This document shows, piece after piece, positions 1-64,000 of a stretch of DNA of 64,000 nt; within the stretch, counting starts at the first letter, position 1, and every line of letters begins with the position of its first letter. The stretch is taken from NCBI GenBank assembly GCA_903960915.1, contig CAJCCO010000141.1:1-64000 (forward strand), given 5' to 3'. A program made the translations under genes and the position numbers. The notes below the pieces were generated by a model. That model had not been told where the DNA came from. It did not search any database and saw nothing but the letters and a program-made list of their open reading frames with translations. Source of the stretch: an uncultured beta proteobacterium. Lineage in GTDB: Bacteria; Pseudomonadota; Gammaproteobacteria; Burkholderiales; Burkholderiaceae_C.

Positions 1-2430
1 CAGGCCAGTGTGGTCATTGTGGGCGGCGGCATCGTTGGATGCAGCTTGGCGTATCACCTGACATTGCGCGGGTGCCGGGATGTGGTGCTGCTCGAACGCA
101 AGCAACTCACCTGCGGCACCACCTGGCACGCAGCGGGGCTGGTCGGCCAATTGCGCGCCACCTACAACCTCACGCGCCTGGCGCAGTACACCACCAATTT
201 ATACGCCTCGCTAGAGCAGGAAACCGGTCAGGCTACCGGCTTTCGGCAAACCGGCTCGATTGCCATTGCGACTAATCTGGCACGCTTGGAGGAACTCAAG
301 CGCGGCGCCTCCATGGCCAAGTGCTTTGGGCTGGAAGTACAGACCCTCACGCCTTCGGAAATCGCCAGCCTGTGGCCTGGCGTCACCGTGTCTGACGTGG
401 TCGGCGGTGTGTACCTGCCCAAAGACGGACGCACCAACCCGATTGATACCACGCAAGCGCTGGCCAAAGGCGCCAAAAGCCGTGGCGCGCGCATTTTTGA
501 AAATTGCGCGGCCCAAGAAATATTGATCGAAAACGGCAAAGCCGTGGGCGTGCGCACCGAGTTCGGCACCATTCGCGCCGACATGGTGGTCAACTGCGCC
601 GGCATGTGGGCACACGAACTCGGCGCCAAAGCCGGCACCACGGTGCCGCTGCATGCTGCAGAGCATTTCTACATCGTCACCGAGCCGATGGAAGGCTTGC
701 ACTCCAATCTGCCGGTGCTGCGCGACCCGGACGGCTGCGCCTATTTCAAAGAAGACGCGGGCAAGTTGCTGGTCGGTTGGTTCGAGCCGGTGGCCAAGCC
801 CTGGGGCATGAAAGGCATTCCCGAGACATTTAGCTTTGAATCCTTGCCGGACGATTTAGAGCATATCGAGCCGCTGCTGGCTGCCGCCATGCACCGCACC
901 CCGGCGCTGGAAAAGACCGGCATCAATTTGTTTTTTAACGGCCCCGAAAGCTTTACCCCGGACGACCGCTATTTGCTGGGCGAAACGCCGGAGGTGCGCA
1001 ATTTGTTTGTGGCCGCAGGCTTTAACTCCATCGGTATCCAGTCCGCCGGTGGCGCAGGCAAAGTGCTGGCCGACTGGATGCTCGACGGCCATCCGCCCAT
1101 GGACTTGTGGGACGTGGACATCCGCCGCGTCATGCCCTTTCAGCGTAACCGCAGCTATTTGCGTGACCGCACCGTCGAATCGCTGGGTTTGCTTTACGCC
1201 ATGCACTGGCCCTTCCGCCAGCCCGAGACGGCGCGCGGCGTGCGCCGCTCCATCTTGCACGACCGCCTGGCCGCGCATGGCGCCTGCTTTGGCGAAACGG
1301 CCGGATGGGAGCGCCCCAACTGGTATGCGCCTGCGGGCGTCAAGGCCGAATATGAATACAGCTATGGCCGGCAAAACTGGTTTGACTACGCTGCTGCCGA
1401 GCACCATGCGGTGCGCAATGCAGTAGGCATTTTTGACCAGTCCTCGTTTGCCAAATTTGTGGTGCAAGGCCCGGATGCCGAGGCGGTGCTTAACCGCATC
1501 AGCGCCAACAATATGTCGGTGCCGGTGGGCAAAGTGGTGTACACGCAATGGCTCAATGAGCGCGGTGGTATCGAGGCTGATTTGACGGTCACGCGCGAGG
1601 CGCTAGATCGCTATTTGGTCGTCACCGCCGCCGCCACGCAAACGCGCGATTTCTCGTGGCTGCAGCGCAATATTCCCGCCGATGCGCGCGCCATGGCGAT
1701 CGATGTGTCGTCCAGCATGGCGGTGCTGGGTGTGATGGGCCCGCGTTCGCGTGAGCTGCTCAGCCAGTTAACCGAAGCCGATATGTCCCCTTCGGCCTTC
1801 CCCTTTGGCACCTCGCAAATTATCGATCTGGGCTATGCCCGTGTGCGGGCTAGCCGCATCACCTATGTGGGCGAGCTGGGTTGGGAGTTGTACATCCCCA
1901 CCGAATTCGCGCCTGGCGTGTTCGACGCGTTGATGCAGGCCGCACCTTCGGTCGGTGGACGTCTGGCCGGTTACCACGCGCTTAACTCGCTGCGCATGGA
2001 AAAAGGCTACCGCCACTGGGGCCACGACATCAGCGACGAAGACACGCCCCTGCAATCGGGCCTGGGCTTTGCCGTCGCCATGAAAAAGCCGGGTGGCTTT
2101 ATCGGTCTGGAAGCTTTGCAAGCGCAAAAAGAAGCCGGCCTGACGCGCCGCCTGGTGCAGTTTGCTTTGGATGACGCGACGCCTTTGCTCTACCACAACG
2201 AACCCATTTGCCGTGACGGTGCCATCGTCGGGCGCATCAGCTCGGGCATGTTCGGTCACCACTTGGGTAAGTCGCTGGGCATGGGCTATGTGGAGTGCCA
2301 AACCCAGGGCGAAGCGCCTGAGGTAATTTTGCAAGGGCGCTACGAAATTGAGGTCGCCGGTGTGCGCTACAGCGCGCAGCCCTCGTTGGCGCCCTTGTAT
2401 GACCCTAGCTCGGCGCGCATCAAGGTCTAA
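1..2430 (+). CDS. Dimethylglycine/sarcosine dehydrogenase-like FAD oxidoreductase with GcvT domain (5' truncated)
   Basis: The reading frame is open from base 1, so the true start lies before the window. About 809 residues are visible. The N-terminal half begins at once with a Rossmann FAD-binding motif (VVIVGGGIVGCS) and has the DAO-family fold. The C-terminal half (from about residue 430) looks like the folate-binding GcvT/aminomethyltransferase domain, with a late GYRHWGHD segment. This two-domain layout and length match dimethylglycine dehydrogenase, sarcosine dehydrogenase and related demethylases, which pass the methyl carbon to tetrahydrofolate. The exact N-methyl substrate cannot be read from sequence. 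The gene is followed 47 bp later by an XRE-cupin regulator on the same strand, which may control it. Family confident, substrate not. Confidence 0.85.
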   Translation, partial: QASVVIVGGGIVGCSLAYHLTLRGCRDVVLLERKQLTCGTTWHAAGLVGQLRATYNLTRLAQYTTNLYASLEQETGQATGFRQTGSIAIATNLARLEELKRGASMAKCFGLEVQTLTPSEIASLWPGVTVSDVVGGVYLPKDGRTNPIDTTQALAKGAKSRGARIFENCAAQEILIENGKAVGVRTEFGTIRADMVVNCAGMWAHELGAKAGTTVPLHAAEHFYIVTEPMEGLHSNLPVLRDPDGCAYFKEDAGKLLVGWFEPVAKPWGMKGIPETFSFESLPDDLEHIEPLLAAAMHRTPALEKTGINLFFNGPESFTPDDRYLLGETPEVRNLFVAAGFNSIGIQSAGGAGKVLADWMLDGHPPMDLWDVDIRRVMPFQRNRSYLRDRTVESLGLLYAMHWPFRQPETARGVRRSILHDRLAAHGACFGETAGWERPNWYAPAGVKAEYEYSYGRQNWFDYAAAEHHAVRNAVGIFDQSSFAKFVVQGPDAEAVLNRISANNMSVPVGKVVYTQWLNERGGIEADLTVTREALDRYLVVTAAATQTRDFSWLQRNIPADARAMAIDVSSSMAVLGVMGPRSRELLSQLTEADMSPSAFPFGTSQIIDLGYARVRASRITYVGELGWELYIPTEFAPGVFDALMQAAPSVGGRLAGYHALNSLRMEKGYRHWGHDISDEDTPLQSGLGFAVAMKKPGGFIGLEALQAQKEAGLTRRLVQFALDDATPLLYHNEPICRDGAIVGRISSGMFGHHLGKSLGMGYVECQTQGEAPEVILQGRYEIEVAGVRYSAQPSLAPLYDPSSARIKV

Positions 2431-2477
2431 GCGGCAAACCGCGCTGACCACCTGACCTGATACAAACAATAGCAAAT

Positions 2478-3107
2478 ATGGCCATTCAAGCCGCGCGCCT
2501 GGCGCTACCCGAAGACAACGATGAATCGCTGGCGGTGCTGGCCGACATCGACCCGGGTGCGGCCATTGGTGAGCAATTGCGCGAACTGCGCTTGGTCAAA
2601 AACCTGACCCTGCGCGAAGTGGCCGAAAAAGCCGGTATCTCGGTCGGCTACCTCAGCCAGCTAGAGCGCAACCATTCGCGCCTGCCGATTGCAGTGCTCA
2701 AACGCATCAGCGATGCGCTGGGCGTGCACATGAATTGGTTCTTCCAGCAAAACACCGAGGGCGACCCGGCCGAGCGCGATGTGGTGGTGCGCAGCACCCA
2801 CCGCCGCCGCATGTCCTTTACCGGGCTGGGCATCCAAGAGGAATTGCTCTCACCTAATTTGAGCGGCCCACTGGAAATGCTGCTCAGCACCATCGAACCG
2901 GGCGCGGACAGCGAGGACTATTTCCACGATGGCGCCGAGGCCGGTTACGTCTTGTCCGGCACTTTGGATTTGTGGGTCTCAGGCCGGCATTTCCGCTTGC
3001 ACGAGGGCGATAGCTTTTCCTTCAAAAGCACCGATGTGCACCGCTGCGCCAATCCGGGCGACGTGCCGGTGCGCGTCATCTGGGTGATTACGCCGCCGCA
3101 TTACTGA
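2478..3107 (+). CDS. XRE-family transcriptional regulator with C-terminal cupin domain
   Basis: This 209-residue protein has an N-terminal helix-turn-helix of the XRE/Cro type at about residues 30-85 (LRLVKNLTLREVAEKAGIS, then VGYLSQLERN). A small cupin barrel follows at about 125-205, with the glycine-rich GAEAGYVLSG strand and a HEGDSFSF turn. Such regulators bind a small metabolite or metal in the cupin and often control nearby amine or amino-acid catabolic genes. It lies 47 bp downstream of the flavoprotein demethylase on the same strand, so local control is plausible but unproven. The Shine-Dalgarno sequence before this ATG is weak; no better in-frame start is evident. Confidence 0.88.
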   Translation: MAIQAARLALPEDNDESLAVLADIDPGAAIGEQLRELRLVKNLTLREVAEKAGISVGYLSQLERNHSRLPIAVLKRISDALGVHMNWFFQQNTEGDPAERDVVVRSTHRRRMSFTGLGIQEELLSPNLSGPLEMLLSTIEPGADSEDYFHDGAEAGYVLSGTLDLWVSGRHFRLHEGDSFSFKSTDVHRCANPGDVPVRVIWVITPPHY

Positions 3108-3275
3108 AGCGCCGATCGACCTCAAGGTCGGGTGCCGGTTGCGCCGGTGACCGCTTGGGTGGTGCAGATTCGGGCGTGGGTGAGATGGTGTGGCCCAGCG
3201 GCACCACTCCAGGTGCGCGAATGCTTGCTCGATGCGGTGTACTCGGCCTTGTCAAACGACCAACCCGCAAGGGGC

Positions 3276-3644
3276 TCAGGCCTGATTGTGTTGCCGAATG
3301 CGCGCCACCAACGCGCGCACTTGCGGGTCTGGCAGGGCCGGCGCTTGCGCGTCGACATGCGCGCGCACCAGCCGCTCCAGCGTCTCCACATGTGGCGCCA
3401 GCGGGCCAAAAAACCGCGGGGCGTCGCCTACGGCCAGCAGCAGCGTGGGAAAGTCTTCCACATCCAGCGGGTGCAACAAGTCGGCCTCGTCTTCTACATC
3501 CAGCCAAACAAACTGCGCCTGCGGATAAGCCGCCTGCACCTGCGCAAAGCGCGCCTGGTAGTCACGGCACACCCCACACCAGGCGGCACACAAACAGACG
3601 ACCAGCACGTTGTCGGGGGGGGTGGATGGGGCACTTGCGTTCAT
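3276..3644 (-). CDS. Thioredoxin-family protein
   Basis: This 122-residue protein carries the thioredoxin active-site segment CAAWCGVCRDY near residues 18-28 (WCxxC, with Gly-Val between the cysteines) and the conserved cis-proline region DVEDFPTLLL at about 62-71. No convincing signal peptide is seen, so it is probably cytoplasmic. It is the last gene of the minus-strand run after soeC, 64 bp downstream, and is probably co-transcribed with xsc-pta-soeABC. A thiol-disulfide role near an enzyme that makes and oxidises sulfite is attractive but is inference. The C-terminal third (about 85-122) is not typical of plain thioredoxin. Confidence 0.8.
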   Translation of the reverse strand: MNASAPSTPPDNVLVVCLCAAWCGVCRDYQARFAQVQAAYPQAQFVWLDVEDEADLLHPLDVEDFPTLLLAVGDAPRFFGPLAPHVETLERLVRAHVDAQAPALPDPQVRALVARIRQHNQA

Positions 3645-3708
3645 ACCTGCATCATCGCAAAAAAATGTTGCGCCGTTTCAGGCCAAGCACTGGCCGGCTT
3701 GTCGGCGC

Positions 3709-4641
3709 TCAAGACACCGTCTGGTAGTACAGGTTTTGAGGGTGTTTGGCTTGGGCGAAGAAGAACCAGCGCTCGGCCAGCAATCCCGGCGCTTGCAGCA
3801 GCAACGCCAGCACCCACGGCAGCGCCGAGGTGCTGCTCATGCCCCACACCAGGCACAGGGCCGGCAGAGCAAAAGCCAGCACCTGAAAACCCAGTTTGAC
3901 GTTGCGCATGGCCAACAAAGAGGCGCCATGAAAAAACTCGCGGGTGTTGAAAGACCCTGCCGACATGCCCATGGACTTTTGCACCAGTTTTTTTGCTTTG
4001 ATGCCGGTAGCGCTTTGCAGGGTGGAGGCGGGTTTGAGCGCAGCGTTGCGGCGCAGGCTCATGCGCCGGAAAGACCAGGCCACCAGGGTCAGCACCAGCG
4101 TGGGCAGGCCATAGCTGGTCAGCAGCAGGGTTTCACCGGCCATGGCCGCCAGCGCGCAGGCCAGCACCATGCCCGAGGACAGGCCAATGAGCGTGAAGTT
4201 GACGATGGTCAGGCCGTGCGCCCACTCTTGAATGAAGCGCAGGCAGGCATAAATCATGGCGGTGCAATACCACAGGCCAAACGTGCCCAGCAACACCAGC
4301 ACGGGCAGCGCTTTGACCCACGGCGAGTTCAAACTTAGAAACAGCGTGACCCACCACAGCCCCACCAAGCCAATGAAGGCCGGCAGCACAATGACCTCGC
4401 GCGACATCCAGGAGGTGCGCCACATCAGCACAGCCCGCCAGGCGCGCATCTTGTGGCCCAGGTGCAGAAATGACGAGGCCAGGCCGGCCAGCAGCAACAC
4501 CTCGGCCACCGTCAGCGCCTGCAGCACAAAGGCCGGGGAGAGTGGCAGGCCAGCCAGCGCCGCAAACGCCAGCAAGGCCACCAGACCCTGGGCCACACCC
4601 GAGAGGGTGGTGAAAAACAGAATTGAAAACGCGGGATGCAT
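3709..4641 (-). CDS. soeC: Sulfite dehydrogenase membrane anchor subunit SoeC (DmsC/NrfD-like)
   Basis: This 310-residue protein is almost entirely hydrophobic, with about eight predicted membrane helices, and resembles the DmsC anchor of DMSO-reductase-family enzymes. It starts MHPAFSILFFTTLSG, 6 bp after soeB stops, and completes an A-B-C set of molybdopterin catalytic subunit, four-cluster ferredoxin and quinone-reactive anchor. In SoeABC the anchor exchanges electrons with the quinone pool. Assignment to sulfite rather than DMSO or polysulfide rests on linkage to xsc and pta, whose product is sulfite, and on the lack of a Tat signal on the catalytic subunit. Moderately high confidence. 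Confidence 0.8.
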   Translation of the reverse strand: MHPAFSILFFTTLSGVAQGLVALLAFAALAGLPLSPAFVLQALTVAEVLLLAGLASSFLHLGHKMRAWRAVLMWRTSWMSREVIVLPAFIGLVGLWWVTLFLSLNSPWVKALPVLVLLGTFGLWYCTAMIYACLRFIQEWAHGLTIVNFTLIGLSSGMVLACALAAMAGETLLLTSYGLPTLVLTLVAWSFRRMSLRRNAALKPASTLQSATGIKAKKLVQKSMGMSAGSFNTREFFHGASLLAMRNVKLGFQVLAFALPALCLVWGMSSTSALPWVLALLLQAPGLLAERWFFFAQAKHPQNLYYQTVS

Positions 4642-4647
4642 GGCGGT

Positions 4648-5430
4648 TCAACCTTCAGAAGATGAAGAACTGGTCGGCGCGGGCGGCGTGATGATGCGCG
4701 GCAAATACTGGTTGGCCGGTTGGGTTTCCCACTCGGGCATCAGCGCGTAACCACCGCGTTCGCGAATCGCTTGAGACACCTCGGAGTCCGGGTCTTTGAC
4801 GTCACCAAACAAACGCGCGCCGGTGGGGCAGGCTTTGACGCAGGCCGGTTTGCGGTCTTCGGGCGGCAGGTGTTCGTCGTAAATGCGGTCCACGCACAGC
4901 GTGCACTTGGTCATGACCTGGCGCTCTTCATCCAACTCACGCGCGCCGTACGGGCAGGCCCAAGCGCAGTATTTGCAGCCAATGCATTTGTCGTAGTCCA
5001 CCAGCACAATGCCGTCTTCGGCGCGCTTGTAGCTGGCACCGGTGGGGCACACCGGCACGCAAGGCGGGTCTTCGCAATGCAGGCAACTCTTGGGGAAGTG
5101 AATGGTGTCGGTGCCCGGAAACTCGCCCGCTTCATAGGTTTGCACCCGGTTGAAGAAGGTGCCGGTGGGGTTGGCGCCATAGGGCAGGATGTCGGCCAGC
5201 GGCCCGGCTGCGCCCGAGGTGTTCCATTGTTTGCACGAGGTGACGCAGGCATGGCAGCCCACACACACATTCAGATCAATCACCAGCGCGAGTTGCTTGG
5301 CCAGGGTTTCACCGGGTTGGGCGCGGGCGCTAACGGGCTTGGGGCCAGGCATGGCGGGCGCTGAGCCCGCTGAACTGGGCGCGTTCGCCACCAGCGGCGT
5401 TTGCAAAATATCTTTAAGCCACTGCATCAT
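4648..5430 (-). CDS. soeB: Sulfite dehydrogenase iron-sulfur subunit SoeB
   Basis: The protein has 260 residues. Four cysteine clusters are visible in order: CVGCHACVTSC, CLHCEDPPCVPVCP, CIGCKYCAWACP, and CTLC paired with CVKACP. This is the four-[4Fe-4S] ferredoxin of DmsB/PsrB/SoeB type, which wires a molybdopterin subunit to a membrane anchor. A roughly 40-residue linker rich in Pro, Ala and Ser precedes the first cluster. The start is an ATGATG doublet overlapping the stop of soeA (TGA at 5427-5429), implying translational coupling; either ATG could be used. There is no signal peptide, consistent with a cytoplasm-facing complex. Confidence 0.88.
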   Translation of the reverse strand: MMQWLKDILQTPLVANAPSSAGSAPAMPGPKPVSARAQPGETLAKQLALVIDLNVCVGCHACVTSCKQWNTSGAAGPLADILPYGANPTGTFFNRVQTYEAGEFPGTDTIHFPKSCLHCEDPPCVPVCPTGASYKRAEDGIVLVDYDKCIGCKYCAWACPYGARELDEERQVMTKCTLCVDRIYDEHLPPEDRKPACVKACPTGARLFGDVKDPDSEVSQAIRERGGYALMPEWETQPANQYLPRIITPPAPTSSSSSEG

Positions 5431-8387
5431 GATTTTTTACGTCCTGCAAAGTAGGTCATCACCGACACCGCCTTACCCAGCACCCCGGGCACGGCGGGCG
5501 TGCTGGCGATTTGCGGGAAGGTCTCTTGCGCCTCGTCGGGCTCGGCCGGGCGAATGCGCACACGCACGTCGTACCAGCCGGCCTGGCCGGTAATCGGGTC
5601 GGAGTTGCTGATGGTTTTGCCACCGCGCGCCGTGCCCTTGGCAATCGGGAACGGCAGCTCTTCAGTGATCAGGTGGTTGAGCAAAAAGCCCTTGCGCGCC
5701 TCATCGGCCCCGGGGGCCAGTTGCCAGGCGCCGTCGGCTTTGCCAATGGCGTTCCAGGTCCAGACCGTGCCGGGCTCCACCGCCTCCGAGTAGCGCAGCA
5801 TGCAGCGCACCTGGCCCCACTGACTCTCCACCCAGGCCCAGCCGCCGTCGGCAATGCCGGCGGCCTTGGCGGTCAGCGGGTTCACGTGCAGGTAGTTGTG
5901 GCTGTGAATCTGGCGCAGCCAGGCGTTTTGCGAGTCCCACGAGTGGTACATGGCCATGGGCCGCTGCGTGATGGCGTTGAGCGGGTAGGCCGCCAGGTCG
6001 GTGGCGTCTTCTTCCAGCGGCGCGTACCAAAACGGCAGCGGGTCAAAGTAGGTGTCAATGCGCTCGCGCAGCGCCTCGGGCGGTTGGCGCCCAGCACTCT
6101 TGCCCTGCGCGGCCAGGCGGAAGGACTGCAAGGTGTCGGAATACAGCGCAATCTGCACCGGGTCGTTCTTTTGGCGCCAGCCTTTTTCTTTGGCAAAGTC
6201 CAGGTACTCGCGGTTCCAGTTGCGCATGTAGTGCATGGTCTCGGGCAGGTGGTACTGGAACACGCAGTTGTTTTTTTCGTAGGCTTCCCACTGCTTGGGG
6301 TTGGGCTCACCACGCAAATGTTCGTCGCCGTTTTTGCCGCGCCAGCCCATCAAAAAGCCAATGCCGGGCTGTGGCTGAAAGTTCACCACAAAGTCGGGGT
6401 AGCCGGTGAACTTGCGCCCACCTTCGGCGGTGGTGAAAGCCGGAAACTTGAGGCGCCCGGCCAGCTCAATCAGCACCTCCTGGAACGGGCGGCACTCGCC
6501 CAGCGGCTTGACCACTGGAATGCGCACGGAATCGACCGGGCCATCAAACTCAGAGATCGGGCGGTCCAGCATGCCCATCACGTCGTGGCGCTCCAGGTAA
6601 GTGGTGTCGGGCAGCACCAGGTCGGCAAAGGCCACGGTCTCGCTCTGGAAGGCGTCGCACACCACCAGAAACGGAATCATGTGCTCACCCTTATCGTCCT
6701 TGCGGTTGAGCATCTCGCGCACCGCCATGGTGTTCATGGAGCTGTTCCAGGCCATGTTGGCCATGAAAATCATCAGGGTGTCAATGCGGTAGGGGTCGCC
6801 GCGCACCGCGTTGGTGATGACGTTGTGCATCAGCCCGTGGGCCGACAGCGGATGCTCCCACGAGAACGCGTGGTCAATGCGAATCGGTGAGCCATCGGGG
6901 TTGATGGCCAGCTCGTCCGGGTGCGCCGGAAAACCCAGCGGCGCCGCGTTCAGCGGCGTGTTGGGCTGAATCATGGCGGGGTCGTTGAAGGCGCGGTAAT
7001 TGGGCACGACGTGGCGCGGGTACGGCGCCTTGTGGCGAAAGCCGCCCGGTGCATCAATGGTGCCCAGCACGCTCATCAGCACCGCCAGGGCGCGCACGGT
7101 CTGAAAGCCGTTGGAGTGCGCTGCCAGGCCGCGCATGGCGTGAAACGCCAGCGGACGGGCCTGCGTGGTGGGGTGTACTTTGCCCCAGGCGTCGGTCCAG
7201 GCAATGGGCAACTCAAAGGCTTGCTTCAAGGCCGCGTCGCCCATCTCCAGCGCCAGTTGGCGAATGCGGGTCGCGTCAATGCCAGTAATGGCGGCGGCCC
7301 ACTCGGGCGTGCACGTGGCCACGCGATCGCGCAGCAGCTGGAAAGAAGGCGCCACGCGCGTGCCGTCGGCCAAGGTGTAGTGGCCTTCTAGCGCGGGGTC
7401 GCAACCGTCGGCAATGCCTTCGGGGTAGGCGTTTTTAACGCTGCCACTGGCCTTGTCCCACACCAACTTGTTGTGCGGGTTGCGGCCGTCACCGGGTGGG
7501 CCTTTTTCGGGGTTGGGGTCGAAAGCAAACAGGCCTTCGCGCGGGCCCTCGTCCAGCACCACCAACTGTGGGCCGTTGGTAAAACGCTTGATGAAGGCGT
7601 GGTCTATCAGATCTTTTGCCAGCAACTCGTGCAACAGTGCCATCAGCAGGGCGCCGTCGGTGCCGGGCTTGATCGGAATCCACTCATCGGCAATGGCCGA
7701 GTAGCCGGTGCGCACCGGGTTGATGGAGATGAAGCGGCCGCCAGCGCGCTTGAACTTGGACAACGCGATCTTCATCGGGTTGCTGTGGTGGTCTTCGGCG
7801 GTGCCGAGCATCACGAACACCTTGGCGCGGTCCAGGTCGGGGCCACCAAATTCCCAGAAGCTGCCGCCCACGGTGTAAATCATGCCGGCGGCCATGTTGA
7901 CCGAGCAAAAGCCGCCGTGCGCGGCGTAGTTGGGCGTGCCGAACTGGCGCGCAAACAGGCCGGTCAGCGCCTGCATCTGGTCGCGCCCGGTGAACAGGGC
8001 AAATTTCTTCGGGTCGGTGGAACGAATTTTTTGCAGACGCTCGGTCAAAATTTCGTAGGCCCGGTCCCAGGAGATCGGCTCAAACTCGCCATCGCCACGC
8101 GCGCTGCCAGGCTTGCGCAGCAGCGGCTGCGTCAACCGTGCCGGCGAGATTTGTTTCATGATGCCCGAGGCGCCCTTGGCGCAAATCACGCCCTGGTTGA
8201 GCGGGTGGTTCGGGTTGCCGTCGATATAGCGCACCTCAGGGCCGTTCTCGCCCTCGCGCAAATGCACCCGAATGCCGCAGCGGCAGGCGCACATGTAACA
8301 GGTGGTGCATTTAATCTCGGTGTCGGCCGTGGGCGTGGCCGCGGTCAGCGGGTTGTGCACAGGCTCGGAAGATAGAAACTTGAACAC
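5427..8387 (-). CDS. soeA: Sulfite dehydrogenase molybdopterin catalytic subunit SoeA
   Basis: The 986-residue protein belongs to the DMSO-reductase family. Near the N terminus it binds a [4Fe-4S] cluster with CYMCACRC and a fourth cysteine in VICAKGASG, followed by the molybdopterin domains and a C-terminal molydopterin dinucleotide-binding region (HSHNYLHVNPLTAK). I chose the GTG start at 8387: it has AAAGGA five bases upstream, and longer frames would run into pta. No twin-arginine signal is present, which fits SoeA (cytoplasmic) and not DmsA/PsrA (exported). It follows pta by 41 bp. Predicted reaction: sulfite to sulfate with electrons to quinone, disposing of the sulfite released by Xsc. 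Confidence 0.83.
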   Translation of the reverse strand: MFKFLSSEPVHNPLTAATPTADTEIKCTTCYMCACRCGIRVHLREGENGPEVRYIDGNPNHPLNQGVICAKGASGIMKQISPARLTQPLLRKPGSARGDGEFEPISWDRAYEILTERLQKIRSTDPKKFALFTGRDQMQALTGLFARQFGTPNYAAHGGFCSVNMAAGMIYTVGGSFWEFGGPDLDRAKVFVMLGTAEDHHSNPMKIALSKFKRAGGRFISINPVRTGYSAIADEWIPIKPGTDGALLMALLHELLAKDLIDHAFIKRFTNGPQLVVLDEGPREGLFAFDPNPEKGPPGDGRNPHNKLVWDKASGSVKNAYPEGIADGCDPALEGHYTLADGTRVAPSFQLLRDRVATCTPEWAAAITGIDATRIRQLALEMGDAALKQAFELPIAWTDAWGKVHPTTQARPLAFHAMRGLAAHSNGFQTVRALAVLMSVLGTIDAPGGFRHKAPYPRHVVPNYRAFNDPAMIQPNTPLNAAPLGFPAHPDELAINPDGSPIRIDHAFSWEHPLSAHGLMHNVITNAVRGDPYRIDTLMIFMANMAWNSSMNTMAVREMLNRKDDKGEHMIPFLVVCDAFQSETVAFADLVLPDTTYLERHDVMGMLDRPISEFDGPVDSVRIPVVKPLGECRPFQEVLIELAGRLKFPAFTTAEGGRKFTGYPDFVVNFQPQPGIGFLMGWRGKNGDEHLRGEPNPKQWEAYEKNNCVFQYHLPETMHYMRNWNREYLDFAKEKGWRQKNDPVQIALYSDTLQSFRLAAQGKSAGRQPPEALRERIDTYFDPLPFWYAPLEEDATDLAAYPLNAITQRPMAMYHSWDSQNAWLRQIHSHNYLHVNPLTAKAAGIADGGWAWVESQWGQVRCMLRYSEAVEPGTVWTWNAIGKADGAWQLAPGADEARKGFLLNHLITEELPFPIAKGTARGGKTISNSDPITGQAGWYDVRVRIRPAEPDEAQETFPQIASTPAVPGVLGKAVSVMTYFAGRKKS

Positions 8388-8428
8388 GGCAATCCTTTGG
8401 CTGTAAACCGGGGAAACGGAAAAACGGA

Positions 8429-9397
8429 TTATGAAACAGTCGCCACGGGCTGGCTGGCCAGCACCGCTAAGGCCACAGAGGCCAGACGTGACTGCAGCGA
8501 GTCGGCACGCGAGGTCAACACAATCGGCACCTTGGCGCCCAGCACCAGGCCGGCGCAATCGCCCCCGCCAATGTAGTTAAAACTTTTGTACAGCATGTTG
8601 CCGGCGTTGAGGTCGGGCATGAGCAGCAGGTCGGCATCGCCCGCCACCTGGCTGTCCATCTTCTTGATGCGCGCGGCCTGCGCCGAGATGGCGTTGTCAA
8701 ACCCCATGGGCCCCTCCACGATGGCACCCGGCCAGGCGCCTTCGGCCGCCAAGGCCACCAGCGCCTGCGCGTCGAGCGTGGCCACGATGGCCGGGTTCAC
8801 GGTTTCCACCGCCGCCACAATGCCGACCTTGGGCTGCGCAATGCCTAACTGGCGCAACAGGGCCAGGGCGTTGCTCAGAATGTCGCGCTTGGTTTTCAGG
8901 TCAGGCGCAATATTGACCACGCAATCGGCCAGCGCCAGCAGCTTGGGGTAACGCGGCAGGTCAAACACAAAGGCGTGGCTGATGCGGGTGTCGCCCCGCA
9001 AGCCGGTGGCCTTGTTGACGACCGCGCTCATCAGCTCATCGGTGTGCAGCGCGCCTTTCATCAGGGCGCTGACTATCCCCTCACGCGCCAGCGTGGTGGC
9101 GCGCAGGGCGGCTTGCGGTGCGGCGTCAGAGGTGGCAACCACCTCAAACGCCCGCATGTCCACACCCGCTTCATCGGCGGCCCGGGCAATCAGCTCGGTG
9201 GGCCCCACCAGCAGCGGGCGGGCAATGCCGCTGTGCGCAATGCGCACGGCGGCATTGAGCGCCAGCGCATCACACGGGTACACCAGCGCAATCGCCGGCG
9301 CATGGGCGCCGGCTACGGCGCGCGCCCGCGCCACCAGTTGCGTCAAGCGCGGGTGGCTGTCCCCCTCGTTGGCGGTATCAGAAAACGTGCTGCTCAT
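8429..9397 (-). CDS. pta: Phosphate acetyltransferase (short Pta-domain form)
   Basis: This 322-residue protein consists of a single phosphate acetyl/butyryl-transferase domain, without the N-terminal DRTGG/BioD-like extension of long Pta proteins. Recognisable segments are MKGALHTDELMSAVV, GIVAAVETVNP and the C-terminal DLNAGNMLYKSFNYIGG. It converts acetyl phosphate plus CoA to acetyl-CoA. Placement 20 bp after xsc is the arrangement known from taurine and sulfoacetaldehyde degraders, where Xsc makes acetyl phosphate. A phosphobutyryltransferase-like specificity is possible by family but unlikely here. Confidence 0.93.
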   Translation of the reverse strand: MSSTFSDTANEGDSHPRLTQLVARARAVAGAHAPAIALVYPCDALALNAAVRIAHSGIARPLLVGPTELIARAADEAGVDMRAFEVVATSDAAPQAALRATTLAREGIVSALMKGALHTDELMSAVVNKATGLRGDTRISHAFVFDLPRYPKLLALADCVVNIAPDLKTKRDILSNALALLRQLGIAQPKVGIVAAVETVNPAIVATLDAQALVALAAEGAWPGAIVEGPMGFDNAISAQAARIKKMDSQVAGDADLLLMPDLNAGNMLYKSFNYIGGGDCAGLVLGAKVPIVLTSRADSLQSRLASVALAVLASQPVATVS

Positions 9398-9417
9398 GGC
9401 GCCGGGCCTGGGCAGGC

Positions 9418-11235
9418 TTAAACGTAGTCTTTGTACTTGTCCAGGAAGCGCACCGGTTTGGCCAGCGCATCGCGGCGGAACGGATCGCCGAGTTCACGGG
9501 TGCACATGATCTCGATGACGCAGGTTTTGCCTTCGTTCATCTGCATGTCAATGGCGCGTTTGAAGGCCGGGCCCACGTCTTCGATCTTGTCCACCACGAT
9601 GCCTTCGGCACCCATGGCAATGGCGATACCGGCAAAGCTTTCGCTTTCCAGCTCGCCGGCCACAAAGCGGCGGTTGTAGAAGTCGACCTGGTTCTTCTTC
9701 TCGGCGCCCCATTGGCGGTTGTGGAAGACCACGGCGGTCACAGGAATGTCGTGGCGCACGGCGGTCATCAGCTCCGACATGCTCATGCCCCAAGCGCCGT
9801 CACCGGCGTAGGCCACAGCGGGTCGGTCCATGGCGGCGGCTTTGGCGCCAATCATGGTGGGCAGCGAGTAGCCGCAGTTGCCAAAGCTCATGGGCGCGAA
9901 GAAGCTGCGGGGTTCATCAAAACGCAAGTAGCTGTTGGCCACGGCGTTGATGTTGCCAATGTCGGTGGACACCATGACGCGCTTGGGCATGGCTTTTTCC
10001 AGCTCGCGCAGCACCTGGCGGGGGTGCAGGTAAGTGCCGCCGGTGGGGGTGCGCTCGCCTTTGGCTTCGTCGATCATGTCCAGGCTGTAGGCATCACGCT
10101 CGTGGGTCCAGGCGTCGAGTTCTTTTTCCCAGGCGTCTTTTTCAGCCTGAACGGTGGCGGCGCGTGCGGCCTTGGTGGCGTCACAGGCCAGCGTTTTGTC
10201 GGCCAGGCGCTTGAGCAGCTCTTTGGCCACGGCCTTGGCATCGCCGTGAATGCCCACGGTGATTTTTTTCACCAGCCCGAGGTTGGTGTGGTCGGCTTCG
10301 ACCTGGATGATCTTGGCATCTTTGGGCCAGTAGTCCATGCCGTGCTGGGGCAGCGTGCCAAACGGGCCCATGCGCGAACCCAAGGCAATCACCACGTCGG
10401 CCTGCGCCATCAGTTTCATGGCGGCTTTGGAGCCTTGGTAACCCAGCGGGCCGGCCCACAGCGGGTGGCTGGCCGGGAAGGAGTCGTTGCGCAGGTAGCC
10501 GTTGGCCACCGGCGAGCCCAGGCGCTCGGCCAGGGCAATGCACTCGGGCACTGCGTCGCCCATCACCACGCCACCGCCCGACAGGATGATGGGGAACTTG
10601 GCATTGGCCAGCAGCTCGACGGCAGCAGCCAGGCTGTTTTCGCCACCCGAGCCACGCTCTACGCGCATGGGCTTGGGGATTTCGCAGGTGATTTCGCCGT
10701 AGAAATGGTCGCGCGGAATATTCAGCTGGGTAGGCGCCATCTCGGACATGGCCCGGTCAAAGCAGCGGCCGGTGAACTCGGCCATGCGCTTGGGGTTGTT
10801 GACGTGGCCTTGGTACTTGGTGAATTCCTGGAACATCGGCAGTTGGTTGGCCTCTTGAAAGCCGCCCAGTCCCATGCCCATGGTGCCGGTCTCGGGCGTG
10901 ATCATCACCACTGGGCTGTGCGCCCAGTAGGCGGCGGCAATGGCGGTGACGCAGTTGCTGATGCCGGGGCCGTTCTGGCCAATCACCACGCCGTGGCGGC
11001 CCGACACGCGGGCATAACCGTCGGCCATGTGGCCCGCGCCCTGCTCGTGCACCACAGGCACCAGGCGAATGCCGGCGGGGGCAAAAATGTCCATCGCGTC
11101 CATGAAGGCCGAACCCATGATGCCGAAAATATCGGTCACGCCATTGGCCACCATGGTTTCAACAAAGGCCTCGGAAGGCGTCATCTTTTGCACGCCGCTG
11201 ACCACGGTGCGGGTGTCTTTTTTGGCTGAACTCAT
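9418..11235 (-). CDS. xsc: Sulfoacetaldehyde acetyltransferase (Xsc)
   Basis: This 605-residue thiamine-diphosphate enzyme has an N-terminal Pyr domain (VHEQGAGHMADGYARVSG supplies the catalytic glutamate), a central Rossmann-like domain (VVIALGSRMGPF), and a C-terminal PP domain with the ThDP/Mg motif GDGAWGMSMSELMTAV continuing to HNRQWGAEKKNQ. Length and the GTMGMGLGGFQEANQ segment are typical of Xsc rather than acetolactate synthase. It cleaves sulfoacetaldehyde with phosphate to acetyl phosphate and sulfite. The start has AGGAGA seven bases upstream. It is the first gene of the xsc-pta-soeABC operon and diverges from an IclR regulator gene. Pathways from taurine and from sulfoacetate converge here. 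Confidence 0.97.
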   Translation of the reverse strand: MSSAKKDTRTVVSGVQKMTPSEAFVETMVANGVTDIFGIMGSAFMDAMDIFAPAGIRLVPVVHEQGAGHMADGYARVSGRHGVVIGQNGPGISNCVTAIAAAYWAHSPVVMITPETGTMGMGLGGFQEANQLPMFQEFTKYQGHVNNPKRMAEFTGRCFDRAMSEMAPTQLNIPRDHFYGEITCEIPKPMRVERGSGGENSLAAAVELLANAKFPIILSGGGVVMGDAVPECIALAERLGSPVANGYLRNDSFPASHPLWAGPLGYQGSKAAMKLMAQADVVIALGSRMGPFGTLPQHGMDYWPKDAKIIQVEADHTNLGLVKKITVGIHGDAKAVAKELLKRLADKTLACDATKAARAATVQAEKDAWEKELDAWTHERDAYSLDMIDEAKGERTPTGGTYLHPRQVLRELEKAMPKRVMVSTDIGNINAVANSYLRFDEPRSFFAPMSFGNCGYSLPTMIGAKAAAMDRPAVAYAGDGAWGMSMSELMTAVRHDIPVTAVVFHNRQWGAEKKNQVDFYNRRFVAGELESESFAGIAIAMGAEGIVVDKIEDVGPAFKRAIDMQMNEGKTCVIEIMCTRELGDPFRRDALAKPVRFLDKYKDYV

Positions 11236-11310
11236 GGGGGTTTCTCCTGCAATCTATTAAAAAATCTACTCAAGAAGTAGAAGGGATTCAAAATTTCGAT
11301 ACAAAACATT

Positions 11311-11328
11311 CCAAATACCGGAATTTGG
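11311..11328. promoter_or_regulatory. Palindrome in the xsc leader, probable IclR-type operator
   Basis: CCAAAT-ACCGGA-ATTTGG is a perfect 6-bp inverted repeat, with TTCC/GGAA nested inside. It lies about 10 bases downstream of the predicted xsc -10 hexamer, so a bound protein would block early transcription. The neighbouring IclR gene is the obvious candidate binder; that link is inferred from position and from the TGGAAAT-type boxes known for IclR. Confidence 0.5.
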
Positions 11329-11332
11329 CAAA

Positions 11333-11361
11333 ACTATAGTCAGGGATTGGGAATTGGTCAA
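11333..11361 (-). promoter_or_regulatory. Predicted sigma-70 promoter of xsc operon
   Basis: Read on the minus strand: TTGACC (11361-11356), a 17-base spacer, then TATAGT (11338-11333). Four of six and five of six bases agree with the housekeeping consensus, at ideal spacing. Transcription would start near 11326, about 90 bases before the xsc ATG, inside the downstream palindrome. Confidence 0.65.
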
Positions 11362-11365
11362 CCGA

Positions 11366-11406
11366 AATTTCAATAAATAGAATTATTTATTCCATTTATT
11401 GAAATT
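11366..11406. promoter_or_regulatory. Long AT-rich palindrome between xsc and iclR-type gene
   Basis: Two 18-base arms (AATTTCAATAAATAGAAT and its inverse at 11389-11406) match at 17 of 18 positions around the 5-base spacer TATTT. The palindrome abuts the xsc -35 hexamer on one side and ends 5 bases before the first ATG of the divergent regulator gene on the other. A TAGAAT hexamer at 11378-11383 could be a plus-strand -10. The position suits a site that activates xsc and represses the regulator's own gene. Confidence 0.6.
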
Positions 11407-11411
11407 AGACT

Positions 11412-12245
11412 ATGATTCGGCCCATGAAAATCGTGCCCACCTCTGCGCAACATTCGGTCGAAATCAACGGCGACACGCCCACGATGCGGCTGTTTGCCTT
11501 GCTGGAAGTCATTGCCTCGAAAGACCAGTTTTTCTCGCTGCAAGAGCTGTCTGAAGAAACCCAGTTGCCCAAACCCACGCTGCACCGCATGCTGCAGCAG
11601 CTGGAAACCGCCGGCCTGCTGCAACGCAGTGTGGACGGGCGCCACTACGGCACCGGCGTGCGCTTGCGCCGCCTGGCCGAGAAACTGCTGCTGAACGATG
11701 TGTCGCACGGTGCCCGCCATGCGGTGCTGCGCCATTTGGTGGAAGAAGTGGGTGAAAGCTGCAACCTCACCGCCTTGAGCGGCAGCGAGGTGATTTACCT
11801 GGACCGGGTGGAAACCGCCGCCCCGCTGCGCTTTTACCTGCAGCCGGGCTCGCGCGTGCCGGTGCACTGCTCGGCCAGCGGCAAGATATTCTTGTCGGAG
11901 ATGACGCCCTCGCAACGCCAACGTCTGCTGGCGCATGCGCCGCTGGAAGCCTTCACGCCCAAGACGCTGACGCAGATGGACCAGCTGGAGCAAGAGATCA
12001 AACAGATCAAGCGCCAGGGCTTTGGGCTGGACAACGAAGAGTTTTTGCCCGGCCTGCTGTGCGTGGCCATGCTGGTGCCCAACGCCAGCGGCCGCTCCAA
12101 CCTGTGCGTAGCGGTGCAGGCGCCCATCATGCGGCTCACGGTCGACAAGGCCATGCAACTCCTCACCCCCCTGCACCGCGCTGCCGAGGCTTTGAGCCGC
12201 ATTGAAACCGATGCCCTGCCCGACCTCAGTGGCGCCAGCGCCTGA
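11412..12245 (+). CDS. IclR-family transcriptional regulator, divergent from xsc
   Basis: This 277-residue protein has an N-terminal winged helix at about residues 25-85 (MRLFALLEVIASKDQFFSLQ, then LSEETQLPKPTLHRMLQQL). The IclR effector-binding domain follows at about 95-265, with VHCSASGKIFLSEM and GFGLDNEEFLPGLLCVA. It probably senses a sulfonate intermediate and controls the divergent xsc operon, though taurine-linked xsc genes elsewhere are often under MocR-type TauR. No clear ribosome site precedes the first ATG. An in-frame ATG at 11424 is equally possible and leaves more room after the palindrome. Confidence 0.88.
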   Translation: MIRPMKIVPTSAQHSVEINGDTPTMRLFALLEVIASKDQFFSLQELSEETQLPKPTLHRMLQQLETAGLLQRSVDGRHYGTGVRLRRLAEKLLLNDVSHGARHAVLRHLVEEVGESCNLTALSGSEVIYLDRVETAAPLRFYLQPGSRVPVHCSASGKIFLSEMTPSQRQRLLAHAPLEAFTPKTLTQMDQLEQEIKQIKRQGFGLDNEEFLPGLLCVAMLVPNASGRSNLCVAVQAPIMRLTVDKAMQLLTPLHRAAEALSRIETDALPDLSGASA

Positions 12246-12294
12246 ACTAGCCCCTTAACCGGCCCCTTTTTTCCCTTATGCCCAGGAGTGGCCC

Positions 12295-13293
12295 ATGGCT
12301 GACCTCACCTCCCCCGCCGACCTGAACGCGCCCGACCTGATGGTCAGCGTGCGCGATGTCTTGGGTATCGACAGCGACCTGCGCGTGCCCGCCTTCAGCC
12401 GCCGCAGCGAACACGTGCCCGATGTGGACGCCGCCTACCGCTTCAACCCGGACGTGACGCTGGCCTTGCTGGCCGGCTTTGCGCACAACCGGCGCGTGAT
12501 GGTGCAGGGCCTGCACGGCACCGGCAAATCGACCCACATTGAGCAAGTGGCGGCACGGCTGAACTGGCCGTGTGTGCGCGTCAACCTGGACGGCCACATC
12601 AGCCGGCTCGACCTGGTGGGCAAAGATGCCGTGGTGTTGCGCGATGGCCAGCAGGTCACCGAGTTTCAGCCCGGCATCGTGCCCTGGGCGCTGCAACGCC
12701 CCATGGCCCTGATTTTTGACGAGTACGACGCCGGCCGCCCCGACGTGATGTTTGTGATTCAGCGCATTCTGGAGCGCGACGGCCAGATGACCCTGCTGGA
12801 CCAAAACAAGGTGCTGCGCCCGCACCCGTTCTTTCGCCTGTTTGCCACCTCCAACACGGTTGGCCTGGGCAACCTCAATGGCCTGTACCACGGTGCGCAG
12901 CGCCTGAACCACGCACAGATGGACCGCTGGAACATTGTGGCCGCGCTCAATTACCTCAAGGCCGAAGAAGAAATCGCCATTGTGGTGGCCCGCGTGCCCG
13001 CGCTCGCCGGGCACGAGCACCTGGCGCTGCTGCAAGCCATGGTGGCGCTGGCCGACCTCACGCGCCAAGGCTTTGCACTGGGCGACCTGTCCACGCTGAT
13101 GTCACCGCGCACTGTCATCACCTGGGCCGAGAACCTGCAAATTTTCAAAGACCCGGCGCTGGCGTTTCGCCTGAGCTTCTTGAACAAGTGCGACGAAGCC
13201 GAGCGTCCGCTGGTGGCCGAGTATTACCAGCGCTGCTTTCAGCGTGAGCTGGCCGAGGCCTACCCGCAGCAAGCCACGCCTGACCAGGGCTAA
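12295..13293 (+). CDS. cobS: Cobaltochelatase subunit CobS
   Basis: This 332-residue AAA+ ATPase of the MoxR/CbbQ clade has the Walker A segment GLHGTGKSTHIEQVAARLNW (about 75-94), a Walker B region LIFDEYDAGRPDVMF and the sensor region LFATSNTVGLGNLNGLYHG. These closely match CobS of the aerobic cobalamin pathway, which works with CobT and CobN to insert cobalt into hydrogenobyrinate a,c-diamide. It is 49 bp after the IclR gene and 5 bp before cobT. No cobN or other corrinoid genes are in the window, so this is a split pathway or a repurposed ATPase pair. Confidence 0.9.
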   Translation: MADLTSPADLNAPDLMVSVRDVLGIDSDLRVPAFSRRSEHVPDVDAAYRFNPDVTLALLAGFAHNRRVMVQGLHGTGKSTHIEQVAARLNWPCVRVNLDGHISRLDLVGKDAVVLRDGQQVTEFQPGIVPWALQRPMALIFDEYDAGRPDVMFVIQRILERDGQMTLLDQNKVLRPHPFFRLFATSNTVGLGNLNGLYHGAQRLNHAQMDRWNIVAALNYLKAEEEIAIVVARVPALAGHEHLALLQAMVALADLTRQGFALGDLSTLMSPRTVITWAENLQIFKDPALAFRLSFLNKCDEAERPLVAEYYQRCFQRELAEAYPQQATPDQG

Positions 13294-13298
13294 GCGCT

Positions 13299-15014
13299 GT
13301 GGTGCAGACGGTTCGTCAGCAGCAACAGGTAGAGGCGCTGTGCGCTGGCGCCATTCGGGCGCTTAGCGCGCAAGCCGGCCTGCACTTTCGCAGCCGCCGC
13401 CTGTACCGTGGCACGCAACTGCTGCCCTTGTTTGCGCCCCACCTGCACCCGGTGCTGGATCGCGACGACTTCGCCTCTTTTCGCGGCGCCGCCGACGGCC
13501 TGGCGCTGCGCCTGCGCCGCTCAGACGCCGAGCTGCACCGGCAACATTGCCCCACCGACCCGGTGGAGCGCCTGCTGTTTGAGCTGCTGGAGCAAACCCG
13601 GGTGGAGTCGCTGGTGCCCCCCGGCATGCCCGGCCTGGCCGAGAACCTGCGGCACCGCCACGCCGCCTGGCTGCAAAATTTTCATGCCAGCGGATTAACA
13701 GAAACCGCCCGGGGCTTGCTGCTGTTTACCGTGGTGCAAATCTGCCGCATGCGCGTCACCGGCGAGCCCGTGCTGGAAGACACCGAAGACCTGATGGAAA
13801 CCACGCGGGGCGCACTCTCGCCGCTGATCGGCCATGACCTGGCCGGCCTGCGCCGCCAGCGCCACCACCAGGCCCTCTACGCCGTGCATGCGCTCAACAT
13901 TGCCCGCCTGGTGGCGCGCATGAGCCAAGGTGGGCAAGACGACACCGACGACAGCGCCCAAACCCTGGCCGAGCCCGACCCCGACCGCGCCGCCTTCAGC
14001 CTGATGATGGACCTGGAGGCCGACCCCGAAGAAGGCGTGAGCGCCGCCGTCACCGGGCGCAGCCTGGTGCTGCAAGGCGCACAGAACCGCTACCAGGTAT
14101 TCACCCGCGCCTACGACCGCGAACTGCGCCCCGCCACACTGGTGCGCCCGGCCCAGTTGCGCGAGTACCGCGAACAACTAGACCGCCGCATTGCCAGCGA
14201 AAAATTCAACATTGGCCGCCTGGGCCGCGAGCTGCGCGCCCTGCTGGCCCTGCCGCAACGCGACGGCTGGGACGGCGAGCAGGAAGAAGGCCACATCGAT
14301 GGGCGCCAGCTGGCGCGCCTGATTGCCTCACCCGCCGAGCGGCGCCTGTTTCGCACCGAACACCTCACGCCAGTGGCCGACTGCGTGGTGAGTGTGCTGA
14401 TTGATTGCTCGGGCTCCATGAAGCAGCACATGCTGGCCGTCGCCACCTGGGTGGACGTGCTGGCGCGCGCGCTGGAACAAGCTGGTGCGCAGAGCGAAGT
14501 GCTGGGCTTTAGCACCGGCGCCTGGAACGGCGGGCGCGCCCAGCGCGACTGGCAACGCAGCGGCAAACCGCCCCACCCCGGCCGCCTGAACGAGGCCAGC
14601 CACCTGGTCTTCAAGGAAGCCGCCACCTCCTGGCAACGCGCCCGCGCACCGCTGGCCGCCCTGCTCAAGGCCGACCTGTTTCGCGAAGGCATTGACGGCG
14701 AAGCAGTGGACTGGGCGGCCCAGCGCCTGGCCAAACTCGACGCACGCCGGCGCCTGCTGATCGTCATCTCCGACGGCTGCCCCATGGACCGCGCCACCGA
14801 AATGGCCAACGACACCTTCTACCTGGACAACCACCTCAAAGACGTGGCCCAGCGCCTGGAACAAGGCGGCCAGATTGAACTGTTTGGTGTCGGCGTAGGA
14901 CTGGACCTGAGCCCCTACTACACCCGCAACGTCGCGCTCGACCTATCCGACGCCACCGGCCCCAGCGCCCTGCGCGAGGTGCTGGGACTGCTGGCGAAGT
15001 TTGCGAGGCGCTGA
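13299..15014 (+). CDS. cobT: Cobaltochelatase subunit CobT
   Basis: This 571-residue partner of CobS has a long N-terminal region with an acidic stretch near residues 205-245 and a C-terminal von Willebrand A domain. The MIDAS motif DCSGSMK is near residue 369 and a second segment reads VISDGCPMDRATEMAND. The predicted start is one of two adjacent GTG codons 5-8 bases after cobS, so translation is probably coupled. CobS and CobT form a two-tiered ring chaperone-like ATPase for CobN. The last 233 bases are repeated almost perfectly 3.84 kb downstream. Confidence 0.88.
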   Translation: MVQTVRQQQQVEALCAGAIRALSAQAGLHFRSRRLYRGTQLLPLFAPHLHPVLDRDDFASFRGAADGLALRLRRSDAELHRQHCPTDPVERLLFELLEQTRVESLVPPGMPGLAENLRHRHAAWLQNFHASGLTETARGLLLFTVVQICRMRVTGEPVLEDTEDLMETTRGALSPLIGHDLAGLRRQRHHQALYAVHALNIARLVARMSQGGQDDTDDSAQTLAEPDPDRAAFSLMMDLEADPEEGVSAAVTGRSLVLQGAQNRYQVFTRAYDRELRPATLVRPAQLREYREQLDRRIASEKFNIGRLGRELRALLALPQRDGWDGEQEEGHIDGRQLARLIASPAERRLFRTEHLTPVADCVVSVLIDCSGSMKQHMLAVATWVDVLARALEQAGAQSEVLGFSTGAWNGGRAQRDWQRSGKPPHPGRLNEASHLVFKEAATSWQRARAPLAALLKADLFREGIDGEAVDWAAQRLAKLDARRRLLIVISDGCPMDRATEMANDTFYLDNHLKDVAQRLEQGGQIELFGVGVGLDLSPYYTRNVALDLSDATGPSALREVLGLLAKFARR

Positions 15015-15022
15015 GGCGCGGT
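14790..15022 (+). repeat. Direct repeat copy 1 (3' end of cobT)
   Basis: This 233-base stretch matches 18630-18862 at a constant offset of 3840 bases with seven mismatches (14801, 14853, 14858, 14945, 14948, 15001, 15011), about 97% identity. Identity ends a few bases after the cobT stop codon. The two copies bracket a cassette of three complete genes. Confidence 0.95.
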
Positions 15023-15076
15023 AATACAAGTTGCTGGTCCGCCGCCATGTACCCAAAGTACCGGGCGGCTTCTTGA

Positions 15077-16006
15077 TCAAGCCTCGCTGGGGTGTACCAC
15101 TTCCCATGGCGCCGGCCAGTTGCCAGGCACACGCAGGTCCACCCCTGCATCATCTTCAATCACCTTGCACACCGTCATTTCACCGGCGCCGTCGCCATAG
15201 CGTTCACGCGCTTCCTTGAAGCGGGCATGGGTAGCCTGCGTCATCTCGTGGCGAATGCCGGTTTGTTGCATCAACTCCTCAATCAGCGCCAAATCTTTCA
15301 GGCACAACTCCAGCCGGAATGAGGGGTCGTAATGTCCAGCGAATATGGAGGGTACGTCATGCTGCATGACAAAGCTCTCGGCGGCTCCGCCCTTCATGGC
15401 AGCCCACCACACATCAGGCTCCAGGCCAGCGACTTTGGCCGACACCATGGCCTCTCCGATGGCCGCAGCGTGTACCAGCCACAGCTGGTTGTTCACCAGT
15501 TTGGCCACATAGCCATTGCCGTATTGACCCACGCGGCGAATGACGCCTACCCGCTTTAACACCGGCGTGACATGCGCAACGGCTGCATCGGTGCCTCCCA
15601 CAAACAGAATCATGTCGCCGCGTATGGCCGAGTCAATGGATCCCGTCACAGGCGAATCCACCGACATGCCACCCGCCGCCGCAAACTCCACACTCAACTC
15701 GCGCATCAACTGGGGTGCGCTGGTGGTCATGTCTACCCAAGCCTTACCTTTGCAAGATACCGACAGCAGACCCTGCGGGCCACGCAGCACCTGCTCGACC
15801 TGTATCGGCCCGAAAACCATGGTGAAGACGACATCCACCTGCTCCAACACCGCCGCAGGCGTGTCGGCCCAAATGGCTCCTTGTGCGACCAGCATGTGAC
15901 CAGCCTCACGATTAATGTCATGCACCACCAGCGTAAAGCCAGCGCGCTGAATATTGCGCGCAGCGGCACTGCCCATATTGCCCAGTCCAATGAATCCGAT
16001 TTTCAA
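15077..16006 (-). CDS. NAD(P)-dependent 3-hydroxyisobutyrate dehydrogenase-family protein
   Basis: This 309-residue beta-hydroxyacid dehydrogenase has an N-terminal dinucleotide motif IGFIGLGNMGSAAARN. The substrate-binding segment DSPVTGSIDSAIRGDM and the catalytic-lysine helix GNGYVAKLVNNQL (with the usual Lys) follow. The chosen start is TTG at 16006, because GAGGA lies seven bases upstream and the protein then begins directly at the Rossmann strand. It lies 32 bp after the binding-protein gene and is probably co-transcribed. It probably oxidises a small 3-hydroxy acid or reduces its semialdehyde; the exact substrate is not readable. Confidence 0.87.
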   Translation of the reverse strand: MKIGFIGLGNMGSAAARNIQRAGFTLVVHDINREAGHMLVAQGAIWADTPAAVLEQVDVVFTMVFGPIQVEQVLRGPQGLLSVSCKGKAWVDMTTSAPQLMRELSVEFAAAGGMSVDSPVTGSIDSAIRGDMILFVGGTDAAVAHVTPVLKRVGVIRRVGQYGNGYVAKLVNNQLWLVHAAAIGEAMVSAKVAGLEPDVWWAAMKGGAAESFVMQHDVPSIFAGHYDPSFRLELCLKDLALIEELMQQTGIRHEMTQATHARFKEARERYGDGAGEMTVCKVIEDDAGVDLRVPGNWPAPWEVVHPSEA

Positions 16007-16038
16007 GATGAAGTCCTCACGGTGTGTTTGTGGATGGT

Positions 16039-17601
16039 TCAGGCGAACCAACCTTTTTCTGCCAGGCGGTTGTCGTTCATGTCATAGCGTGCGTGTGGCT
16101 CCAGCCCCTTGAGTTTGACGCTGCCACCGTCCATCTGGTCACCTACACCAAAGCAGACCATGCCGGCCTCTTCAGAAATCAGTCGCTGCACTTCGGCATA
16201 CATTTCCTTGCGCTTGGCACGGTTGAGTTCCACACGAGCATCCACAACGAGCTTGTCCACGGTCGCGTTTTTGAAGTGGGTGTCGTTCCAGGCACCACCG
16301 CCCAAAAATTGCGTCGAGATCTGCAAATCTGCCGTTGGACGGTTGCCCCAGAACACCGAACAGAACGGCGCCTTCATCCAGATGTTGTCCCAGTAACCGT
16401 CACCCGATACGCGTTTTACATCCAGCGTCATTCCGGCCTTGGCCATGCTTTCCTTGAACATCACGCCGGAGTCTATGGCGCCGGTGTAGCAGCCGTCTGA
16501 CACCTGTACCTCGATGGGACCACTCACACCGGCCTTCTTGAAATGGAACTTCGCTTTGTCCGGATCGAATGCCTTGGGCTTGAGGTTGGCGTTGTAAAAC
16601 TGATCGGCCGGACCCACGGTCTGGTCATTGCCGAGCGAGGCATAACCGGAAAATACGTTGTCAATCACCTTCTGGCGATCGATGCCGTACTTGAGGCCCA
16701 GCATGACGTCGCGGCTCTTGAACGGTTCGGTGTCCAGCAAGGCCACGAAGCCGTAGCGGTTGCCGGTGCCTTTGGTGCGGGAGACAGTGATGCTCTTGTT
16801 CTTGGACAACAAACCGACCGTCTTGGGGTTGAGTCGATTCACCGCATCGACCTGCCCCGTGATCAGCGCCTGCGTGCGCGCCGCCGAGTCGCCGATGTAG
16901 CGAATCTCCACGGCATCGAAGTTACCCCGGTTGGGCTTCCAGTAATTGCCCGGTTTGCGCTTGGCCGTCACCCGCACACCAGGCTGCCAGTCCACCAGCG
17001 CATAGGCGCCCGTGCCATCGGGCTTGGAGAAGTCGGTGGTGCCGGCTGGCACGATGACCAGGTGGTAGTCCGACAACACAAAGGGCAGATCGGCGTTACC
17101 CGACTTCATGGTGATCTGCACCTGATGGGCAGACAACTTCTTGACATCGGTAATGGGCTCCAAAATGCCCTTGGCCGGTGATTTGGTTTCACCCCGATGC
17201 AGATTGATGGAGTAGATGACGTCATCAGCATCCAGCGTTTTTCCTGAGCCAAAGGTGATGCCCTTGCGGATTTTGAAGATCCACTCGGCCGCGCCAGGCT
17301 TGGACTCCCAACTCTCTGCCAACTCTGGCACAGCATTTCCTTTGGCGTCAATTTCTACCAGCTGATTCCAGAACATCAGGCTGTAAAAAATGGGAATCGA
17401 ATCGGCATAGGTGCGCGGGTCCAAGCTGTCGGACGGCGAACCCCCTTCCATACCCACGCGCAGGGTTCCCCCCCTTTTTACGGCGTTCTGCGCCATGGCG
17501 GGTAGCGCGCCCAAAGTGGCCGTTAGCCCCAGTGCGGCAGCACCGGTAATGAGTTGGCGGCGGTCCAGAATGATTCGGCTTTGGTGATGTGCGTCTTGCA
17601 T
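16039..17601 (-). CDS. Peptide/dipeptide-type ABC transporter substrate-binding protein (orphan)
   Basis: This is a SBP_bac_5 family periplasmic binding protein of 520 residues. I chose the ATG at 17601 because AAGGAG sits nine bases upstream. The N terminus has adjacent arginines and a hydrophobic stretch (DRRQLITGAAALGLTATLGA) ending in AMA, which may be a Tat-type signal. No permease or ATPase gene accompanies it. The nearest compatible transporter is the minus-strand set at 23.2-27.2 kb, whose own binding protein shares local motifs such as (V/P)SGDGYWDNIWMK-like and LSDY-like segments. Divergent from a LysR gene. Confidence 0.88.
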   Translation of the reverse strand: MQDAHHQSRIILDRRQLITGAAALGLTATLGALPAMAQNAVKRGGTLRVGMEGGSPSDSLDPRTYADSIPIFYSLMFWNQLVEIDAKGNAVPELAESWESKPGAAEWIFKIRKGITFGSGKTLDADDVIYSINLHRGETKSPAKGILEPITDVKKLSAHQVQITMKSGNADLPFVLSDYHLVIVPAGTTDFSKPDGTGAYALVDWQPGVRVTAKRKPGNYWKPNRGNFDAVEIRYIGDSAARTQALITGQVDAVNRLNPKTVGLLSKNKSITVSRTKGTGNRYGFVALLDTEPFKSRDVMLGLKYGIDRQKVIDNVFSGYASLGNDQTVGPADQFYNANLKPKAFDPDKAKFHFKKAGVSGPIEVQVSDGCYTGAIDSGVMFKESMAKAGMTLDVKRVSGDGYWDNIWMKAPFCSVFWGNRPTADLQISTQFLGGGAWNDTHFKNATVDKLVVDARVELNRAKRKEMYAEVQRLISEEAGMVCFGVGDQMDGGSVKLKGLEPHARYDMNDNRLAEKGWFA

Positions 17602-17748
17602 GTTGTGGGTCTCCTTCATGGTTCATGGGGTCGGGGGAAGTGATCTGCATAGCGCAGATCTTGGGCGAATATAGGTTTGCATTTCTCTTCAAGCAAACGA
17701 ATTCTTGTTATGCTTCTCATCACAAAACGTGATACTGGAGCTGGCCGC

Positions 17749-18606
17749 ATGAAGTACCTAGACCTCACATTGCTGCAGGCATTTACTGCCGTGATTGACA
17801 GCGGCAGCTTCACGCTGGCAGCGCGCTACCTTTGCCGAACCCAGTCGGCCGTCAGCATGCAGATTCGCAAACTTGAGGAGACCGCAGGGCGGCCATTGCT
17901 GCAACCCGATAGACGCAACATCCGGCTGACCGAAGAGGGTGAAGTGCTGCTGGACTATGCCCGTCGCATGCTCAGTCTGAATGAAGATGCGCTGGTAGCG
18001 CTAGACCAGCCATTTGCAGAGGGCCATGTGCGGCTGGGGTTGCCCGATGACTATGCGGAATTTTTCTTACCGGAAGTACTGGCCCGCTTTGCCCACGCCT
18101 ACCCGCGCGTGCAGCTGGAAGTCATCGGGGCATTGAGTGGCGACTTGCTGGACCGGATTGAAGCCGGCGCACTCGATGTAGCGCTGATTACGCGTCAGCC
18201 TAACCGGCCGGTCGGAAAAATTTTGCTGCGTGAACGACTGGTATGGGCGGGGTCTCGACAACGACAAGTGCACGAAGAATCACCGCTGCCTCTGGCCCTC
18301 TTTCCAGAGGGCTGCGTCTTCCGGTCACACGCTTTGGCGGCTCTTGATGCAGCGTCTATCCCCTGGAGAATTGCCTATACCAGCCAGAGTTTTGCCGGCG
18401 GAAAATTGGCGGTGTCCGGCGGCTTGGCGCTGACCGTGATGGCACAAAGCATGGTCCCACCCGAGTGGCGAACCTTCGGCAAGGAGGAGGGCTTGCCGGT
18501 GCTGCCCGAGTTTGAGATTGCGTTGCACAAAGCCACGGGGAAATTGCCCCGGGCGGTCAAACTTTTAGAGGATCAGCTGATAGAAAGTGTGCGCTTGAAA
18601 TACTGA
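17749..18606 (+). CDS. LysR-family transcriptional regulator
   Basis: This 285-residue regulator has an N-terminal winged HTH at residues 3-60 (LLQAFTAVIDSGSFTLAARY, then CRTQSAVSMQIRKLEE) and a periplasmic-binding-like effector domain from about 90. The ATG at 17749 is chosen because GGAG precedes it by eight bases and LysR proteins begin at about this point. It is divergent from the orphan binding protein gene and most likely controls it and the dehydrogenase after it. The gene ends 23 bases before the second cobT repeat. Confidence 0.9.
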   Translation: MKYLDLTLLQAFTAVIDSGSFTLAARYLCRTQSAVSMQIRKLEETAGRPLLQPDRRNIRLTEEGEVLLDYARRMLSLNEDALVALDQPFAEGHVRLGLPDDYAEFFLPEVLARFAHAYPRVQLEVIGALSGDLLDRIEAGALDVALITRQPNRPVGKILLRERLVWAGSRQRQVHEESPLPLALFPEGCVFRSHALAALDAASIPWRIAYTSQSFAGGKLAVSGGLALTVMAQSMVPPEWRTFGKEEGLPVLPEFEIALHKATGKLPRAVKLLEDQLIESVRLKY

Positions 18607-18629
18607 GTGCGCGACAAGTTTCTAGCGGG

Positions 18630-18862
18630 CGCGCCACCGACATGGCCAACGACACCTTCTACCTGGACAACCACCTCAAAGACGTGGCCCAGTGCCTTGA
18701 ACAAGGCGGCCAGATTGAACTGTTTGGTGTCGGCGTAGGACTGGACCTGAGCCCCTACTACACCCGCAACGTCGCGCTCGACCTGTCAGACGCCACCGGC
18801 CCCAGCGCCCTGCGCGAGGTGCTGGGACTGCTGGCGAAGTATGCGAGGCGTTGAGGCGCGGT
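18630..18862 (+). pseudogene. Direct repeat copy 2: detached cobT 3' fragment
   Basis: This segment encodes only the last ~70 residues of CobT (from MANDTFYLDN to the RR end) in an open frame at 18642-18854 with no start region of its own. It matches 14790-15022 with seven substitutions, three changing amino acids (Glu to Asp, Arg to Cys, Phe to Tyr). A VWA fragment this short lacks the MIDAS motif and is unlikely to function. It marks the right edge of the cassette between the repeats. Confidence 0.92.
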
Positions 18863-18891
18863 CATGAGAAAACCTGCAGCCCTGCAGCCCT

Positions 18892-19752
18892 TTACGAATC
18901 CACCCGATTGCTCAGCGTTCCCACCCCGCCGACCGTGATCTCGACCTGGTCGCCAGCTTTGAGAAACCGGGTGGGCGAGAAGCTGCCGCCGGCGCCTTCG
19001 GGTGAGCCGGTGGCGATGAGGTCGCCTGGGTGCAGCGGCGTGAAGTGGGAGATGTAGGCAATCAATTCGTCGGGGGCGAAGATCATCTGGCTCACCTCGG
19101 TTTGCTGGCGCAACTCGCCGTTGACCCGCGTGGAGAGGGCGAGCTGGCCGAGGTGGTCCATGTCGATGTCGTCGATGGTGACGATCCAGGGTCCGCAGCT
19201 GCCTGAGCGTGCAAAGTTTTTGCCTGCGTGCACCGAATGCTTTTGCCAGCCGCGCACCGAGCCATCGTTGAAGATGGTGATGCCGGCCACGTGCGACAGC
19301 GCCGTTTCACGCGCAATGTGCCGGCCACCTTTGCCAATGACCAGGGTGATTTCGCCTTCGTAGTCAAACGACTCGGCTGCTTTGCCCAGTGGCAACTCGA
19401 GTCCCTCGCCGTGGCCCACGATGGCGTCGTGTTCCTTGGCAAAAACAATGATGTGCTCAGGGTCTGGCGGCGGCATGCCCTCCAGCGGGTATTTCTTGCG
19501 GTAGTTGATGCCCACGCAGACGATTTTATTCTCGGTGGCCAGCGGTGGCAGCAGGCGCAGCGCTTCGAGCTTGAAGCCGGCGGGCCGGCCAGCCACGTCT
19601 TGGGCCAGCGCCTGGGTGGCGTCTGCCGCCAACACCGAGCGAATGTCCGGGTAGCGCGACAAAAACCCTGCCGAGGGTTCGACTAGGTGGTCGTCGTTGA
19701 CGACCACGCCATAGCCGGTATGCGACTGGCAACTGAAGCGTGCAATTTTCAT
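18892..19752 (-). CDS. Fumarylacetoacetate hydrolase (FAH)-family protein
   Basis: This 286-residue protein shows the FAH core: CVGINYRKKYPLEG, the metal-ligand segment ESFDYEGEITLVIGKGG (two of the acidic ligands), FNDGSVRGWQ and TGSPEGAGGSFSP. Members hydrolyse or decarboxylate 2-keto or acylpyruvate-like acids, or hydrate 2-keto-4-pentenoates, using Mg or Mn. It is the last gene of the eight-gene minus-strand operon and starts inside the ATGA overlap with the ketopantoate-reductase-like gene. It probably handles a keto-acid product of the imported compound. Confidence 0.88.
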   Translation of the reverse strand: MKIARFSCQSHTGYGVVVNDDHLVEPSAGFLSRYPDIRSVLAADATQALAQDVAGRPAGFKLEALRLLPPLATENKIVCVGINYRKKYPLEGMPPPDPEHIIVFAKEHDAIVGHGEGLELPLGKAAESFDYEGEITLVIGKGGRHIARETALSHVAGITIFNDGSVRGWQKHSVHAGKNFARSGSCGPWIVTIDDIDMDHLGQLALSTRVNGELRQQTEVSQMIFAPDELIAYISHFTPLHPGDLIATGSPEGAGGSFSPTRFLKAGDQVEITVGGVGTLSNRVDS

Positions 19753-20672
19753 ACGAAGGCCTCCTCGCGCCGGCGCACCATGGCGGCCATGACGTCGTTG
19801 TAAGGGGTGAGTAGGCCGAGTTCGCGCCCCAACACCGGCACCATGCCGTTGATGGCGTCTATCTCAGACACGCGCTGAACTTGGTGGTCGAGCAGCATGG
19901 ACGGCCGGGCCAGCGGCATGCCGGCCCCGAAGCTGGTGACGTAGGCCGTCACCTCGTCAAAGCCAAACTTGATGTGTTGGGCCTGGCCGCAGGCAAAGGC
20001 TTCGCGTGCGCAACCGGTGGCTATGGCCCACCACACCGGGTTGGCCATCAGCTCGCCCACTGTGCAGTTGAATACCGTGCAAGGCGCCGAGAAGGTCACG
20101 TTGCACAAGAACTTTTCCCAGATCAGCTGGTTGATGTCTTCAAAGGCGCGGGCGTTGAAGCCGGCCGCTTGCCACACCTGCTCCACCCGCGTCAGCCGCT
20201 CGGTCAGTCCGCCGTTCATTTCACCCAGGCGAATCAGCTTCATGGCGTTGTGGTGCGCGTGGCCGGGCCCCTTCATGGAGGCGCCAAAGCCATCGGCCAC
20301 CCCGAGCAGCACGTTGTCGGTCGGCATGAACTGGGCAATGCGCTGGCCGGAGCCCAAACCGTTTTGGATGGTGAGCACCAACGCAGAAGGCTGCATGAGC
20401 GGCGCGATCGCCTGCGCCGCCGCCCCCACCGCGGAGGCCTTGGTGGCGATGATGTACAAGTCGCAGGCGCCCGCATCGGCCACCTGGGTTGAGGTCTTGA
20501 TGCCTTGAACGGTACGGTCGCCACTGGCGCCCTCAATGCGCAAACCGTTCTGCGCAATGGCGCGAAGATGGTCTTCCCAGGTATCAATCGCCCAAACTTC
20601 ATTGCCGGCCGCTGCCAGCAGGGCGGCATAAACCGAGCCCATGGCACCGGTGCCAATCACTGCAATTTTCAT
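19749..20672 (-). CDS. 2-dehydropantoate 2-reductase (ApbA/PanE)-family protein
   Basis: This 307-residue protein has the N-terminal NADP motif AVIGTGAMGSVYAALLAAAG. A segment WEKFLCNVTFSAP carries the usual catalytic lysine, and the C-terminal domain includes LLDHQVQRVSEIDAINGMV, typical of the family. Ketopantoate reduction is the textbook role, but catabolic-operon members are usually dehydrogenases of other 2-hydroxy or keto acids, which I favour here. It overlaps its neighbours by ATGA at both ends (20669-20672 and 19749-19752), so the run is tightly coupled. Confidence 0.87.
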   Translation of the reverse strand: MKIAVIGTGAMGSVYAALLAAAGNEVWAIDTWEDHLRAIAQNGLRIEGASGDRTVQGIKTSTQVADAGACDLYIIATKASAVGAAAQAIAPLMQPSALVLTIQNGLGSGQRIAQFMPTDNVLLGVADGFGASMKGPGHAHHNAMKLIRLGEMNGGLTERLTRVEQVWQAAGFNARAFEDINQLIWEKFLCNVTFSAPCTVFNCTVGELMANPVWWAIATGCAREAFACGQAQHIKFGFDEVTAYVTSFGAGMPLARPSMLLDHQVQRVSEIDAINGMVPVLGRELGLLTPYNDVMAAMVRRREEAFV

Positions 20673-22213
20673 ACGTGTCCCATTGCCTCTTTAGTCAACC
20701 TGATGTCCCACCCCGCCCGCAACGCCGCTTCAACCTCCAGGCCCAGGTGGGCCGGAAAGTGCGTGGCCAGCACCTGTTTGGTTCGCTCGCGCGCCACCGT
20801 GCGAATGTCCAGAGAACCGGCCTGTTCCCACTGCGCCGGCGAGCGCCGGTCTGCCAGTTGGGGGTAGACGAAATCGCTCGACATGCGGGCCAGCGTATCG
20901 GCTTGCCCCAGAAAATGGCCCTCGCCAGCGACGGCTTCCCGTATGTTATCCAGCACCAGCGTGGCCGGCCCCACCTCGACCGGTGCCAAAGTCTTCAGGA
21001 TGGTACCCAGCATGTCGTTGTCAATCACATACGCCTCCAGCGAGGCCGCCATCAAACTGGCCTGCATGCCGCAGGCCTGGGTGATGAAGTTGCAGCCGGC
21101 CTGCGCGGCCAGCGTGACATTCAGCGCTTTCTCGTAACCCGCCTGCGCATCTGCAATCTTGCTGTCGGTGGCACCGGCAATGGTGGAGTTGGGCAGGTTG
21201 AAGTGCCGGGCCATTTGCACACAGGCGGCCGTCAGGGTGGCCTGTTCGCCGCCGCCACCGGCCATGCCGCCGGTGCGCAGGTCGGTCACCATGGGGCGCG
21301 GGCCAAAAATCAGTCGCGCTTGCGGGTCAAGCAACCAGCCCAACACCATGCCGGCGAGTGTTTCGGCAATGGTTTGCGCCACACAACCGGCAATGGTGAC
21401 GGGGCTGGACGCGCCCATCTGCCCGAAGGTGTTGACCATGGCCGGTATGCCCATTTCCACCGCCTTGAGCAAGACCTCGCAGGAGTCCGGGTCAAAACGC
21501 AGCGGCGGCACGGCGTGGTTGATGTTGAGCGAGAGAAACGGCCGTGCGCGAAACGCCTGCTCTGAACCTGCCACCGTGTGGCACATGCGGGCAATGAGCT
21601 CTACGTGCGCTGGCGAAGAGGCCGACACGCACACATGCTTGGTGGTACCGGCCAGGCAAGCGAACGCGGTGTTCACTTCCAGCGACACCACGTCGGGCAT
21701 GTCGCGTGCCACGAGTGAACGCGAGAAAAAGTGCACGTGCTCCAGCGTGTCAACCAAGCGGGCCGCGTCATACAGGTCACGCAAAGTTGAATCGCGGTAG
21801 GCGCCGGTCTCCAGGTCGACGATCAAAGGCGCCGCACCGCCAGTGCCGACGTGCACGCGGGCTCCCGCCAAGGTCAGGTCATGGCGCGCCTCTTGCCCAC
21901 ACAGCACCAGCTCACGCGGCAGTTCCTGCAGGCAGCGCCTGACCAGCTCGGCCGGAAACAGCAACCTGCCCGCGTCAGACACTAAGCCGCCGGCTTGGCA
22001 CACCAGCGCCACAGCACGGGGCGGGGCGTCGGACAGGCCAACGGTGGCGAGAATGTCCAGGGCAGCGCGCTCAATGGCCAGCACCGCGTCGGCATCCAGC
22101 GGCGCATAACGCCCGCCGACCGCATCGATGCGCCCGCCACTGCGGGACGGGTCGCGCTCGCGGCGCCGGCGTAAACGGCTCGGTGACAGGGATTTTTCAG
22201 ACGCGTCCATCAT
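20669..22213 (-). CDS. MttB-family methyltransferase, non-pyrrolysine type
   Basis: This 514-residue protein matches the trimethylamine methyltransferase MttB superfamily. Segments include TVGLSDAPPRAVAL, GTGGAAPLIVDLETG, FGPRPMVTDLRTGGMAGGGG and QAGCNFITQACGMQASL. No in-frame amber codon interrupts it, so it is one of the members lacking pyrrolysine, like glycine-betaine or carnitine demethylases. Those known enzymes transfer the methyl group to a corrinoid protein. No corrinoid-protein gene is in this operon, so the acceptor is unknown. The start is the first ATG of an ATGATG doublet overlapping the stop of the Ldh2-type gene; a TTG at 22222 is the alternative. Confidence 0.86.
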   Translation of the reverse strand: MMDASEKSLSPSRLRRRRERDPSRSGGRIDAVGGRYAPLDADAVLAIERAALDILATVGLSDAPPRAVALVCQAGGLVSDAGRLLFPAELVRRCLQELPRELVLCGQEARHDLTLAGARVHVGTGGAAPLIVDLETGAYRDSTLRDLYDAARLVDTLEHVHFFSRSLVARDMPDVVSLEVNTAFACLAGTTKHVCVSASSPAHVELIARMCHTVAGSEQAFRARPFLSLNINHAVPPLRFDPDSCEVLLKAVEMGIPAMVNTFGQMGASSPVTIAGCVAQTIAETLAGMVLGWLLDPQARLIFGPRPMVTDLRTGGMAGGGGEQATLTAACVQMARHFNLPNSTIAGATDSKIADAQAGYEKALNVTLAAQAGCNFITQACGMQASLMAASLEAYVIDNDMLGTILKTLAPVEVGPATLVLDNIREAVAGEGHFLGQADTLARMSSDFVYPQLADRRSPAQWEQAGSLDIRTVARERTKQVLATHFPAHLGLEVEAALRAGWDIRLTKEAMGHV

Positions 22214-23247
22214 GCCAAACAATGACCTTCTTCAAGTCCCAGCCGGCGACCGAGGGCGCGCAAGCCCTCGAGCGTGGCGGGTGGAATGGGAATACCGCTG
22301 ACCAGGCGTTCTGCACGCAGGCTGGCTTCGCGCTCACCGGGTATTTCAACCCGCTCAAAACCCGGCGCCGGCGTGCACGCCCGCAACTCGGCCAGGCACG
22401 CCTCGGCCGCGCGTTGGTACGCCCCCGGTGCGCGAAAACGTGTCAGGTCAATGGCCAGGCAAATCCAGTTCATGCCGTCCCTGGCCTGGCCCAGAATCGC
22501 CTCGCCCAGCAGCTCAGCCACCAGCGCCATGCCATAGCCCTTGGGGCCAGCCATGGGCAGAATGGCGCCGCCGTTGAAGTAGTCGTCGGGGTTGGTAGTG
22601 GGGCGTCCTTGCGCATCAATGCACAGGCCTTCGGCCAAGGGGCGACCTGCCATCTTGGCGGCGTAAATTTTGCCTCCTGCGGCCATGCCGGTGGCGAAGT
22701 CGACCACCACCGGCCCATTCGCGCCACCCGGAATGCCAAAAGCATAGGGGTTGGTGGGCAGCATGGCGTGGGCGCCGCCGTAAGGCGCCACTTGGGGCCA
22801 GTCCTTGCGCGAGCCGCCACCAAGCATGATGGTCAAGCAACCAGCCTCGGCACCGCGCTGGGCAAAGGCCCCAATGCGCCCGGTGTGGTCCACATTCGAG
22901 ATGCCAATGGCGGCCATGCCCTCGCGGGCGGCGCGCGCCAACAGGTGGTCGGTGGCGAGGCGAAAAGCCGGCATCCCCAGTCCATGGCCGCCGTCCACCA
23001 TGTCAGCCCCACCCTCGGCAGTGACCAGCTTCGGCAGGGCGCCGGGTACAAATTTACCCAAGGCGGCGCGCTCGGCATACCAGTCCAGCCGAAAAATGCC
23101 GTGAGAGTACACGCCGCAAAGATCGGCCTCCACCAGGTGCTCGGCAACCTCGGCGGCAATCGGGGGTTGGCACCCCATGGCCGTCAGAACGCGGCTACCG
23201 AATTGGGTCAGAACGTCGACGGCGATGCGCGGGTCAGTGCTGGTCAT
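22210..23247 (-). CDS. Malate/L-lactate dehydrogenase (Ldh2/MDH2)-family oxidoreductase
   Basis: This 345-residue protein contains the family signature SHGIFRLDWYAERA early on, then GISNVDHTGRIGAFAQRGAE and NPYAFGIPGGANGPVVVDFA. The Ldh2 family uses NAD(P) to act on 2-hydroxy acids, ureidoglycolate or cyclic imino acids. The start at 23247 (MTSTDPRIAVD) lies 14 bases inside the preceding ATPase gene, and the stop overlaps the MttB-family start, so it is mid-operon. A longer open frame upstream is antisense-like coding inside the ATPase gene and was not used. Confidence 0.88.
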   Translation of the reverse strand: MTSTDPRIAVDVLTQFGSRVLTAMGCQPPIAAEVAEHLVEADLCGVYSHGIFRLDWYAERAALGKFVPGALPKLVTAEGGADMVDGGHGLGMPAFRLATDHLLARAAREGMAAIGISNVDHTGRIGAFAQRGAEAGCLTIMLGGGSRKDWPQVAPYGGAHAMLPTNPYAFGIPGGANGPVVVDFATGMAAGGKIYAAKMAGRPLAEGLCIDAQGRPTTNPDDYFNGGAILPMAGPKGYGMALVAELLGEAILGQARDGMNWICLAIDLTRFRAPGAYQRAAEACLAELRACTPAPGFERVEIPGEREASLRAERLVSGIPIPPATLEGLRALGRRLGLEEGHCLA

Positions 23248-25312
23248 GCACGCTGGCGCTTGGGGCGCTGACGGTGAGTTGGTCAGGCGCGATATGGCAG
23301 CAAATGCCGTGGCCGCTTGGCGCGAAATGCCACGGCGGCGCCGTGGTGACACACAGGTCCCCCAGCTTTTTCGGGCAGCGCCGCTGAAACGGGCAGCCGG
23401 TGGCCGGGGGGGCAAGTTCCACAATGTCGTCGGCCAGCAGCAAGGGCGTTTTGTCCGGCACCGGCTCCAGCACCGCACCCAGCAGCACTTCGGTGTACGG
23501 GTGCGACGGGCTGGCATAGACCTCAGCAGCCGGCCCAATTTCACACAGTCGCCCCTGGTAGAGCACCGCCACCCGGTCTGACAAGGCGCGCACCACGGCC
23601 AGGTCGTGCGAGACAAACAGGTAGGTGGTGCCGCGCTCGTGCTTGAGTTCGTTGAGCAGCTCCAGCACCGCCGCCTGCACCGACACATCGAGGGCAGAGG
23701 TGACCTCGTCGCACAACACAATGTCGGGCTCGGCGGCAAAGGCGCGTGCAATGGCCACGCGTTGTTTCTCGCCGCCCGACATCTGGCTGGGCAGGCGCTC
23801 CAGGTAATGCTCGCCCAATCGCACGCGCTCCAACAGCGCCACGCTGCGCTGCCTCAAGGCCTCGCCGGAAAGCCCAAAATACAGCGCCAAGGGCTGCTCC
23901 AGAATTTGCGCCACCGTGTGCCGCGGGTTCAAGCTGTCGTCCGGGTTTTGAAAAATCAACTGGATGCGCCGTAGCTGCGCGGGTGAGCGCTGGCCCACCC
24001 GGGGCGGCAGGGAATCAACCGTCGTACCAGCTTCAGCACCACCGAGGTGAATGTGGCCTTGCACCGGAGGATTCAAACCGGCGATGGCCTTCAAAATGCT
24101 GGACTTGCCACTGCCCGACTCGCCCACCAAGCCCAGCGTTTCGCCCGCACCCACGCGCAGGTTGATGCCGTCCACGGTGTGGGGCACGTTGGGGCGGCGG
24201 CCCAGCAACTGCTCCAGCAGGTTGGCACGCGCGTAGCTGATTGCCAGGTCGTCTATGGCCAAGGCCGGCGCAGCGGGTGCAGGCTGGGTAGCGCGCAGCA
24301 CCTGGGGCTTGGGTGGCACAGGGGTGTTGTCCCATTGCACCGTTTTTTCGTGAAAGTGGCAGCGGGTCGTGGCGCCATCGGGCAGGCGCTGCAAGACCGG
24401 ACGGCGGCTGTGGCATTCGGCCTCGGCGACGCTGCAGCGGTCGACAAAGGCGCACCCGGCACCGGCCCCACCCGGCATGGGCGGGCGCCCGGGCAAGGCG
24501 CGGGGCAGCGTGGCCTCAGAGATGCGGGGAATAGACGCCAGCAAACCTCTGGCATAGGGGTGCGCGGGCGCCAGCAGCACCTGCCGCGTGGTGCCTTGCA
24601 GCACCACTTCGCCCGCGTACAGCACCACCACCCGGTCGCAAACTCGGGCAATCGCGCCCAAGTCATGGCTGACATAGACCATGGCGGTGCCGGTCTGGCG
24701 GTTGATGTCGCGCAGCAATTCAAGAATGTGGGCCTGGGTGGTGACATCCAGGCCCGTGGTGGGCTCGTCGAGCAACAGCACGTCGGGCTCGCCGGCCAAA
24801 GACATGGCAATGGCCACGCGCTGCTGCTGGCCGCCTGAGAGCTCGTGCGGGTAGCGCTGCGCAATGGCCTCGGGCTCGGGCAGGCGCACCAGGCGCAGCA
24901 GTTCGAGCACACGCTGCGCGTGTTGGGCCGGCAGCAACTGGCTGTGCAAGGCCACCGACTCTTGCAGCTGGCGGCCAATGCGCAGGGTGGGCGTGAGCGA
25001 CTGGCCGGCGTTTTGCGGCACCAGGGCAATCTTGCCGCCACGCAGGTGCTCGAGCGCGGGGCGCGTTAGGCTGAAAAGTTCCTGGGCGCCAAAGTTAACC
25101 TGGCCGCCCATGACCTTGAGCCCGGTTTTGAGGTAGCCCATGGCGGCCAGCGCCAGCGTGCTCTTGCCCGAGCCGCTTTCGCCCACCAGGCCAACGGTCT
25201 CACCACGGCGAATCTGAAAATCTATGTTGCGCAACACGGGCAGCATGTGGCCGGCCCGGCTGGCAAAGCCGACGCTGAGATCGCGGATATCAATAAGAGG
25301 CTGGGTATTCAT
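23234..25312 (-). CDS. Fused two-domain ABC transporter ATP-binding protein (DppD-DppF type)
   Basis: The 692-residue protein has two complete nucleotide-binding domains. Domain 1 has Walker A GESGSGKSTLALAAMG, signature LSGGQQQRVAIAM and Walker B VLLLDEPTTGLD. Domain 2 has GESGSGKSSILKAIAG, MSGGEKQRVAIARAF and IVLCDEVTSALD, where Val replaces the usual Pro. Each domain ends in the oligopeptide-transporter extension with cysteines (CAFVDRCSVAEAEC and CPFQRRCPKKLGDLC). It begins one base after the upstream permease stops. It energises the two permeases next to it, and possibly the orphan binding protein at 16-17.6 kb too. Confidence 0.93.
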   Translation of the reverse strand: MNTQPLIDIRDLSVGFASRAGHMLPVLRNIDFQIRRGETVGLVGESGSGKSTLALAAMGYLKTGLKVMGGQVNFGAQELFSLTRPALEHLRGGKIALVPQNAGQSLTPTLRIGRQLQESVALHSQLLPAQHAQRVLELLRLVRLPEPEAIAQRYPHELSGGQQQRVAIAMSLAGEPDVLLLDEPTTGLDVTTQAHILELLRDINRQTGTAMVYVSHDLGAIARVCDRVVVLYAGEVVLQGTTRQVLLAPAHPYARGLLASIPRISEATLPRALPGRPPMPGGAGAGCAFVDRCSVAEAECHSRRPVLQRLPDGATTRCHFHEKTVQWDNTPVPPKPQVLRATQPAPAAPALAIDDLAISYARANLLEQLLGRRPNVPHTVDGINLRVGAGETLGLVGESGSGKSSILKAIAGLNPPVQGHIHLGGAEAGTTVDSLPPRVGQRSPAQLRRIQLIFQNPDDSLNPRHTVAQILEQPLALYFGLSGEALRQRSVALLERVRLGEHYLERLPSQMSGGEKQRVAIARAFAAEPDIVLCDEVTSALDVSVQAAVLELLNELKHERGTTYLFVSHDLAVVRALSDRVAVLYQGRLCEIGPAAEVYASPSHPYTEVLLGAVLEPVPDKTPLLLADDIVELAPPATGCPFQRRCPKKLGDLCVTTAPPWHFAPSGHGICCHIAPDQLTVSAPSASVHDQH

Positions 25313-25313
25313 G

Positions 25314-26222
25314 TCAGATGGGCGCCTTCTGGGCGCGGTCCACACCCAGGGTTTTAGCGAGCGCATCAGCCGTCAGGTTGATGCCAATGATGAGCGAGCT
25401 GATGGCAACAATTGGGTACAGCCCGGCCCAGGGGGCAATGGCCATGAAGCTGCGTGAATCGGCCACCATCAAGCCCCAGTCCGGGGTGGGCGGCGACACG
25501 CCAAAGCCCAGAAAAGACAGGGAGCTGAAGGCCAGCAACATCCACGACCAACGCATGGCACCTTCCACCATCAGCGCGTCCAGCACATTGGGCAGCAGTT
25601 CACGGCGAATGATGGCAAAGCGCCGGTGGCCTCGGGCCTGGGCCGCCAGCACAAAGTCGCGCGCCACCACGTTGTGCGCAGCAGCCCGGGCAATGCGAAT
25701 CACCGGAATGCCATAAAAAACGATCAGCGTAGGAATAAGCACCTCAATGCCGTTGCCAAAGGTGGCAATCAGCAGCAACATTTTCAGAATCCAGGGCAGG
25801 GCCAAAAAGGCATCGACAACACGCATCAGCACGTCGTCCAGTCGGCCACCGGCCAGGCCCAGATAGACCCCCGCAAAGCCACCCCAGAGCACCGCCAACG
25901 GTGTGGCCACAACAGTCACCAAAATAGCCTCGCGGCCACCCAGCAGGGTGCGGGTGAAGACATCGCGCCCCAGGTGATCGGTGCCAAACCAGTGGGTGGC
26001 ATCGGGTGGGCTCAGAATCAGCGTGGCGCTGATGGCCTTGAAGTCAAACGGCACCAACCAAGGGCTGGCCACAGCAACCACCAGATGCAACAGCACCAGC
26101 AGCAGGCCAATGGCGCCCGACGGGCGAGCGAGCATTTCTTTGAGCACTTGGGCCAAGCGGCGCAGCGCGCCAGGACGGTGCGGCGCCTTGGCGGCGGGAG
26201 ACAGCGGTGTGGCCGTGCTCAT
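25314..26222 (-). CDS. ABC transporter permease, DppC-like
   Basis: This 302-residue membrane protein has about six transmembrane segments and the inner-membrane permease motif (residues near ARAAAHNVVARDFVLAAQA) that docks with the ATPase. The N-terminal region (HRPGALRRLAQVLKEMLARPSGAIGL and the following helix) and the GTDHLGRDVFTRTLLGGR loop are standard for DppC/OppC. It overlaps the preceding DppB-like gene by four bases and ends one base before the ATPase start. It forms the channel with its partner. Confidence 0.93.
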   Translation of the reverse strand: MSTATPLSPAAKAPHRPGALRRLAQVLKEMLARPSGAIGLLLVLLHLVVAVASPWLVPFDFKAISATLILSPPDATHWFGTDHLGRDVFTRTLLGGREAILVTVVATPLAVLWGGFAGVYLGLAGGRLDDVLMRVVDAFLALPWILKMLLLIATFGNGIEVLIPTLIVFYGIPVIRIARAAAHNVVARDFVLAAQARGHRRFAIIRRELLPNVLDALMVEGAMRWSWMLLAFSSLSFLGFGVSPPTPDWGLMVADSRSFMAIAPWAGLYPIVAISSLIIGINLTADALAKTLGVDRAQKAPI

Positions 26223-27178
26223 ACGCGTTTGCTCACAGCGGTGCGCAAGCGCGGGTTGGCCACCAGGGTCAAAAGATCGGCGCTCAGGTTAACCAGCACA
26301 TAGACGGTGGCCACGATCAACGCAATGGACTGCACCAGCGCCAGGTCGCGGTCGGAGATGGCGCCAATCATCAGGCGGCCCAGGCCGGGGTAGTTGAACA
26401 CCATCTCAATCACCACCACGCCGCCCAGCAGCCAGGCTACCGTCAGCGCCACCACGTTGATAGCGGGCAGCAGCGCGTTGGGCAACACATGGCGCAGCAC
26501 CATGGTGCGGTAGGGCACGCCTTTCAGGGTGGCCATGCGCACGTAGTCGCTATCCAGCACTTCAAGCATGCTGGAGCGCACGGTGCGCAGAATATGCGCA
26601 GTCATCACCATGGCCAGCACGGCCACGGGCAGAATAATTTCAGGGAAAAATTTGGCCAAGGGCGCCCCGGGCGGGGTCAGCACAATGCCGGGCAGCCAGC
26701 CCAGCCAGCCGCTGAACACCAGAATGAGCACGGTGGCAGAAACAAACTCAGGAATGGTCATGGCGCCAATAGCGAGTGACGACAGCACCAAATCCAGGGC
26801 CTTGTCGCGGCGCAGGGCGGCCAAAATGCCCGCCGCAAAAGCCAATGGCAAGCCCACCGCCAAGGCCGTCACACCCAGCAGCAAAGAGTTTTTAAGCCGG
26901 TCTGCCACCATGCTGCTGATGGGCTTGTTGCTGTGCGCCGACAAGCCCAGGTCGCCCTGAACGGCGCCACCCGCCCAGCTCAGATAGCGCTGGTAGGCGG
27001 GCCGGTCAAGCCCCAGCTCCTTCTGGCAATTGAGCAGGCGCTGCCCCTGCGCATCTTGCTTGAGCAAGGCCGTGCAGGCGTCACCCGGCAATATCTCCAA
27101 GGCGGCAAAAATAATCAACGACACCAGACCCAGCGTGATGACACCCAGCATCAAGCGCTGCAAGACCATTCTCAGCAT
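26219..27178 (-). CDS. ABC transporter permease, DppB-like
   Basis: This 319-residue permease has the conserved start MLRMVLQRLMLGVITLGLVS, the RPAYQRYLSW...GDLG loop and the EAA-like motif around RSSMLEVLDSDYVRMATLKG. It is the DppB/OppB partner of the next gene. A 92-base gap with a perfect hairpin separates it from the binding-protein gene upstream, so the operon may be transcribed at two levels. Confidence 0.93.
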   Translation of the reverse strand: MLRMVLQRLMLGVITLGLVSLIIFAALEILPGDACTALLKQDAQGQRLLNCQKELGLDRPAYQRYLSWAGGAVQGDLGLSAHSNKPISSMVADRLKNSLLLGVTALAVGLPLAFAAGILAALRRDKALDLVLSSLAIGAMTIPEFVSATVLILVFSGWLGWLPGIVLTPPGAPLAKFFPEIILPVAVLAMVMTAHILRTVRSSMLEVLDSDYVRMATLKGVPYRTMVLRHVLPNALLPAINVVALTVAWLLGGVVVIEMVFNYPGLGRLMIGAISDRDLALVQSIALIVATVYVLVNLSADLLTLVANPRLRTAVSKRV

Positions 27179-27210
27179 GCAATACCCTCGGGAAATGGAG
27201 GTGGTGGAGG

Positions 27211-27231
27211 TTGCCGGTGACCCACCGGCAA
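27211..27231 (-). other. Perfect intercistronic hairpin between binding-protein and permease genes
   Basis: TTGCCGGTG-ACC-CACCGGCAA forms a 9-bp stem with a 3-base loop. No run of T follows on the minus strand, so it is not a standard terminator. Hairpins here usually protect the upstream binding-protein message from 3' decay. A short tandem repeat (GATCTCAG) lies beside it at about 27239-27257. Confidence 0.6.
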
Positions 27232-27270
27232 CTCAGGCGATCTCAGTCGATCTCAGGCGGTCGAAGGGGT

Positions 27271-28755
27271 TCAGTCGACCGTGATGCGGTTCCAGCGGAT
27301 GGTGAAGTTTTCCACAGCGTCCAGGTTCTTCACCCGGGCGGTGGTGGCCACGCTCAAGGTGGCGTGAAAGCCCACCAGTGTGCCGCTGTTTTCCCACAGG
27401 TACTCCTGGGCCAGCTGGTACTTGGCTTTACGCTTGTCGAAATTGAGTTCCTTGCGGGCATCGTCCACCATGGCATCGAACTTGGCATCCTTGTAGAAGC
27501 TCTCGTTCCAGGTGGCGCCGGTGCGGTAAATCTCGTTGAGCGCAGAGTCGGCGGGGCGCTGGTTCCAGCGCGTCATGGAAACGGGGCGCTTCATCCAGAT
27601 CTCGTTGAAGTAGCCATCCGAGGGCACTTGCACAATTTTGACGCGGATGCCGGCTGCAGCAACCTGCTGCTGGAACACCTCCGCCATGGCCGGCCACGCG
27701 CCTTCAACCGTGCTCACCGGAATTTCCAGGTCAATACCGCTGGGGTAACCTGCCTCAGCCAGCAAAGCCCGAGCCTTAGGAATGTCCTGGTTGCAGGTGC
27801 CATTCCAGCGGTACTGGTCCGAGGGGCCAACCGGCGTGTCGCATGCCAGGGTACCTTGGCCACCCGCTGCCAAATCGAGCATGGCCTTGCGGTCCACCGC
27901 CAACCGGATCGCCTTGCGTACGCGCACATCGCTGTACGGTTTCACATCGGTGCGAAACACGATGCCGCGCCAGTTGCCCGTAGACACGCTTTGAAAGCTG
28001 AAGCCGCCCGTGCGCTCCAGCAGTGTTTTTTGCTGTGGTGAGATGCTGGTGGGCAACAAGTCCACCTGCTTGCCCATCAGGGCCTGAAAACGGGCCTGTG
28101 CATCAGGAATGCCGATGATCTCTACCTTGGCCACGCCCGGGGGGCCGTCAAAATAGTTCATGTTGGCCACCAGCGTGGTCGTGCCCTGCGCGTCGAACTT
28201 CTCCAGTTTGAAGGGGCCGGTGCCAATGCCCGTGGTCTTGATGGTGTCACCCGAGCCGTCCGGAATCATCATCAGGCGGTAATCGGTCAAGATCAGCGGC
28301 AGGTCGGCGTAGGGCGCTGCGAGGGTCATCTTGACGGTCTTGGCATCCACCGCCTCGATCTTGTCGATCATCTTGATGGCAGCCCGCGCTGGGGAGTCCA
28401 TCTTGGGATCTTGTACCCGCTTCAGGGAGTACACCACGTCAGTCGCAGTGAAAGCCTTGCCGTTATGAAAGGTCACGCCCTCGCGCAACCTGAAGGTCCA
28501 CTCAGTGGCTGCAGCGTTGGATGACCAGCTCAAGGCCAAGTCAGCGGCAGGCTTGCCATCGAGACCCGGACGAACCAGCCGGTTCATGATTTTTTCGGTC
28601 ACGGTAAAGACCCGTCCCTTAGAAATCGGATCGATGTCAGAGGCATTGCCAAACTGCACCTCATGCGCCTGCCTCAAAGTGCCGGAGGGCGCTGCCCACG
28701 CGACCGATGTACCCGCCAACACGAACGTAGCCAGCAAATTTGCGATTTTTTTCAT
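27271..28755 (-). CDS. Peptide/dipeptide-type ABC transporter substrate-binding protein
   Basis: This 494-residue SBP_bac_5 protein has a classical signal peptide (MKKIANLLATFVLAGTSVAW, cleavage near AWA-AP). Family segments include LRQAHEVQFGNASDIDP, TFRLREGVTFHNGKAFTATD and VRKAIRLAVDRKAM. The ATG at 28755 has GGAG seven bases upstream. It is the first gene of the minus-strand transporter operon that includes the MttB, Ldh2, ketopantoate-reductase and FAH-like genes. Ligand unknown; operon context argues for a small organic cation or amino-acid derivative rather than a peptide. Confidence 0.92.
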   Translation of the reverse strand: MKKIANLLATFVLAGTSVAWAAPSGTLRQAHEVQFGNASDIDPISKGRVFTVTEKIMNRLVRPGLDGKPAADLALSWSSNAAATEWTFRLREGVTFHNGKAFTATDVVYSLKRVQDPKMDSPARAAIKMIDKIEAVDAKTVKMTLAAPYADLPLILTDYRLMMIPDGSGDTIKTTGIGTGPFKLEKFDAQGTTTLVANMNYFDGPPGVAKVEIIGIPDAQARFQALMGKQVDLLPTSISPQQKTLLERTGGFSFQSVSTGNWRGIVFRTDVKPYSDVRVRKAIRLAVDRKAMLDLAAGGQGTLACDTPVGPSDQYRWNGTCNQDIPKARALLAEAGYPSGIDLEIPVSTVEGAWPAMAEVFQQQVAAAGIRVKIVQVPSDGYFNEIWMKRPVSMTRWNQRPADSALNEIYRTGATWNESFYKDAKFDAMVDDARKELNFDKRKAKYQLAQEYLWENSGTLVGFHATLSVATTARVKNLDAVENFTIRWNRITVD

Positions 28756-28989
28756 ATCAAGTCTCCAGAACAAATCAATAAAAAGGCTTTTCCCGGACCA
28801 TACCAACACCTGCAAACACCTATTAATGCTGTGTTTACTCAGCTCAGGCCCTCTGTGAGACTGGCAGTATGCCCGTGGGCCTAACCCCTTACAAATGACT
28901 TTTAAGACGCTCATGAATATAAAAATATTTACGCATGAGCCGCCAGGCTTAGGGCCATGGCCCCAGCATGCCGGGTTACTATTTACGCC

Positions 28990-29679
28990 ATGTCTTACCC
29001 CTTCAGACTCATTGCCATCGGCGGTGGTGGCTTCACCCACCAGGCGGATCCGGCGATGGAAGACTTCATCCTCAGCCAGTCGGGCTGCGTGCGTCCGCGC
29101 ATTGGCTTCATAGGCACCGCCAGCGACAACGACCCCGTGAAGATTGATCGTTTTTACGCGCGTTTTGCCGGCCTGTCTAACACGCTGACCCATCTGGACT
29201 TGGGCAGCAACGCCCACGACACGGCCGGCTGGGCCGAGGCCTTGGACATCATTTACGTAGGCGGGGGCAACACGCTGCGCCTGCTCGAGCAATGGCGCCT
29301 GTCCGGCTTGGACCAGGTGCTGATGCAGGCAGCGCGGCAAGGCACGCTGCTGGCCGGCGTCAGCGCTGGGGCGGTGGCCTGGTTTGACTACGCCTTGTCA
29401 GATGCCGGCGGGCAAGGGCTGCAGCCTGTGGCAGGACTGGGCCTGGTCGCCGGCAGTTGCTGCCCGCACTACGACACCGAACCCGCCCGCCCCCCGGCCT
29501 TTGCCGCAGCCATTGCGCAAGGGCACTTGCCCAATGGCATCGCCATTGACGATGGCGTGGCCGTGCTGCTGAACCAGCACGGGCCGCAGCAGGTGTTCAG
29601 CGCCCGCCCCGGCGCGGGCGCCTACCGGCTCACCCAAACGGGTGCCGGGGCGGTCACGACCTTGCTGACCCCCGGCTAA
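28990..29679 (+). CDS. Peptidase E-like protein (S51 family)
   Basis: This 229-residue protein begins FRLIAIGGGGFTHQADPAME and has YVGGGNTLRLL and the nucleophile elbow LAGVSAGAVAWF (Ser near 125), as in alpha-aspartyl dipeptidase/cyanophycinase-related class I glutamine amidotransferase-like folds. It probably cleaves a small peptide in the cytoplasm. The ATG at 28990 is used because the family begins here; another in-frame ATG at 28957 is possible. It stands alone on the plus strand between two minus-strand units. Confidence 0.83.
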   Translation: MSYPFRLIAIGGGGFTHQADPAMEDFILSQSGCVRPRIGFIGTASDNDPVKIDRFYARFAGLSNTLTHLDLGSNAHDTAGWAEALDIIYVGGGNTLRLLEQWRLSGLDQVLMQAARQGTLLAGVSAGAVAWFDYALSDAGGQGLQPVAGLGLVAGSCCPHYDTEPARPPAFAAAIAQGHLPNGIAIDDGVAVLLNQHGPQQVFSARPGAGAYRLTQTGAGAVTTLLTPG

Positions 29680-29699
29680 TTCAGGGTCTTGTTCAACAC

Positions 29700-30707
29700 T
29701 CAGTGCAGACGGGGCGCGTGGCCCATCCGATAGGCCAGCGGTGTGGTGCCAGTCCAGCTCCTGAAGGCGCGAATGAACGAGTTACTTTCTTGAAACCCGA
29801 GCAGCCACGAGATCTCTCCCGGTGAAATGCTGGAGTTGATCAGGTAGTGCTGCGCCAGCTCTTGGCGAACCCGGTTCAGCACGTCTTGAAAGTTGACCGC
29901 CTCGTCGCCCAAATGGCGCTGCAATGACCGCTTGCTCATGGCCAACCGCTGGGCCACCGCGTCCACCGAGCTCAGCCCCGCCGGCAGCGTTTCCAGCAAC
30001 ACGCCGCGCACGCGGTCGGCCGTGCTGGCTTGCTCATCGAGAACCGACAAGCGTTGGCGCAGGCTCGGTTCAAACGCCTCCCACATGGCCAGGTTTTCGG
30101 TCAGGAAGGGGCGCCTGGCATCGTGCGCCGAAAAGCAAATTTGAATCGTATCGGCGCGCGTCAAAGGGCAGCCAAAAAACGCTTCATAGCGGTCTGTGTT
30201 GTCGGGCAAATCTGGCGTTAAGGCCGCCAGCGGCACGATGCGTTCACGGGTGGCCAGCCTGGCCAGTTGCGTGAAGAAAACCAGCTCCGCCGTGCCCAGG
30301 CTGCGCGGCATGGGCGCCTGATGGCCGTAACAGCTCAGGGTGACGCGGGTGGCCTGCGATGAAATGTCCACCGCCATCGTCAAGGGGCCCACCAGTCGCT
30401 TGTAGTGGGCCAGGCGCTGCAGCGCGGTATTGAGGTCAGGGCTGCACAAACAGGCAAAGAGCGCCGGGTCAAACGCCTCGACTGAGATCACCTGCGCCAG
30501 CTTCAAGGGCAGTTCGTCGGCACCGGCCACCTGCTCCATGCCGTGCCAGAGGTTGAAATACTCCGCGGGCGACAGCATGGCATCGGGGCGCGCGAACAAG
30601 TCGCCGGGTAAGCGGGCCAACGCCAGCACGTCCGCCGGGCTGAAGCCCATGTCGGCAATGAGCATCTTCCAGCGCATGTGCACACTGAATCGCGTGGCCT
30701 GTTTCAC
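29700..30707 (-). CDS. AraC-family transcriptional regulator (OruR-like)
   Basis: This 335-residue protein has an N-terminal arabinose-binding-like/OruR domain (about 15-200) and a C-terminal AraC double helix-turn-helix. Key stretches are SSVDAVAQRLAMSKRSLQRH and ISWLLGFQESNSFIRAFRSW. The start is a GTG with AAGGA eight bases upstream. It follows the short-chain dehydrogenase gene by 28 bases on the same strand and probably shares its transcript. Such regulators often govern fatty-acid or steroid-like catabolism next to an SDR gene. Confidence 0.88.
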   Translation of the reverse strand: MKQATRFSVHMRWKMLIADMGFSPADVLALARLPGDLFARPDAMLSPAEYFNLWHGMEQVAGADELPLKLAQVISVEAFDPALFACLCSPDLNTALQRLAHYKRLVGPLTMAVDISSQATRVTLSCYGHQAPMPRSLGTAELVFFTQLARLATRERIVPLAALTPDLPDNTDRYEAFFGCPLTRADTIQICFSAHDARRPFLTENLAMWEAFEPSLRQRLSVLDEQASTADRVRGVLLETLPAGLSSVDAVAQRLAMSKRSLQRHLGDEAVNFQDVLNRVRQELAQHYLINSSISPGEISWLLGFQESNSFIRAFRSWTGTTPLAYRMGHAPRLH

Positions 30708-30735
30708 CGTGACGGTCCTTGAAAGTGGCGGGGGC

Positions 30736-31611
30736 CTATTTGGCTTGGCTCATGATGGCCTTGTCAAAGACCCGGTCCCCGAAGTATTTGCGAATGAAGA
30801 GCAGCGGTTTGGCCAGCTTGCCCATCACATAACGGGTTTTGGGCCGGCGCGCGCGCACGGCTTGCAGTATGGCATCTGCCACCACCGAGGGGGGCGACGC
30901 GGCCCCGGCTTTTCCGTACGAGTTGCGCATGGCGGTTGCCATGGCTTGTGCCAAGGCCTGATAGGGGCCATGGCCTGAACGCTTGAGCATGGGGCCGAGC
31001 ATGACATCGCCCCATTCGGTGGCAATGGCCCCGGGCTCCATGATGACCACATGAATGCCAAACGGCGCCAGCTCAATGCGCAGGCAGTCGCTCCAGCCCT
31101 CCACCGCATGCTTGGTGGCGTGGTACCAGGAACCCAGGGGCGTGTAGATTTTTCCGCCCATGGAGGAGATATTGATGATGGTGCCTGCGCCCTTGGCGCG
31201 CATGCCGGGCAAGGCCAATTGCGTGAGGCGGGCCATGCCAAACAAATTGACCTCGAACTGGTAGCGCGCATCGTCCAGGGTGGACTCTTCCATGGCGCCA
31301 TACATGCCGAACCCGGCATTATTCACCAGCACATCAATGCCCCCGTGCCCTTGTTGAATTTGTTGGACGGCGGCCACCACCTCGTTGTCCACCGTGATGT
31401 CCATCTTCAGCGGGATCGCCCCCAGTCGGCGTAAATCCTCCATCTGCTCGACACGGCGCGCCGCCGCATACACCACCAGTCCCTCTTGCAGCAGCCGTTT
31501 GGCCGTTTCCTTGCCCATGCCAGAAGAGGCGCCTGTGACAAGTGCCACCCTGGAAGCCGAAGAAGGCGAAGAAGCCGATGCGTTGAAGGATGTGGATGCT
31601 GTAGATGCCAT
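30736..31611 (-). CDS. Short-chain dehydrogenase/reductase (SDR family)
   Basis: This 291-residue oxidoreductase carries the NAD(P) motif ALVTGASSGMGKETAKRLL, the NNAGFGMYG strand and the catalytic YHATK with the preceding Ser-Ser (INISSMGG). A serine-rich N-terminal extension of about 20 residues precedes the Rossmann fold. AAAGGA lies nine bases before the ATG. It is the first gene of a two-gene unit with the AraC regulator. The classical SDR active site is intact; the substrate is unknown. Confidence 0.9.
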   Translation of the reverse strand: MASTASTSFNASASSPSSASRVALVTGASSGMGKETAKRLLQEGLVVYAAARRVEQMEDLRRLGAIPLKMDITVDNEVVAAVQQIQQGHGGIDVLVNNAGFGMYGAMEESTLDDARYQFEVNLFGMARLTQLALPGMRAKGAGTIINISSMGGKIYTPLGSWYHATKHAVEGWSDCLRIELAPFGIHVVIMEPGAIATEWGDVMLGPMLKRSGHGPYQALAQAMATAMRNSYGKAGAASPPSVVADAILQAVRARRPKTRYVMGKLAKPLLFIRKYFGDRVFDKAIMSQAK

Positions 31612-31771
31612 GGCGAATTTCCTTTGATGCTGTCGTTGCGAAGGTCTGCATCGTAGGTTCTGCCCCCGGGTTCAGCGCCATCCGATCGTGCCAATCAACA
31701 TTCAAAAAGTGCCAAGGGCTAGGGCTTTTTTCAGGGCGCTAGGGCCTCAGATCCTGTGCTCAACCCTGCCC

Positions 31772-32677
31772 TCAAGCCGACAACGCCGCCTCTGCCTGTA
31801 GCCAAGCACAGACGGCGTCTACCTCGGGCACGGCGCGGGCGCCGGGGCGGATCAGCATGTGGTACGCGCGCTCAGGTTTGAGCTCCACGTCAAACGGGCA
31901 CAGCAGGCGGCCGGCGTCCACCTCGCTGCGGATGAACGGGAACACGCCCAGCGCCACGCCATGGCCGTCTATGGCGGCTTGCGTGGCGATGTTGGAGTCC
32001 ACCATGATGGTTTCCTGCGCAAACTTCAGGTCTGACTCGCCCATCAGCTTGAGCCAGGCCTGCCAGTCGCCGCGGTCTTGCTGGTGAATCACGGGGTAGC
32101 GCGCCAGATCGGCGGGCTTGTCCAGCCCGCCTTGCTCCTTGAGCAGCTTGGGGCTCAGCACCGGTATGTAGACGGTAGCGAGCAGGCGAGTGACCTCCAG
32201 CCCCGACCACTCGCCCGTGCCCCAATCAACAGCAATGGTGGTGGCCAGTTGTTCGGCGCTGGTGATGCGCGGGCTGTGGTGCAAAACCAGGTCAATCGTG
32301 GGGTTCAGCCGGTAGAACTTGCTCAGGCGTGGAATCAGCCAACGCGAGCCAAAAATTGGGCCAACCGCCAGCGTTACGGTCTTGCGGTAGGAGGCAATGT
32401 GCGCCTCCACTTCGGTGCGAATATCGTCAAAGGCGCGGCTGGTCACGCGGGCCAGCGAGCGCCCGGCGTCGGTCAGAATGACCTGGCGCGTTTTGCGCAC
32501 AAACAACAGGCAGCCCCAGTCTTTCTCCAACTGCCGAATCTGGTTGCTGACACTGGTGGGGGTGACCCGCAACTCTTCGGCCGCGCCCTTGAAGCTAAGC
32601 AAGCGGGCCGCGGCCTCAAACGAGCGCAGCGAGGTCAATGGCAAACGATGGCGTGATTGGCTCACAGTATCAAACAC
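31772..32677 (-). CDS. LysR-family regulator (GcvA-like)
   Basis: This 301-residue protein has an N-terminal LysR winged HTH (LPLTSLRSFEAAARLLSFKG, then AAEELRVTPTSVSNQIRQLE) and a type 2 periplasmic-binding effector domain. The opening PLTSLRSFEAAAR is characteristic of the GcvA subgroup. The first codon is GTG; an in-frame GTG five codons later with AAGGG upstream is an alternative. It is flanked by the SDR gene and DUF808 on the same strand, and its target is not evident. Confidence 0.87.
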   Translation of the reverse strand: MFDTVSQSRHRLPLTSLRSFEAAARLLSFKGAAEELRVTPTSVSNQIRQLEKDWGCLLFVRKTRQVILTDAGRSLARVTSRAFDDIRTEVEAHIASYRKTVTLAVGPIFGSRWLIPRLSKFYRLNPTIDLVLHHSPRITSAEQLATTIAVDWGTGEWSGLEVTRLLATVYIPVLSPKLLKEQGGLDKPADLARYPVIHQQDRGDWQAWLKLMGESDLKFAQETIMVDSNIATQAAIDGHGVALGVFPFIRSEVDAGRLLCPFDVELKPERAYHMLIRPGARAVPEVDAVCAWLQAEAALSA

Positions 32678-32727
32678 CCTTCGGGCAGAAATTTCAGAAA
32701 CGGGTTAGCGGGCATGGCGACTCGCGC

Positions 32728-33639
32728 TCAGGCGGGTTGGCCCGCGCCGCGCCAGCGCGTCCACAGGCTCACCCCCGCCAACACCACCGCGCCGGCCAAC
32801 AGGCCCAGCAGCGCCGGCAGCAAGTTGGCCACCAGCGGTTCGGCCCAGCCCACCGAGACGGCCAGAGCGTCAATGGCGTGGCCAATCTCCGGAATGCCGT
32901 GCGCCAGAATGCCGCCGCCCACCAGAAACATGGCCACCGTGCCCAGAAACGAGAGGCTTTTCATCAGCCAGGGCGCCACCCACAGCAACGACCGACCCAG
33001 GGCTTGTTGCCAGCGCGCGCGCTGACGGTTGAGATAGAGGCCCGCATCATCGAGCTTGACGATGCCGGCCACCAGGCCGTACACGCCCACCGTCATAAAA
33101 ATAGAAATACCCACCAGCACGGTCACCCGCTGGGCCATGCTGGCCGTGGCCACCGTGCCCAGGGTGATGACGATGATCTCGGCCGACAGAATGAAGTCGG
33201 TACGCACCGCGCCTTTGATCTTGTCTTTTTCAAACGCCAGCAGGTCCACCTGTTCGTCCGCCACCGCTTGCACCAAGGCCTGGTGATGTTGCGCATCTTG
33301 TGCGGCAGGTTGCAGCAGGTGGTGCACTTTTTCTGTGCCTTCAAAACACAAGAACAGGCCGCCCAGCATGAGCAAAGGCGTAATCAGCCAGGGCGCAAAA
33401 GCGCTGATCAACAGCGCGGCGGGCACCAGCACGGCCTTGTTGAGCAGGGAGCCTTTGGCCACAGCCCAGACCACGGGCAGCTCCCGGTCGGCGTTGACGC
33501 CGGTGACCTGCTGCGCATTGAGCGCGAGGTCGTCGCCCAGCACGCCGGCGGTTTTTTTCGCCGCCACTTTGGTCATGAGGGCCACATCGTCAAGCAGGGT
33601 GGCAATGTCGTCGAGCAGGGCAAATAAGCTGGAGGCCAT
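32728..33639 (-). CDS. DUF808 family membrane protein (YedI-like)
   Basis: This 303-residue protein shows the family start [20 protein letters not shown], then [20 protein letters not shown], a [11 protein letters not shown] segment and about six membrane helices. DUF808 proteins are inner-membrane proteins of unknown function. It lies 50 bp after the LysR start region, transcribed toward it. No functional link to the sulfonate block to its right is visible. Confidence 0.9.
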
Positions 33640-33806
33640 GGGGGGTTCTTTGAGGTTCGGTGGCCGTCATGCGGGGGAAGAGGAGGAAGGGGAGGCAGGC
33701 ACAAGACTGCACATTATCTTCCTATGCCATCACAGCCGGGCAGCTGCCCGGTGGCGTCGTTATGGGGTAAATCCCGATAGGCAGGATTGGCCTTCGGTTT
33801 AAACTT

Positions 33807-33843
33807 GTTCTAAATATCAATATAACGTTCTATATAGTAGAAC
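33807..33843. promoter_or_regulatory. GTTCTA operator-like repeats before the sau-block IclR gene
   Basis: GTTCTA occurs at 33807-33812 and again exactly 20 bases later at 33827-33832. The second copy faces its perfect inverse TAGAAC at 33838-33843 across TATAG. The element ends 15 bases before the IclR start. Half-site spacing of two helical turns and the position suggest autoregulation by the IclR protein. Confidence 0.55.
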
Positions 33844-33858
33844 ATCTGGACTAAGTTT

Positions 33859-34701
33859 ATGGACTCCACACTGGCCAAAGGGCTGGCGGTACTTGAATGG
33901 CTGGCACGTGCACCCAAGGCGTGCCGCGTGGTGGACGTGGCGCAGGCGCTGAACCTGCCGCGCAGCAACGCGCACCGCACGCTGCAAACGCTGGTGGCCT
34001 GCGGCTGGGCGGTGCAAGACCCCGCCACCAGCAGCTACCGCGCCAGCTTGCGCTTGTTTGAGCTGGGCGCGCTGGTGGACGGCGCGGTGGACCTCAAATC
34101 GCTGCTGCACCCGCACTTGGCACAACTGGCGCAAGCCACGGGCGAGACCATTCACCTGACCGTATTACAAGGCGCCGAGATTGTTTATCTGGACAAATTT
34201 GACAGCCCCTTGCCAGTGGCTGCGTATTCGCGCATTGGCGGGCGGGCACCGGCGTACAGCGTGGCCTCGGGCAAGGCCATGCTGGCCGCGCTGAACCTGG
34301 ACACTGGCGCGCTAGCGCAGCAACTCGGCCACGTCAGTGGCCCGTTGCCCAGCCACACCCCCAACACCCTCACCACGCTGGACGCCCTGCAAGCCGACTT
34401 GCAGCGCACCCGCACGCGGGGCTGGGCCGAAAACCGTGAGGAATGGCGGCTGGGCGTGTGCGGTCTGGGTGCGCCAGTCTTCAATGCGCGCGCCGAGGTG
34501 GTGGCCGCCGTGGGCATGAGCGTGCCGTCCATTCGTTTTACCCGGGCGCAGGCACGCCACCTGGCCGACCAGTTGAGCACTTGCGCCAGCGCCGCCAGCC
34601 AGGCGCTGGGTTACCGCCAGGCCGACCGCTCCGTGACCAGCCAGGCGCTGCCGGTTACCCGTTCTGTTCGTCGTTCTGTTCGTCTTTCCAGTCCCTCATA
34701 A
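33859..34701 (+). CDS. IclR-family regulator of the sulfoacetate block
   Basis: This 280-residue regulator has an N-terminal winged helix at about residues 2-60 (LAKGLAVLEWLARAPKACRV, then DVAQALNLPRSNAHRTLQTL) and an IclR effector domain with YSVASGKAMLAALN and GWAENREEWRLGVCGLGAPV. The C-terminal tail is short and rich in Arg and Ser. It is the first gene of a same-strand run with the TTT binding protein, sauS, sauT and a TauE/SafE protein, so it probably controls sulfoacetate use. It differs from the xsc-linked IclR protein, so the two blocks have separate controls. Confidence 0.88.
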   Translation: MDSTLAKGLAVLEWLARAPKACRVVDVAQALNLPRSNAHRTLQTLVACGWAVQDPATSSYRASLRLFELGALVDGAVDLKSLLHPHLAQLAQATGETIHLTVLQGAEIVYLDKFDSPLPVAAYSRIGGRAPAYSVASGKAMLAALNLDTGALAQQLGHVSGPLPSHTPNTLTTLDALQADLQRTRTRGWAENREEWRLGVCGLGAPVFNARAEVVAAVGMSVPSIRFTRAQARHLADQLSTCASAASQALGYRQADRSVTSQALPVTRSVRRSVRLSSPS

Positions 34702-34720
34702 CTTTCCACAGGAGTTTTGC

Positions 34721-35710
34721 ATGAAGATGTTGTCCCGCCGTCGCCAGTCGCTCGTAGCTGCATTGCTGGGGGCTTTGAGCCTGGCCTGCCCCTGGGGCGC
34801 GCAAGCGCAAAGCAGTTACCCCGACAAGCCCATGCGCTTTGTGGTGCCCTACCCCCCGGGCGGCGGCACTGACGTGATTGCGCGCATTGTGCAAAACCGC
34901 TTGTCTGCGGCGCTGGGCCAGAACGTTCTGATCGACAACAAAGGCGGTGCGGGCGGCTCGCTCGGCTCCGAACTGGTGGCCAAGGCCGCACCCGACGGTT
35001 ACACCGTGCTGTTCACCCTGAGCTCGCACACCATCAACCCGGCCATTTACCCCAAGCTCTCGTTTGACACCATCAAAGACTTCGAGCCAGTGGGCACGGT
35101 GGCCTCACTGCCGCAGATTTTGGTGGCCAACAATGCCCTGCCGGTACGCAACGTGGCCGAACTGATTGCACTGGCCAAGGCCAAACCTGATTCGCTGTCG
35201 TTCGCCTCGGTAGGCAACGGTTCACCGGGCCACCTGGCGGGCGAATTGTTCAACCTGCGCACCAACACGCAAATCACCCACATTCCCTACCGGGGCGGTG
35301 GCCCGGCCGTGACCGACCTGATAGGCGGTCAGGTGCAGCTGCTGTGGGTGTCCATCCCGGCGGCGGCGCAGTTCGTCAAGGCCGGCAAGGTCAAGGCGCT
35401 GGCGGTGTCCACCCTCAAGCGCAGCACGGCTTTTCCGGATGTACCCACCATGCACGAGGCCGGCCTGACCGACTTCGAGGTGGACTCCTGGTACGCCATG
35501 CTGGTGCCGGCCAAAACGCCCCGGCCCATCATTGACAAGCTGAACCGCGCGCTCAACACGGTATTGGCCGAGGCGCCCATTCGCAGCCAGTTGCTGGAGC
35601 AGGGCAGCGAAGCCGTCGGCGGCACGCCCGAGGCCCTGGGTAAAGTCATTGCCGCCGAGATTCCCAAATGGAACAAGCTGGTGAAAGACGCCAAAATCAA
35701 GGCCGATTGA
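34721..35710 (+). CDS. Tripartite tricarboxylate (Bug/TTT) family substrate-binding protein, candidate sulfoacetate receptor
   Basis: The 329-residue protein has a signal peptide (residues 1-29, ending AQAQ) and the Bug signature YPDKPMRFVVPYPPGGGTDV. Other family segments are APDGYTVLF, HIPYRGGGPAVTDLIGG and SWYAMLVPAKTP. AGGAG lies six bases before the ATG. Bug proteins bind carboxylates and many are orphans that borrow TctAB-type membrane partners elsewhere. Position between the IclR gene and sauS suggests a sulfoacetate receptor, where Cupriavidus uses the MFS carrier SauU. Ligand is inference. Confidence 0.85.
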   Translation: MKMLSRRRQSLVAALLGALSLACPWGAQAQSSYPDKPMRFVVPYPPGGGTDVIARIVQNRLSAALGQNVLIDNKGGAGGSLGSELVAKAAPDGYTVLFTLSSHTINPAIYPKLSFDTIKDFEPVGTVASLPQILVANNALPVRNVAELIALAKAKPDSLSFASVGNGSPGHLAGELFNLRTNTQITHIPYRGGGPAVTDLIGGQVQLLWVSIPAAAQFVKAGKVKALAVSTLKRSTAFPDVPTMHEAGLTDFEVDSWYAMLVPAKTPRPIIDKLNRALNTVLAEAPIRSQLLEQGSEAVGGTPEALGKVIAAEIPKWNKLVKDAKIKAD

Positions 35711-35732
35711 ATTAATTAGCACGCCCTTACCC

Positions 35733-37163
35733 ATGCACACCCCCCAACAGCCCTACACCGAGAGCGCGACCGACAGCCTGGTCGCCGAGTTGGTCGCCCG
35801 TGCGCGCGCCGCCCAACAAATAGCTGAGGGCTACGACCAGGCCCGCGTGGACGAGTTGGTCAGCGCCGCCGGCTGGGCCATCATTGAGCCGGCCCGTAAC
35901 CGCGCCTTGGCCGAGCTGGCGGTGGCCGACACCGGCGTGGGCAATGTGGACGACAAGATTCGCAAGAACCACCGCAAGACCTTTGGCCTGTTGCGCGACC
36001 TGCAGGGCGCCAAATCTGTGGGCGTGCTGCATGACGACGCGGCCACCGGCATCACCGAAATTGCCCGCTCGGTGGGGGTGGTGTGCGCCATCACGCCCAG
36101 CACCAACCCGGCGGCCACACCGGCCAACAAGATCATCAACGCGCTCAAAGGGCGCAACGCCGTCATCGTGGCGCCTTCGCCCAAAGGCTGGTCTACCTGC
36201 GAGCGGTTGGTGCAGTACATCCACGCCCAGTTTGACTTGATTGGTGCGCCGCACGACCTGGTGCAGGTGCTGTCCTCGCCGGTCAACAAAGCGTCAACCC
36301 AGAGCCTGATGCGCCAATGCGACCTGGTGGTGGCCACCGGTTCACAGGCCAATGTGCGCGCCGCCTATGCCAGCGGCACGCCGGCGTTTGGTGTGGGCGC
36401 CGGCAACGTGGCCGGCATAGTGGACGAGAGCGCCGACCTGGCACTGTCCAGCGAGCGCATTCTGCGCTCCAAAACCTTTGACAACGCCACCAGCTGCTCC
36501 TCAGAGAACAGCCTGGTGCTGCTAGATGCCATTCGCGCCCCGGCCATTGCCGCTTTGTGCGCGCGCGGCGCGGTGCTGCTCAACGCCGCAGAAAAAGCGC
36601 AACTGCAGGCCGTGATGTGGCCTGACGGCAAGCTCTCGCCAGCCGTCATTGGGCAAAACGCGCAGGTGGTGGCACAGCGCGCCGGCTTGACCGCGATTGC
36701 CGCGCTGCAACCACGCCTGCTGCTGGTAGAAGAAGACCAAGTGGGCGAGGCCCACCCGTTCTCCGGCGAAAAACTGTGCCCAGTGCTCACGCTCTACGGC
36801 GCAAGCGACTTTACCGCCGCCATGCAGCAAGTGGCGCGCATTTACAGCTTTCAGGGCGCCGGCCACTCGGTGGGCTTGCACAGCGCGCACCCCGAGCGCG
36901 CCTTGCAACTTGGCCTGCACCTGCCGGTGTCGCGCGTGATCGTGGACCAGGCGCATGCCATTGCCACCGGCGGCAGCTTTGACAACGGCCTGCCGTTCTC
37001 GCTGTCCATGGGCTGTGGCACCTGGGGCAAAAACAATTTCTCCGAAAACATGAACTACCGCCACTACCTGAACATCACGCGTATCTCGCGCCCCATCCCC
37101 GAGCGCCTGCCCAGCGAAGCGGCGATCTTTGGCGCCTACTTTGCCAAGTACGGCCAGACATGA
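35733..37163 (+). CDS. sauS: Sulfoacetaldehyde dehydrogenase, CoA-acylating (SauS)
   Basis: This 476-residue member of the acylating aldehyde dehydrogenase group (EutE/AdhE-N like) has the cofactor region TPSTNPAATPANKIINALKG and the catalytic cysteine near residue 255 in NATSCSSENS. The final part reads MGCGTWGKNNFSENMNYRHY. Length and these segments resemble SauS, which reduces sulfoacetyl-CoA to sulfoacetaldehyde with NADPH. The next gene is the matching CoA ligase, overlapping by four bases. Acetaldehyde or succinate-semialdehyde activity is possible by family; the sulfonate context decides. Its product is the substrate of Xsc, 25 kb away. Confidence 0.82.
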   Translation: MHTPQQPYTESATDSLVAELVARARAAQQIAEGYDQARVDELVSAAGWAIIEPARNRALAELAVADTGVGNVDDKIRKNHRKTFGLLRDLQGAKSVGVLHDDAATGITEIARSVGVVCAITPSTNPAATPANKIINALKGRNAVIVAPSPKGWSTCERLVQYIHAQFDLIGAPHDLVQVLSSPVNKASTQSLMRQCDLVVATGSQANVRAAYASGTPAFGVGAGNVAGIVDESADLALSSERILRSKTFDNATSCSSENSLVLLDAIRAPAIAALCARGAVLLNAAEKAQLQAVMWPDGKLSPAVIGQNAQVVAQRAGLTAIAALQPRLLLVEEDQVGEAHPFSGEKLCPVLTLYGASDFTAAMQQVARIYSFQGAGHSVGLHSAHPERALQLGLHLPVSRVIVDQAHAIATGGSFDNGLPFSLSMGCGTWGKNNFSENMNYRHYLNITRISRPIPERLPSEAAIFGAYFAKYGQT

Positions 37164-38701
37164 GCGCCACCGTTCGCACGCTGATCGAGGCCCAGGCCCG
37201 CCAGCGCCCGCAAGCCATTTATGCCTGCACCCCTCAGGAGCAGGCTCAGGCGGAGGGGCAGGGACCGGGCCAGGCCGCATTCACTTTTTCCGAGCTGGCG
37301 CGCTCTTGCCGCCAGACTGCCGCCTGGCTTTGCGCGCTGGGCTCGCAGCCGGGCGAGACGGTGTCCGTGGTCATGCCCAATGGTTTGCAAACGCTGCGCC
37401 TGTTGCTGGGCGCGCTGCACGGCGGCTGGTGCGTGAACCCGGTCAACCTGCTGTCCCAACCCGAGCAAATGCGCTACGTGCTGGAGCACTCCGACTGCAC
37501 CGTGGTGCTGGCCAGCCCAGACTGGGCTGAGGCCGTGGCCAAAATCCTCACGCAGATAGCGCGCCCCATCACCCTGCAGGTGTGCGACCCCGAGCGCAAT
37601 GACTTGCCCCCGCAAGAACGGCTGACCCCGGCGCCGGCGCCCGAGGCCCTGGCGCTGCTGATGTACACCTCGGGCACCACTGGCGTGCCCAAAGGCGTGA
37701 TGCTGACGCAAGCCAACCTGGCGGCCAACGCGCAAGCCATCAGCACCGAACATGCGCTCACCCCCAGCGACCGCGTGCTGGCCGTGCTGCCGCTCTACCA
37801 TATCAATGCCTTTGCTGTGACCATGCTCGCCCCCCTGGCGCACGGCGGCAGCCTGGCCATGCCGCCCAAGTTTTCAGCCGCGCGCTTTTGGCAACAAGCC
37901 GTACAGGCACGTTGCACCTGGATCAACGTGGTGCCCACCATGATCTCCTACCTGCTGGAGGGCGCACCGCCAGCGGGCGATACCTCGGGCCTGCGCTTTT
38001 GCCGCTCGGCCTCGGCCGCGTTGCCGCCCGACCACCTGCGGGCGTTTGAGCAGCGCTTTGGCATTGGCATCATCGAGACCATGGGCCTGACTGAAACCGT
38101 GGCCCCATCGTTCTCCAACCCGCTGGCGCCTGCGCAGCGCAAGCTCGGCGCGGTGGGCCGGGCCTCGGGTGGCGAGGCCTGCGTTATCAACGCGCAGTTG
38201 CAAACGCTGCCCGACGGCGAGACCGGCGAGATTGCCATTCGCGGCCCCCACGTGATGCGCGGTTACTACAAAAACGAGGAAGCCACGCAAGCGGCCTTCA
38301 CCCCCGACGGCTGGCTGCGCACCGGCGACCTGGGGCACCGTGACAGTGACGGTTTTTTCTTTGTCACCGGCCGCATCAAGGAGCTGATCATCAAGGGCGG
38401 CGAGAACATTGCGCCGCGTGAAATTGACGAGGCGCTGTTACGCCACCCCGCCGTGCTCGACGCTGCCGCTGTGGGTTTTCCTGACCGCCATTACGGGCAA
38501 GATATTTTGGTGTGCCTGGTGCTGCGCCCGGGCCACCACGTGCTTGATGACGAGCTGCGCGCCTTTTGCCTGGAACACCTGGGGCGCTTCAAAACACCCC
38601 GGCACTTTTGCCGGCTGGACGACCTGCCGCGCGGGCCGTCAGGCAAGGTGCAACGGCTCAAGCTGTTGAGCTTGCCAGCCTGTCAGGCCTTGCTTGGTTG
38701 A
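37160..38701 (+). CDS. sauT: Sulfoacetate-CoA ligase, AMP-forming (SauT)
   Basis: This 513-residue adenylate-forming enzyme has the P-loop-like MYTSGTTGVPKGVMLTQANL, the A5-like MGLTETVAPSF, the hinge GWLRTGDLGHRD and the C-terminal lysine motif GPSGKVQR. It activates a carboxylic acid with ATP and CoA. ATGA overlap with sauS and the sulfonate setting support sulfoacetate as substrate, giving sulfoacetyl-CoA. Without context it would read as a generic acyl-CoA synthetase. The N-terminal region has a low-complexity QEQAQAEGQGPGQ stretch. Confidence 0.8.
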   Translation: MSATVRTLIEAQARQRPQAIYACTPQEQAQAEGQGPGQAAFTFSELARSCRQTAAWLCALGSQPGETVSVVMPNGLQTLRLLLGALHGGWCVNPVNLLSQPEQMRYVLEHSDCTVVLASPDWAEAVAKILTQIARPITLQVCDPERNDLPPQERLTPAPAPEALALLMYTSGTTGVPKGVMLTQANLAANAQAISTEHALTPSDRVLAVLPLYHINAFAVTMLAPLAHGGSLAMPPKFSAARFWQQAVQARCTWINVVPTMISYLLEGAPPAGDTSGLRFCRSASAALPPDHLRAFEQRFGIGIIETMGLTETVAPSFSNPLAPAQRKLGAVGRASGGEACVINAQLQTLPDGETGEIAIRGPHVMRGYYKNEEATQAAFTPDGWLRTGDLGHRDSDGFFFVTGRIKELIIKGGENIAPREIDEALLRHPAVLDAAAVGFPDRHYGQDILVCLVLRPGHHVLDDELRAFCLEHLGRFKTPRHFCRLDDLPRGPSGKVQRLKLLSLPACQALLG

Positions 38702-39491
38702 GCTGGCCAGCTTCAGCGGCCTGACCTGGCTGCTTTGCCTGGGCGTGGTCTGCCTGGCCGGGGCGGTGCGCGGCTTTGCCGGCTTTGGGTTTTCTGCACT
38801 CAGCGTGTCGGCGCTGTCGCTGTTTCTGCCCCCCGCGCAGGTGATTCCGCCACTGCTCATGCTGGAGATTGCCGCCAGCATCACCCTCTTGCGCAGCGCC
38901 TGGAAAGACACCGACTGGGCCTGGCTGAGCTGGCTGATGCTGGGCAATGTGCTGTGCATTCCAGTGGGGCTGGCGCTGCTGAGCTACACCTCCGACACCA
39001 CGGTGCGCTTGTTCATTGGCCTGCTGTTGCTGGTGGTGGTGAGCCTGCAACTGCGCGGTTTGCGCTGGACCGGCGCCCCGACGCGGCGCCTGCGCCTGGT
39101 CACGGGCTTGGTGTCGGGTCTGGTCAACGGCGTGGCCGCCATGGGCGGGCTGGTGGTGGTGGTGATGTTGAGCGCCTCGACCCTGTCGCCCCAGGTCATG
39201 CGCGCCACGCTGGTGCTGCTGTTTTTGTTCGGTGACATTTACGCCCTGCTGTGCGCTGGACTGATGCCCACCAGCAGCCACCTGGGCGCGCCCTTGCTGG
39301 GCTGGGAAACCCTGCGCCTGGCGCTGGCCCTGCTGCCGCCCATGCTGCTGGGCATGGCGCTGGGGCAGCGCTTGTTTCAAGGGGTATCGCCCGAGCGCTT
39401 TCGCCGGTATGTGCTGCAACTGCTGTTGCTGCTGGCGCTGATCACCCTGACGCGCGCCGGCTGGCACCTGCTGCAGGTGCCCGCCCCTTAA
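38694..39491 (+). CDS. TauE/SafE (TSUP) family permease, candidate sulfite exporter
   Basis: This 265-residue hydrophobic protein has about eight membrane helices and the family motif GAVRGFAGFGFSALSVSALS, repeated in weaker form as LVSGLVNGVAAMGGLVVVVM in the second half. TSUP proteins move anionic sulfur compounds; TauE is proposed to export sulfite or sulfoacetate. The start is a TTG at 38694, eight bases inside sauT, so translation is probably coupled. It would relieve sulfite made by Xsc. Its stop overlaps that of the convergent SulP gene. Confidence 0.82.
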   Translation: MVELASFSGLTWLLCLGVVCLAGAVRGFAGFGFSALSVSALSLFLPPAQVIPPLLMLEIAASITLLRSAWKDTDWAWLSWLMLGNVLCIPVGLALLSYTSDTTVRLFIGLLLLVVVSLQLRGLRWTGAPTRRLRLVTGLVSGLVNGVAAMGGLVVVVMLSASTLSPQVMRATLVLLFLFGDIYALLCAGLMPTSSHLGAPLLGWETLRLALALLPPMLLGMALGQRLFQGVSPERFRRYVLQLLLLLALITLTRAGWHLLQVPAP

Positions 39492-41248
39492 ACGGCGCCT
39501 GGCTGGCCCTGGCAGTTGGCAAACACCCGCACCTGGCAGGTAGCGCATACCGAGGGCTGCAAATGGCGCAAGACCTGGCCAATGACGTCGTCGCCGAGCT
39601 GGAAGAAGTGGTCGGCCCCAATGCCCTCGTAGGCACCGCATTGGCGCAGTGTGGCGAGCGGCTCTTCCTTCATGTGAAAAATAAACAGGTCACCGCCCAG
39701 AGCGCGTCGGCGGCGCGTCTCTTGCAACAACCATTGCGCGCCTGCCAGGTCCATGAAGTTGATGCCTGAGGCCACCAGCAACACGTGGCGGTGCAGCGGC
39801 TGCTGCTCGTCCAACTGCTGCATGGCCTGCGCCAGGTGGTTGACGGCGCCAAAGTAGAGCGAGCCATTCACGCGCACGATCTTGAGCTGCGGGCAATCGG
39901 GCAGGCCGGTGACGGCGCTGAAGGCGGGCGGGGTTTGGCCCGGCAGCGGCTTCACATCTTCCACCCCGGGTTGCGAGGTGCGGTGCACATAAAACAGGAA
40001 AGACAGCGCCACACCAATGTAGATAGCAAACTCCAGCTCAATGGTCAGCGTGGCCACAAAGGTGGCCAGCAGCACCAAGGTTTCACGCCGGCTGGCGCGC
40101 ATGATCTCACCGGCATGGTGAAAGTCGAACAAGCCCCAGGCCACCACAAACAAAATGCCGGCCATGGCGGGAATCGGCAAGTACTTGGCCAGCGGCGCCA
40201 AAAACAGCATGATGCCCAACAGAAAGAAGGCAGAGAAGACGGCGGCCAGCGGTGTCTTGGCGCCGCTGGCGTAGTTCAGGCCGGTACGGTTGAATGAGCC
40301 GCTGGAGGCGTAGCCGGAGAAAAAACTGCCCACCAGGTTAGACAAACCTTGGCCCACAAACTCCTGGTTGCCGTCAATACGCTGGCCACTCTTGAGCGCC
40401 ATGGCGCGTGCAATCGACACCGCCTCGGTCAGGGCCAGCAAGGCCACCGCGGCGGCAATGGGGGCCATCTGGCGCAGGGCCTCCAGTGAGAAATCCGGGC
40501 GCGACAACGGCGGCAAGCCAATGCTTAAAGCACCAATGCTGGCAATGCCGGTGTTGGCCGCGCCCAGCAGGTGGTTAAGCGCCAGCGCCACCAGGCTGCC
40601 CACCACCATGCCCACAATCATGTGGGGCAGGCGCGGCACCCAGCGCTTGGCCGCCACGCAGGCCAGCACCGTCACCACCGCCACGCTGGTGACCGCCCAG
40701 TTGATGGCACCAGCCTGCTCCACCAGGCCCTTGAGCACCTGCCAGACCGAGGCGCCACGCGGCAGGTCAATGCCAAAGAAATTTTTCACCTGGCTGATCG
40801 CAATCAGCACCGCTGCGCCCGAGGTAAAACCCACCACCACGGTGTGCGACACAAAATTGATCAAGCTGCCCAGGCGCAACACCCCGAGCAGCAACTGGAA
40901 GATGCCAATCAAGAAGGTGAGGGTCAGCACCAGTTGCACATAGTTCGCACTGCCGGGCTCTGCCAGCGGGCTGATGGTGGCAAACACCACAATGGAAATG
41001 GCCGTGGTGGGGCCAGACACCAGATGCCAGGACGAACCCCACAGCGCCGCCACGATGGCGGGCAGCATGGCTGCGTACAAACCGTATTCAGGCGGCATGC
41101 CGGCAATGGTGGCAAAGGCCACTCCTTGCGGCACCAAAATCAGGCCGCCCGTTAAGCCGGCGATCAGGTCTGCGCGCAGTGTGCCGCGGTTAACCAGCGG
41201 CCACCAGTGTAAAAAAGGCAGCCAGCTGCGTGTCAATGAGCTCAACAT
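39488..41248 (-). CDS. SulP-family anion (sulfate) permease with STAS domain
   Basis: This 586-residue transporter has about 10-12 membrane helices with the SulP signatures VPQGVAFATIAGMPPEYGLY and GPTTAISIVVFATI. A C-terminal cytoplasmic STAS domain is present (VNGSLYFGAVNHLAQAMQQL; LLVASGINFMDLAGAQWLLQ). SulP proteins carry sulfate, bicarbonate or dicarboxylates. Beside a sulfite exporter candidate and downstream of sulfite-generating genes, sulfate transport is the natural guess, but the direction is unknown. The ATG at 41248 preceded by AGGA is used; a GTG at 41305 would add 19 residues. Confidence 0.85.
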   Translation of the reverse strand: MLSSLTRSWLPFLHWWPLVNRGTLRADLIAGLTGGLILVPQGVAFATIAGMPPEYGLYAAMLPAIVAALWGSSWHLVSGPTTAISIVVFATISPLAEPGSANYVQLVLTLTFLIGIFQLLLGVLRLGSLINFVSHTVVVGFTSGAAVLIAISQVKNFFGIDLPRGASVWQVLKGLVEQAGAINWAVTSVAVVTVLACVAAKRWVPRLPHMIVGMVVGSLVALALNHLLGAANTGIASIGALSIGLPPLSRPDFSLEALRQMAPIAAAVALLALTEAVSIARAMALKSGQRIDGNQEFVGQGLSNLVGSFFSGYASSGSFNRTGLNYASGAKTPLAAVFSAFFLLGIMLFLAPLAKYLPIPAMAGILFVVAWGLFDFHHAGEIMRASRRETLVLLATFVATLTIELEFAIYIGVALSFLFYVHRTSQPGVEDVKPLPGQTPPAFSAVTGLPDCPQLKIVRVNGSLYFGAVNHLAQAMQQLDEQQPLHRHVLLVASGINFMDLAGAQWLLQETRRRRALGGDLFIFHMKEEPLATLRQCGAYEGIGADHFFQLGDDVIGQVLRHLQPSVCATCQVRVFANCQGQPGAV

Positions 41249-41397
41249 TATTCCTAGGTACTTACCCGAATGCTCCGGGAGCAAGTGGGTGTCAACAGGC
41301 GCCACACCCAGCGGCGTTCACACCAGGCTCTCCAATGAAAAACTGTCATTTTGCGACTTTTATTGGGGATGGTGCTCTAGCAGTTTATAGAGATTTT

Positions 41398-41429
41398 CTG
41401 GCACTATGAAGGTCTGCATCTGGCCCTGT
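41398..41429 (+). promoter_or_regulatory. Predicted TauR operator upstream of first tauA
   Basis: Two direct copies of CTGGCNCTRT, CTGGCACTAT (41398-41407) and CTGGCCCTGT (41420-41429), start 22 bases apart, two helical turns. A further CTGGCCCTAA lies at 41480-41489. The repeats resemble the CTGGAC-type direct repeats described for TauR of Rhodobacter (from memory). They lie 100-130 bases before the tauA start. Confidence 0.65.
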
Positions 41430-41528
41430 GCGAAGAGATTTTTTTCGGCCAAACTGTTACTGCCCATCGGGTTGGCACGCTGGCCCTAAAAAAATGGCCG
41501 TGACATATTTATAAACAGGAGATCAAGA

Positions 41529-42539
41529 ATGGAAATGAAATTTTTACCCACGGTAACCAAAACCCTCGCCGGCTTGCTGCTCGCCGTCGGCCTGACCAGT
41601 GCTTATGCACAAACCAAAGAAGTCACCTTTGCGCACCAGGACATGCTGGTGCCACTGCGTACGGTCATGGAGTCGGGTGAGCTGGAAAAAGCCACCGGTT
41701 ACAAAATTAACTGGCGCATGTTTGGCGGCGGTGGCGATGTCATCAAGGCCATGGCCTCAGGTGGCGTGCAAATCGGCGAAGCCGGCTCCAGCCCCATCAC
41801 TGCGGCGGCCAGCCAGGGCCAGGACATCAAACTCTTCTGGATTCTGGACGACATCGCGGATGCCGAAGCTTTGATCTCGCGCAATGGCGCTGGCATCAAC
41901 AGTGTGAAAGACCTCAAAGGCAAAAAAGTGGCGACGCCCTTTGTCTCTACGGCGCACTACCAGTTGATGGCGATCATGAAGGTGGAGGGTGTTGATGCCA
42001 AGGGCGTCAACGTGATGAACATGCGGCCACCAGAAATTGCAGCGGCTTGGGAGCGTGGCGACATCGACGCGGCCTTCATCTGGGACCCCATCCTCTCCAA
42101 GATCAAAGGCAACGGCAAGACTATTGCGACCTCCAAGACCATTGGCGCCAAGGGTTTCCCAACCTTTGACGGCCTGGTGGTGAACGCCCAGTGGGCGAGC
42201 GAGAACGAGGCCTTCATGGTGGCGCTGGTCAAAGCCCTGGCCAAGGCCGACGGTGAATACCGCGCCAACAAAGCCAAGTGGACTGTGGACTCTCCGCAAG
42301 TCAAAGCTGTTGCCAAGTGGACCAAGGCTGACGCCAAAGACGTGCCGCCTTCCATGGCGCTGTACACCTTCCCCACTATGCAAGAGCAGATCGGACCCAA
42401 GTGGCTGGGCGGTGCAGCCGCCAAGGCCATGAGCACCACAGCTGACTTCTTGAAAGAACAGGGCCGTATCCAGGAAGTCAAGAAAGACTACTCGGCCTTC
42501 GTGACCGACGTCTACATCAAGAAAGCCATGGCCAAATAA
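41529..42539 (+). CDS. tauA: Taurine ABC transporter substrate-binding protein TauA (copy 1)
   Basis: This 336-residue protein has a signal peptide (residues 1-27, ending AYA-Q) and a TauA/SsuA-type fold. It shows GGVQIGEAGSSPITAAASQG, FVSTAHYQLMAIMKVEG, RPPEIAAAWERGDIDAAFIW and FLKEQGRIQEV, all with clear counterparts in E. coli TauA. It binds taurine or a related aminosulfonate in the periplasm. AGGAG lies seven bases before the ATG. It has its own promoter region with a repeat operator and is closed by a strong terminator, so it is transcribed separately from the second copy. Confidence 0.9.
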   Translation: MEMKFLPTVTKTLAGLLLAVGLTSAYAQTKEVTFAHQDMLVPLRTVMESGELEKATGYKINWRMFGGGGDVIKAMASGGVQIGEAGSSPITAAASQGQDIKLFWILDDIADAEALISRNGAGINSVKDLKGKKVATPFVSTAHYQLMAIMKVEGVDAKGVNVMNMRPPEIAAAWERGDIDAAFIWDPILSKIKGNGKTIATSKTIGAKGFPTFDGLVVNAQWASENEAFMVALVKALAKADGEYRANKAKWTVDSPQVKAVAKWTKADAKDVPPSMALYTFPTMQEQIGPKWLGGAAAKAMSTTADFLKEQGRIQEVKKDYSAFVTDVYIKKAMAK

Positions 42540-42563
42540 ACGCGCCTAACTGCGCAACCCCGA

Positions 42564-42593
42564 GGCGAAGCCACCAGGCTTCGCCTTTTTTTT
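42564..42593 (+). terminator. Intrinsic terminator after first tauA
   Basis: GGCGAAGCC-ACCA-GGCTTCGCC is a perfect 9-bp stem followed directly by eight or more T. It begins 24 bases after the tauA stop and separates this gene from the next tauA copy. Confidence 0.93.
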
Positions 42594-42752
42594 GGCCCAA
42601 ATCACGACTAGGGATATACCCGTAATCGCTTCGGTGCACTGAACGCGCCCAGCACTTTCCAGACGATGCGACAGGGGTGGCACCTCCCCAATGAAAACTG
42701 CACCATTTTGTGGCGCCAGGTGGCACTACTCTTGTGCCATTTCTCTCTGGAA

Positions 42753-42784
42753 CTGGCCCTGTAAAAGCATGCATCTGGCTCTAC
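42753..42784 (+). promoter_or_regulatory. Predicted TauR operator upstream of second tauA
   Basis: CTGGCCCTGT (42753-42762) and CTGGCTCTAC (42775-42784) are direct repeats with the same 22-base period as before the first tauA. An extra half-site CTGGAACTGG overlaps at 42747. A TACAAA hexamer at 42803-42808 could be the -10. The 360-base gap holding this site also contains, at 42688 onward, a block (CCAATGAAAACTG) closely resembling one at 41333 before the first tauA, showing that the promoter region was duplicated with the gene. Confidence 0.68.
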
Positions 42785-42899
42785 TACAAGCGGTCCACTG
42801 CGTACAAACTCATATGCTCATGCGGTCAGGTTGTTAGCCCCCGGCTAGCATGGACTTGCAATCATGCACACCCAATTTTTTTCAGAAAGATACCTCGCC

Positions 42900-43913
42900 A
42901 TGAAAATGACAATGCTCCCGGTTCTCGCCAAAACACTGGTCGGCCTGATGGTCGCCGTGGGCTTGTCCTCGGCTTTTGCGCAAGCCAAAAAAGAAGTGAC
43001 CTTTGCCCACCAGGATATGGTGTTTCCCTACCGCACCGTGATGGAGTCCGGTGAGCTGGAAAAAGCCACGGGCTACAAAATTAACTGGCGCATGTTTGGC
43101 GGCGGTGGCGATGTCATCAAGGCCATGGCCTCCGGTGACGTGCACATTGGTGAAGTGGGCTCCAGCCCACTGGCAGCGGCTGCCAGCCAAGGTCAAGACA
43201 TCAAGCTGGTCTGGATTCTGGACGACATCGCCAGCTCTGACGTGCTGGTGGCGCGCAATGGCTCCGGCGTGAACAGCTGGGCCGACCTCAAAGGCAAAAA
43301 AGTGGCGACCCCGTTTGTCTCCACCGCGCATTACTCCCTGATGGTGGGCATGAAGCTCAACGGCGTGGACACCAAAGGCGTCAACGTGATGAACATGCGT
43401 CCGCCCGAAATCGCTGCGGCTTTTGAGCGTGGTGATATCGACGCCGCCTTCATCTGGGACCCCGTCATGTCCAAGATCAAACGCAACGGCAAAGCCATTG
43501 CCACCTCAGGCGATGTAGGCAAGCTGGGTTACCCCACGTTTGACGGCCTGGTGGTCAACGCCAAGTGGGCGGCTGAGCACAAAGACTTTGTTGTGGCGCT
43601 GATCAAGGCCATCTCCAAAGCCGACGCCGAGTACCGTACCAACGCCGCCAAATGGACGGTGGGTTCTGCCCCCATCAAAGCCGTGGCCAAGTGGACCAAA
43701 GCCGACGAAAAAGACGTGCCTGAAGCCATGGCGCAGTTTGTCTTCCCTGACAACAACGCCCAGCTGTCGGCTGCCTGGTTGGGTGGCGGTGCCGCCAAGA
43801 CCCTGGCCAACACATCGGCCTTCTTGAAAGAGCAAGGCCGTTTGCAAGAAGTCAAGCCAGACTACAACGCCTTTATTGACACCAGCTACCTCAAAGAGGC
43901 GATGAAGAAGTAA
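42900..43913 (+). CDS. tauA: Taurine ABC transporter substrate-binding protein TauA (copy 2)
   Basis: This 337-residue paralogue of the preceding gene shares near-identical stretches (for example INWRMFGGGGDVIKAMASG), the same RPPEIAAAFERGDIDAAFIW segment and an aligned signal peptide ending AFA-Q. The ATG at 42900 is chosen because it aligns with copy 1; an ATG at 42864 would add 12 residues. It directly precedes tauB and is followed by a hairpin with a T-run that probably lets only part of the transcript continue. The copies differ around residues 105-150, near where ligand specificity may lie. Confidence 0.9.
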   Translation: MKMTMLPVLAKTLVGLMVAVGLSSAFAQAKKEVTFAHQDMVFPYRTVMESGELEKATGYKINWRMFGGGGDVIKAMASGDVHIGEVGSSPLAAAASQGQDIKLVWILDDIASSDVLVARNGSGVNSWADLKGKKVATPFVSTAHYSLMVGMKLNGVDTKGVNVMNMRPPEIAAAFERGDIDAAFIWDPVMSKIKRNGKAIATSGDVGKLGYPTFDGLVVNAKWAAEHKDFVVALIKAISKADAEYRTNAAKWTVGSAPIKAVAKWTKADEKDVPEAMAQFVFPDNNAQLSAAWLGGGAAKTLANTSAFLKEQGRLQEVKPDYNAFIDTSYLKEAMKK

Positions 43914-43932
43914 TTGCGCTTATTGCCTAAGC

Positions 43933-43966
43933 AGGGGCAACTCCAGATGAGTTTGCCCCTTTTTTT
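43933..43966 (+). terminator. Hairpin with T-run between second tauA and tauB
   Basis: AGGGGCAACTC pairs with GAGTTTGCCCCT (one bulged T) and is followed by seven T. It is strong enough to stop a share of transcripts, giving more binding protein than membrane components, a common arrangement in ABC operons. Confidence 0.85.
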
Positions 43967-43988
43967 CACCTTGAAGATTTGATTCATC

Positions 43989-44777
43989 ATGCCAACCCTT
44001 GAAGTAAAAGACCTGACCGTCAACTACGCCGTCAAAGGCGGGACGCTGCAAGCGCTAGCCCCCGTCAACATGACGATGCATGACGGCGACTTTGTCGTCG
44101 CGCTAGGCGCATCAGGCTGTGGCAAGACCACGCTGCTCAATTGCATTGCCGGCTTTCTGCCGCCCTCCACCGGCGAAATTTTGCTCGATGGCCAACCCGT
44201 GGTGGGCCCTGGTGCAGACCGCGGCGTTGTGTTTCAGAAACATGCGCTGATGCCCTGGCTCTCGGTGCGCGACAACGTCGCCCTGGGCTTGCGCATGCGA
44301 GGCGTGGACCGTGCCACGCGCAACCGCGTGGCGGACGAAAAACTCGCCCAGGTGGGCTTGGAAAAATACGCCGAGCGTGGCGTGTATGAACTGTCGGGTG
44401 GTATGCAGCAGCGCGTCGGCATTGCCCGCGCACTGGCCAGCGACCCCTCCGTACTACTGATGGATGAACCGATGGGCGCACTCGATGCGTTCACCCGCGA
44501 AACCGTGCAAGAAATTTTGCTGCGCGCCTGGTCCCAGTCGAACAAGATGGTGTTCTTTATCACCCACTCGGTGGAAGAAGCCCTGTTTCTGGCCACGCGC
44601 CTGATTGTGATGAGCCCCAGCCCCGGGCGCATCACGCACACCTACGACAACGTGCCGTTCTCGCGTGAATTTTTGTCGCACGGCGATGCCCGCAAGGTCA
44701 AGTCCGAGCCCGAGTTCATCCGTATGCGCGAAGAAGTGCTGTCCATCATTCACAACCGGGAGGAGGCACATGTCTAA
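43989..44777 (+). CDS. tauB: Taurine ABC transporter ATP-binding protein TauB
   Basis: This 262-residue ATPase has Walker [14 protein letters not shown], the Q-loop region [20 protein letters not shown], signature [14 protein letters not shown] and Walker [14 protein letters not shown]. It is the single ATPase of the SsuB/TauB group and works as a homodimer with TauC. It overlaps tauC by eight bases, and the ribosome site of tauC (AGGAGG) lies in its last codons. Confidence 0.92.
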
Positions 44778-45588
44778 TCCAGCCAACACCAAACTCAAAA
44801 CCAGCGCCTTCAAGGTGCCCGGCGAAGGCCCCAGCGCGCTCATCAGCGTGACCACGGTCAGCCTTATTTTGTTGCTGTGGTTTGTGTCCACCAACATGGG
44901 CTGGATCAAACCTATTTTCTTACCTTCACCGCAAGCCACCTTCCAGCAGTTTTACGAGTACCTCACCGGTACCGCCAACGACAAACCGCTGTGGGAGCAC
45001 TTCGCCGCCAGCATGTTCCGCGTCTTTGCAGCCTTCTTCCTGGCCTGCATTTTTGCCATACCGATTGGCATTGCCATGGGCATGTCGCGCATCTGGAAAG
45101 GTATTTTTGATCCGCCGATCGAACTCTACCGCCCGCTGCCCCCGCTGGCTTATCTGCCGCTGATCATCATCTGGTTCGGCATTGATGAATTGCCCAAGGT
45201 ACTGCTGATTTTTCTGAGTTGTTTTGCACCGCTGGCCATGGCGGCACGCTCCGGCATGCGCAGCGCCTCGCAAGAGCAGATGAACGCGGCCTACTCCATG
45301 GGCGCGAGTTACCCCCAGGTGATCTGGCACGTGGTGCTGCCAGCGGCCATGCCAGAGATCTTGGTGGGCATGCGCGTGGCCATTGGTTTTGGCTGGAGCA
45401 CCCTGGTGGCCGCTGAGATGGTGGCCGCCAATGTGGGCCTGGGACAAATGGTGTTGAACGCCTCCAACTTCTTGCGTACCGACATTGTGGTGATGGGCAT
45501 CATCGTCATTGGTGTGGTGGCCTATATGTTTGACCTGCTGATGCGCTGGGCCGAGCGCAAGCTGGTGCCGTGGAAAGGCAAAGCCTGA
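44770..45588 (+). CDS. tauC: Taurine ABC transporter permease TauC
   Basis: This 272-residue permease has about six membrane helices. The BPD_transp_1 docking loop is in [20 protein letters not shown] and the family segment [20 protein letters not shown] follows. The start is the ATG at 44770, with AGGAGG four bases upstream, in place of longer frames inside tauB. It forms the taurine channel. Its stop overlaps the start of the ureohydrolase gene (TGATG), tying that enzyme to the transporter transcript. Confidence 0.93.
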
Positions 45589-46559
45589 TGAGCGACCCCT
45601 TCTTCACCCCCATTACCGGCTCGGTCATGCCGCGCGTTGCCGGCTTGGCTACGCTCATGCGCTTGCCCTACGTGGGGTTTGAAGATGCGCAGTTTGCCAA
45701 CGTCGACATTGGCTTGATTGGTGTGCCCTGGGACGGCGGCACCACCAACCGCCCGGGTGCCCGCCACGGCCCGCGCCAGGTGCGCGACATCTCCACCATG
45801 GTGCGCAACGTCAACCGTGCCAGCGGCCTCAAGCCGTTCTCGATCTGCAACTGCGCCGACCTGGGCGACACCCCGGTCAACCCGGTGGACCTGATGGATT
45901 CTCTGGACCGCATTCACGCCTTTTACGACAAGGTCTGCGGCGCCGGCATTGCCCCCTTGTCTGTGGGGGGCGACCACCTGGTGAGCCTGCCCATCCTGCG
46001 GGCGCTGGCCAAGAACGGCCCCGTCGGCATGGTGCACTTTGACGCCCACACCGACACCTGGGACGGCTACTTTGGCGGCTTCAAGTACACCCACGGCACA
46101 CCATTTCGGCGCGCCATTGAAGAAGGTTTACTCGACCCCAAACGCACCATTCAAATTGGCATTCGCGGTGCGCTCTACAACGATGCCGAAGACACCTGGG
46201 GCCAGGAGCAAGGCATTCGCGTGATCGACATTGACGAGTTTCACGCCATGGGCCTCGAAGCAGTGATGGCCGAGGCGCGCCGCGTGGTGGGCGACGGGCA
46301 AACTTACGTCAGCTTTGATGTGGACGCGCTCGACCCGGTTTATGCGCCCGGCACCGGCACGCCAGAAATTGGCGGCCTGACCACGCTCGAAGCGCAGCGC
46401 ATGGTGCGCATGCTCCAGGGCCTGAACCTGGTGGGTGGCGATGTGGTGGAAGTGTCCCCCCCGTTTGACCCCAGCGGCAACACCGCCCTGGTAGGCGCCA
46501 CCATGATGTTCGAGATTCTGTGCGTGCTGGCCGACAGCATCAAACAGCGCAAGGGCTGA
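45588..46559 (+). CDS. Ureohydrolase (agmatinase/guanidinobutyrase family), candidate taurocyamine hydrolase
   Basis: This 323-residue metal hydrolase shows all family motifs: GVPWDGGTTNRPGARHGP, the metal-ligand boxes VGGDH (near 125), FDAHTD (near 150) and SFDVDALDP (near 245), and the late Glu in VEVSPPFD. The family removes urea from guanidino compounds: agmatine, guanidinobutyrate, guanidinopropionate. Translational coupling to tauC (TGATG at 45586-45590) suggests a guanidino-sulfonate such as taurocyamine, giving taurine and urea. Guanidinopropionase is recorded to act slowly on taurocyamine, so the chemistry is within the family. Substrate is inference. Confidence 0.8.
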   Translation: MSDPFFTPITGSVMPRVAGLATLMRLPYVGFEDAQFANVDIGLIGVPWDGGTTNRPGARHGPRQVRDISTMVRNVNRASGLKPFSICNCADLGDTPVNPVDLMDSLDRIHAFYDKVCGAGIAPLSVGGDHLVSLPILRALAKNGPVGMVHFDAHTDTWDGYFGGFKYTHGTPFRRAIEEGLLDPKRTIQIGIRGALYNDAEDTWGQEQGIRVIDIDEFHAMGLEAVMAEARRVVGDGQTYVSFDVDALDPVYAPGTGTPEIGGLTTLEAQRMVRMLQGLNLVGGDVVEVSPPFDPSGNTALVGATMMFEILCVLADSIKQRKG

Positions 46560-46581
46560 AGCCAAGCGGGCGCAGGCGCGC

Positions 46582-47019
46582 CTACTTCACCTGCGCAATC
46601 GCTTTCTTCAAGTCCCGGTATTCCTCGCACGACAAGGTGCAAATCTTGTCTAGGCTGGCGAGGTGTTCTTTGGCTTTGTCCAGTTGACCCATCTGGATGT
46701 AGGCCATGCCAATGTATTCATGGGCGCCCTTGTGTTTGGGGTCCAGGGTGAGGGCCTGCTTGTAGGCCACGAGTGATTCGTCGTATTTTTTCTGGTTGCG
46801 CAGGCTGTAGCCCAGCAGGTTAAAGCCGTCGGCGCTGCCCGGGTTGGCGGCGGTGTAGGGCTCCAGCACGGCTTGCGCGGCGGGCCAGTTTTTACGTGCA
46901 ATGGCCGTTTTGGCTTTTTCAAGCTCGGTGTCGCGCGGGCTGGGCGGGGTGGTGTCGGCGGCAAAGGCCAAAGAGCTGACCATTAACGTGGCCAGGAGGA
47001 GGGGGCGAATGATGGGCAT
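46582..47019 (-). CDS. Small secreted tetratricopeptide-repeat protein
   Basis: This 145-residue protein has a signal peptide (MPIIRPLLLATLMVSSLAFA) and about two TPR units from residue 60 on (GFNLLGYSLRNQKKYDESLVAYKQ; HEYIGMAYIQMGQLDKAKEH). The C-terminal CTLSCEEYRDLKKAI holds two cysteines. The start at 47019 with AGGAAAG upstream is preferred over a longer frame. TPR proteins mediate protein contacts; no specific role can be read. It converges with the ureohydrolase gene. Confidence 0.85.
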   Translation of the reverse strand: MPIIRPLLLATLMVSSLAFAADTTPPSPRDTELEKAKTAIARKNWPAAQAVLEPYTAANPGSADGFNLLGYSLRNQKKYDESLVAYKQALTLDPKHKGAHEYIGMAYIQMGQLDKAKEHLASLDKICTLSCEEYRDLKKAIAQVK

Positions 47020-47162
47020 GGAGTTCTTTCCTGTGGTGGTGGCGTTGGGGGGCAAAAGTCACAGCGGATAGCCTGTTCACTGTATCGGTTTCAATTACCC
47101 CTGGAATGATCTCCAGCAATTTCCCCAAGCAATTACCCCAAGGTTTCGCGCCGGGATTGGTC

Positions 47163-48749
47163 TTATGCCACCCGCAAACCAACTCGGCGTGGCGCACCGC
47201 GGGCGCGCGCCAGTTCGTCGACTGCCAGGCTCAGGGCTTTGATGCCGGCGCCAATTTGCTCGGCGTTGATGGACGACAAGCGCAGCCTGAAGTAGGGGCA
47301 GGGGTAGGGCGGGCTCATGAAGAAGACCTCCCCGGCCTCAATCAGCACGCCATGCGAGCGCGCAATCAGGGCCAGCTCGCCCGAGTCAACCCAGGCCGGC
47401 GCCCGCACCCAAACCGAGGCGCCGCCCGAGGGCAGGGTGAATTCGAAGTCGGGCAGGCACGTGGTCAAGGCCTGGGCCACCAGCGCCATGCGCTCCTGCA
47501 TGGCCTGGTTGACCCGCCGCGCATGGGCATCATGGTGGCCCAGCGATAAAAACAGGGCAAAAGCGTGCTGCAAGAAGGCGCTGGGGTGGCGCATCATGGC
47601 GTGGCGCAAACCGCGCAACTCGGCAATCAGCGCGCGCGGCGCCACGATGTAACCCAGGCGCAGCGACGGCGACAAACTCTTGGAGACCGAGCCCACGTAA
47701 ATCACGCGCCCCACCTTGTCCAGGCTTTTGAGCGCGGGCATGGGTTCGCCGGCGTACAGGTTCTCGGCCTCGTAGTCGTCCTCAATCACCACAAAATTTT
47801 GTTGTGCCGCCTGGCTCAGCAGCAGCTTGCGCCGCTCCAGGCTCAGGGTGCCGGTGGTGGGGCTTTGGTGCGAGGGCGTGACAAACACGTAGTCCAGCGC
47901 CGGCAGGCGCTCCACCACCAGGCCGTGCGCGTCTACCGCCACTGGCACGCACTGGGGCTGGCGCAGGGCAAAGCTGTTGCGCGCATGCGGGTGGCCAGGC
48001 TCTTCCAGCCCAACGCGCTGGGTCTCGTCAAACAGGGCCTCTGCCAGCAGGTAGTAGGCGTGCTGGGCGCCCACGGTGATGATGATTTCTTCTGGCAAGG
48101 CAAACACGCCCCGCTTGGGCAGCAGGCGCAGGCGAATTTGCTCAATCAGCTCGGGCACGTCGCTGAGTTCAAAGTCCGGCGTCCAGTGCGGCAAATGGGC
48201 GCGCGCCAGGCTGTGCACGCAGCACTCGCGAAACGCCTCCGACGGAAACAACAGCGGATCGAAGGTACCGTAAACAAAAGGGTAGGCGTAGTTGCGCCAT
48301 TGGTCAGGTTTGGCCAGGGTGCGCTGGTCGGCCAAAGAGCGCAGCACGCGCCCGGTCCAGTCGGGCGGCTGGCTGACGGCGGCGCTGCCCGCCGTGCCGG
48401 CAAGCCCAATCAGGGCGGGCGCCTGCGCCTGAAACGGGTCTTGCGGCTTGTCCTGGGCCACGGCGGCGTGCTGCTTGTTGGTGACAAACACGCCACTGCG
48501 GGGGCGCGATTCGATGAAGCCGTCGTCTATCAGGTGCATATACGCGGCCGTCACCGTATTGCGGCTCAGGCCCAGCACGTTGGCCAGCTCGCGCGACGAG
48601 GGCAGCAGGGCGCCCACCGGCAAGCGACCGTCCAGAATGGCTTGCACCACGGACAGGCGCAAGCGCTGCTGCAGGGGTAAAGCGGGCTTGTCGGGCAGGG
48701 CAAACAGGCTTTCCCACTGGGCGTCTTTGGTTCGGTGAAATTTGGTCAT
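47163..48749 (-). CDS. tauR: MocR-type (GntR/aminotransferase) regulator TauR
   Basis: The protein has 528 residues. An N-terminal GntR winged helix (LLPSSRELANVLGLSRNTVT at about 50-75) is fused to an aminotransferase-like, PLP-binding domain. The PLP lysine motif is SVSKSLSPSLRLGYIV and the substrate-binding part has DYEAENLY and GGASVWVRAP. The start at 48749 (MTKFHRTKD) gives the normal family length. TauR of other proteobacteria is a MocR protein that activates taurine genes and senses taurine through PLP. Position beside tauXY and the tau transporter supports the assignment. Confidence 0.8.
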   Translation of the reverse strand: MTKFHRTKDAQWESLFALPDKPALPLQQRLRLSVVQAILDGRLPVGALLPSSRELANVLGLSRNTVTAAYMHLIDDGFIESRPRSGVFVTNKQHAAVAQDKPQDPFQAQAPALIGLAGTAGSAAVSQPPDWTGRVLRSLADQRTLAKPDQWRNYAYPFVYGTFDPLLFPSEAFRECCVHSLARAHLPHWTPDFELSDVPELIEQIRLRLLPKRGVFALPEEIIITVGAQHAYYLLAEALFDETQRVGLEEPGHPHARNSFALRQPQCVPVAVDAHGLVVERLPALDYVFVTPSHQSPTTGTLSLERRKLLLSQAAQQNFVVIEDDYEAENLYAGEPMPALKSLDKVGRVIYVGSVSKSLSPSLRLGYIVAPRALIAELRGLRHAMMRHPSAFLQHAFALFLSLGHHDAHARRVNQAMQERMALVAQALTTCLPDFEFTLPSGGASVWVRAPAWVDSGELALIARSHGVLIEAGEVFFMSPPYPCPYFRLRLSSINAEQIGAGIKALSLAVDELARARGAPRRVGLRVA

Positions 48750-48752
48750 GGT

Positions 48753-48866
48753 CCAGTTCCAGGGTGACAGATCCAGTTGGGGTGCGCCATTGTGCCCAAT
48801 TCGCCCCATCTACGGGGTGCTGGCTTGTGCGAATGACCGCATCTGGCTCTATCAAACTGGCCCCAA
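48753..48866. promoter_or_regulatory. tauR-tauX intergenic control region with TauR-like half-sites
   Basis: On the plus strand CTGGCTTGTG (48820-48829), CTGGCTCTAT (48843-48852) and CTGGCCCCAA (48857-48866) face tauX. On the minus strand CTGGATCTGT (48776-48767) and CTGGAACTGG (48762-48753) face tauR. CTGGCTCTAT is nearly identical to the element before the second tauA. Spacings here are 23 and 14 bases, looser than the 22-base pairs before tauA. A TATTCT at 48873-48878 could be the tauX -10. Confidence 0.55.
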
Positions 48867-48910
48867 CTTCTCTATTCTCGTGCACCAACACATCCTTACT
48901 GGAGATCGAA

Positions 48911-49306
48911 TTGAGCCACGCCCCCATCACCACCGCCACCCTGGAAGCCTTCAGCGCGGCCTGGAACCGCCACGACATTGACGCCCTGATGAGCTTCATG
49001 ACCGATGACTGCGTCTTCATGACCGCTGCCGGCCCCGATGTCTGCGGCACCCGCCATGCAGGCACCGAAGCCGTGCGCAAAGCCTTTGCTGGCGCCTGGG
49101 GCGGTGTGCCCGATGTGCAGTGGCTCAATGGCAAACACTTTGTACAGGGCGACTTTGGCGTGTCGGAGTGGACCTTTGTCGGCACCGCCGCCGACGGCAG
49201 CCGCATTGAGACCGATGGCGTTGACCTTTTCACGTTCCGCGACGGAAAAATTGCCGTGAAAAACGCCTTCCGCAAAGCCCGCCCCAACCTGCCCGCTTCC
49301 AAATAA
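48911..49306 (+). CDS. tauX: Taurine dehydrogenase small subunit TauX (SnoaL/NTF2-like)
   Basis: This 131-residue protein has a SnoaL/NTF2-like fold, with EAFSAAWNRHDIDALMSFMT and TFVGTAADGSRIETDGVDLF. I place the start at the TTG at 48911, since GGAG precedes it by six bases and the protein then has the usual family length. In taurine degraders a small NTF2-like TauX is encoded before the flavoprotein TauY. It precedes tauY by 30 bases here and probably forms its partner subunit. The role of the small subunit in catalysis is not well established. Confidence 0.8.
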   Translation: MSHAPITTATLEAFSAAWNRHDIDALMSFMTDDCVFMTAAGPDVCGTRHAGTEAVRKAFAGAWGGVPDVQWLNGKHFVQGDFGVSEWTFVGTAADGSRIETDGVDLFTFRDGKIAVKNAFRKARPNLPASK

Positions 49307-49336
49307 ATACCGAACAAAATACAAAGGCATCAGGCC

Positions 49337-50743
49337 ATGAGCACCGCAAGTGATACCCGCTACGACCCGCAGTACGACCCCCTGGTAGCCGCCAACCCCG
49401 GCGCCGGGCGCGGCTACGCACCGACCTACTGGGTCGCCAGCGCCGGTACGCCCCCCGCAGACGACGGCCCCATCCAGGGCGATGTCGACGTGGACGTGGT
49501 GGTCATCGGTTCGGGCTCTACCGGCATGTCCACGGCGCTCTACCTGGCACAAGAGCATGGCATTCAGGCCGTGGTGCTGGAGGCCAACCAGACCGCCTGG
49601 GGCTGCTCCAGCCGCAGCGGTGGCCAGGGCCAAAATGCCAGCGGCCGCCTGACCCGTTCGCAGTGGATTGAACGCTGGGGCCTGGACACCGCCAAGGCGC
49701 TCGACACCGAGATTCGCACCGGCTTTGATAACTTCAAGGCGCTCACCCGCGAGATCGATTGCGACGCCTTTGACGGCGGCCACCTGTACATAGCGCACCG
49801 CAAAGAAAAAGTGGCTTACCTGCAAGAGCAAACCCGGGTGCGGCGCGACATTTTTGGCTACAAAGCCAAGATGCTGACGACCGAAGAATTGCGCGAGCAA
49901 TATTGCGACGAACGCGACGCCCACGCCGCCATGTGGGAGCCCGAAGGGGTCGGCATTCACCCGCTCAAGTTCACCTTTGGTTTGATGCGCAAAGCGCGCG
50001 CGCTGGGTGTGAAAGTGCATACCGCCAGCCCGGTGCAGGGCTGGCAAACCATCAATGGCGTGCACCACCTGCAAACCCCTGGCGGCGTGGTACGCGCCCG
50101 GCGGGTGGCGGTGTGCACCGGCGGCTACACCGGGCAGGGACTCAGCCCGCTGCTCAAGAACAAGATACTGCCTATCTTGTCGAACTCGGTCACCACGCGC
50201 CCGCTGACCGCCGCCGAACTGGCCGCCACCAACTTCCGCTCGCAAACCTTCTTGACCGACACGCGCACACTGCGTTTTTACTACCGCCTGCTGCCCGACA
50301 ACCGGCTGCAACTCGGCAGCCGCAGCGCCATCACCGGGGCCGAGTCCGAAGACCCCGGCCACCTCAAGCTGCTCACCGACGCCATTGCGCGCAAATTCCC
50401 GCCTTTGGCCGGCATTGAGATTGAGCACTCGTGGTGGGGCTGGGTCGATGTCAGCCACGACATGATGCCGCGCATTGCCCGCCCCGACCCCGCACAAACG
50501 GTGTGGCACGCGGTGGGCTACGGCGGCAACGGCGTTTCGTTCTCCACCTGGGCCGGCAAGCGCCTGGCCGAGCGGGTGGCGGGCAAAGACGCAGGGCAAG
50601 CGGTGTTCAATCTGCCCATCTACAACTCGCCACTGGAATACCCCAACCTCTTTAACGTGGTGCGCTCGCAAGCCTTTGCCCCCTTCAGGCGCTTTGGCCA
50701 GTACTTTTTGTACAAGTGGTACTGGATGCAAGATGAGCTGTAA
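49337..50743 (+). CDS. tauY: Taurine dehydrogenase large subunit TauY (FAD-dependent)
   Basis: This 468-residue DAO-family flavoenzyme has a Rossmann FAD motif VVVIGSGSTGMSTALYLAQ at about residues 55-75, a Gly-rich SSRSGGQGQNASG loop and the C-terminal YGGNGVSFSTWAGKRLAERV. Resemblance to gamma-glutamylputrescine oxidase-type enzymes is evident, so the pairing with TauX decides. It oxidatively deaminates taurine to sulfoacetaldehyde and ammonia, passing electrons to an acceptor; its product feeds Xsc. The N-terminal ~50 residues before the FAD strand are longer than in glycine oxidases, as in other family members. Confidence 0.82.
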   Translation: MSTASDTRYDPQYDPLVAANPGAGRGYAPTYWVASAGTPPADDGPIQGDVDVDVVVIGSGSTGMSTALYLAQEHGIQAVVLEANQTAWGCSSRSGGQGQNASGRLTRSQWIERWGLDTAKALDTEIRTGFDNFKALTREIDCDAFDGGHLYIAHRKEKVAYLQEQTRVRRDIFGYKAKMLTTEELREQYCDERDAHAAMWEPEGVGIHPLKFTFGLMRKARALGVKVHTASPVQGWQTINGVHHLQTPGGVVRARRVAVCTGGYTGQGLSPLLKNKILPILSNSVTTRPLTAAELAATNFRSQTFLTDTRTLRFYYRLLPDNRLQLGSRSAITGAESEDPGHLKLLTDAIARKFPPLAGIEIEHSWWGWVDVSHDMMPRIARPDPAQTVWHAVGYGGNGVSFSTWAGKRLAERVAGKDAGQAVFNLPIYNSPLEYPNLFNVVRSQAFAPFRRFGQYFLYKWYWMQDEL

Positions 50744-50856
50744 ACACTTGTAAACCCTGAAACCACCTGTGACCGCGGAATAACTTAATTGCTTTTGTAT
50801 AGTTAGTCTGGCTTTTCTTTGGTTAGTATTCACCTTCTTCTTTACTAGGCAACCCC

Positions 50857-52449
50857 ATGAACCACCTGACCCTCTCCCGTCGCAAGTCTCTGGCCCTGGC
50901 CCTGTTGGCCGCGCTGCCGCACATGAGTTCTCTCGCTGCCCCTGAGGCGCCCAAGCGCGGCGGCACGCTGGTGGTGGGTTCCACGCAGGTCATGCGCCAC
51001 GTCAACGGCGCGGTGCAGTCCGGTATTGCCACGGCGATGCCCAGCACACAAATTTTTGCCAGCCCGCTGCGCTTTGACGACAAGTGGAATGCCCAGCCCT
51101 ACCTGGCTGAAAAATGGTCGCTCGCGGCCGACGGCAAGTCTTTGACGCTGAACCTGCGCAAGGGCGCGGTGTTCCATGACGGCAAGCCCATCACCTCGGA
51201 AGACGTGGCGTTCTCCATCATGTCCATCAAGGCCAACCACCCCTTCACCACCATGTTTGGTCCGGTGGAAAAAGTGGAAACCCCAGATGCGCACACCGCC
51301 ATCATCCGCATGAGCACGCCGCACCCCGCCATCATTCTGGCCATGGCGCCAGCGCTGTGCCCCATCATTCCGAAGCACATTTACGGTGACGGCACCGACC
51401 TCAAAGTACACCCCCGCAACAGCACCGATGTGGTGGGCTCCGGGCCGTTTCGCATGACCGAGTTCAAGGCCGGCCAGCGCGTGGTGCTGGAACGCTTTGA
51501 CAAATTCTTCCTGGCGGGCAAGCCCTACCTGGACAAGATCATCATCAACGTCAACCCCGACTCCAACAACCTGCTGCTGGGTCTGGAGCGCGGTGAATAC
51601 CAAATGCTGCCGTACGGCACCAACTCTACCGAACTCAAGCGAGTGGCATCCAATCCAAAGCTGAACCTCACCAACAAGGGCTTTGAAGGCATTGGCTCCT
51701 TGAACTGGCTGGCCTTCAACACCGCCAAAAAACCACTCAACGATGTGAACGTGCGCAAAGCCATCGCCATGACCATCGACAAGAAATTCATCAGCAAAGC
51801 CCTGCACGGCGGCTTCTCGCAACCCGCTGACGGCCCCATTGTGGCCAGCAGCCCGTTTGCTATTCCTGACGTGATCACCTACCCGCTGGACCTGAAAAAA
51901 GCCGGCGAGCTGCTGGATGCCGCAGGCTACAAAGTGGGTGCCAATGGTGAGCGCATGAAGCTCACCATTGATTACATTCCCGGTGGCGACGAGCAGCACA
52001 AAAGCGTAGCCGAGTACCTGCGCGCCCAGCTCAAGAAAATTGGTGTGACATTGGAGGTGCGCGCCTCGGCAGACTTCCCCGCCTGGGCCAAACGTATCGC
52101 CACGCGTGACTTTGACATGACCATGGACACCGTCTTCAACTGGGGCGACCCCGTCATTGGCGTGCACCGCACCTACCTGTCCACCAACATTCGCCCGATC
52201 ATCTGGACCAACACCCAGTCCTACAACAACCCCAAGGTGGATGAGTTGCTCAACACCGCCGGCGGCCTGCTCGACCCCACCAAGCGCAAGGCCTACTACG
52301 CCACGTTCCAGAAAATCGTGACCGACGAGTTGCCCATCCACTTCATCAACAACACGCCGTACCACACCGCCACCACAAAAAATGTCATGAACGTGCCCAC
52401 CACCATCTGGGGCCCCGCATCGCCGTATGACGAGGTGTACTTTAAGTAA
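50857..52449 (+). CDS. Peptide/dipeptide-type ABC transporter substrate-binding protein
   Basis: The protein is a 530-residue SBP_bac_5 member. The N terminus has twin basic residues and a hydrophobic stretch (LSRRKSLALALLAALPHMSS), a possible Tat or Sec signal. Family features include GGTLVVGSTQVMRHVNGA, SLTLNLRKGAVFHDGKPITS and NDVNVRKAIAMTIDKKFISK. It leads a seven- to eight-gene plus-strand run of permeases, ATPases, amidohydrolase, GTPase and hydrolase. The amidohydrolase downstream suggests an amide or cyclic amide ligand, but the ligand is not read from sequence. Confidence 0.93.
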   Translation: MNHLTLSRRKSLALALLAALPHMSSLAAPEAPKRGGTLVVGSTQVMRHVNGAVQSGIATAMPSTQIFASPLRFDDKWNAQPYLAEKWSLAADGKSLTLNLRKGAVFHDGKPITSEDVAFSIMSIKANHPFTTMFGPVEKVETPDAHTAIIRMSTPHPAIILAMAPALCPIIPKHIYGDGTDLKVHPRNSTDVVGSGPFRMTEFKAGQRVVLERFDKFFLAGKPYLDKIIINVNPDSNNLLLGLERGEYQMLPYGTNSTELKRVASNPKLNLTNKGFEGIGSLNWLAFNTAKKPLNDVNVRKAIAMTIDKKFISKALHGGFSQPADGPIVASSPFAIPDVITYPLDLKKAGELLDAAGYKVGANGERMKLTIDYIPGGDEQHKSVAEYLRAQLKKIGVTLEVRASADFPAWAKRIATRDFDMTMDTVFNWGDPVIGVHRTYLSTNIRPIIWTNTQSYNNPKVDELLNTAGGLLDPTKRKAYYATFQKIVTDELPIHFINNTPYHTATTKNVMNVPTTIWGPASPYDEVYFK

Positions 52450-52470
52450 GTTGTCTACCGCCTGGCACGG

Positions 52471-53445
52471 ATGCAGACGCTGAAATTACTCGCCTCCCGA
52501 CTCGCCCAGGGCCTGGCCCTGGTGCTGGCCGTGGTGGTGCTTAACTTTGTGCTGGTGCATGCCGCGCCGGGTGATCCGGTCGAAACGATTGCCGGCGCCA
52601 GCGGCGGCATGGACGAAAAACTGCAGGCCGAGCTGCGCGCCAAGTACGGACTAGACCAACCTGTCCCCGTGCAACTGGGCATTTACCTGGGCAAAGTGGT
52701 GCGTGGCGATCTGGGCTACTCCTACTTCTTCAACCTGCCGGTGTCCGACCTGATTCTTGAGCGCGTGCCCGCCACGCTGCTGCTGGTGCTGACCTCGGTG
52801 CTGACGGCGTTTTTAATTGGTACAGCGCTGGGCGTTTTGTCCTCGCGCAAACCCAACGGTTGGCTGTCGCAACTCATCAATGTGATGTCCCTGGTGGGTT
52901 TTGCGGCGCCGGTGTTCTGGATGGGCATGCTGCTTATTATTTTGCTGGCGAGCATTTTTCCAGTCTTCCCGGTGTCGGGCATGCGCGGCATCGAGTCCAG
53001 CGGGCTGGGCTGGGCCGACGTGGTGGATGTGTTGCACCACCTGGTGTTGCCCTCACTCACGCTGGGCCTGGTGTACCTGGCGCAGTACAGCCGCCTGTCG
53101 CGCGCCGCCATGCTGGACGTGCTGGGCTCCGACTACATTCGCACCGCCCGTGCCAAAGGCCTGCCCGAGCGCTTGGTGCTTTACAAACATGCGCTGCGCA
53201 ACGCCGTGCTGCCCGTGGTCACCATTTTGGGTTTGCAGTTTGGCAATGTGCTGGCGGGCGCCATTGTGGTCGAAACCGTCTTCAACTGGCCCGGCCTGGG
53301 CCGGCTGGCGTTTGAGTCGGTGCTGCGGCGCGACTACCCCACCATTCTGGGCGTGCTGCTGTTCTCGTCGATCGTGGTGATTGTGATGAACCAGGTGACC
53401 GACCTGTGTTACCGCCTGATTGACCCGCGTATCAAAACCTCATGA
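52471..53445 (+). CDS. ABC transporter permease, DppB-like
   Basis: This 324-residue inner-membrane permease shows LKLLASRLAQGLALVLAVVV at the start, YGLDQPVPVQLGIYLGKVVR-type loops, GDLGYSYFFNLPVS and the docking motif near RAAMLDVLGSDYIRTARAKG. About six membrane helices are visible. It overlaps the next permease gene by four bases (ATGA), 21 bp after the binding-protein gene. Confidence 0.95.
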   Translation: MQTLKLLASRLAQGLALVLAVVVLNFVLVHAAPGDPVETIAGASGGMDEKLQAELRAKYGLDQPVPVQLGIYLGKVVRGDLGYSYFFNLPVSDLILERVPATLLLVLTSVLTAFLIGTALGVLSSRKPNGWLSQLINVMSLVGFAAPVFWMGMLLIILLASIFPVFPVSGMRGIESSGLGWADVVDVLHHLVLPSLTLGLVYLAQYSRLSRAAMLDVLGSDYIRTARAKGLPERLVLYKHALRNAVLPVVTILGLQFGNVLAGAIVVETVFNWPGLGRLAFESVLRRDYPTILGVLLFSSIVVIVMNQVTDLCYRLIDPRIKTS

Positions 53446-54302
53446 AAAAAACACTTCAGGTGGAAGGCCCTTGGCGCGAGGCGCTGCGCATGTTTGCGCG
53501 CAATCCCTCGGCCATTGCGGGCATGCTGATGCTGGGCCTGGTGCTGCTGGTGAGCCTGGGCGGCCCCTGGCTCATGGGTGCTGACCCGTTTGAAATTCGC
53601 GCCGCCCCCATGACACCACCGTTCTCTGAAGACGCTTTGCTGGGCACCGATTATTTGGGCCGCGACGTGCTCACCACGCTGATCTACGGCGGGCGCGCCA
53701 CGCTCTTGGTAGGCGCCGTGGCGGCCTTGTTGTCGGTCTCCATTGGCATCACGCTCGGTGCCATGGCCGGCTACTACGGCGGCCGGGTCGACGCCGTGCT
53801 GATGCGCGTCACCGAGTTCTTTCAGGTGCTGCCAGCGCTGTTGTTTGCCATGGTGGTGGTGACGCTGTTCTCGCCCACGCTATTAACCATCACGCTGGCC
53901 ATTGGCGTGGTGAGCTGGACCGGCACCGCCCGGCTGACCCGCGCCGAGTTCTTGAAATACCGCAACCTCGAATTTGTGCGCGCCGAGCGTGCCATTGGCG
54001 CCAGCCACGCACGCATCATCTGGCAGGTGATCTTGCCCAACGCCCTGCCGCCACTGATTGTGTCGGCCACGCTGGCCATTGGCGCAGCTATTTTGTTTGA
54101 AGCCGGCCTGGCCTTTTTGGGGCTGGGCGACCCCAACCAAATGAGCTGGGGCCTGATGATTGGCTCCAGCCGCCAATACGTGCTGACCTGCTGGTGGGCC
54201 GTGGCCTTCCCAGGTGCGGCCATCTTTGTTACCGTGCTGGCGGTCAGCCTGATTGGCGACGGCCTGAACGATGCCCTCAACCCCAAACTCCGGGAGCGCT
54301 GA
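53442..54302 (+). CDS. ABC transporter permease, DppC-like
   Basis: This 286-residue DppC-type permease begins with a short cytoplasmic segment (EALRMFARNPSAIAGMLML) and the loop LGTDYLGRDVLTTLIYGGRA, followed by about five further helices. The docking motif is in RAEFLKYRNLEFVRAERAIG. It shares stop and start (TGATG) with the following ATPase gene, so the membrane and ATPase parts are translated together. Confidence 0.95.
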   Translation: MKKTLQVEGPWREALRMFARNPSAIAGMLMLGLVLLVSLGGPWLMGADPFEIRAAPMTPPFSEDALLGTDYLGRDVLTTLIYGGRATLLVGAVAALLSVSIGITLGAMAGYYGGRVDAVLMRVTEFFQVLPALLFAMVVVTLFSPTLLTITLAIGVVSWTGTARLTRAEFLKYRNLEFVRAERAIGASHARIIWQVILPNALPPLIVSATLAIGAAILFEAGLAFLGLGDPNQMSWGLMIGSSRQYVLTCWWAVAFPGAAIFVTVLAVSLIGDGLNDALNPKLRER

Positions 54303-55339
54303 TGTCTGACCCAGCCAGCACCGCCCTGCTGCAAGTGCACGATTTGCGGGTGGAATTCAACACCCGGCGCGGTAAAGCGATGGTGCTCAATGGCGTCGAC
54401 CTGAGCATTCACAGCGGCGAAACCCTGTGCGTGGTGGGCGAGTCTGGTTGCGGCAAAAGCATGACCGCGCTGGCCTTGCTGCGGCTCATTCCCAGTCCGC
54501 CGGGGCGCATCAGCGGCGGCCAGGTGCTGTTTCAGGGCGAAGACCTGGTGCAGGCCAGCGACGAGCGCATGCGCGAGGTGCGCGGCAACCGCATCTCCAT
54601 GATTTTTCAGGAACCCATGACCTCGCTCAACCCGGTGTTCACCGTGGGCGACCAGATTGGTGAATCGCTCAAGCTGCACGCCGGACTGAACGTGGCCGGC
54701 GCGCGCACGCAAGCCATTGAGATGCTCAAGCAAGTGGGCATTCCAGCGCCCGAGAAGCGCGTGGACGAGTACCCGCACCAACTCTCCGGCGGCATGCGCC
54801 AGCGCGTCATGATTGCCATGGCGCTGGCCTGCCGCCCAGATATTTTGATTGCCGACGAACCCACCACCGCGCTCGACGTGACGGTGCAGGCGCAAATTTT
54901 TGACCTGCTGCGCGACCTGCAGCGCGAGAAGGGCACGGCCATTTTGCTCATCACGCACGACATGGGCGCGGTCGCTGAAATGGCCGACCGCGTGATGGTG
55001 ATGTACGCCGGTCGCGTGGTGGAAGCCGGCCTGACCGCGCAAGTGCTCGGCCAACCCGGCCACCCCTACACCCAAGGCTTGATCAACTGCTTGCCCGAGC
55101 TGGGCAGCAGCCAGCAAAGCGAGCGCGCCGACCTGGCCGAGATTGCCGGTATGGTGCCGTCGATCTGGGAGCTGGGTACCGGTTGCGCTTTTCGAGAGCG
55201 CTGCCCGCAGGCACTGCCTATTTGCGCCCAAGAGGTGCCCCCCATGTTTGAGCTGCCCGACAGCACGCCCATCGCCTTGCACCGCAGCGCCTGCTGGTTG
55301 CAGCAAGACCGCAGCGCCGCACCGGGCCAACCCGCATGA
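54302..55339 (+). CDS. ABC transporter ATP-binding protein, DppD-like
   Basis: This 345-residue ATPase has Walker A GESGCGKSMTALALLRL, signature LSGGMRQRVMIAMAL and Walker B ILIADEPTTALDV. A C-terminal oligopeptide-transporter extension has clustered cysteines (CAFRERCPQALPIC). The start ATG at 54302 overlaps the permease stop. With the next gene it forms the heterodimeric motor. The extended frame upstream of this ATG lies inside the permease gene and was not used. Confidence 0.95.
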   Translation: MSDPASTALLQVHDLRVEFNTRRGKAMVLNGVDLSIHSGETLCVVGESGCGKSMTALALLRLIPSPPGRISGGQVLFQGEDLVQASDERMREVRGNRISMIFQEPMTSLNPVFTVGDQIGESLKLHAGLNVAGARTQAIEMLKQVGIPAPEKRVDEYPHQLSGGMRQRVMIAMALACRPDILIADEPTTALDVTVQAQIFDLLRDLQREKGTAILLITHDMGAVAEMADRVMVMYAGRVVEAGLTAQVLGQPGHPYTQGLINCLPELGSSQQSERADLAEIAGMVPSIWELGTGCAFRERCPQALPICAQEVPPMFELPDSTPIALHRSACWLQQDRSAAPGQPA

Positions 55340-56427
55340 GCCGCCCCATGACACCCCGCGACACGCCTGCGACCCCTGCCACGCCGGCAACACCTGCGAC
55401 ACCTACAGCAGCACCCTTGTTGCAGGTGCAAGACCTGAACGTGCACTTCCCCCGCCCCAAAGCGGGCTGGTTCAAGCCGGCCGAGGTGGTGCGCGCTGTG
55501 GACGGCGTGAGCTTCTCCATTCAGCGCGGCACCACGCTGGCGCTGGTGGGCGAGTCCGGCTCGGGCAAAACCACCACGGCACTGGCGGTGATGCGCCTGG
55601 CGCCCATCACCGCCGGCCAGGTGAAACTCGGCGATGCACAGCTGGACACGCTGCAAGGCGAAGCGTTGCGCCTGGCGCGCCGGCGCTTTCAAATTATTTT
55701 TCAAGACCCGTTCTCTTCGCTCAACCCGCGTGAGCGCGCCGGCGCGGCCGTGCGTGCGCCGCTGGACCTGATGCAGGTGGGCACGCCCGAGACGCGCGAG
55801 GCCCGCGTGGCCGAACTGTTTGCCCAAGTGGGCCTGCGCCCCGAACAGCAGCAACTCTTTCCGCACCAGTTTTCAGGCGGCCAGCGCCAGCGCATCAACA
55901 TTGCGCGCGCCCTGGCCACCAACCCGGAGCTGGTGGTGTGCGACGAGCCGGTCTCGGCGCTGGACATTGCCATTCGCGCTCAAATACTGAACCTGCTGGT
56001 GCGGCTGCAAAAAGAGCTGGGGCTGACCTACCTGTTCATCTCGCACGACATGGCTGTGGTGGAACACATTTGCGACGAAATTGCGGTGATGTACCTCGGC
56101 CAAATTGTGGAGCGGGCACCGCGCCAGGCGTTTTTTGCCAACCCCTTGCACCCCTACAGCGTGGCGCTGATGTCGGCGGTGCCCACGGTGCAGGGCGGAC
56201 GCAGCCGCGCAGCCCAGCGCATCAAACTCAGCGGCGACCCACCCAGCCCGATCAACCCGCCCCCCGGCTGCCGTTTTGCCGGGCGCTGCCCGGTGGCCGA
56301 GCCGGCGTGCAGCACCGAGCTGCCGCCGCTGCGTGAATTGGCGCCCCAGCACTGGGTGCGCTGCCGCCGTGTCGACCTGGTGAACCACCTGCCTGTGGCG
56401 CCGTTGAAACTGCCCCAAGTGTCATAA
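55336..56427 (+). CDS. ABC transporter ATP-binding protein, DppF-like
   Basis: This 363-residue partner ATPase has Walker A GESGSGKTTTALAVMRL, signature FSGGQRQRINIARAL and Walker B LVVCDEPVSALDI. The C-terminal extension holds CRFAGRCPVAEPAC. A tandem Ala-Thr-Pro run (residues 9-20) encoded by near-repeats of a nine-base unit precedes the ABC domain. It starts in an ATGA overlap with the DppD-like gene and is followed by the amidohydrolase after 59 bases. Confidence 0.95.
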   Translation: MSRPMTPRDTPATPATPATPATPTAAPLLQVQDLNVHFPRPKAGWFKPAEVVRAVDGVSFSIQRGTTLALVGESGSGKTTTALAVMRLAPITAGQVKLGDAQLDTLQGEALRLARRRFQIIFQDPFSSLNPRERAGAAVRAPLDLMQVGTPETREARVAELFAQVGLRPEQQQLFPHQFSGGQRQRINIARALATNPELVVCDEPVSALDIAIRAQILNLLVRLQKELGLTYLFISHDMAVVEHICDEIAVMYLGQIVERAPRQAFFANPLHPYSVALMSAVPTVQGGRSRAAQRIKLSGDPPSPINPPPGCRFAGRCPVAEPACSTELPPLRELAPQHWVRCRRVDLVNHLPVAPLKLPQVS

Positions 56428-56486
56428 CTGCAATAGCTCCACACGTGTGATTTTTACGTTGTCTTTTTAGCCTTCTTTTTTTTGGA

Positions 56487-58190
56487 ATGTCTGCTGCCAT
56501 GACCACCACCACTGCCTCTGCATCTGTCACCACCATTTACGCCGCCCGCAAGGTCATCACCATGAACCCCATGCAGCCCGAGGCCAGCCATGTGGCCGTG
56601 CGTGACGGCCGCATACTGGGCGTGGGCACGCTGGCCGACCTCTCCAGCTGGGGGGCGTACACCCTGGACGAACAGTTCAAAGACAAGGTGCTGATGCCCG
56701 GCCTGATTGAAGGCCACTGCCACTTGAAAGAAGGCAGCATGTGGGACATGCCTTACCTCGGCTGGTTTGACCGGCGCGACCCGCAGGGCAAGGTCTGGCC
56801 CGGTCTGCGCTCGATGGACGCCGTGGTGGCGCGCCTGCACGAGGTGGACGCGCAACTGCAAGCGCAAGGCAAACCGGTTAGCGAGCCGCTGCTGGCCTGG
56901 GGCTTCGACCCAATTTATTTTGGCGGCGAGCGCATGACCGTTCAGCACATGGACCGCGCCAGCGCCACCCGCCCCATCGTGGTGGCGCATGCCAACGGCC
57001 ACCTGATGAACGTCAACAGCGCCATGCTGCGCTTAGCCGAAGTCAACGCCGAGACCGATGTGGAAGGCGTGGTGAAGTTCAGCGATGGCGCCCTGGCCGG
57101 CGAACCCACCGGCGAGCTGCAAGAGCCTGCCGCCATGTACTTAGTGGTGCGCAAAATTGGCAACGCCGGTTTGCTCGGCCCCCTGACGGCCAGCGGCGTC
57201 AAATCGTTTGCGGCACTGGCCTGCATGCAGGGCGTCACCACCGCTACCGACCTGGCCAACAAGCTCACCGCGCATGACTGCGAGGTGCTGGAAACCGTGC
57301 TGGCCGATGACACCACCTCGGTGCGCCTGCTGCCCGCGTTTCAGGCCTTCCACGGCACACACGGCGCTGCCCTGGGCGCCGAGTACGTCAAAGGCCTGCT
57401 CCCGCGCAACACCGACCGGCTGCGTTACGGCCTGGTGAAGATGATGCTGGACGGCTCCATTCAGGGCTTCTCGGCGCGCATGCGCTGGCCCGGCCACTTC
57501 AACGGCGCACCCAACGGCATCTGGGTCACCGCCCCGTCGCAGTACGAGGCCGACTTTGAGCAGTACCACCGTGCCGGCCTGCAAATTCACACCCACACCA
57601 ATGGCGACGAAGCCAGCGAGACCGCCATCAACGCGGTCGAGCGCATTCTGGCGCGCGCGCCACGGGCCGACCACCGCCACACCTTGCAGCACGCGCAAAT
57701 GATTGACGCGCCGCTGTTTCGCCGCATGGCACAGCTCGGCCTGTGCGTCAACCTGTTTGCCAACCACCTCTGGTACTGGGGCGACCAGCACTATGAGATG
57801 ACCATGGGCCCCGACCGCGCCAACCGCCTGGACGCCTGCGCCAGCGCGCTGGCTGCGGGTGTGCCAATGGCCATTCACTCCGACGCACCGGTGACGCCGC
57901 TGGGGCCGCTGTTTACCGCCTGGTGCGCTGTCAACCGCGTCACGCCCAAGGGCCGCGTGCTGGGCCAGACCGAGGCGCTGACCGTGCCGCAAGCCCTGCG
58001 CGCCATCACCCTGGGCGCCGCCTGGACCTTGAAGCTCGACCACGAAGTCGGCAGCATCGAGTGCGGCAAGCGTGCCGATTTTTGTGTGCTTGAAGACGAC
58101 CCGCTCACGGTTGATTCCAAAGCGCTCAAAGATGTGCGCGTGTGGGGCACCGTGCTGTCGGGCCGGGTGTTCAAGGCCGCGCACAGCTAA
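56487..58190 (+). CDS. Amidohydrolase family 3 (YtcJ-like) metal-dependent hydrolase
   Basis: This 567-residue amidohydrolase-superfamily protein has the N-terminal metal box GLIEGHCHLKEG (HxH), a mid-region HANGHLMNVN, QIHTHTNGDEASETA, HTLQHAQMID and the late catalytic-type HSDAPVTPLG. The fold is a metal-bound TIM barrel with small beta domains at the ends (KVITMNPMQPEASHVAVRDG; KRADFCVLEDDPL). Known members hydrolyse amides or cyclic amides; substrate unknown here. It follows the ABC operon closely and presumably acts on the imported compound. Metal loading may rely on the next gene. Confidence 0.9.
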   Translation: MSAAMTTTTASASVTTIYAARKVITMNPMQPEASHVAVRDGRILGVGTLADLSSWGAYTLDEQFKDKVLMPGLIEGHCHLKEGSMWDMPYLGWFDRRDPQGKVWPGLRSMDAVVARLHEVDAQLQAQGKPVSEPLLAWGFDPIYFGGERMTVQHMDRASATRPIVVAHANGHLMNVNSAMLRLAEVNAETDVEGVVKFSDGALAGEPTGELQEPAAMYLVVRKIGNAGLLGPLTASGVKSFAALACMQGVTTATDLANKLTAHDCEVLETVLADDTTSVRLLPAFQAFHGTHGAALGAEYVKGLLPRNTDRLRYGLVKMMLDGSIQGFSARMRWPGHFNGAPNGIWVTAPSQYEADFEQYHRAGLQIHTHTNGDEASETAINAVERILARAPRADHRHTLQHAQMIDAPLFRRMAQLGLCVNLFANHLWYWGDQHYEMTMGPDRANRLDACASALAAGVPMAIHSDAPVTPLGPLFTAWCAVNRVTPKGRVLGQTEALTVPQALRAITLGAAWTLKLDHEVGSIECGKRADFCVLEDDPLTVDSKALKDVRVWGTVLSGRVFKAAHS

Positions 58191-58199
58191 CTACCCGCC

Positions 58200-59198
58200 G
58201 TGCAAAAGCGCCTTCCCCTGACCGTGATTGGCGGTTTTCTTGGCGCGGGCAAAACCACGCTGCTCAACCACTGGTTGCGCCACGCCAACGGGCAACGGCT
58301 GGCCGTGTTGGTGAACGACTTTGGCGCCCTCAACATTGACGCCAGTTTGATTGAAAGCACCGCCGGCAACACCATCGCCCTGAGCAACGGCTGCGTGTGC
58401 TGCCAGATTGGCGACGACCTCTCCATGGCCCTGATCGAGGTGCTCAAAAACGCCGACGCTCTGGACGCCGTGGTGGTGGAGGCCAGCGGCGTGTCCGACC
58501 CCGGGCGTATTGCGCAACTGGGCAAAGCCGAGCCGCAGCTCTACCTGGACGGCGTGGTGGTGCTGGTCAACGCCGACACCGCCGCCGCGCAGTCGCAAGA
58601 CCCGCTGTTGGCCGACACGCTGGCGCGCCAGCTCACCAGTGCCGGCCTGGTGGTTATCAACCACTGCGACCTGGCCACGCCAGAACAACTCACACAGGTA
58701 CGTGCCTGGGTGCACCGCGTGGCGCCAGAGGCCCCGGTGTTTGAAACCCACCAGGGCGAAGTGCCACTGGCGCTGCTCAGCGGCCTGGCGCTTAACGCGG
58801 CGCACCAGGTTCAACAGGAACAACACGATCACAGTCAGTGCACGCACGAGCATGACCATCACCATGCGCATGATCACGCCCACGACCACACGCACGACAA
58901 CCCGGCGCATGGCGAGCAGTTTGAAACCTGGTCGTGCCAACCTGACAAGGTGTTCTCGGTGCTGGCCCTGCAGACTTGGCTGAAGCAGCCGCAGCCTGGG
59001 CTGTTGCGCCTCAAAGGCTTTGTGCGTGCGCAAAACAAACACGGCGAAACGGCCTGGTATGAAATCCAGTGGGCTGGGCGCACGGGCTCATGGCACGCCA
59101 CCACCGCGCCAGCCAGCGGTGCCGCTGTGGTGGCCATTGGCTTGCGCGGGCAACTGCCGCGCGCGCCCCTGGCGGCATTTTTTGAAGGCACCCCATGA
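58200..59198 (+). CDS. CobW/COG0523-family GTPase (metallochaperone candidate)
   Basis: The 332-residue protein has the P-loop GGFLGAGKTTLLNHWLRH (residues 11-28), the COG0523 CxCC motif GCVCCQIG (cysteines 65, 67, 68), the NHCD guanine motif (VVINHCDLA) and a His-rich segment at about 205-240 (THEHDHHHAHDHAHDHTHD). The CobW C-terminal domain follows. The start is a GTG. Family members deliver zinc, cobalt or other metals using GTP. Sitting 9 bp after a metal-dependent amidohydrolase, it may serve that enzyme. CobW itself is tied to cobalamin, but no corrinoid genes adjoin this one. Confidence 0.9.
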   Translation: MQKRLPLTVIGGFLGAGKTTLLNHWLRHANGQRLAVLVNDFGALNIDASLIESTAGNTIALSNGCVCCQIGDDLSMALIEVLKNADALDAVVVEASGVSDPGRIAQLGKAEPQLYLDGVVVLVNADTAAAQSQDPLLADTLARQLTSAGLVVINHCDLATPEQLTQVRAWVHRVAPEAPVFETHQGEVPLALLSGLALNAAHQVQQEQHDHSQCTHEHDHHHAHDHAHDHTHDNPAHGEQFETWSCQPDKVFSVLALQTWLKQPQPGLLRLKGFVRAQNKHGETAWYEIQWAGRTGSWHATTAPASGAAVVAIGLRGQLPRAPLAAFFEGTP

Positions 59199-60064
59199 CA
59201 ACCCCACCGCCCATTGGGTTTCAACACTTGAGCCGCGCCGAGCTAGACCACCAACTCTCGCCCAGCCGCAGCGCCAAAGACTTTATGGGCGTGTTGCAGC
59301 GCCATGAACTGGAAACCAGCACACTCGCGCACGACCCCACGCTGCGGCGACTGCCCGACCTGGTGTATGGCCACGGCGTTGGCCCACTTCCCCCCCAAAC
59401 GCTAGACCTCACCTTGCCCGCGCGCGCGCCAGGCGGCTTGCTGCCCTGCCTGCTGTTTGTGCACGGCGGCTTTTGGCAACAAGGCAGCAAGGCCGGCTCC
59501 GGTTTTGCCGTGCGCGCCCTTGCGCAAGCGGGCTGGGCGCACGCCGCCGTGGGCTACACGCTGGCACCGCAGGCAAGCCTGCGCGACATCGTGGCCGAGA
59601 TCGGCCAAGCGCTGCTGTACTTGCAGCGCGAAGGCCCGCGCTTAGGGCTTGACCCCACGCGCCTGGTCATCGCCGGCCACTCCGCCGGCGCCCACCTGTG
59701 CGCCGCCGTGCTGGCCGGCATGGCCGGCGCCCAAGCGGCACAAGCAGCGCAAGCCGTTGCCGGCGCCGTGCTCATCAGCGGCGTCTACGACCTGGCCCCC
59801 GTGGCCGCCTCGTACGTGAACGACGTGGTGCACATCAGCCCCGAAGAAGTACGCACCCTCTCGCCCCTCTTTGCCCTGCCGGCGCGTGATGTGCCGGTGC
59901 ATATTTTGATAGGCCAAGACGAGCCCGAGGCCTTTCAAGTCCAGTCGCAAGCCCTGCGCCAAGCCTGGGCGCCCCACCTGACCCACCTGAAGTTTTCATC
60001 CCTACCGGGGCGCGATCATTTTGATGTGCTCGATGCGCTGGGTGAGCTTGCCCCTTTGGTTTGA
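59195..60064 (+). CDS. Alpha/beta hydrolase (kynurenine formamidase-like)
   Basis: This 289-residue serine hydrolase has an oxyanion-hole motif LFVHGGFWQQGSKAG, a nucleophile elbow VIAGHSAGAHL (Ser near 163), and a late GQDEPEAFQVQS and GRDHFDVLDAL that supply the probable Asp and His. The HGG(F/Y)W type motif and size fit arylformamidase/HSL-like esterases. It overlaps the GTPase gene by four bases, so it belongs to the same transcript as the transporter and amidohydrolase, and may hydrolyse an amide or ester product. Confidence 0.87.
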   Translation: MTTPPPIGFQHLSRAELDHQLSPSRSAKDFMGVLQRHELETSTLAHDPTLRRLPDLVYGHGVGPLPPQTLDLTLPARAPGGLLPCLLFVHGGFWQQGSKAGSGFAVRALAQAGWAHAAVGYTLAPQASLRDIVAEIGQALLYLQREGPRLGLDPTRLVIAGHSAGAHLCAAVLAGMAGAQAAQAAQAVAGAVLISGVYDLAPVAASYVNDVVHISPEEVRTLSPLFALPARDVPVHILIGQDEPEAFQVQSQALRQAWAPHLTHLKFSSLPGRDHFDVLDALGELAPLV

Positions 60065-60246
60065 GTTGACGGCGCTTGCCAACCAAGTCATGGATGGCCG
60101 CGTTTCACTCGCCATGACGGGTGGCAGGTTGCCGGCGCTTTAGCCACTACCCGGTCATCGCGAGGCTGAAAGCCGTGGCGATCTAGGCTGGTGATAATGC
60201 CCTCCAAGCCCTCAAACCCAACACAGGCGTGCGGCCAACACCCACC

Positions 60247-60783
60247 ATGCAAGACAACAAACGCGACACCACTGCAACAAAAACCACGGGCACTAACACC
60301 GGCAGCATGGCTTCGCACGGTGATTCATTTCCTTCCCTCTGGGCCAGGCGCATGGGCTTTGGCGGCTTAATTCCGTTTGTCTTGCTGGCCTTGGCCGTCT
60401 GGCTGGCTGACCCGGCTTACCGTGCTTTTGCCGGTCTGGCCCTGCTCGGTTACGGCGCCGTGATTGCCAGTTTTCTGGGCGCCATTCACTGGGGGTTGGT
60501 GATGCGTCATACCTCGATTAATTCGCTTAACTCGCTGGATTCGCCAGCCCCGCTGGCCGTGCTGGCATGGGGCGTGAGCCCGAGTCTGGTGGCGTGGGTG
60601 GCGCTCATGCTGGGTGCGGAGCCCGGACTCTGGGTGGTGGCCGGCCTGCTGTGGGCGTGCTATGCGGTCGACCGCGTGCTTTACCCACTTTTTCAAGTGC
60701 AAGGATGGCTGCCCATGCGCCGGACCTTGACCGTGGTGGCCAGCGCCAGTTGCCTGCTGGGTGCGATGGGGCTGATGCGCTGA
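60247..60783 (+). CDS. DUF3429 family membrane protein
   Basis: This 178-residue protein has a polar N-terminal region of about 30 residues (rich in Thr, Lys and Asp) and then four to five hydrophobic helices, including FGGLIPFVLLALAVWL and LGYGAVIASFLGAIHWGLVM. The HWG motif after a helix is typical of DUF3429. Function unknown. The ATG at 60247 is used; a later in-frame ATG at 60307 would remove most of the polar tail. It stands alone after the hydrolase gene. Confidence 0.8.
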   Translation: MQDNKRDTTATKTTGTNTGSMASHGDSFPSLWARRMGFGGLIPFVLLALAVWLADPAYRAFAGLALLGYGAVIASFLGAIHWGLVMRHTSINSLNSLDSPAPLAVLAWGVSPSLVAWVALMLGAEPGLWVVAGLLWACYAVDRVLYPLFQVQGWLPMRRTLTVVASASCLLGAMGLMR

Positions 60784-61023
60784 GGGGTTCTTTGGGCTGT
60801 GTGTGATGGCATGAAGTCACTCATGTTGAGCCCGCGTCCGGTTGAATCCGCCACCCTTAGCGGTCCTTCGTCCTAATTGTGAAGTGATCAGTTTTCGCGA
60901 AAGCGGTCTTTGCGATGAATTGTAAAACCTGACACATTTCTACAAAGCAGTCACTCGCCTTGCTTGTTGCAAAACGTCATTTCCAGTTGTACACGCCGAT
61001 CAAAGTGAATTCTTCAGGGCCCA

Positions 61024-62073
61024 CTACGCCAATCCATACCAAACTCCCCGCCCCGCTCCATGGCGTTTGAGATGGCCCGCGTCAAGCAGCTTTTGAAAAT
61101 GTAGTTTTGCTGTGTTGCGGTTCGCGCCTGTTAATTCCACGGCTGACTTGAGTGTGAGACGCCCTCGTTCGCGGATCAGTTCAAGTATTCTGAGAGACAA
61201 TTCAGGCAGAGCGGCCAAGACGATTTTTTCGTTCTCGACCTTTTTCTCCAATCGCTTGACCTGTGCATGAAGAGAGCGCAGGAAGAACAAAAGCCAAGGC
61301 TCCCAATCTTGTTGTTCAGTGTGAATAGTGATTTGCGTTTGACGAAGGGCGATGTAATAGCCGCCCTTGTTTTGCTCAATCACCGATTCAAGCGAACTGT
61401 ATGGGACATAGGCATAGCCTGCCTGCAAAAGTAGCAAAGTGGTGAGAACCCGAGAAAGCCGGCCGTTCCCGTCCTCAAAAGGGTGAATGGCAAGGAATGT
61501 CACGATGAACACCGCTATGGCCAACAGTGGGTGCAAGGTTCGACTTTCCTGCTCCATTCGAAACCATGCCACTAGGTCGGCCATCAGGCGCGGCGTATCA
61601 AATGGGGAGGCAGTTTCAAAAACAATACCGATAATTTCCCCATTGGTATCACGGGCAACGACCTTGTTTTCGTGGGTCTTGTACTTGCCGCGATGCCCCT
61701 CGTCTTTATCTACGTAGGTAAGCAAATCTCGGTGAAGCTGCTGGATATGGTTTTCATTGAAAGGGATGTACTCCCATGAGGTGAACACAAGCGCCATCAC
61801 TTTTGCGTAGCCCGCGACCTCTTGCTCGTCGCGGGATTCAAACGAAGTGCTGGATAAGCCGGCCATGAGTTTTTCAACCTCACGGTCTGACAGCTTGCTG
61901 CCTTCTATACGTGTTGATGAACCAATGCTTTCTATGGTGGCCACGTGCTTGAGTGCGTCCAATCGTTCAGGCGAAATGGTTCCATAGGCACGCCACGCCC
62001 CTTTGAACTCGTTGATGGTCGAGATGAGAGAAAGGATTTCTGACGAAATGCGCGGCGGCTGAAATTCAAACAT
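61024..62073 (-). CDS. Fic-family AMP-transferase-like protein with winged-helix tail
   Basis: This 349-residue protein has a complete Fic motif HPFEDGNGRLSR (residues 197-208), including the catalytic His and the Arg that binds phosphates. An upstream SSTRIEG (52-58) fits the autoinhibitory (S/T)xxxE(G/N) motif, making it a class II, self-inhibited enzyme. The C-terminal ~70 residues look like a winged helix (LELIRERGRLTLKSAVELTG), so it may bind DNA. Such proteins AMPylate targets or themselves and some regulate their own genes. Its codons are richer in A and T than its neighbours, hinting at separate acquisition. Promoter repeats lie immediately upstream. Confidence 0.92.
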   Translation of the reverse strand: MFEFQPPRISSEILSLISTINEFKGAWRAYGTISPERLDALKHVATIESIGSSTRIEGSKLSDREVEKLMAGLSSTSFESRDEQEVAGYAKVMALVFTSWEYIPFNENHIQQLHRDLLTYVDKDEGHRGKYKTHENKVVARDTNGEIIGIVFETASPFDTPRLMADLVAWFRMEQESRTLHPLLAIAVFIVTFLAIHPFEDGNGRLSRVLTTLLLLQAGYAYVPYSSLESVIEQNKGGYYIALRQTQITIHTEQQDWEPWLLFFLRSLHAQVKRLEKKVENEKIVLAALPELSLRILELIRERGRLTLKSAVELTGANRNTAKLHFQKLLDAGHLKRHGAGRGVWYGLA

Positions 62074-62135
62074 ATCCGCTAATATATCCGTTTATGTCCG
62101 ATCTTGACATCCATTTCCATATCCATTTATATCTG
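62072..62135. promoter_or_regulatory. Tandem ATATCCG-type repeats at the fic promoter
   Basis: Six degenerate copies of a 7-mer follow one another: ATATCCG at 62072 and 62084, ATGTCCG at 62094, ACATCCA at 62107, ATATCCA at 62119 and ATATCTG at 62129, spaced 10-13 bases apart, about one helical turn. The array begins at the fic start codon and spans its probable promoter. It looks like an operator for several protein copies, perhaps the Fic protein's own winged helix. Confidence 0.6.
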
Positions 62136-62420
62136 ATTCATGTCAAATTTGGTCAACACCGAAGGTTTTCAGTATTCGGCAAGCGCCATTAGGAGAACAT
62201 CGGGTTGACTCATCCAAACCAGACACTGCTCCACGCGCATGCCACATTTGCACGGCACGGCCCTACACAAGCTGTTGCTCAAGGATGTTTGAAGCTGTTT
62301 TTAAGGTCGTTTTTTGCCCGATCAAAGGTTTGTTGATTCAAGGTAAAAATGCGGCTTCAAACCAAACCTGCGCGTGGCTCACTCAACGCCGCGCTGCGGA
62401 CCCCGAGCACAACCTTAGCC
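62136..62420. other. Intergenic stretch without recognised gene
   Basis: This 285-base interval between the fic repeat array and the small DUF2805-like gene is locally AT-rich with short low-complexity runs. I see no convincing ORF, RNA gene or terminator. It presumably contains the promoter of the DUF2805-photolyase pair. Confidence 0.5.
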
Positions 62421-62693
62421 ATGACCCTCACCCCTCATACACTACCGGCGCCACTCAGCGAAGCCGACCTGTCGCGCATCGTGGAGATGGCGTGGGAAGA
62501 CCGCACCACGTTCGAGGCGATTGAGGCGCAGTTTGGCTTGAATGAATCGGCGGTGGTGGCTTTGATGCGGCGCCACATGAAGCCTTCTTCTTTTCGGATG
62601 TGGCGCAAGCGCATGGCCGGGCGCGAGACCAAGCATGCGGCGCTGCGTGGCGTGCAGGTACAGCGCCACCGTGCCAAACATACGCGGCAATAA
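62421..62693 (+). CDS. DUF2805/TIGR03643-like small protein
   Basis: The 90-residue protein reads SEADLSRIVEMAWEDRTTFE, LNESAVVALMRRHMKPSSFR and MWRKRMAGRETKHAALRG. This matches a short conserved family of unknown function with a helix-turn-helix-like pattern (ESAVVALMRRHM). The start at 62421 gives the normal family length plus a short leader; a 24-residue longer form is open. It precedes the photolyase gene by eight bases on the same strand, suggesting joint expression. A DNA-binding role is only a guess. Confidence 0.8.
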   Translation: MTLTPHTLPAPLSEADLSRIVEMAWEDRTTFEAIEAQFGLNESAVVALMRRHMKPSSFRMWRKRMAGRETKHAALRGVQVQRHRAKHTRQ

Positions 62694-62701
62694 CGGGCGC
62701 G

Positions 62702-64000
62702 ATGGTGATGGCAATGGCAATGGCAATGGCAATGGCAATGCCCAAGCAGCGTGCGCTGGTCTGGTTCAAACGTGATCTGCGTATTCACGACCATGCGGCC
62801 TTGGTGGCGGCGCAGTCGCACGCCGATGCGCTGGCCCTCTTCGTCATCGAGCCCGAATGGCTGCAAAGCACCGAATGCGATGCCAGCCATGTGGACTTTG
62901 CGTTGGGCTGCCTGGCGGAGCTACAGTTAGCCTTGCAGGCGCTCGGCTTGCCTTTGCTGGTGCGCGTGGGCTCTGCGGTGACGGTGTTGGCGCAGCTGCA
63001 CCACGAGGTGGGCTTTAGCCACCTGCTGAGCCACGAAGAGACCGGACCAGGTTGGTCATACACGCGCGATCAACAGATAGCCGCTTGGTGCCAGAGCACG
63101 CAGGTCACCTGGCAAGAATTTACCCAGACCGGTGTGGTGCGCCGCTTGCGCAGCCGCGCAGGGTGGGCCGCGCGCTGGCAAGCCCGCATGAGCGCACCTT
63201 TGCATTTGCTGCAGGGTGGATTCTCCGCAGCGCTGCCGCCAGACACCACCGAGCTGCCCACACTGGCCAGCTTGGGGCTGGCCCCCCACGGTAAAACCTT
63301 GCAGGCTGCCGGAGAAAAAGCGGCACGGCAGACCTTGAAAAGTTTTTTACAGGTGCGCGGCTTCGACTACCGCAAAGCCCTCTCCAGCCCCTTGAGCGCC
63401 GAAACAGGCTGCAGCCGCCTGAGCCCACACCTGGCGTTTGGCACCCTGTCCATGCGCACCGTGCACCAGGCCACCGAGGTGGCAATTGGCAGCACCCCTG
63501 AACGCACGATGGCGCATGCCCTGCGCGGCTTTTCTGGGCGGCTTCGCTGGCACTGCCACTTCATGCAAAAGCTGGAGGACGAACCGGCGATTGAGTTCCA
63601 CAACTTTGCCCGCGTGTTTGACGGCTTGCGCGAGGAACGACCAACCGATTTCAACCAAGCCCACTTTGCCGCCTGGTGCGAAGGCCGCACCGGCTACCCC
63701 ATGGTGGACGCCTGCATGCGCTCGCTCATTCGCACCGGCTGGCTCAATTTCCGCATGCGCGCCATGCTGGTCAGTTTTGCCAGCTACCACCTGTGGCTGC
63801 ACTGGCGGCCCACCGGCCTGTTTCTGGCGCGGCAGTTTCTGGACTACGAACCCGGCATTCACTGGAGCCAAATGCAGATGCAAAGCGGCACCACCGGCAT
63901 CAACACGCTGCGCATGTACTCGCCCACCAAACAAGCCAAAGACCAAGACCCCGAAGGCCTGTTCATTCGCCGCTGGGTGCCCGAGCTGGCGCGCGTGCCG
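62702..64000 (+). CDS. Photolyase/cryptochrome-family flavoprotein (3' truncated by window)
   Basis: The frame runs off the window end after about 433 residues. An N-terminal photolyase alpha/beta domain begins ALVWFKRDLRIHDHAAL. The FAD-binding helical domain includes SRLSPHLAFGTLSMRTVHQA, RLRWHCHFMQKLED and RTGYPMVDACMRSLIRTGWL. The stretch MQSGTTGINTLRMYSP replaces the usual active-site Gly-rich/Asn segment of CPD photolyases, so it is a divergent member; repair versus signalling cannot be decided. The start is ambiguous because seven in-frame ATGs lie within 62702-62740. Confidence 0.88.
   Translation, partial: MVMAMAMAMAMAMPKQRALVWFKRDLRIHDHAALVAAQSHADALALFVIEPEWLQSTECDASHVDFALGCLAELQLALQALGLPLLVRVGSAVTVLAQLHHEVGFSHLLSHEETGPGWSYTRDQQIAAWCQSTQVTWQEFTQTGVVRRLRSRAGWAARWQARMSAPLHLLQGGFSAALPPDTTELPTLASLGLAPHGKTLQAAGEKAARQTLKSFLQVRGFDYRKALSSPLSAETGCSRLSPHLAFGTLSMRTVHQATEVAIGSTPERTMAHALRGFSGRLRWHCHFMQKLEDEPAIEFHNFARVFDGLREERPTDFNQAHFAAWCEGRTGYPMVDACMRSLIRTGWLNFRMRAMLVSFASYHLWLHWRPTGLFLARQFLDYEPGIHWSQMQMQSGTTGINTLRMYSPTKQAKDQDPEGLFIRRWVPELARVP
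62708..62737 (+). repeat. (ATGGCA)5 hexanucleotide repeat at the photolyase start
   Basis: Five tandem ATGGCA units encode Met-Ala repeats at the N terminus of the photolyase-like protein, each offering an in-frame ATG. Unit gain or loss would keep the reading frame but change the distance from any upstream ribosome site. Confidence 0.9.

Follow-up and report, generated by a model that had tools for sequence, protein, structure and literature searches.

The best explanation for UH, a ureohydrolase gene at 45588-46559 on the forward strand of the window (the whole 64,000-nt stretch of DNA that we analyzed), is that it encodes a taurocyamine hydrolase served by its own branch of a taurine importer. 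UH would be a metal-dependent guanidino acid hydrolase that converts taurocyamine (2-guanidinoethanesulfonate) to taurine and urea, with Arg73 of the neighbouring subunit holding the sulfonate. The binding protein TauA2, in which Asp replaces the amine-binding Glu, would deliver taurocyamine to the TauBC importer that it shares with TauA1, which would deliver taurine. Further metabolism would fall to TauXY and Xsc for the taurine and to urease for the urea, with TauR in control. We estimate the probability of this combined reading at about two in three. The operon, the gene overlap, the clades, the residue changes, the regulatory boxes and the pathway genes come from the sequence, from which we infer the ligand, the substrate and the regulation. 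That UH encodes a predicted guanidino acid hydrolase of the GpuA type and belongs to a TauR-type taurine operon is well supported.

The UH open reading frame begins with ATG and encodes 323 amino acids. The preliminary description had placed its start at a TGATG overlap with tauC, and the junction is confirmed: the tauC stop codon (TGA, 45586-45588) and the UH start codon (ATG, 45588-45590) have one base in common. Across the window and 23 tau-linked relatives, the probable UH start lies at −1 nt relative to the tauC stop in nine loci, at −4 in 14 and at 0 in one (L013). Since an overlap of one or four bases is found in 23 of these 24 loci, the arrangement goes beyond chance. The family was assigned by profile searches, searches for relatives of solved structure and alignment. 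UH matches PF00491 with 313 bits (cut-off 22) and its best solved relatives are GpuA of P. aeruginosa (446 bits; 3nip/3niq; 63.8% identity) and GbuA (339 bits; 49.5% identity), which upholds the earlier placement among enzymes that release urea from guanidino compounds. At this level of identity the fold of UH can be read from GpuA. The residues of the ureohydrolase (arginase) superfamily are present (His130, Asp152, His154, Asp156, Asp244, Asp246, His169 and Glu288), and we take the metal-binding roles among these catalytic and metal residues to be those known from the arginase family. Guanidinopropionase (EC 3.5.3.17) has a slow side activity on taurocyamine. None of the NCBIfam models that matched UH is a taurocyamine hydrolase model. 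The genome carries two other arginase-family genes, 34% and 33% identical to UH.

The genes upstream of UH, all on the forward strand, encode a taurine-type transporter with two substrate-binding proteins, both scoring above the cut-off of TIGR01729, the model for taurine TauA (357.2 and 340.7 vs. 304.25 bits). TauA1 (41529-42539) is the ordinary taurine-type protein according to this model and to the tree described below, and TauA2 (42900-43913) is the UH-linked protein, whose reading frame opens at 42864 but whose relatives favour a start at 42900. The TauB ATPase (43989-44777; NCBIfam models) and the TauC permease (44770-45588; frame listed from 44665, start placed at 44770 by inspection) both match taurine models best but below their cut-offs (324.7 vs. 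357 and 290.2 vs. 342 bits, respectively). The interval between tauA1 and tauA2 contains a terminator-like perfect 10-bp hairpin followed by a run of T (42563-42593, forward strand). Because this element separates the two genes, tauA2-tauB-tauC-UH looks like one unit, and tauA1 probably forms a transcription unit of its own.

Downstream of UH we found a TPR protein, recognized by inspection, and a MocR-type regulator that is TauR by context (47163-48809, reverse strand). Next, on the forward strand, come TauX (48764-49306), a SnoaL-like small subunit that probably starts downstream of 48764, and TauY (49337-50743), the putative FAD subunit of taurine dehydrogenase. Neither TauX nor TauY of the window is named by an NCBIfam equivalog; they are read as taurine dehydrogenase because a homologous pair on a Ruegeria plasmid (55-56% identity) abuts xsc. 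Their presence in the window supports the earlier suggestion that the product of UH could feed TauXY. Xsc, sulfoacetaldehyde acetyltransferase (9418-11235; 1036 bits, cut-off 676.4), and a phosphate acetyltransferase-like Pta (8429-9397) are encoded on the reverse strand, and a urease alpha subunit is found elsewhere in the genome (180 bits). An Opp-type ABC transporter (OppA identified by scan, the remaining Opp genes by inspection), an Amidohydro_3 protein and a CobW GTPase follow TauXY (50857-59198, forward strand).

This gene set matches the TauR regulons of Comamonadaceae, which include OppABCDF, COG523 and COG1574 according to the text of Suvorova and Rodionov (PMC5320631), and the genes TauABC, TauXY and Xsc known under TauR are all present in this genome. 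Unlike the operon of the window, the TauR regulons described in section 14 of that article name no ureohydrolase, and its main text, as distinct from its supplementary tables, ties speB to GabR/GabR2 regulons and not to TauR. Two further gene groups lie in the same island. Genes for a molybdopterin oxidoreductase, a 4Fe-4S protein and DmsC adjoin pta and xsc (3709-8558, reverse strand) and resemble the bisC-hybA-dmsC set that the text of PMC5320631 reports in TauR regulons of Rhodobacterales. A sulfoacetate branch is represented by SauS, the acylating sulfoacetaldehyde dehydrogenase (749 bits, cut-off 600), and an adjoining CoA ligase (35733-38701).

When seven promoter stretches were scanned for the published TauR consensus, CTGGACYTAA (text of PMC5320631), we found a single-mismatch site and two sites with two mismatches each. 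This result led to the predicted TauR-like box CTGGCNCTA, which is close but not identical to the consensus. Two such TauR-like boxes 22 bp apart precede tauA2 (42753-42783) and two others 22 bp apart precede tauA1 (41398-41428, with a further box at 41480); a single box lies in the MocR/tauX interval (48843-48851), all on the forward strand. When one mismatch per box is allowed, these are the two pairs in the window with a spacing of 20-24 bp, and the exact motif CTGGCYCTA occurs at three sites in the 64 kb, upstream of tauA1, tauA2 and tauX. Upstream DNA was available for 19 loci, the window among them (L010 is truncated), and contained 45 boxes vs. 1.9 in shuffled sequences. The pair before tauA2 has the 22-bp spacing in 18 of the 19 (the window and 17 of 18 relatives), while L013 presents a weak pair at 23 bp; L011, L015, L019 and L022 carry further pairs elsewhere. 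One box was found in each of 15 MocR-tauX intervals (15 observed vs. 1.4 expected in all). The boxes are not confined to UH operons: besides those before tauA1, L151 has the box ahead of taurine genes that lack UH, as expected of a TauR site. Loci lacking tauABC presented weak pairs or none. The MocR protein, which scores above the PdxR cut-off as well (336.1 vs. 320 bits), would be the one that reads this box.

Whether the same gene adjoins tauC in related genomes had been proposed as a check, and the linkage does recur. In the best 80 of 227 loci from one scan of genome contigs for UH relatives, tauC directly precedes UH in 23, in addition to the window. These records are labelled Comamonadaceae or genera of that family, Burkholderiales or beta proteobacterium, with the exception of L033 (Sulfuritalea), for which misbinning or transfer is likely since its UH is 95% identical to that of the window. 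Two changes are needed to place the tau label on the UH tree. Because the tau-linked loci form nearly one clade, the linkage and the Glu-to-Asp change in TauA2 may each represent one event. The six closest sister loci (L005, L006 and L026-L029) are without tauABC. Two of them, L005 (Rhodoferax) and L029 (Herbaspirillum), carry TauXY and a MocR gene near UH together with an amino-acid-type importer, whose best model is lysine/arginine/ornithine, below cut-off; L006 has an importer of this kind. None of the taurine genes that we probed was found in the flanking DNA covered for L006, L026-L028 and L030. UH was detected at E ≤ 1e-120 in four of 399 sampled family genomes, including that of the window, and in the other three it is not beside tauABC. 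Within one lineage the linkage is thus strict, and overall it is rare. Beyond this lineage, the Aminobacter plasmid pSR7 presents the order LysR-UH-tauA (UH 67% identical; TauA 317 bits, cut-off 304), the one case with a TauA neighbour among eight plasmid matches inspected, and in genome G450 a weak TauA-like binding protein (134 bits) follows UH.

The two tauA genes had been thought to offer a second ligand specificity, and a probable change at the ligand end of TauA2 supports this. E. coli TauA (6ssy) contacts taurine through Gln30, Gly61, Gly79, Glu106, Thr132 and Asp205; Glu106 holds the amine, and the E106A variant has no measurable taurine binding (Qu et al., PMC6906117, in the text consulted). 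The tauA gene was readable in 20 of the 24 tau-linked loci (the contig ends first in L007, L009, L024 and L050). At the position of Glu106, all 20 UH-linked TauAs present Asp (Asp126 in TauA2 of the window, numbered from 42864), whereas all 67 distinct TauAs without UH (76 rows) present Glu. The other five contacts, including those of the sulfonate that TauA2 has in common with E. coli TauA, are kept in 20/20 UH-linked proteins; without UH, Gln30, Gly79 and Thr132 are kept in 67/67, Gly61 in 65/67, and position 205 is D in 11 and E in seven (n = 18). Of 29 columns invariant in the 67 proteins, that of Glu106 alone is changed in all 20. The statistical evidence from this change is weak (P = 0.14 for at least one of the six contacts falling among seven switched columns and 0.21 among conserved columns), and it would represent one evolutionary event. 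As chemistry, Asp would shorten the amine-gripping residue and leave the sulfonate site untouched, as a larger cationic end would need, and the change is directly testable. The TauA of pSR7 retains Glu106.

In the TauA tree, one branch (SH-aLRT 100) splits the UH-linked proteins (16 rows) from those without UH (17 rows); TauA2 of the window groups with the former and TauA1 falls on the side of the latter. The flanks of about 1.5 kb around the TauAs without UH stop short of the position of UH, so its absence there was judged from searches of the genomes. Within the family, UH and TauA were found in different genomes, with that of the window as the exception. Across the order, TauA and a UH match of 48-66% occur together in nine genomes, in each case on separate contigs or separated by more than 1 Mb. 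A class-wide TauA search (229 genomes) gave one further genome.

We further analyzed the residues of UH that might define its substrate. Arg73 corresponds to Arg72 of GbuA and, by way of that residue, to Arg105 of human GDAH (AGMAT), and Tyr161 is the equivalent of GpuA Tyr157, described as a recognition residue in the text of PMC10833137; both are kept in 82 of 82 rows (24 tau-linked rows and groups of 6, 5 and 47, GpuA being among the 47). In a model of human GDAH, Arg105 lies near the sulfonate of docked taurocyamine, and the R105 variant turned taurocyamine over three times faster than guanidinobutyrate, taurocyamine being the best among the tested substrates (PMC9772407, in the text consulted). 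Unlike UH, this enzyme is mitochondrial and broad, with a KM above 50 mM and no importer. UH belongs to a clade of 41 rows (SH-aLRT 98) characterized by N76-R77 in 40 of the 41 (L127 has His76) and by Trp158.

These residues bear on the view that UH is an ordinary guanidinopropionase, or a broad short-chain guanidino acid hydrolase, that stands in a taurine operon by chance, which we consider unlikely. GpuA is similar to UH in overall identity, catalytic motifs and the conserved Tyr, as well as in the Arg that extends into the adjacent active site in GbuA and GDAH; human GDAH is broad (PMC9772407, in part), the resemblance to GpuA equally fits guanidinopropionate, and the sequence evidence does not separate taurocyamine from other short guanidino acids. 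However, GpuA carries the loop RKVHH and Asn where UH carries RNVNR and Trp158, and the plasmid enzyme of P. aeruginosa is like GpuA, although Trp158 alone is found outside the clade as well. In addition, no beta-alanine gene was recognized in the operon, and the conserved overlap, the TauR-like boxes and the change in TauA2 are set against a chance location. Of the earlier interpretation, the linkage, the family, the supply of TauXY and the second TauA are supported, and taurocyamine is the predicted substrate.

A close relative of taurocyamine, for example hypotaurocyamine or 3-guanidinopropanesulfonate, is quite improbable as the substrate. Human GDAH also accepts both compounds (PMC9772407, in part), and hypotaurocyamine is, with taurocyamine, a phosphagen precursor according to the text of PMC6429109, but TauXY and Xsc act on C2 sulfonates and the sulfonate contacts are kept in TauA2. 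It is very improbable that UH is a polyamine agmatinase with no functional tie to taurine: agmatine hydrolysis was not detected with human GDAH, an enzyme of the GbuA/GpuA kind (PMC9772407, in part), and the genome has two further arginase-family genes. UH does exceed the cut-off of the agmatinase model TIGR01230 (191.9 vs. 174.3 bits) and homologues are named speB in plasmid records, but the second ureohydrolase of L005 passes this model too (202.1 bits), so the model is blind to substrate differences, and the best agmatinase structures (7lol and 7lba, 210 bits) score below both GpuA and GbuA. A GdmH-like guanidine hydrolase with a guanidine importer is barely credible: NitT/TauT-type ABC genes also adjoin ureohydrolases outside the UH clade (L040 and L119), but 7esr/7oi1, which we take to be the Ni-dependent guanidine hydrolase GdmH of the same superfamily, match UH much more weakly than GpuA does (154 vs. 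446 bits), the acid-binding Arg73 is invariant, both binding proteins pass the taurine model, and no guanidine riboswitch reached the gathering score in the 64-kb window.

The taurocyamine reading, if true, would provide the cycling of taurine and sulfonates with a new point of entry, bringing three nitrogens per molecule, and a set of "agmatinases" would need renaming; a metabolite of animals and protists would serve bacteria as food. Annelids are reported to have phosphotaurocyamine as a phosphagen, and taurocyamine kinases also occur in trematodes and oomycetes (PMC6429109, in part). The preliminary description had proposed a new dedicated route into sulfonate metabolism. The hydrolysis of taurocyamine as such is already known from human GDAH (PMC9772407, in part), and the part that would be new is a bacterial importer-hydrolase route. 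Among the matches listed for the open-licence PMC literature, we found neither a bacterial taurocyamine route nor a dedicated importer-hydrolase.

The neighbours of UH across the 41-row clade allow a wider and more tentative reading. The genes tauBC lie directly upstream in 24 loci, a TauA-family binding protein adjoins UH in two (L116 and L127), and five present the arrangement LysR-UH-PhnS2T2U2 (L032, L034, L035, L036 and L038); L013 combines tauABC with PhnS2. Ten have neither tau nor PhnS2 neighbours (L005, L006, L026-L030, L037, L046 and L051), with TauXY in two of these. PhnS2 scored above cut-off in the four loci tested (L013, L032, L036 and L038), and PhnS2T2U2 carries the putative annotation of an aminoethylphosphonate importer. 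Since TauA- or PhnS2-like neighbours were found inside the clade and in none of 42 genome-contig loci outside it (tblastn, 1e-10; flanks short in some), the signature R73-N74-[V/I]75-N76-R77 with Trp158 might mark ureohydrolases that act on two-carbon guanidino compounds bearing a tetrahedral oxyanion, namely taurocyamine (tauABC) and 2-guanidinoethylphosphonate (PhnS2T2U2), a generalization that we regard as doubtful. The latter compound is a natural product (ciliatocyamine). It is not mentioned in the text consulted of PMC6429109. If the generalization holds, importers that take their names from the amine (taurine, aminoethylphosphonate) would often carry the guanidino form, and phosphagen leftovers of protists and worms would enter bacterial sulfonate and phosphonate metabolism. 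For L036, a phosphonate interpretation based on a PhnN-like gene was dropped, the gene being fused to AMP/thymidine phosphorylase. The six loci with UH and PhnS2 genes mostly carry a LysR gene and a gene for a small DSP-type phosphatase.

Other arrangements were observed around UH homologues. Two or three ureohydrolase genes follow one another, separated by short gaps or overlapping by 4 bases, in L005 (8804-10990), L026 (7942-10981), L118 (4985-6966), L121 (4994-6948), L128 and L129; among the UH sisters, L026-L028 have such tandems. Metformin hydrolase is a hetero-oligomer, and by analogy these tandem products are perhaps hetero-oligomers as well. A gene for a TauE/SafE-like exporter lies 0.1-1.3 kb before the UH homologue in L044, L045, L048, L049, L046, L051 and L029 (called by Pfam in L029 and by inspection and similarity in the others); L044 belongs to the Gamma 3 symbiont of Olavius algarvensis, a marine worm. 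Finally, the window contains a match to PYLIS_3, the pyrrolysine insertion element of mttB (21069-21172, reverse strand; 39.7 vs. gathering score 38), inside an MttB-family reading frame (20669-22222) that has no internal stop and is probably a non-pyrrolysine MttB relative.
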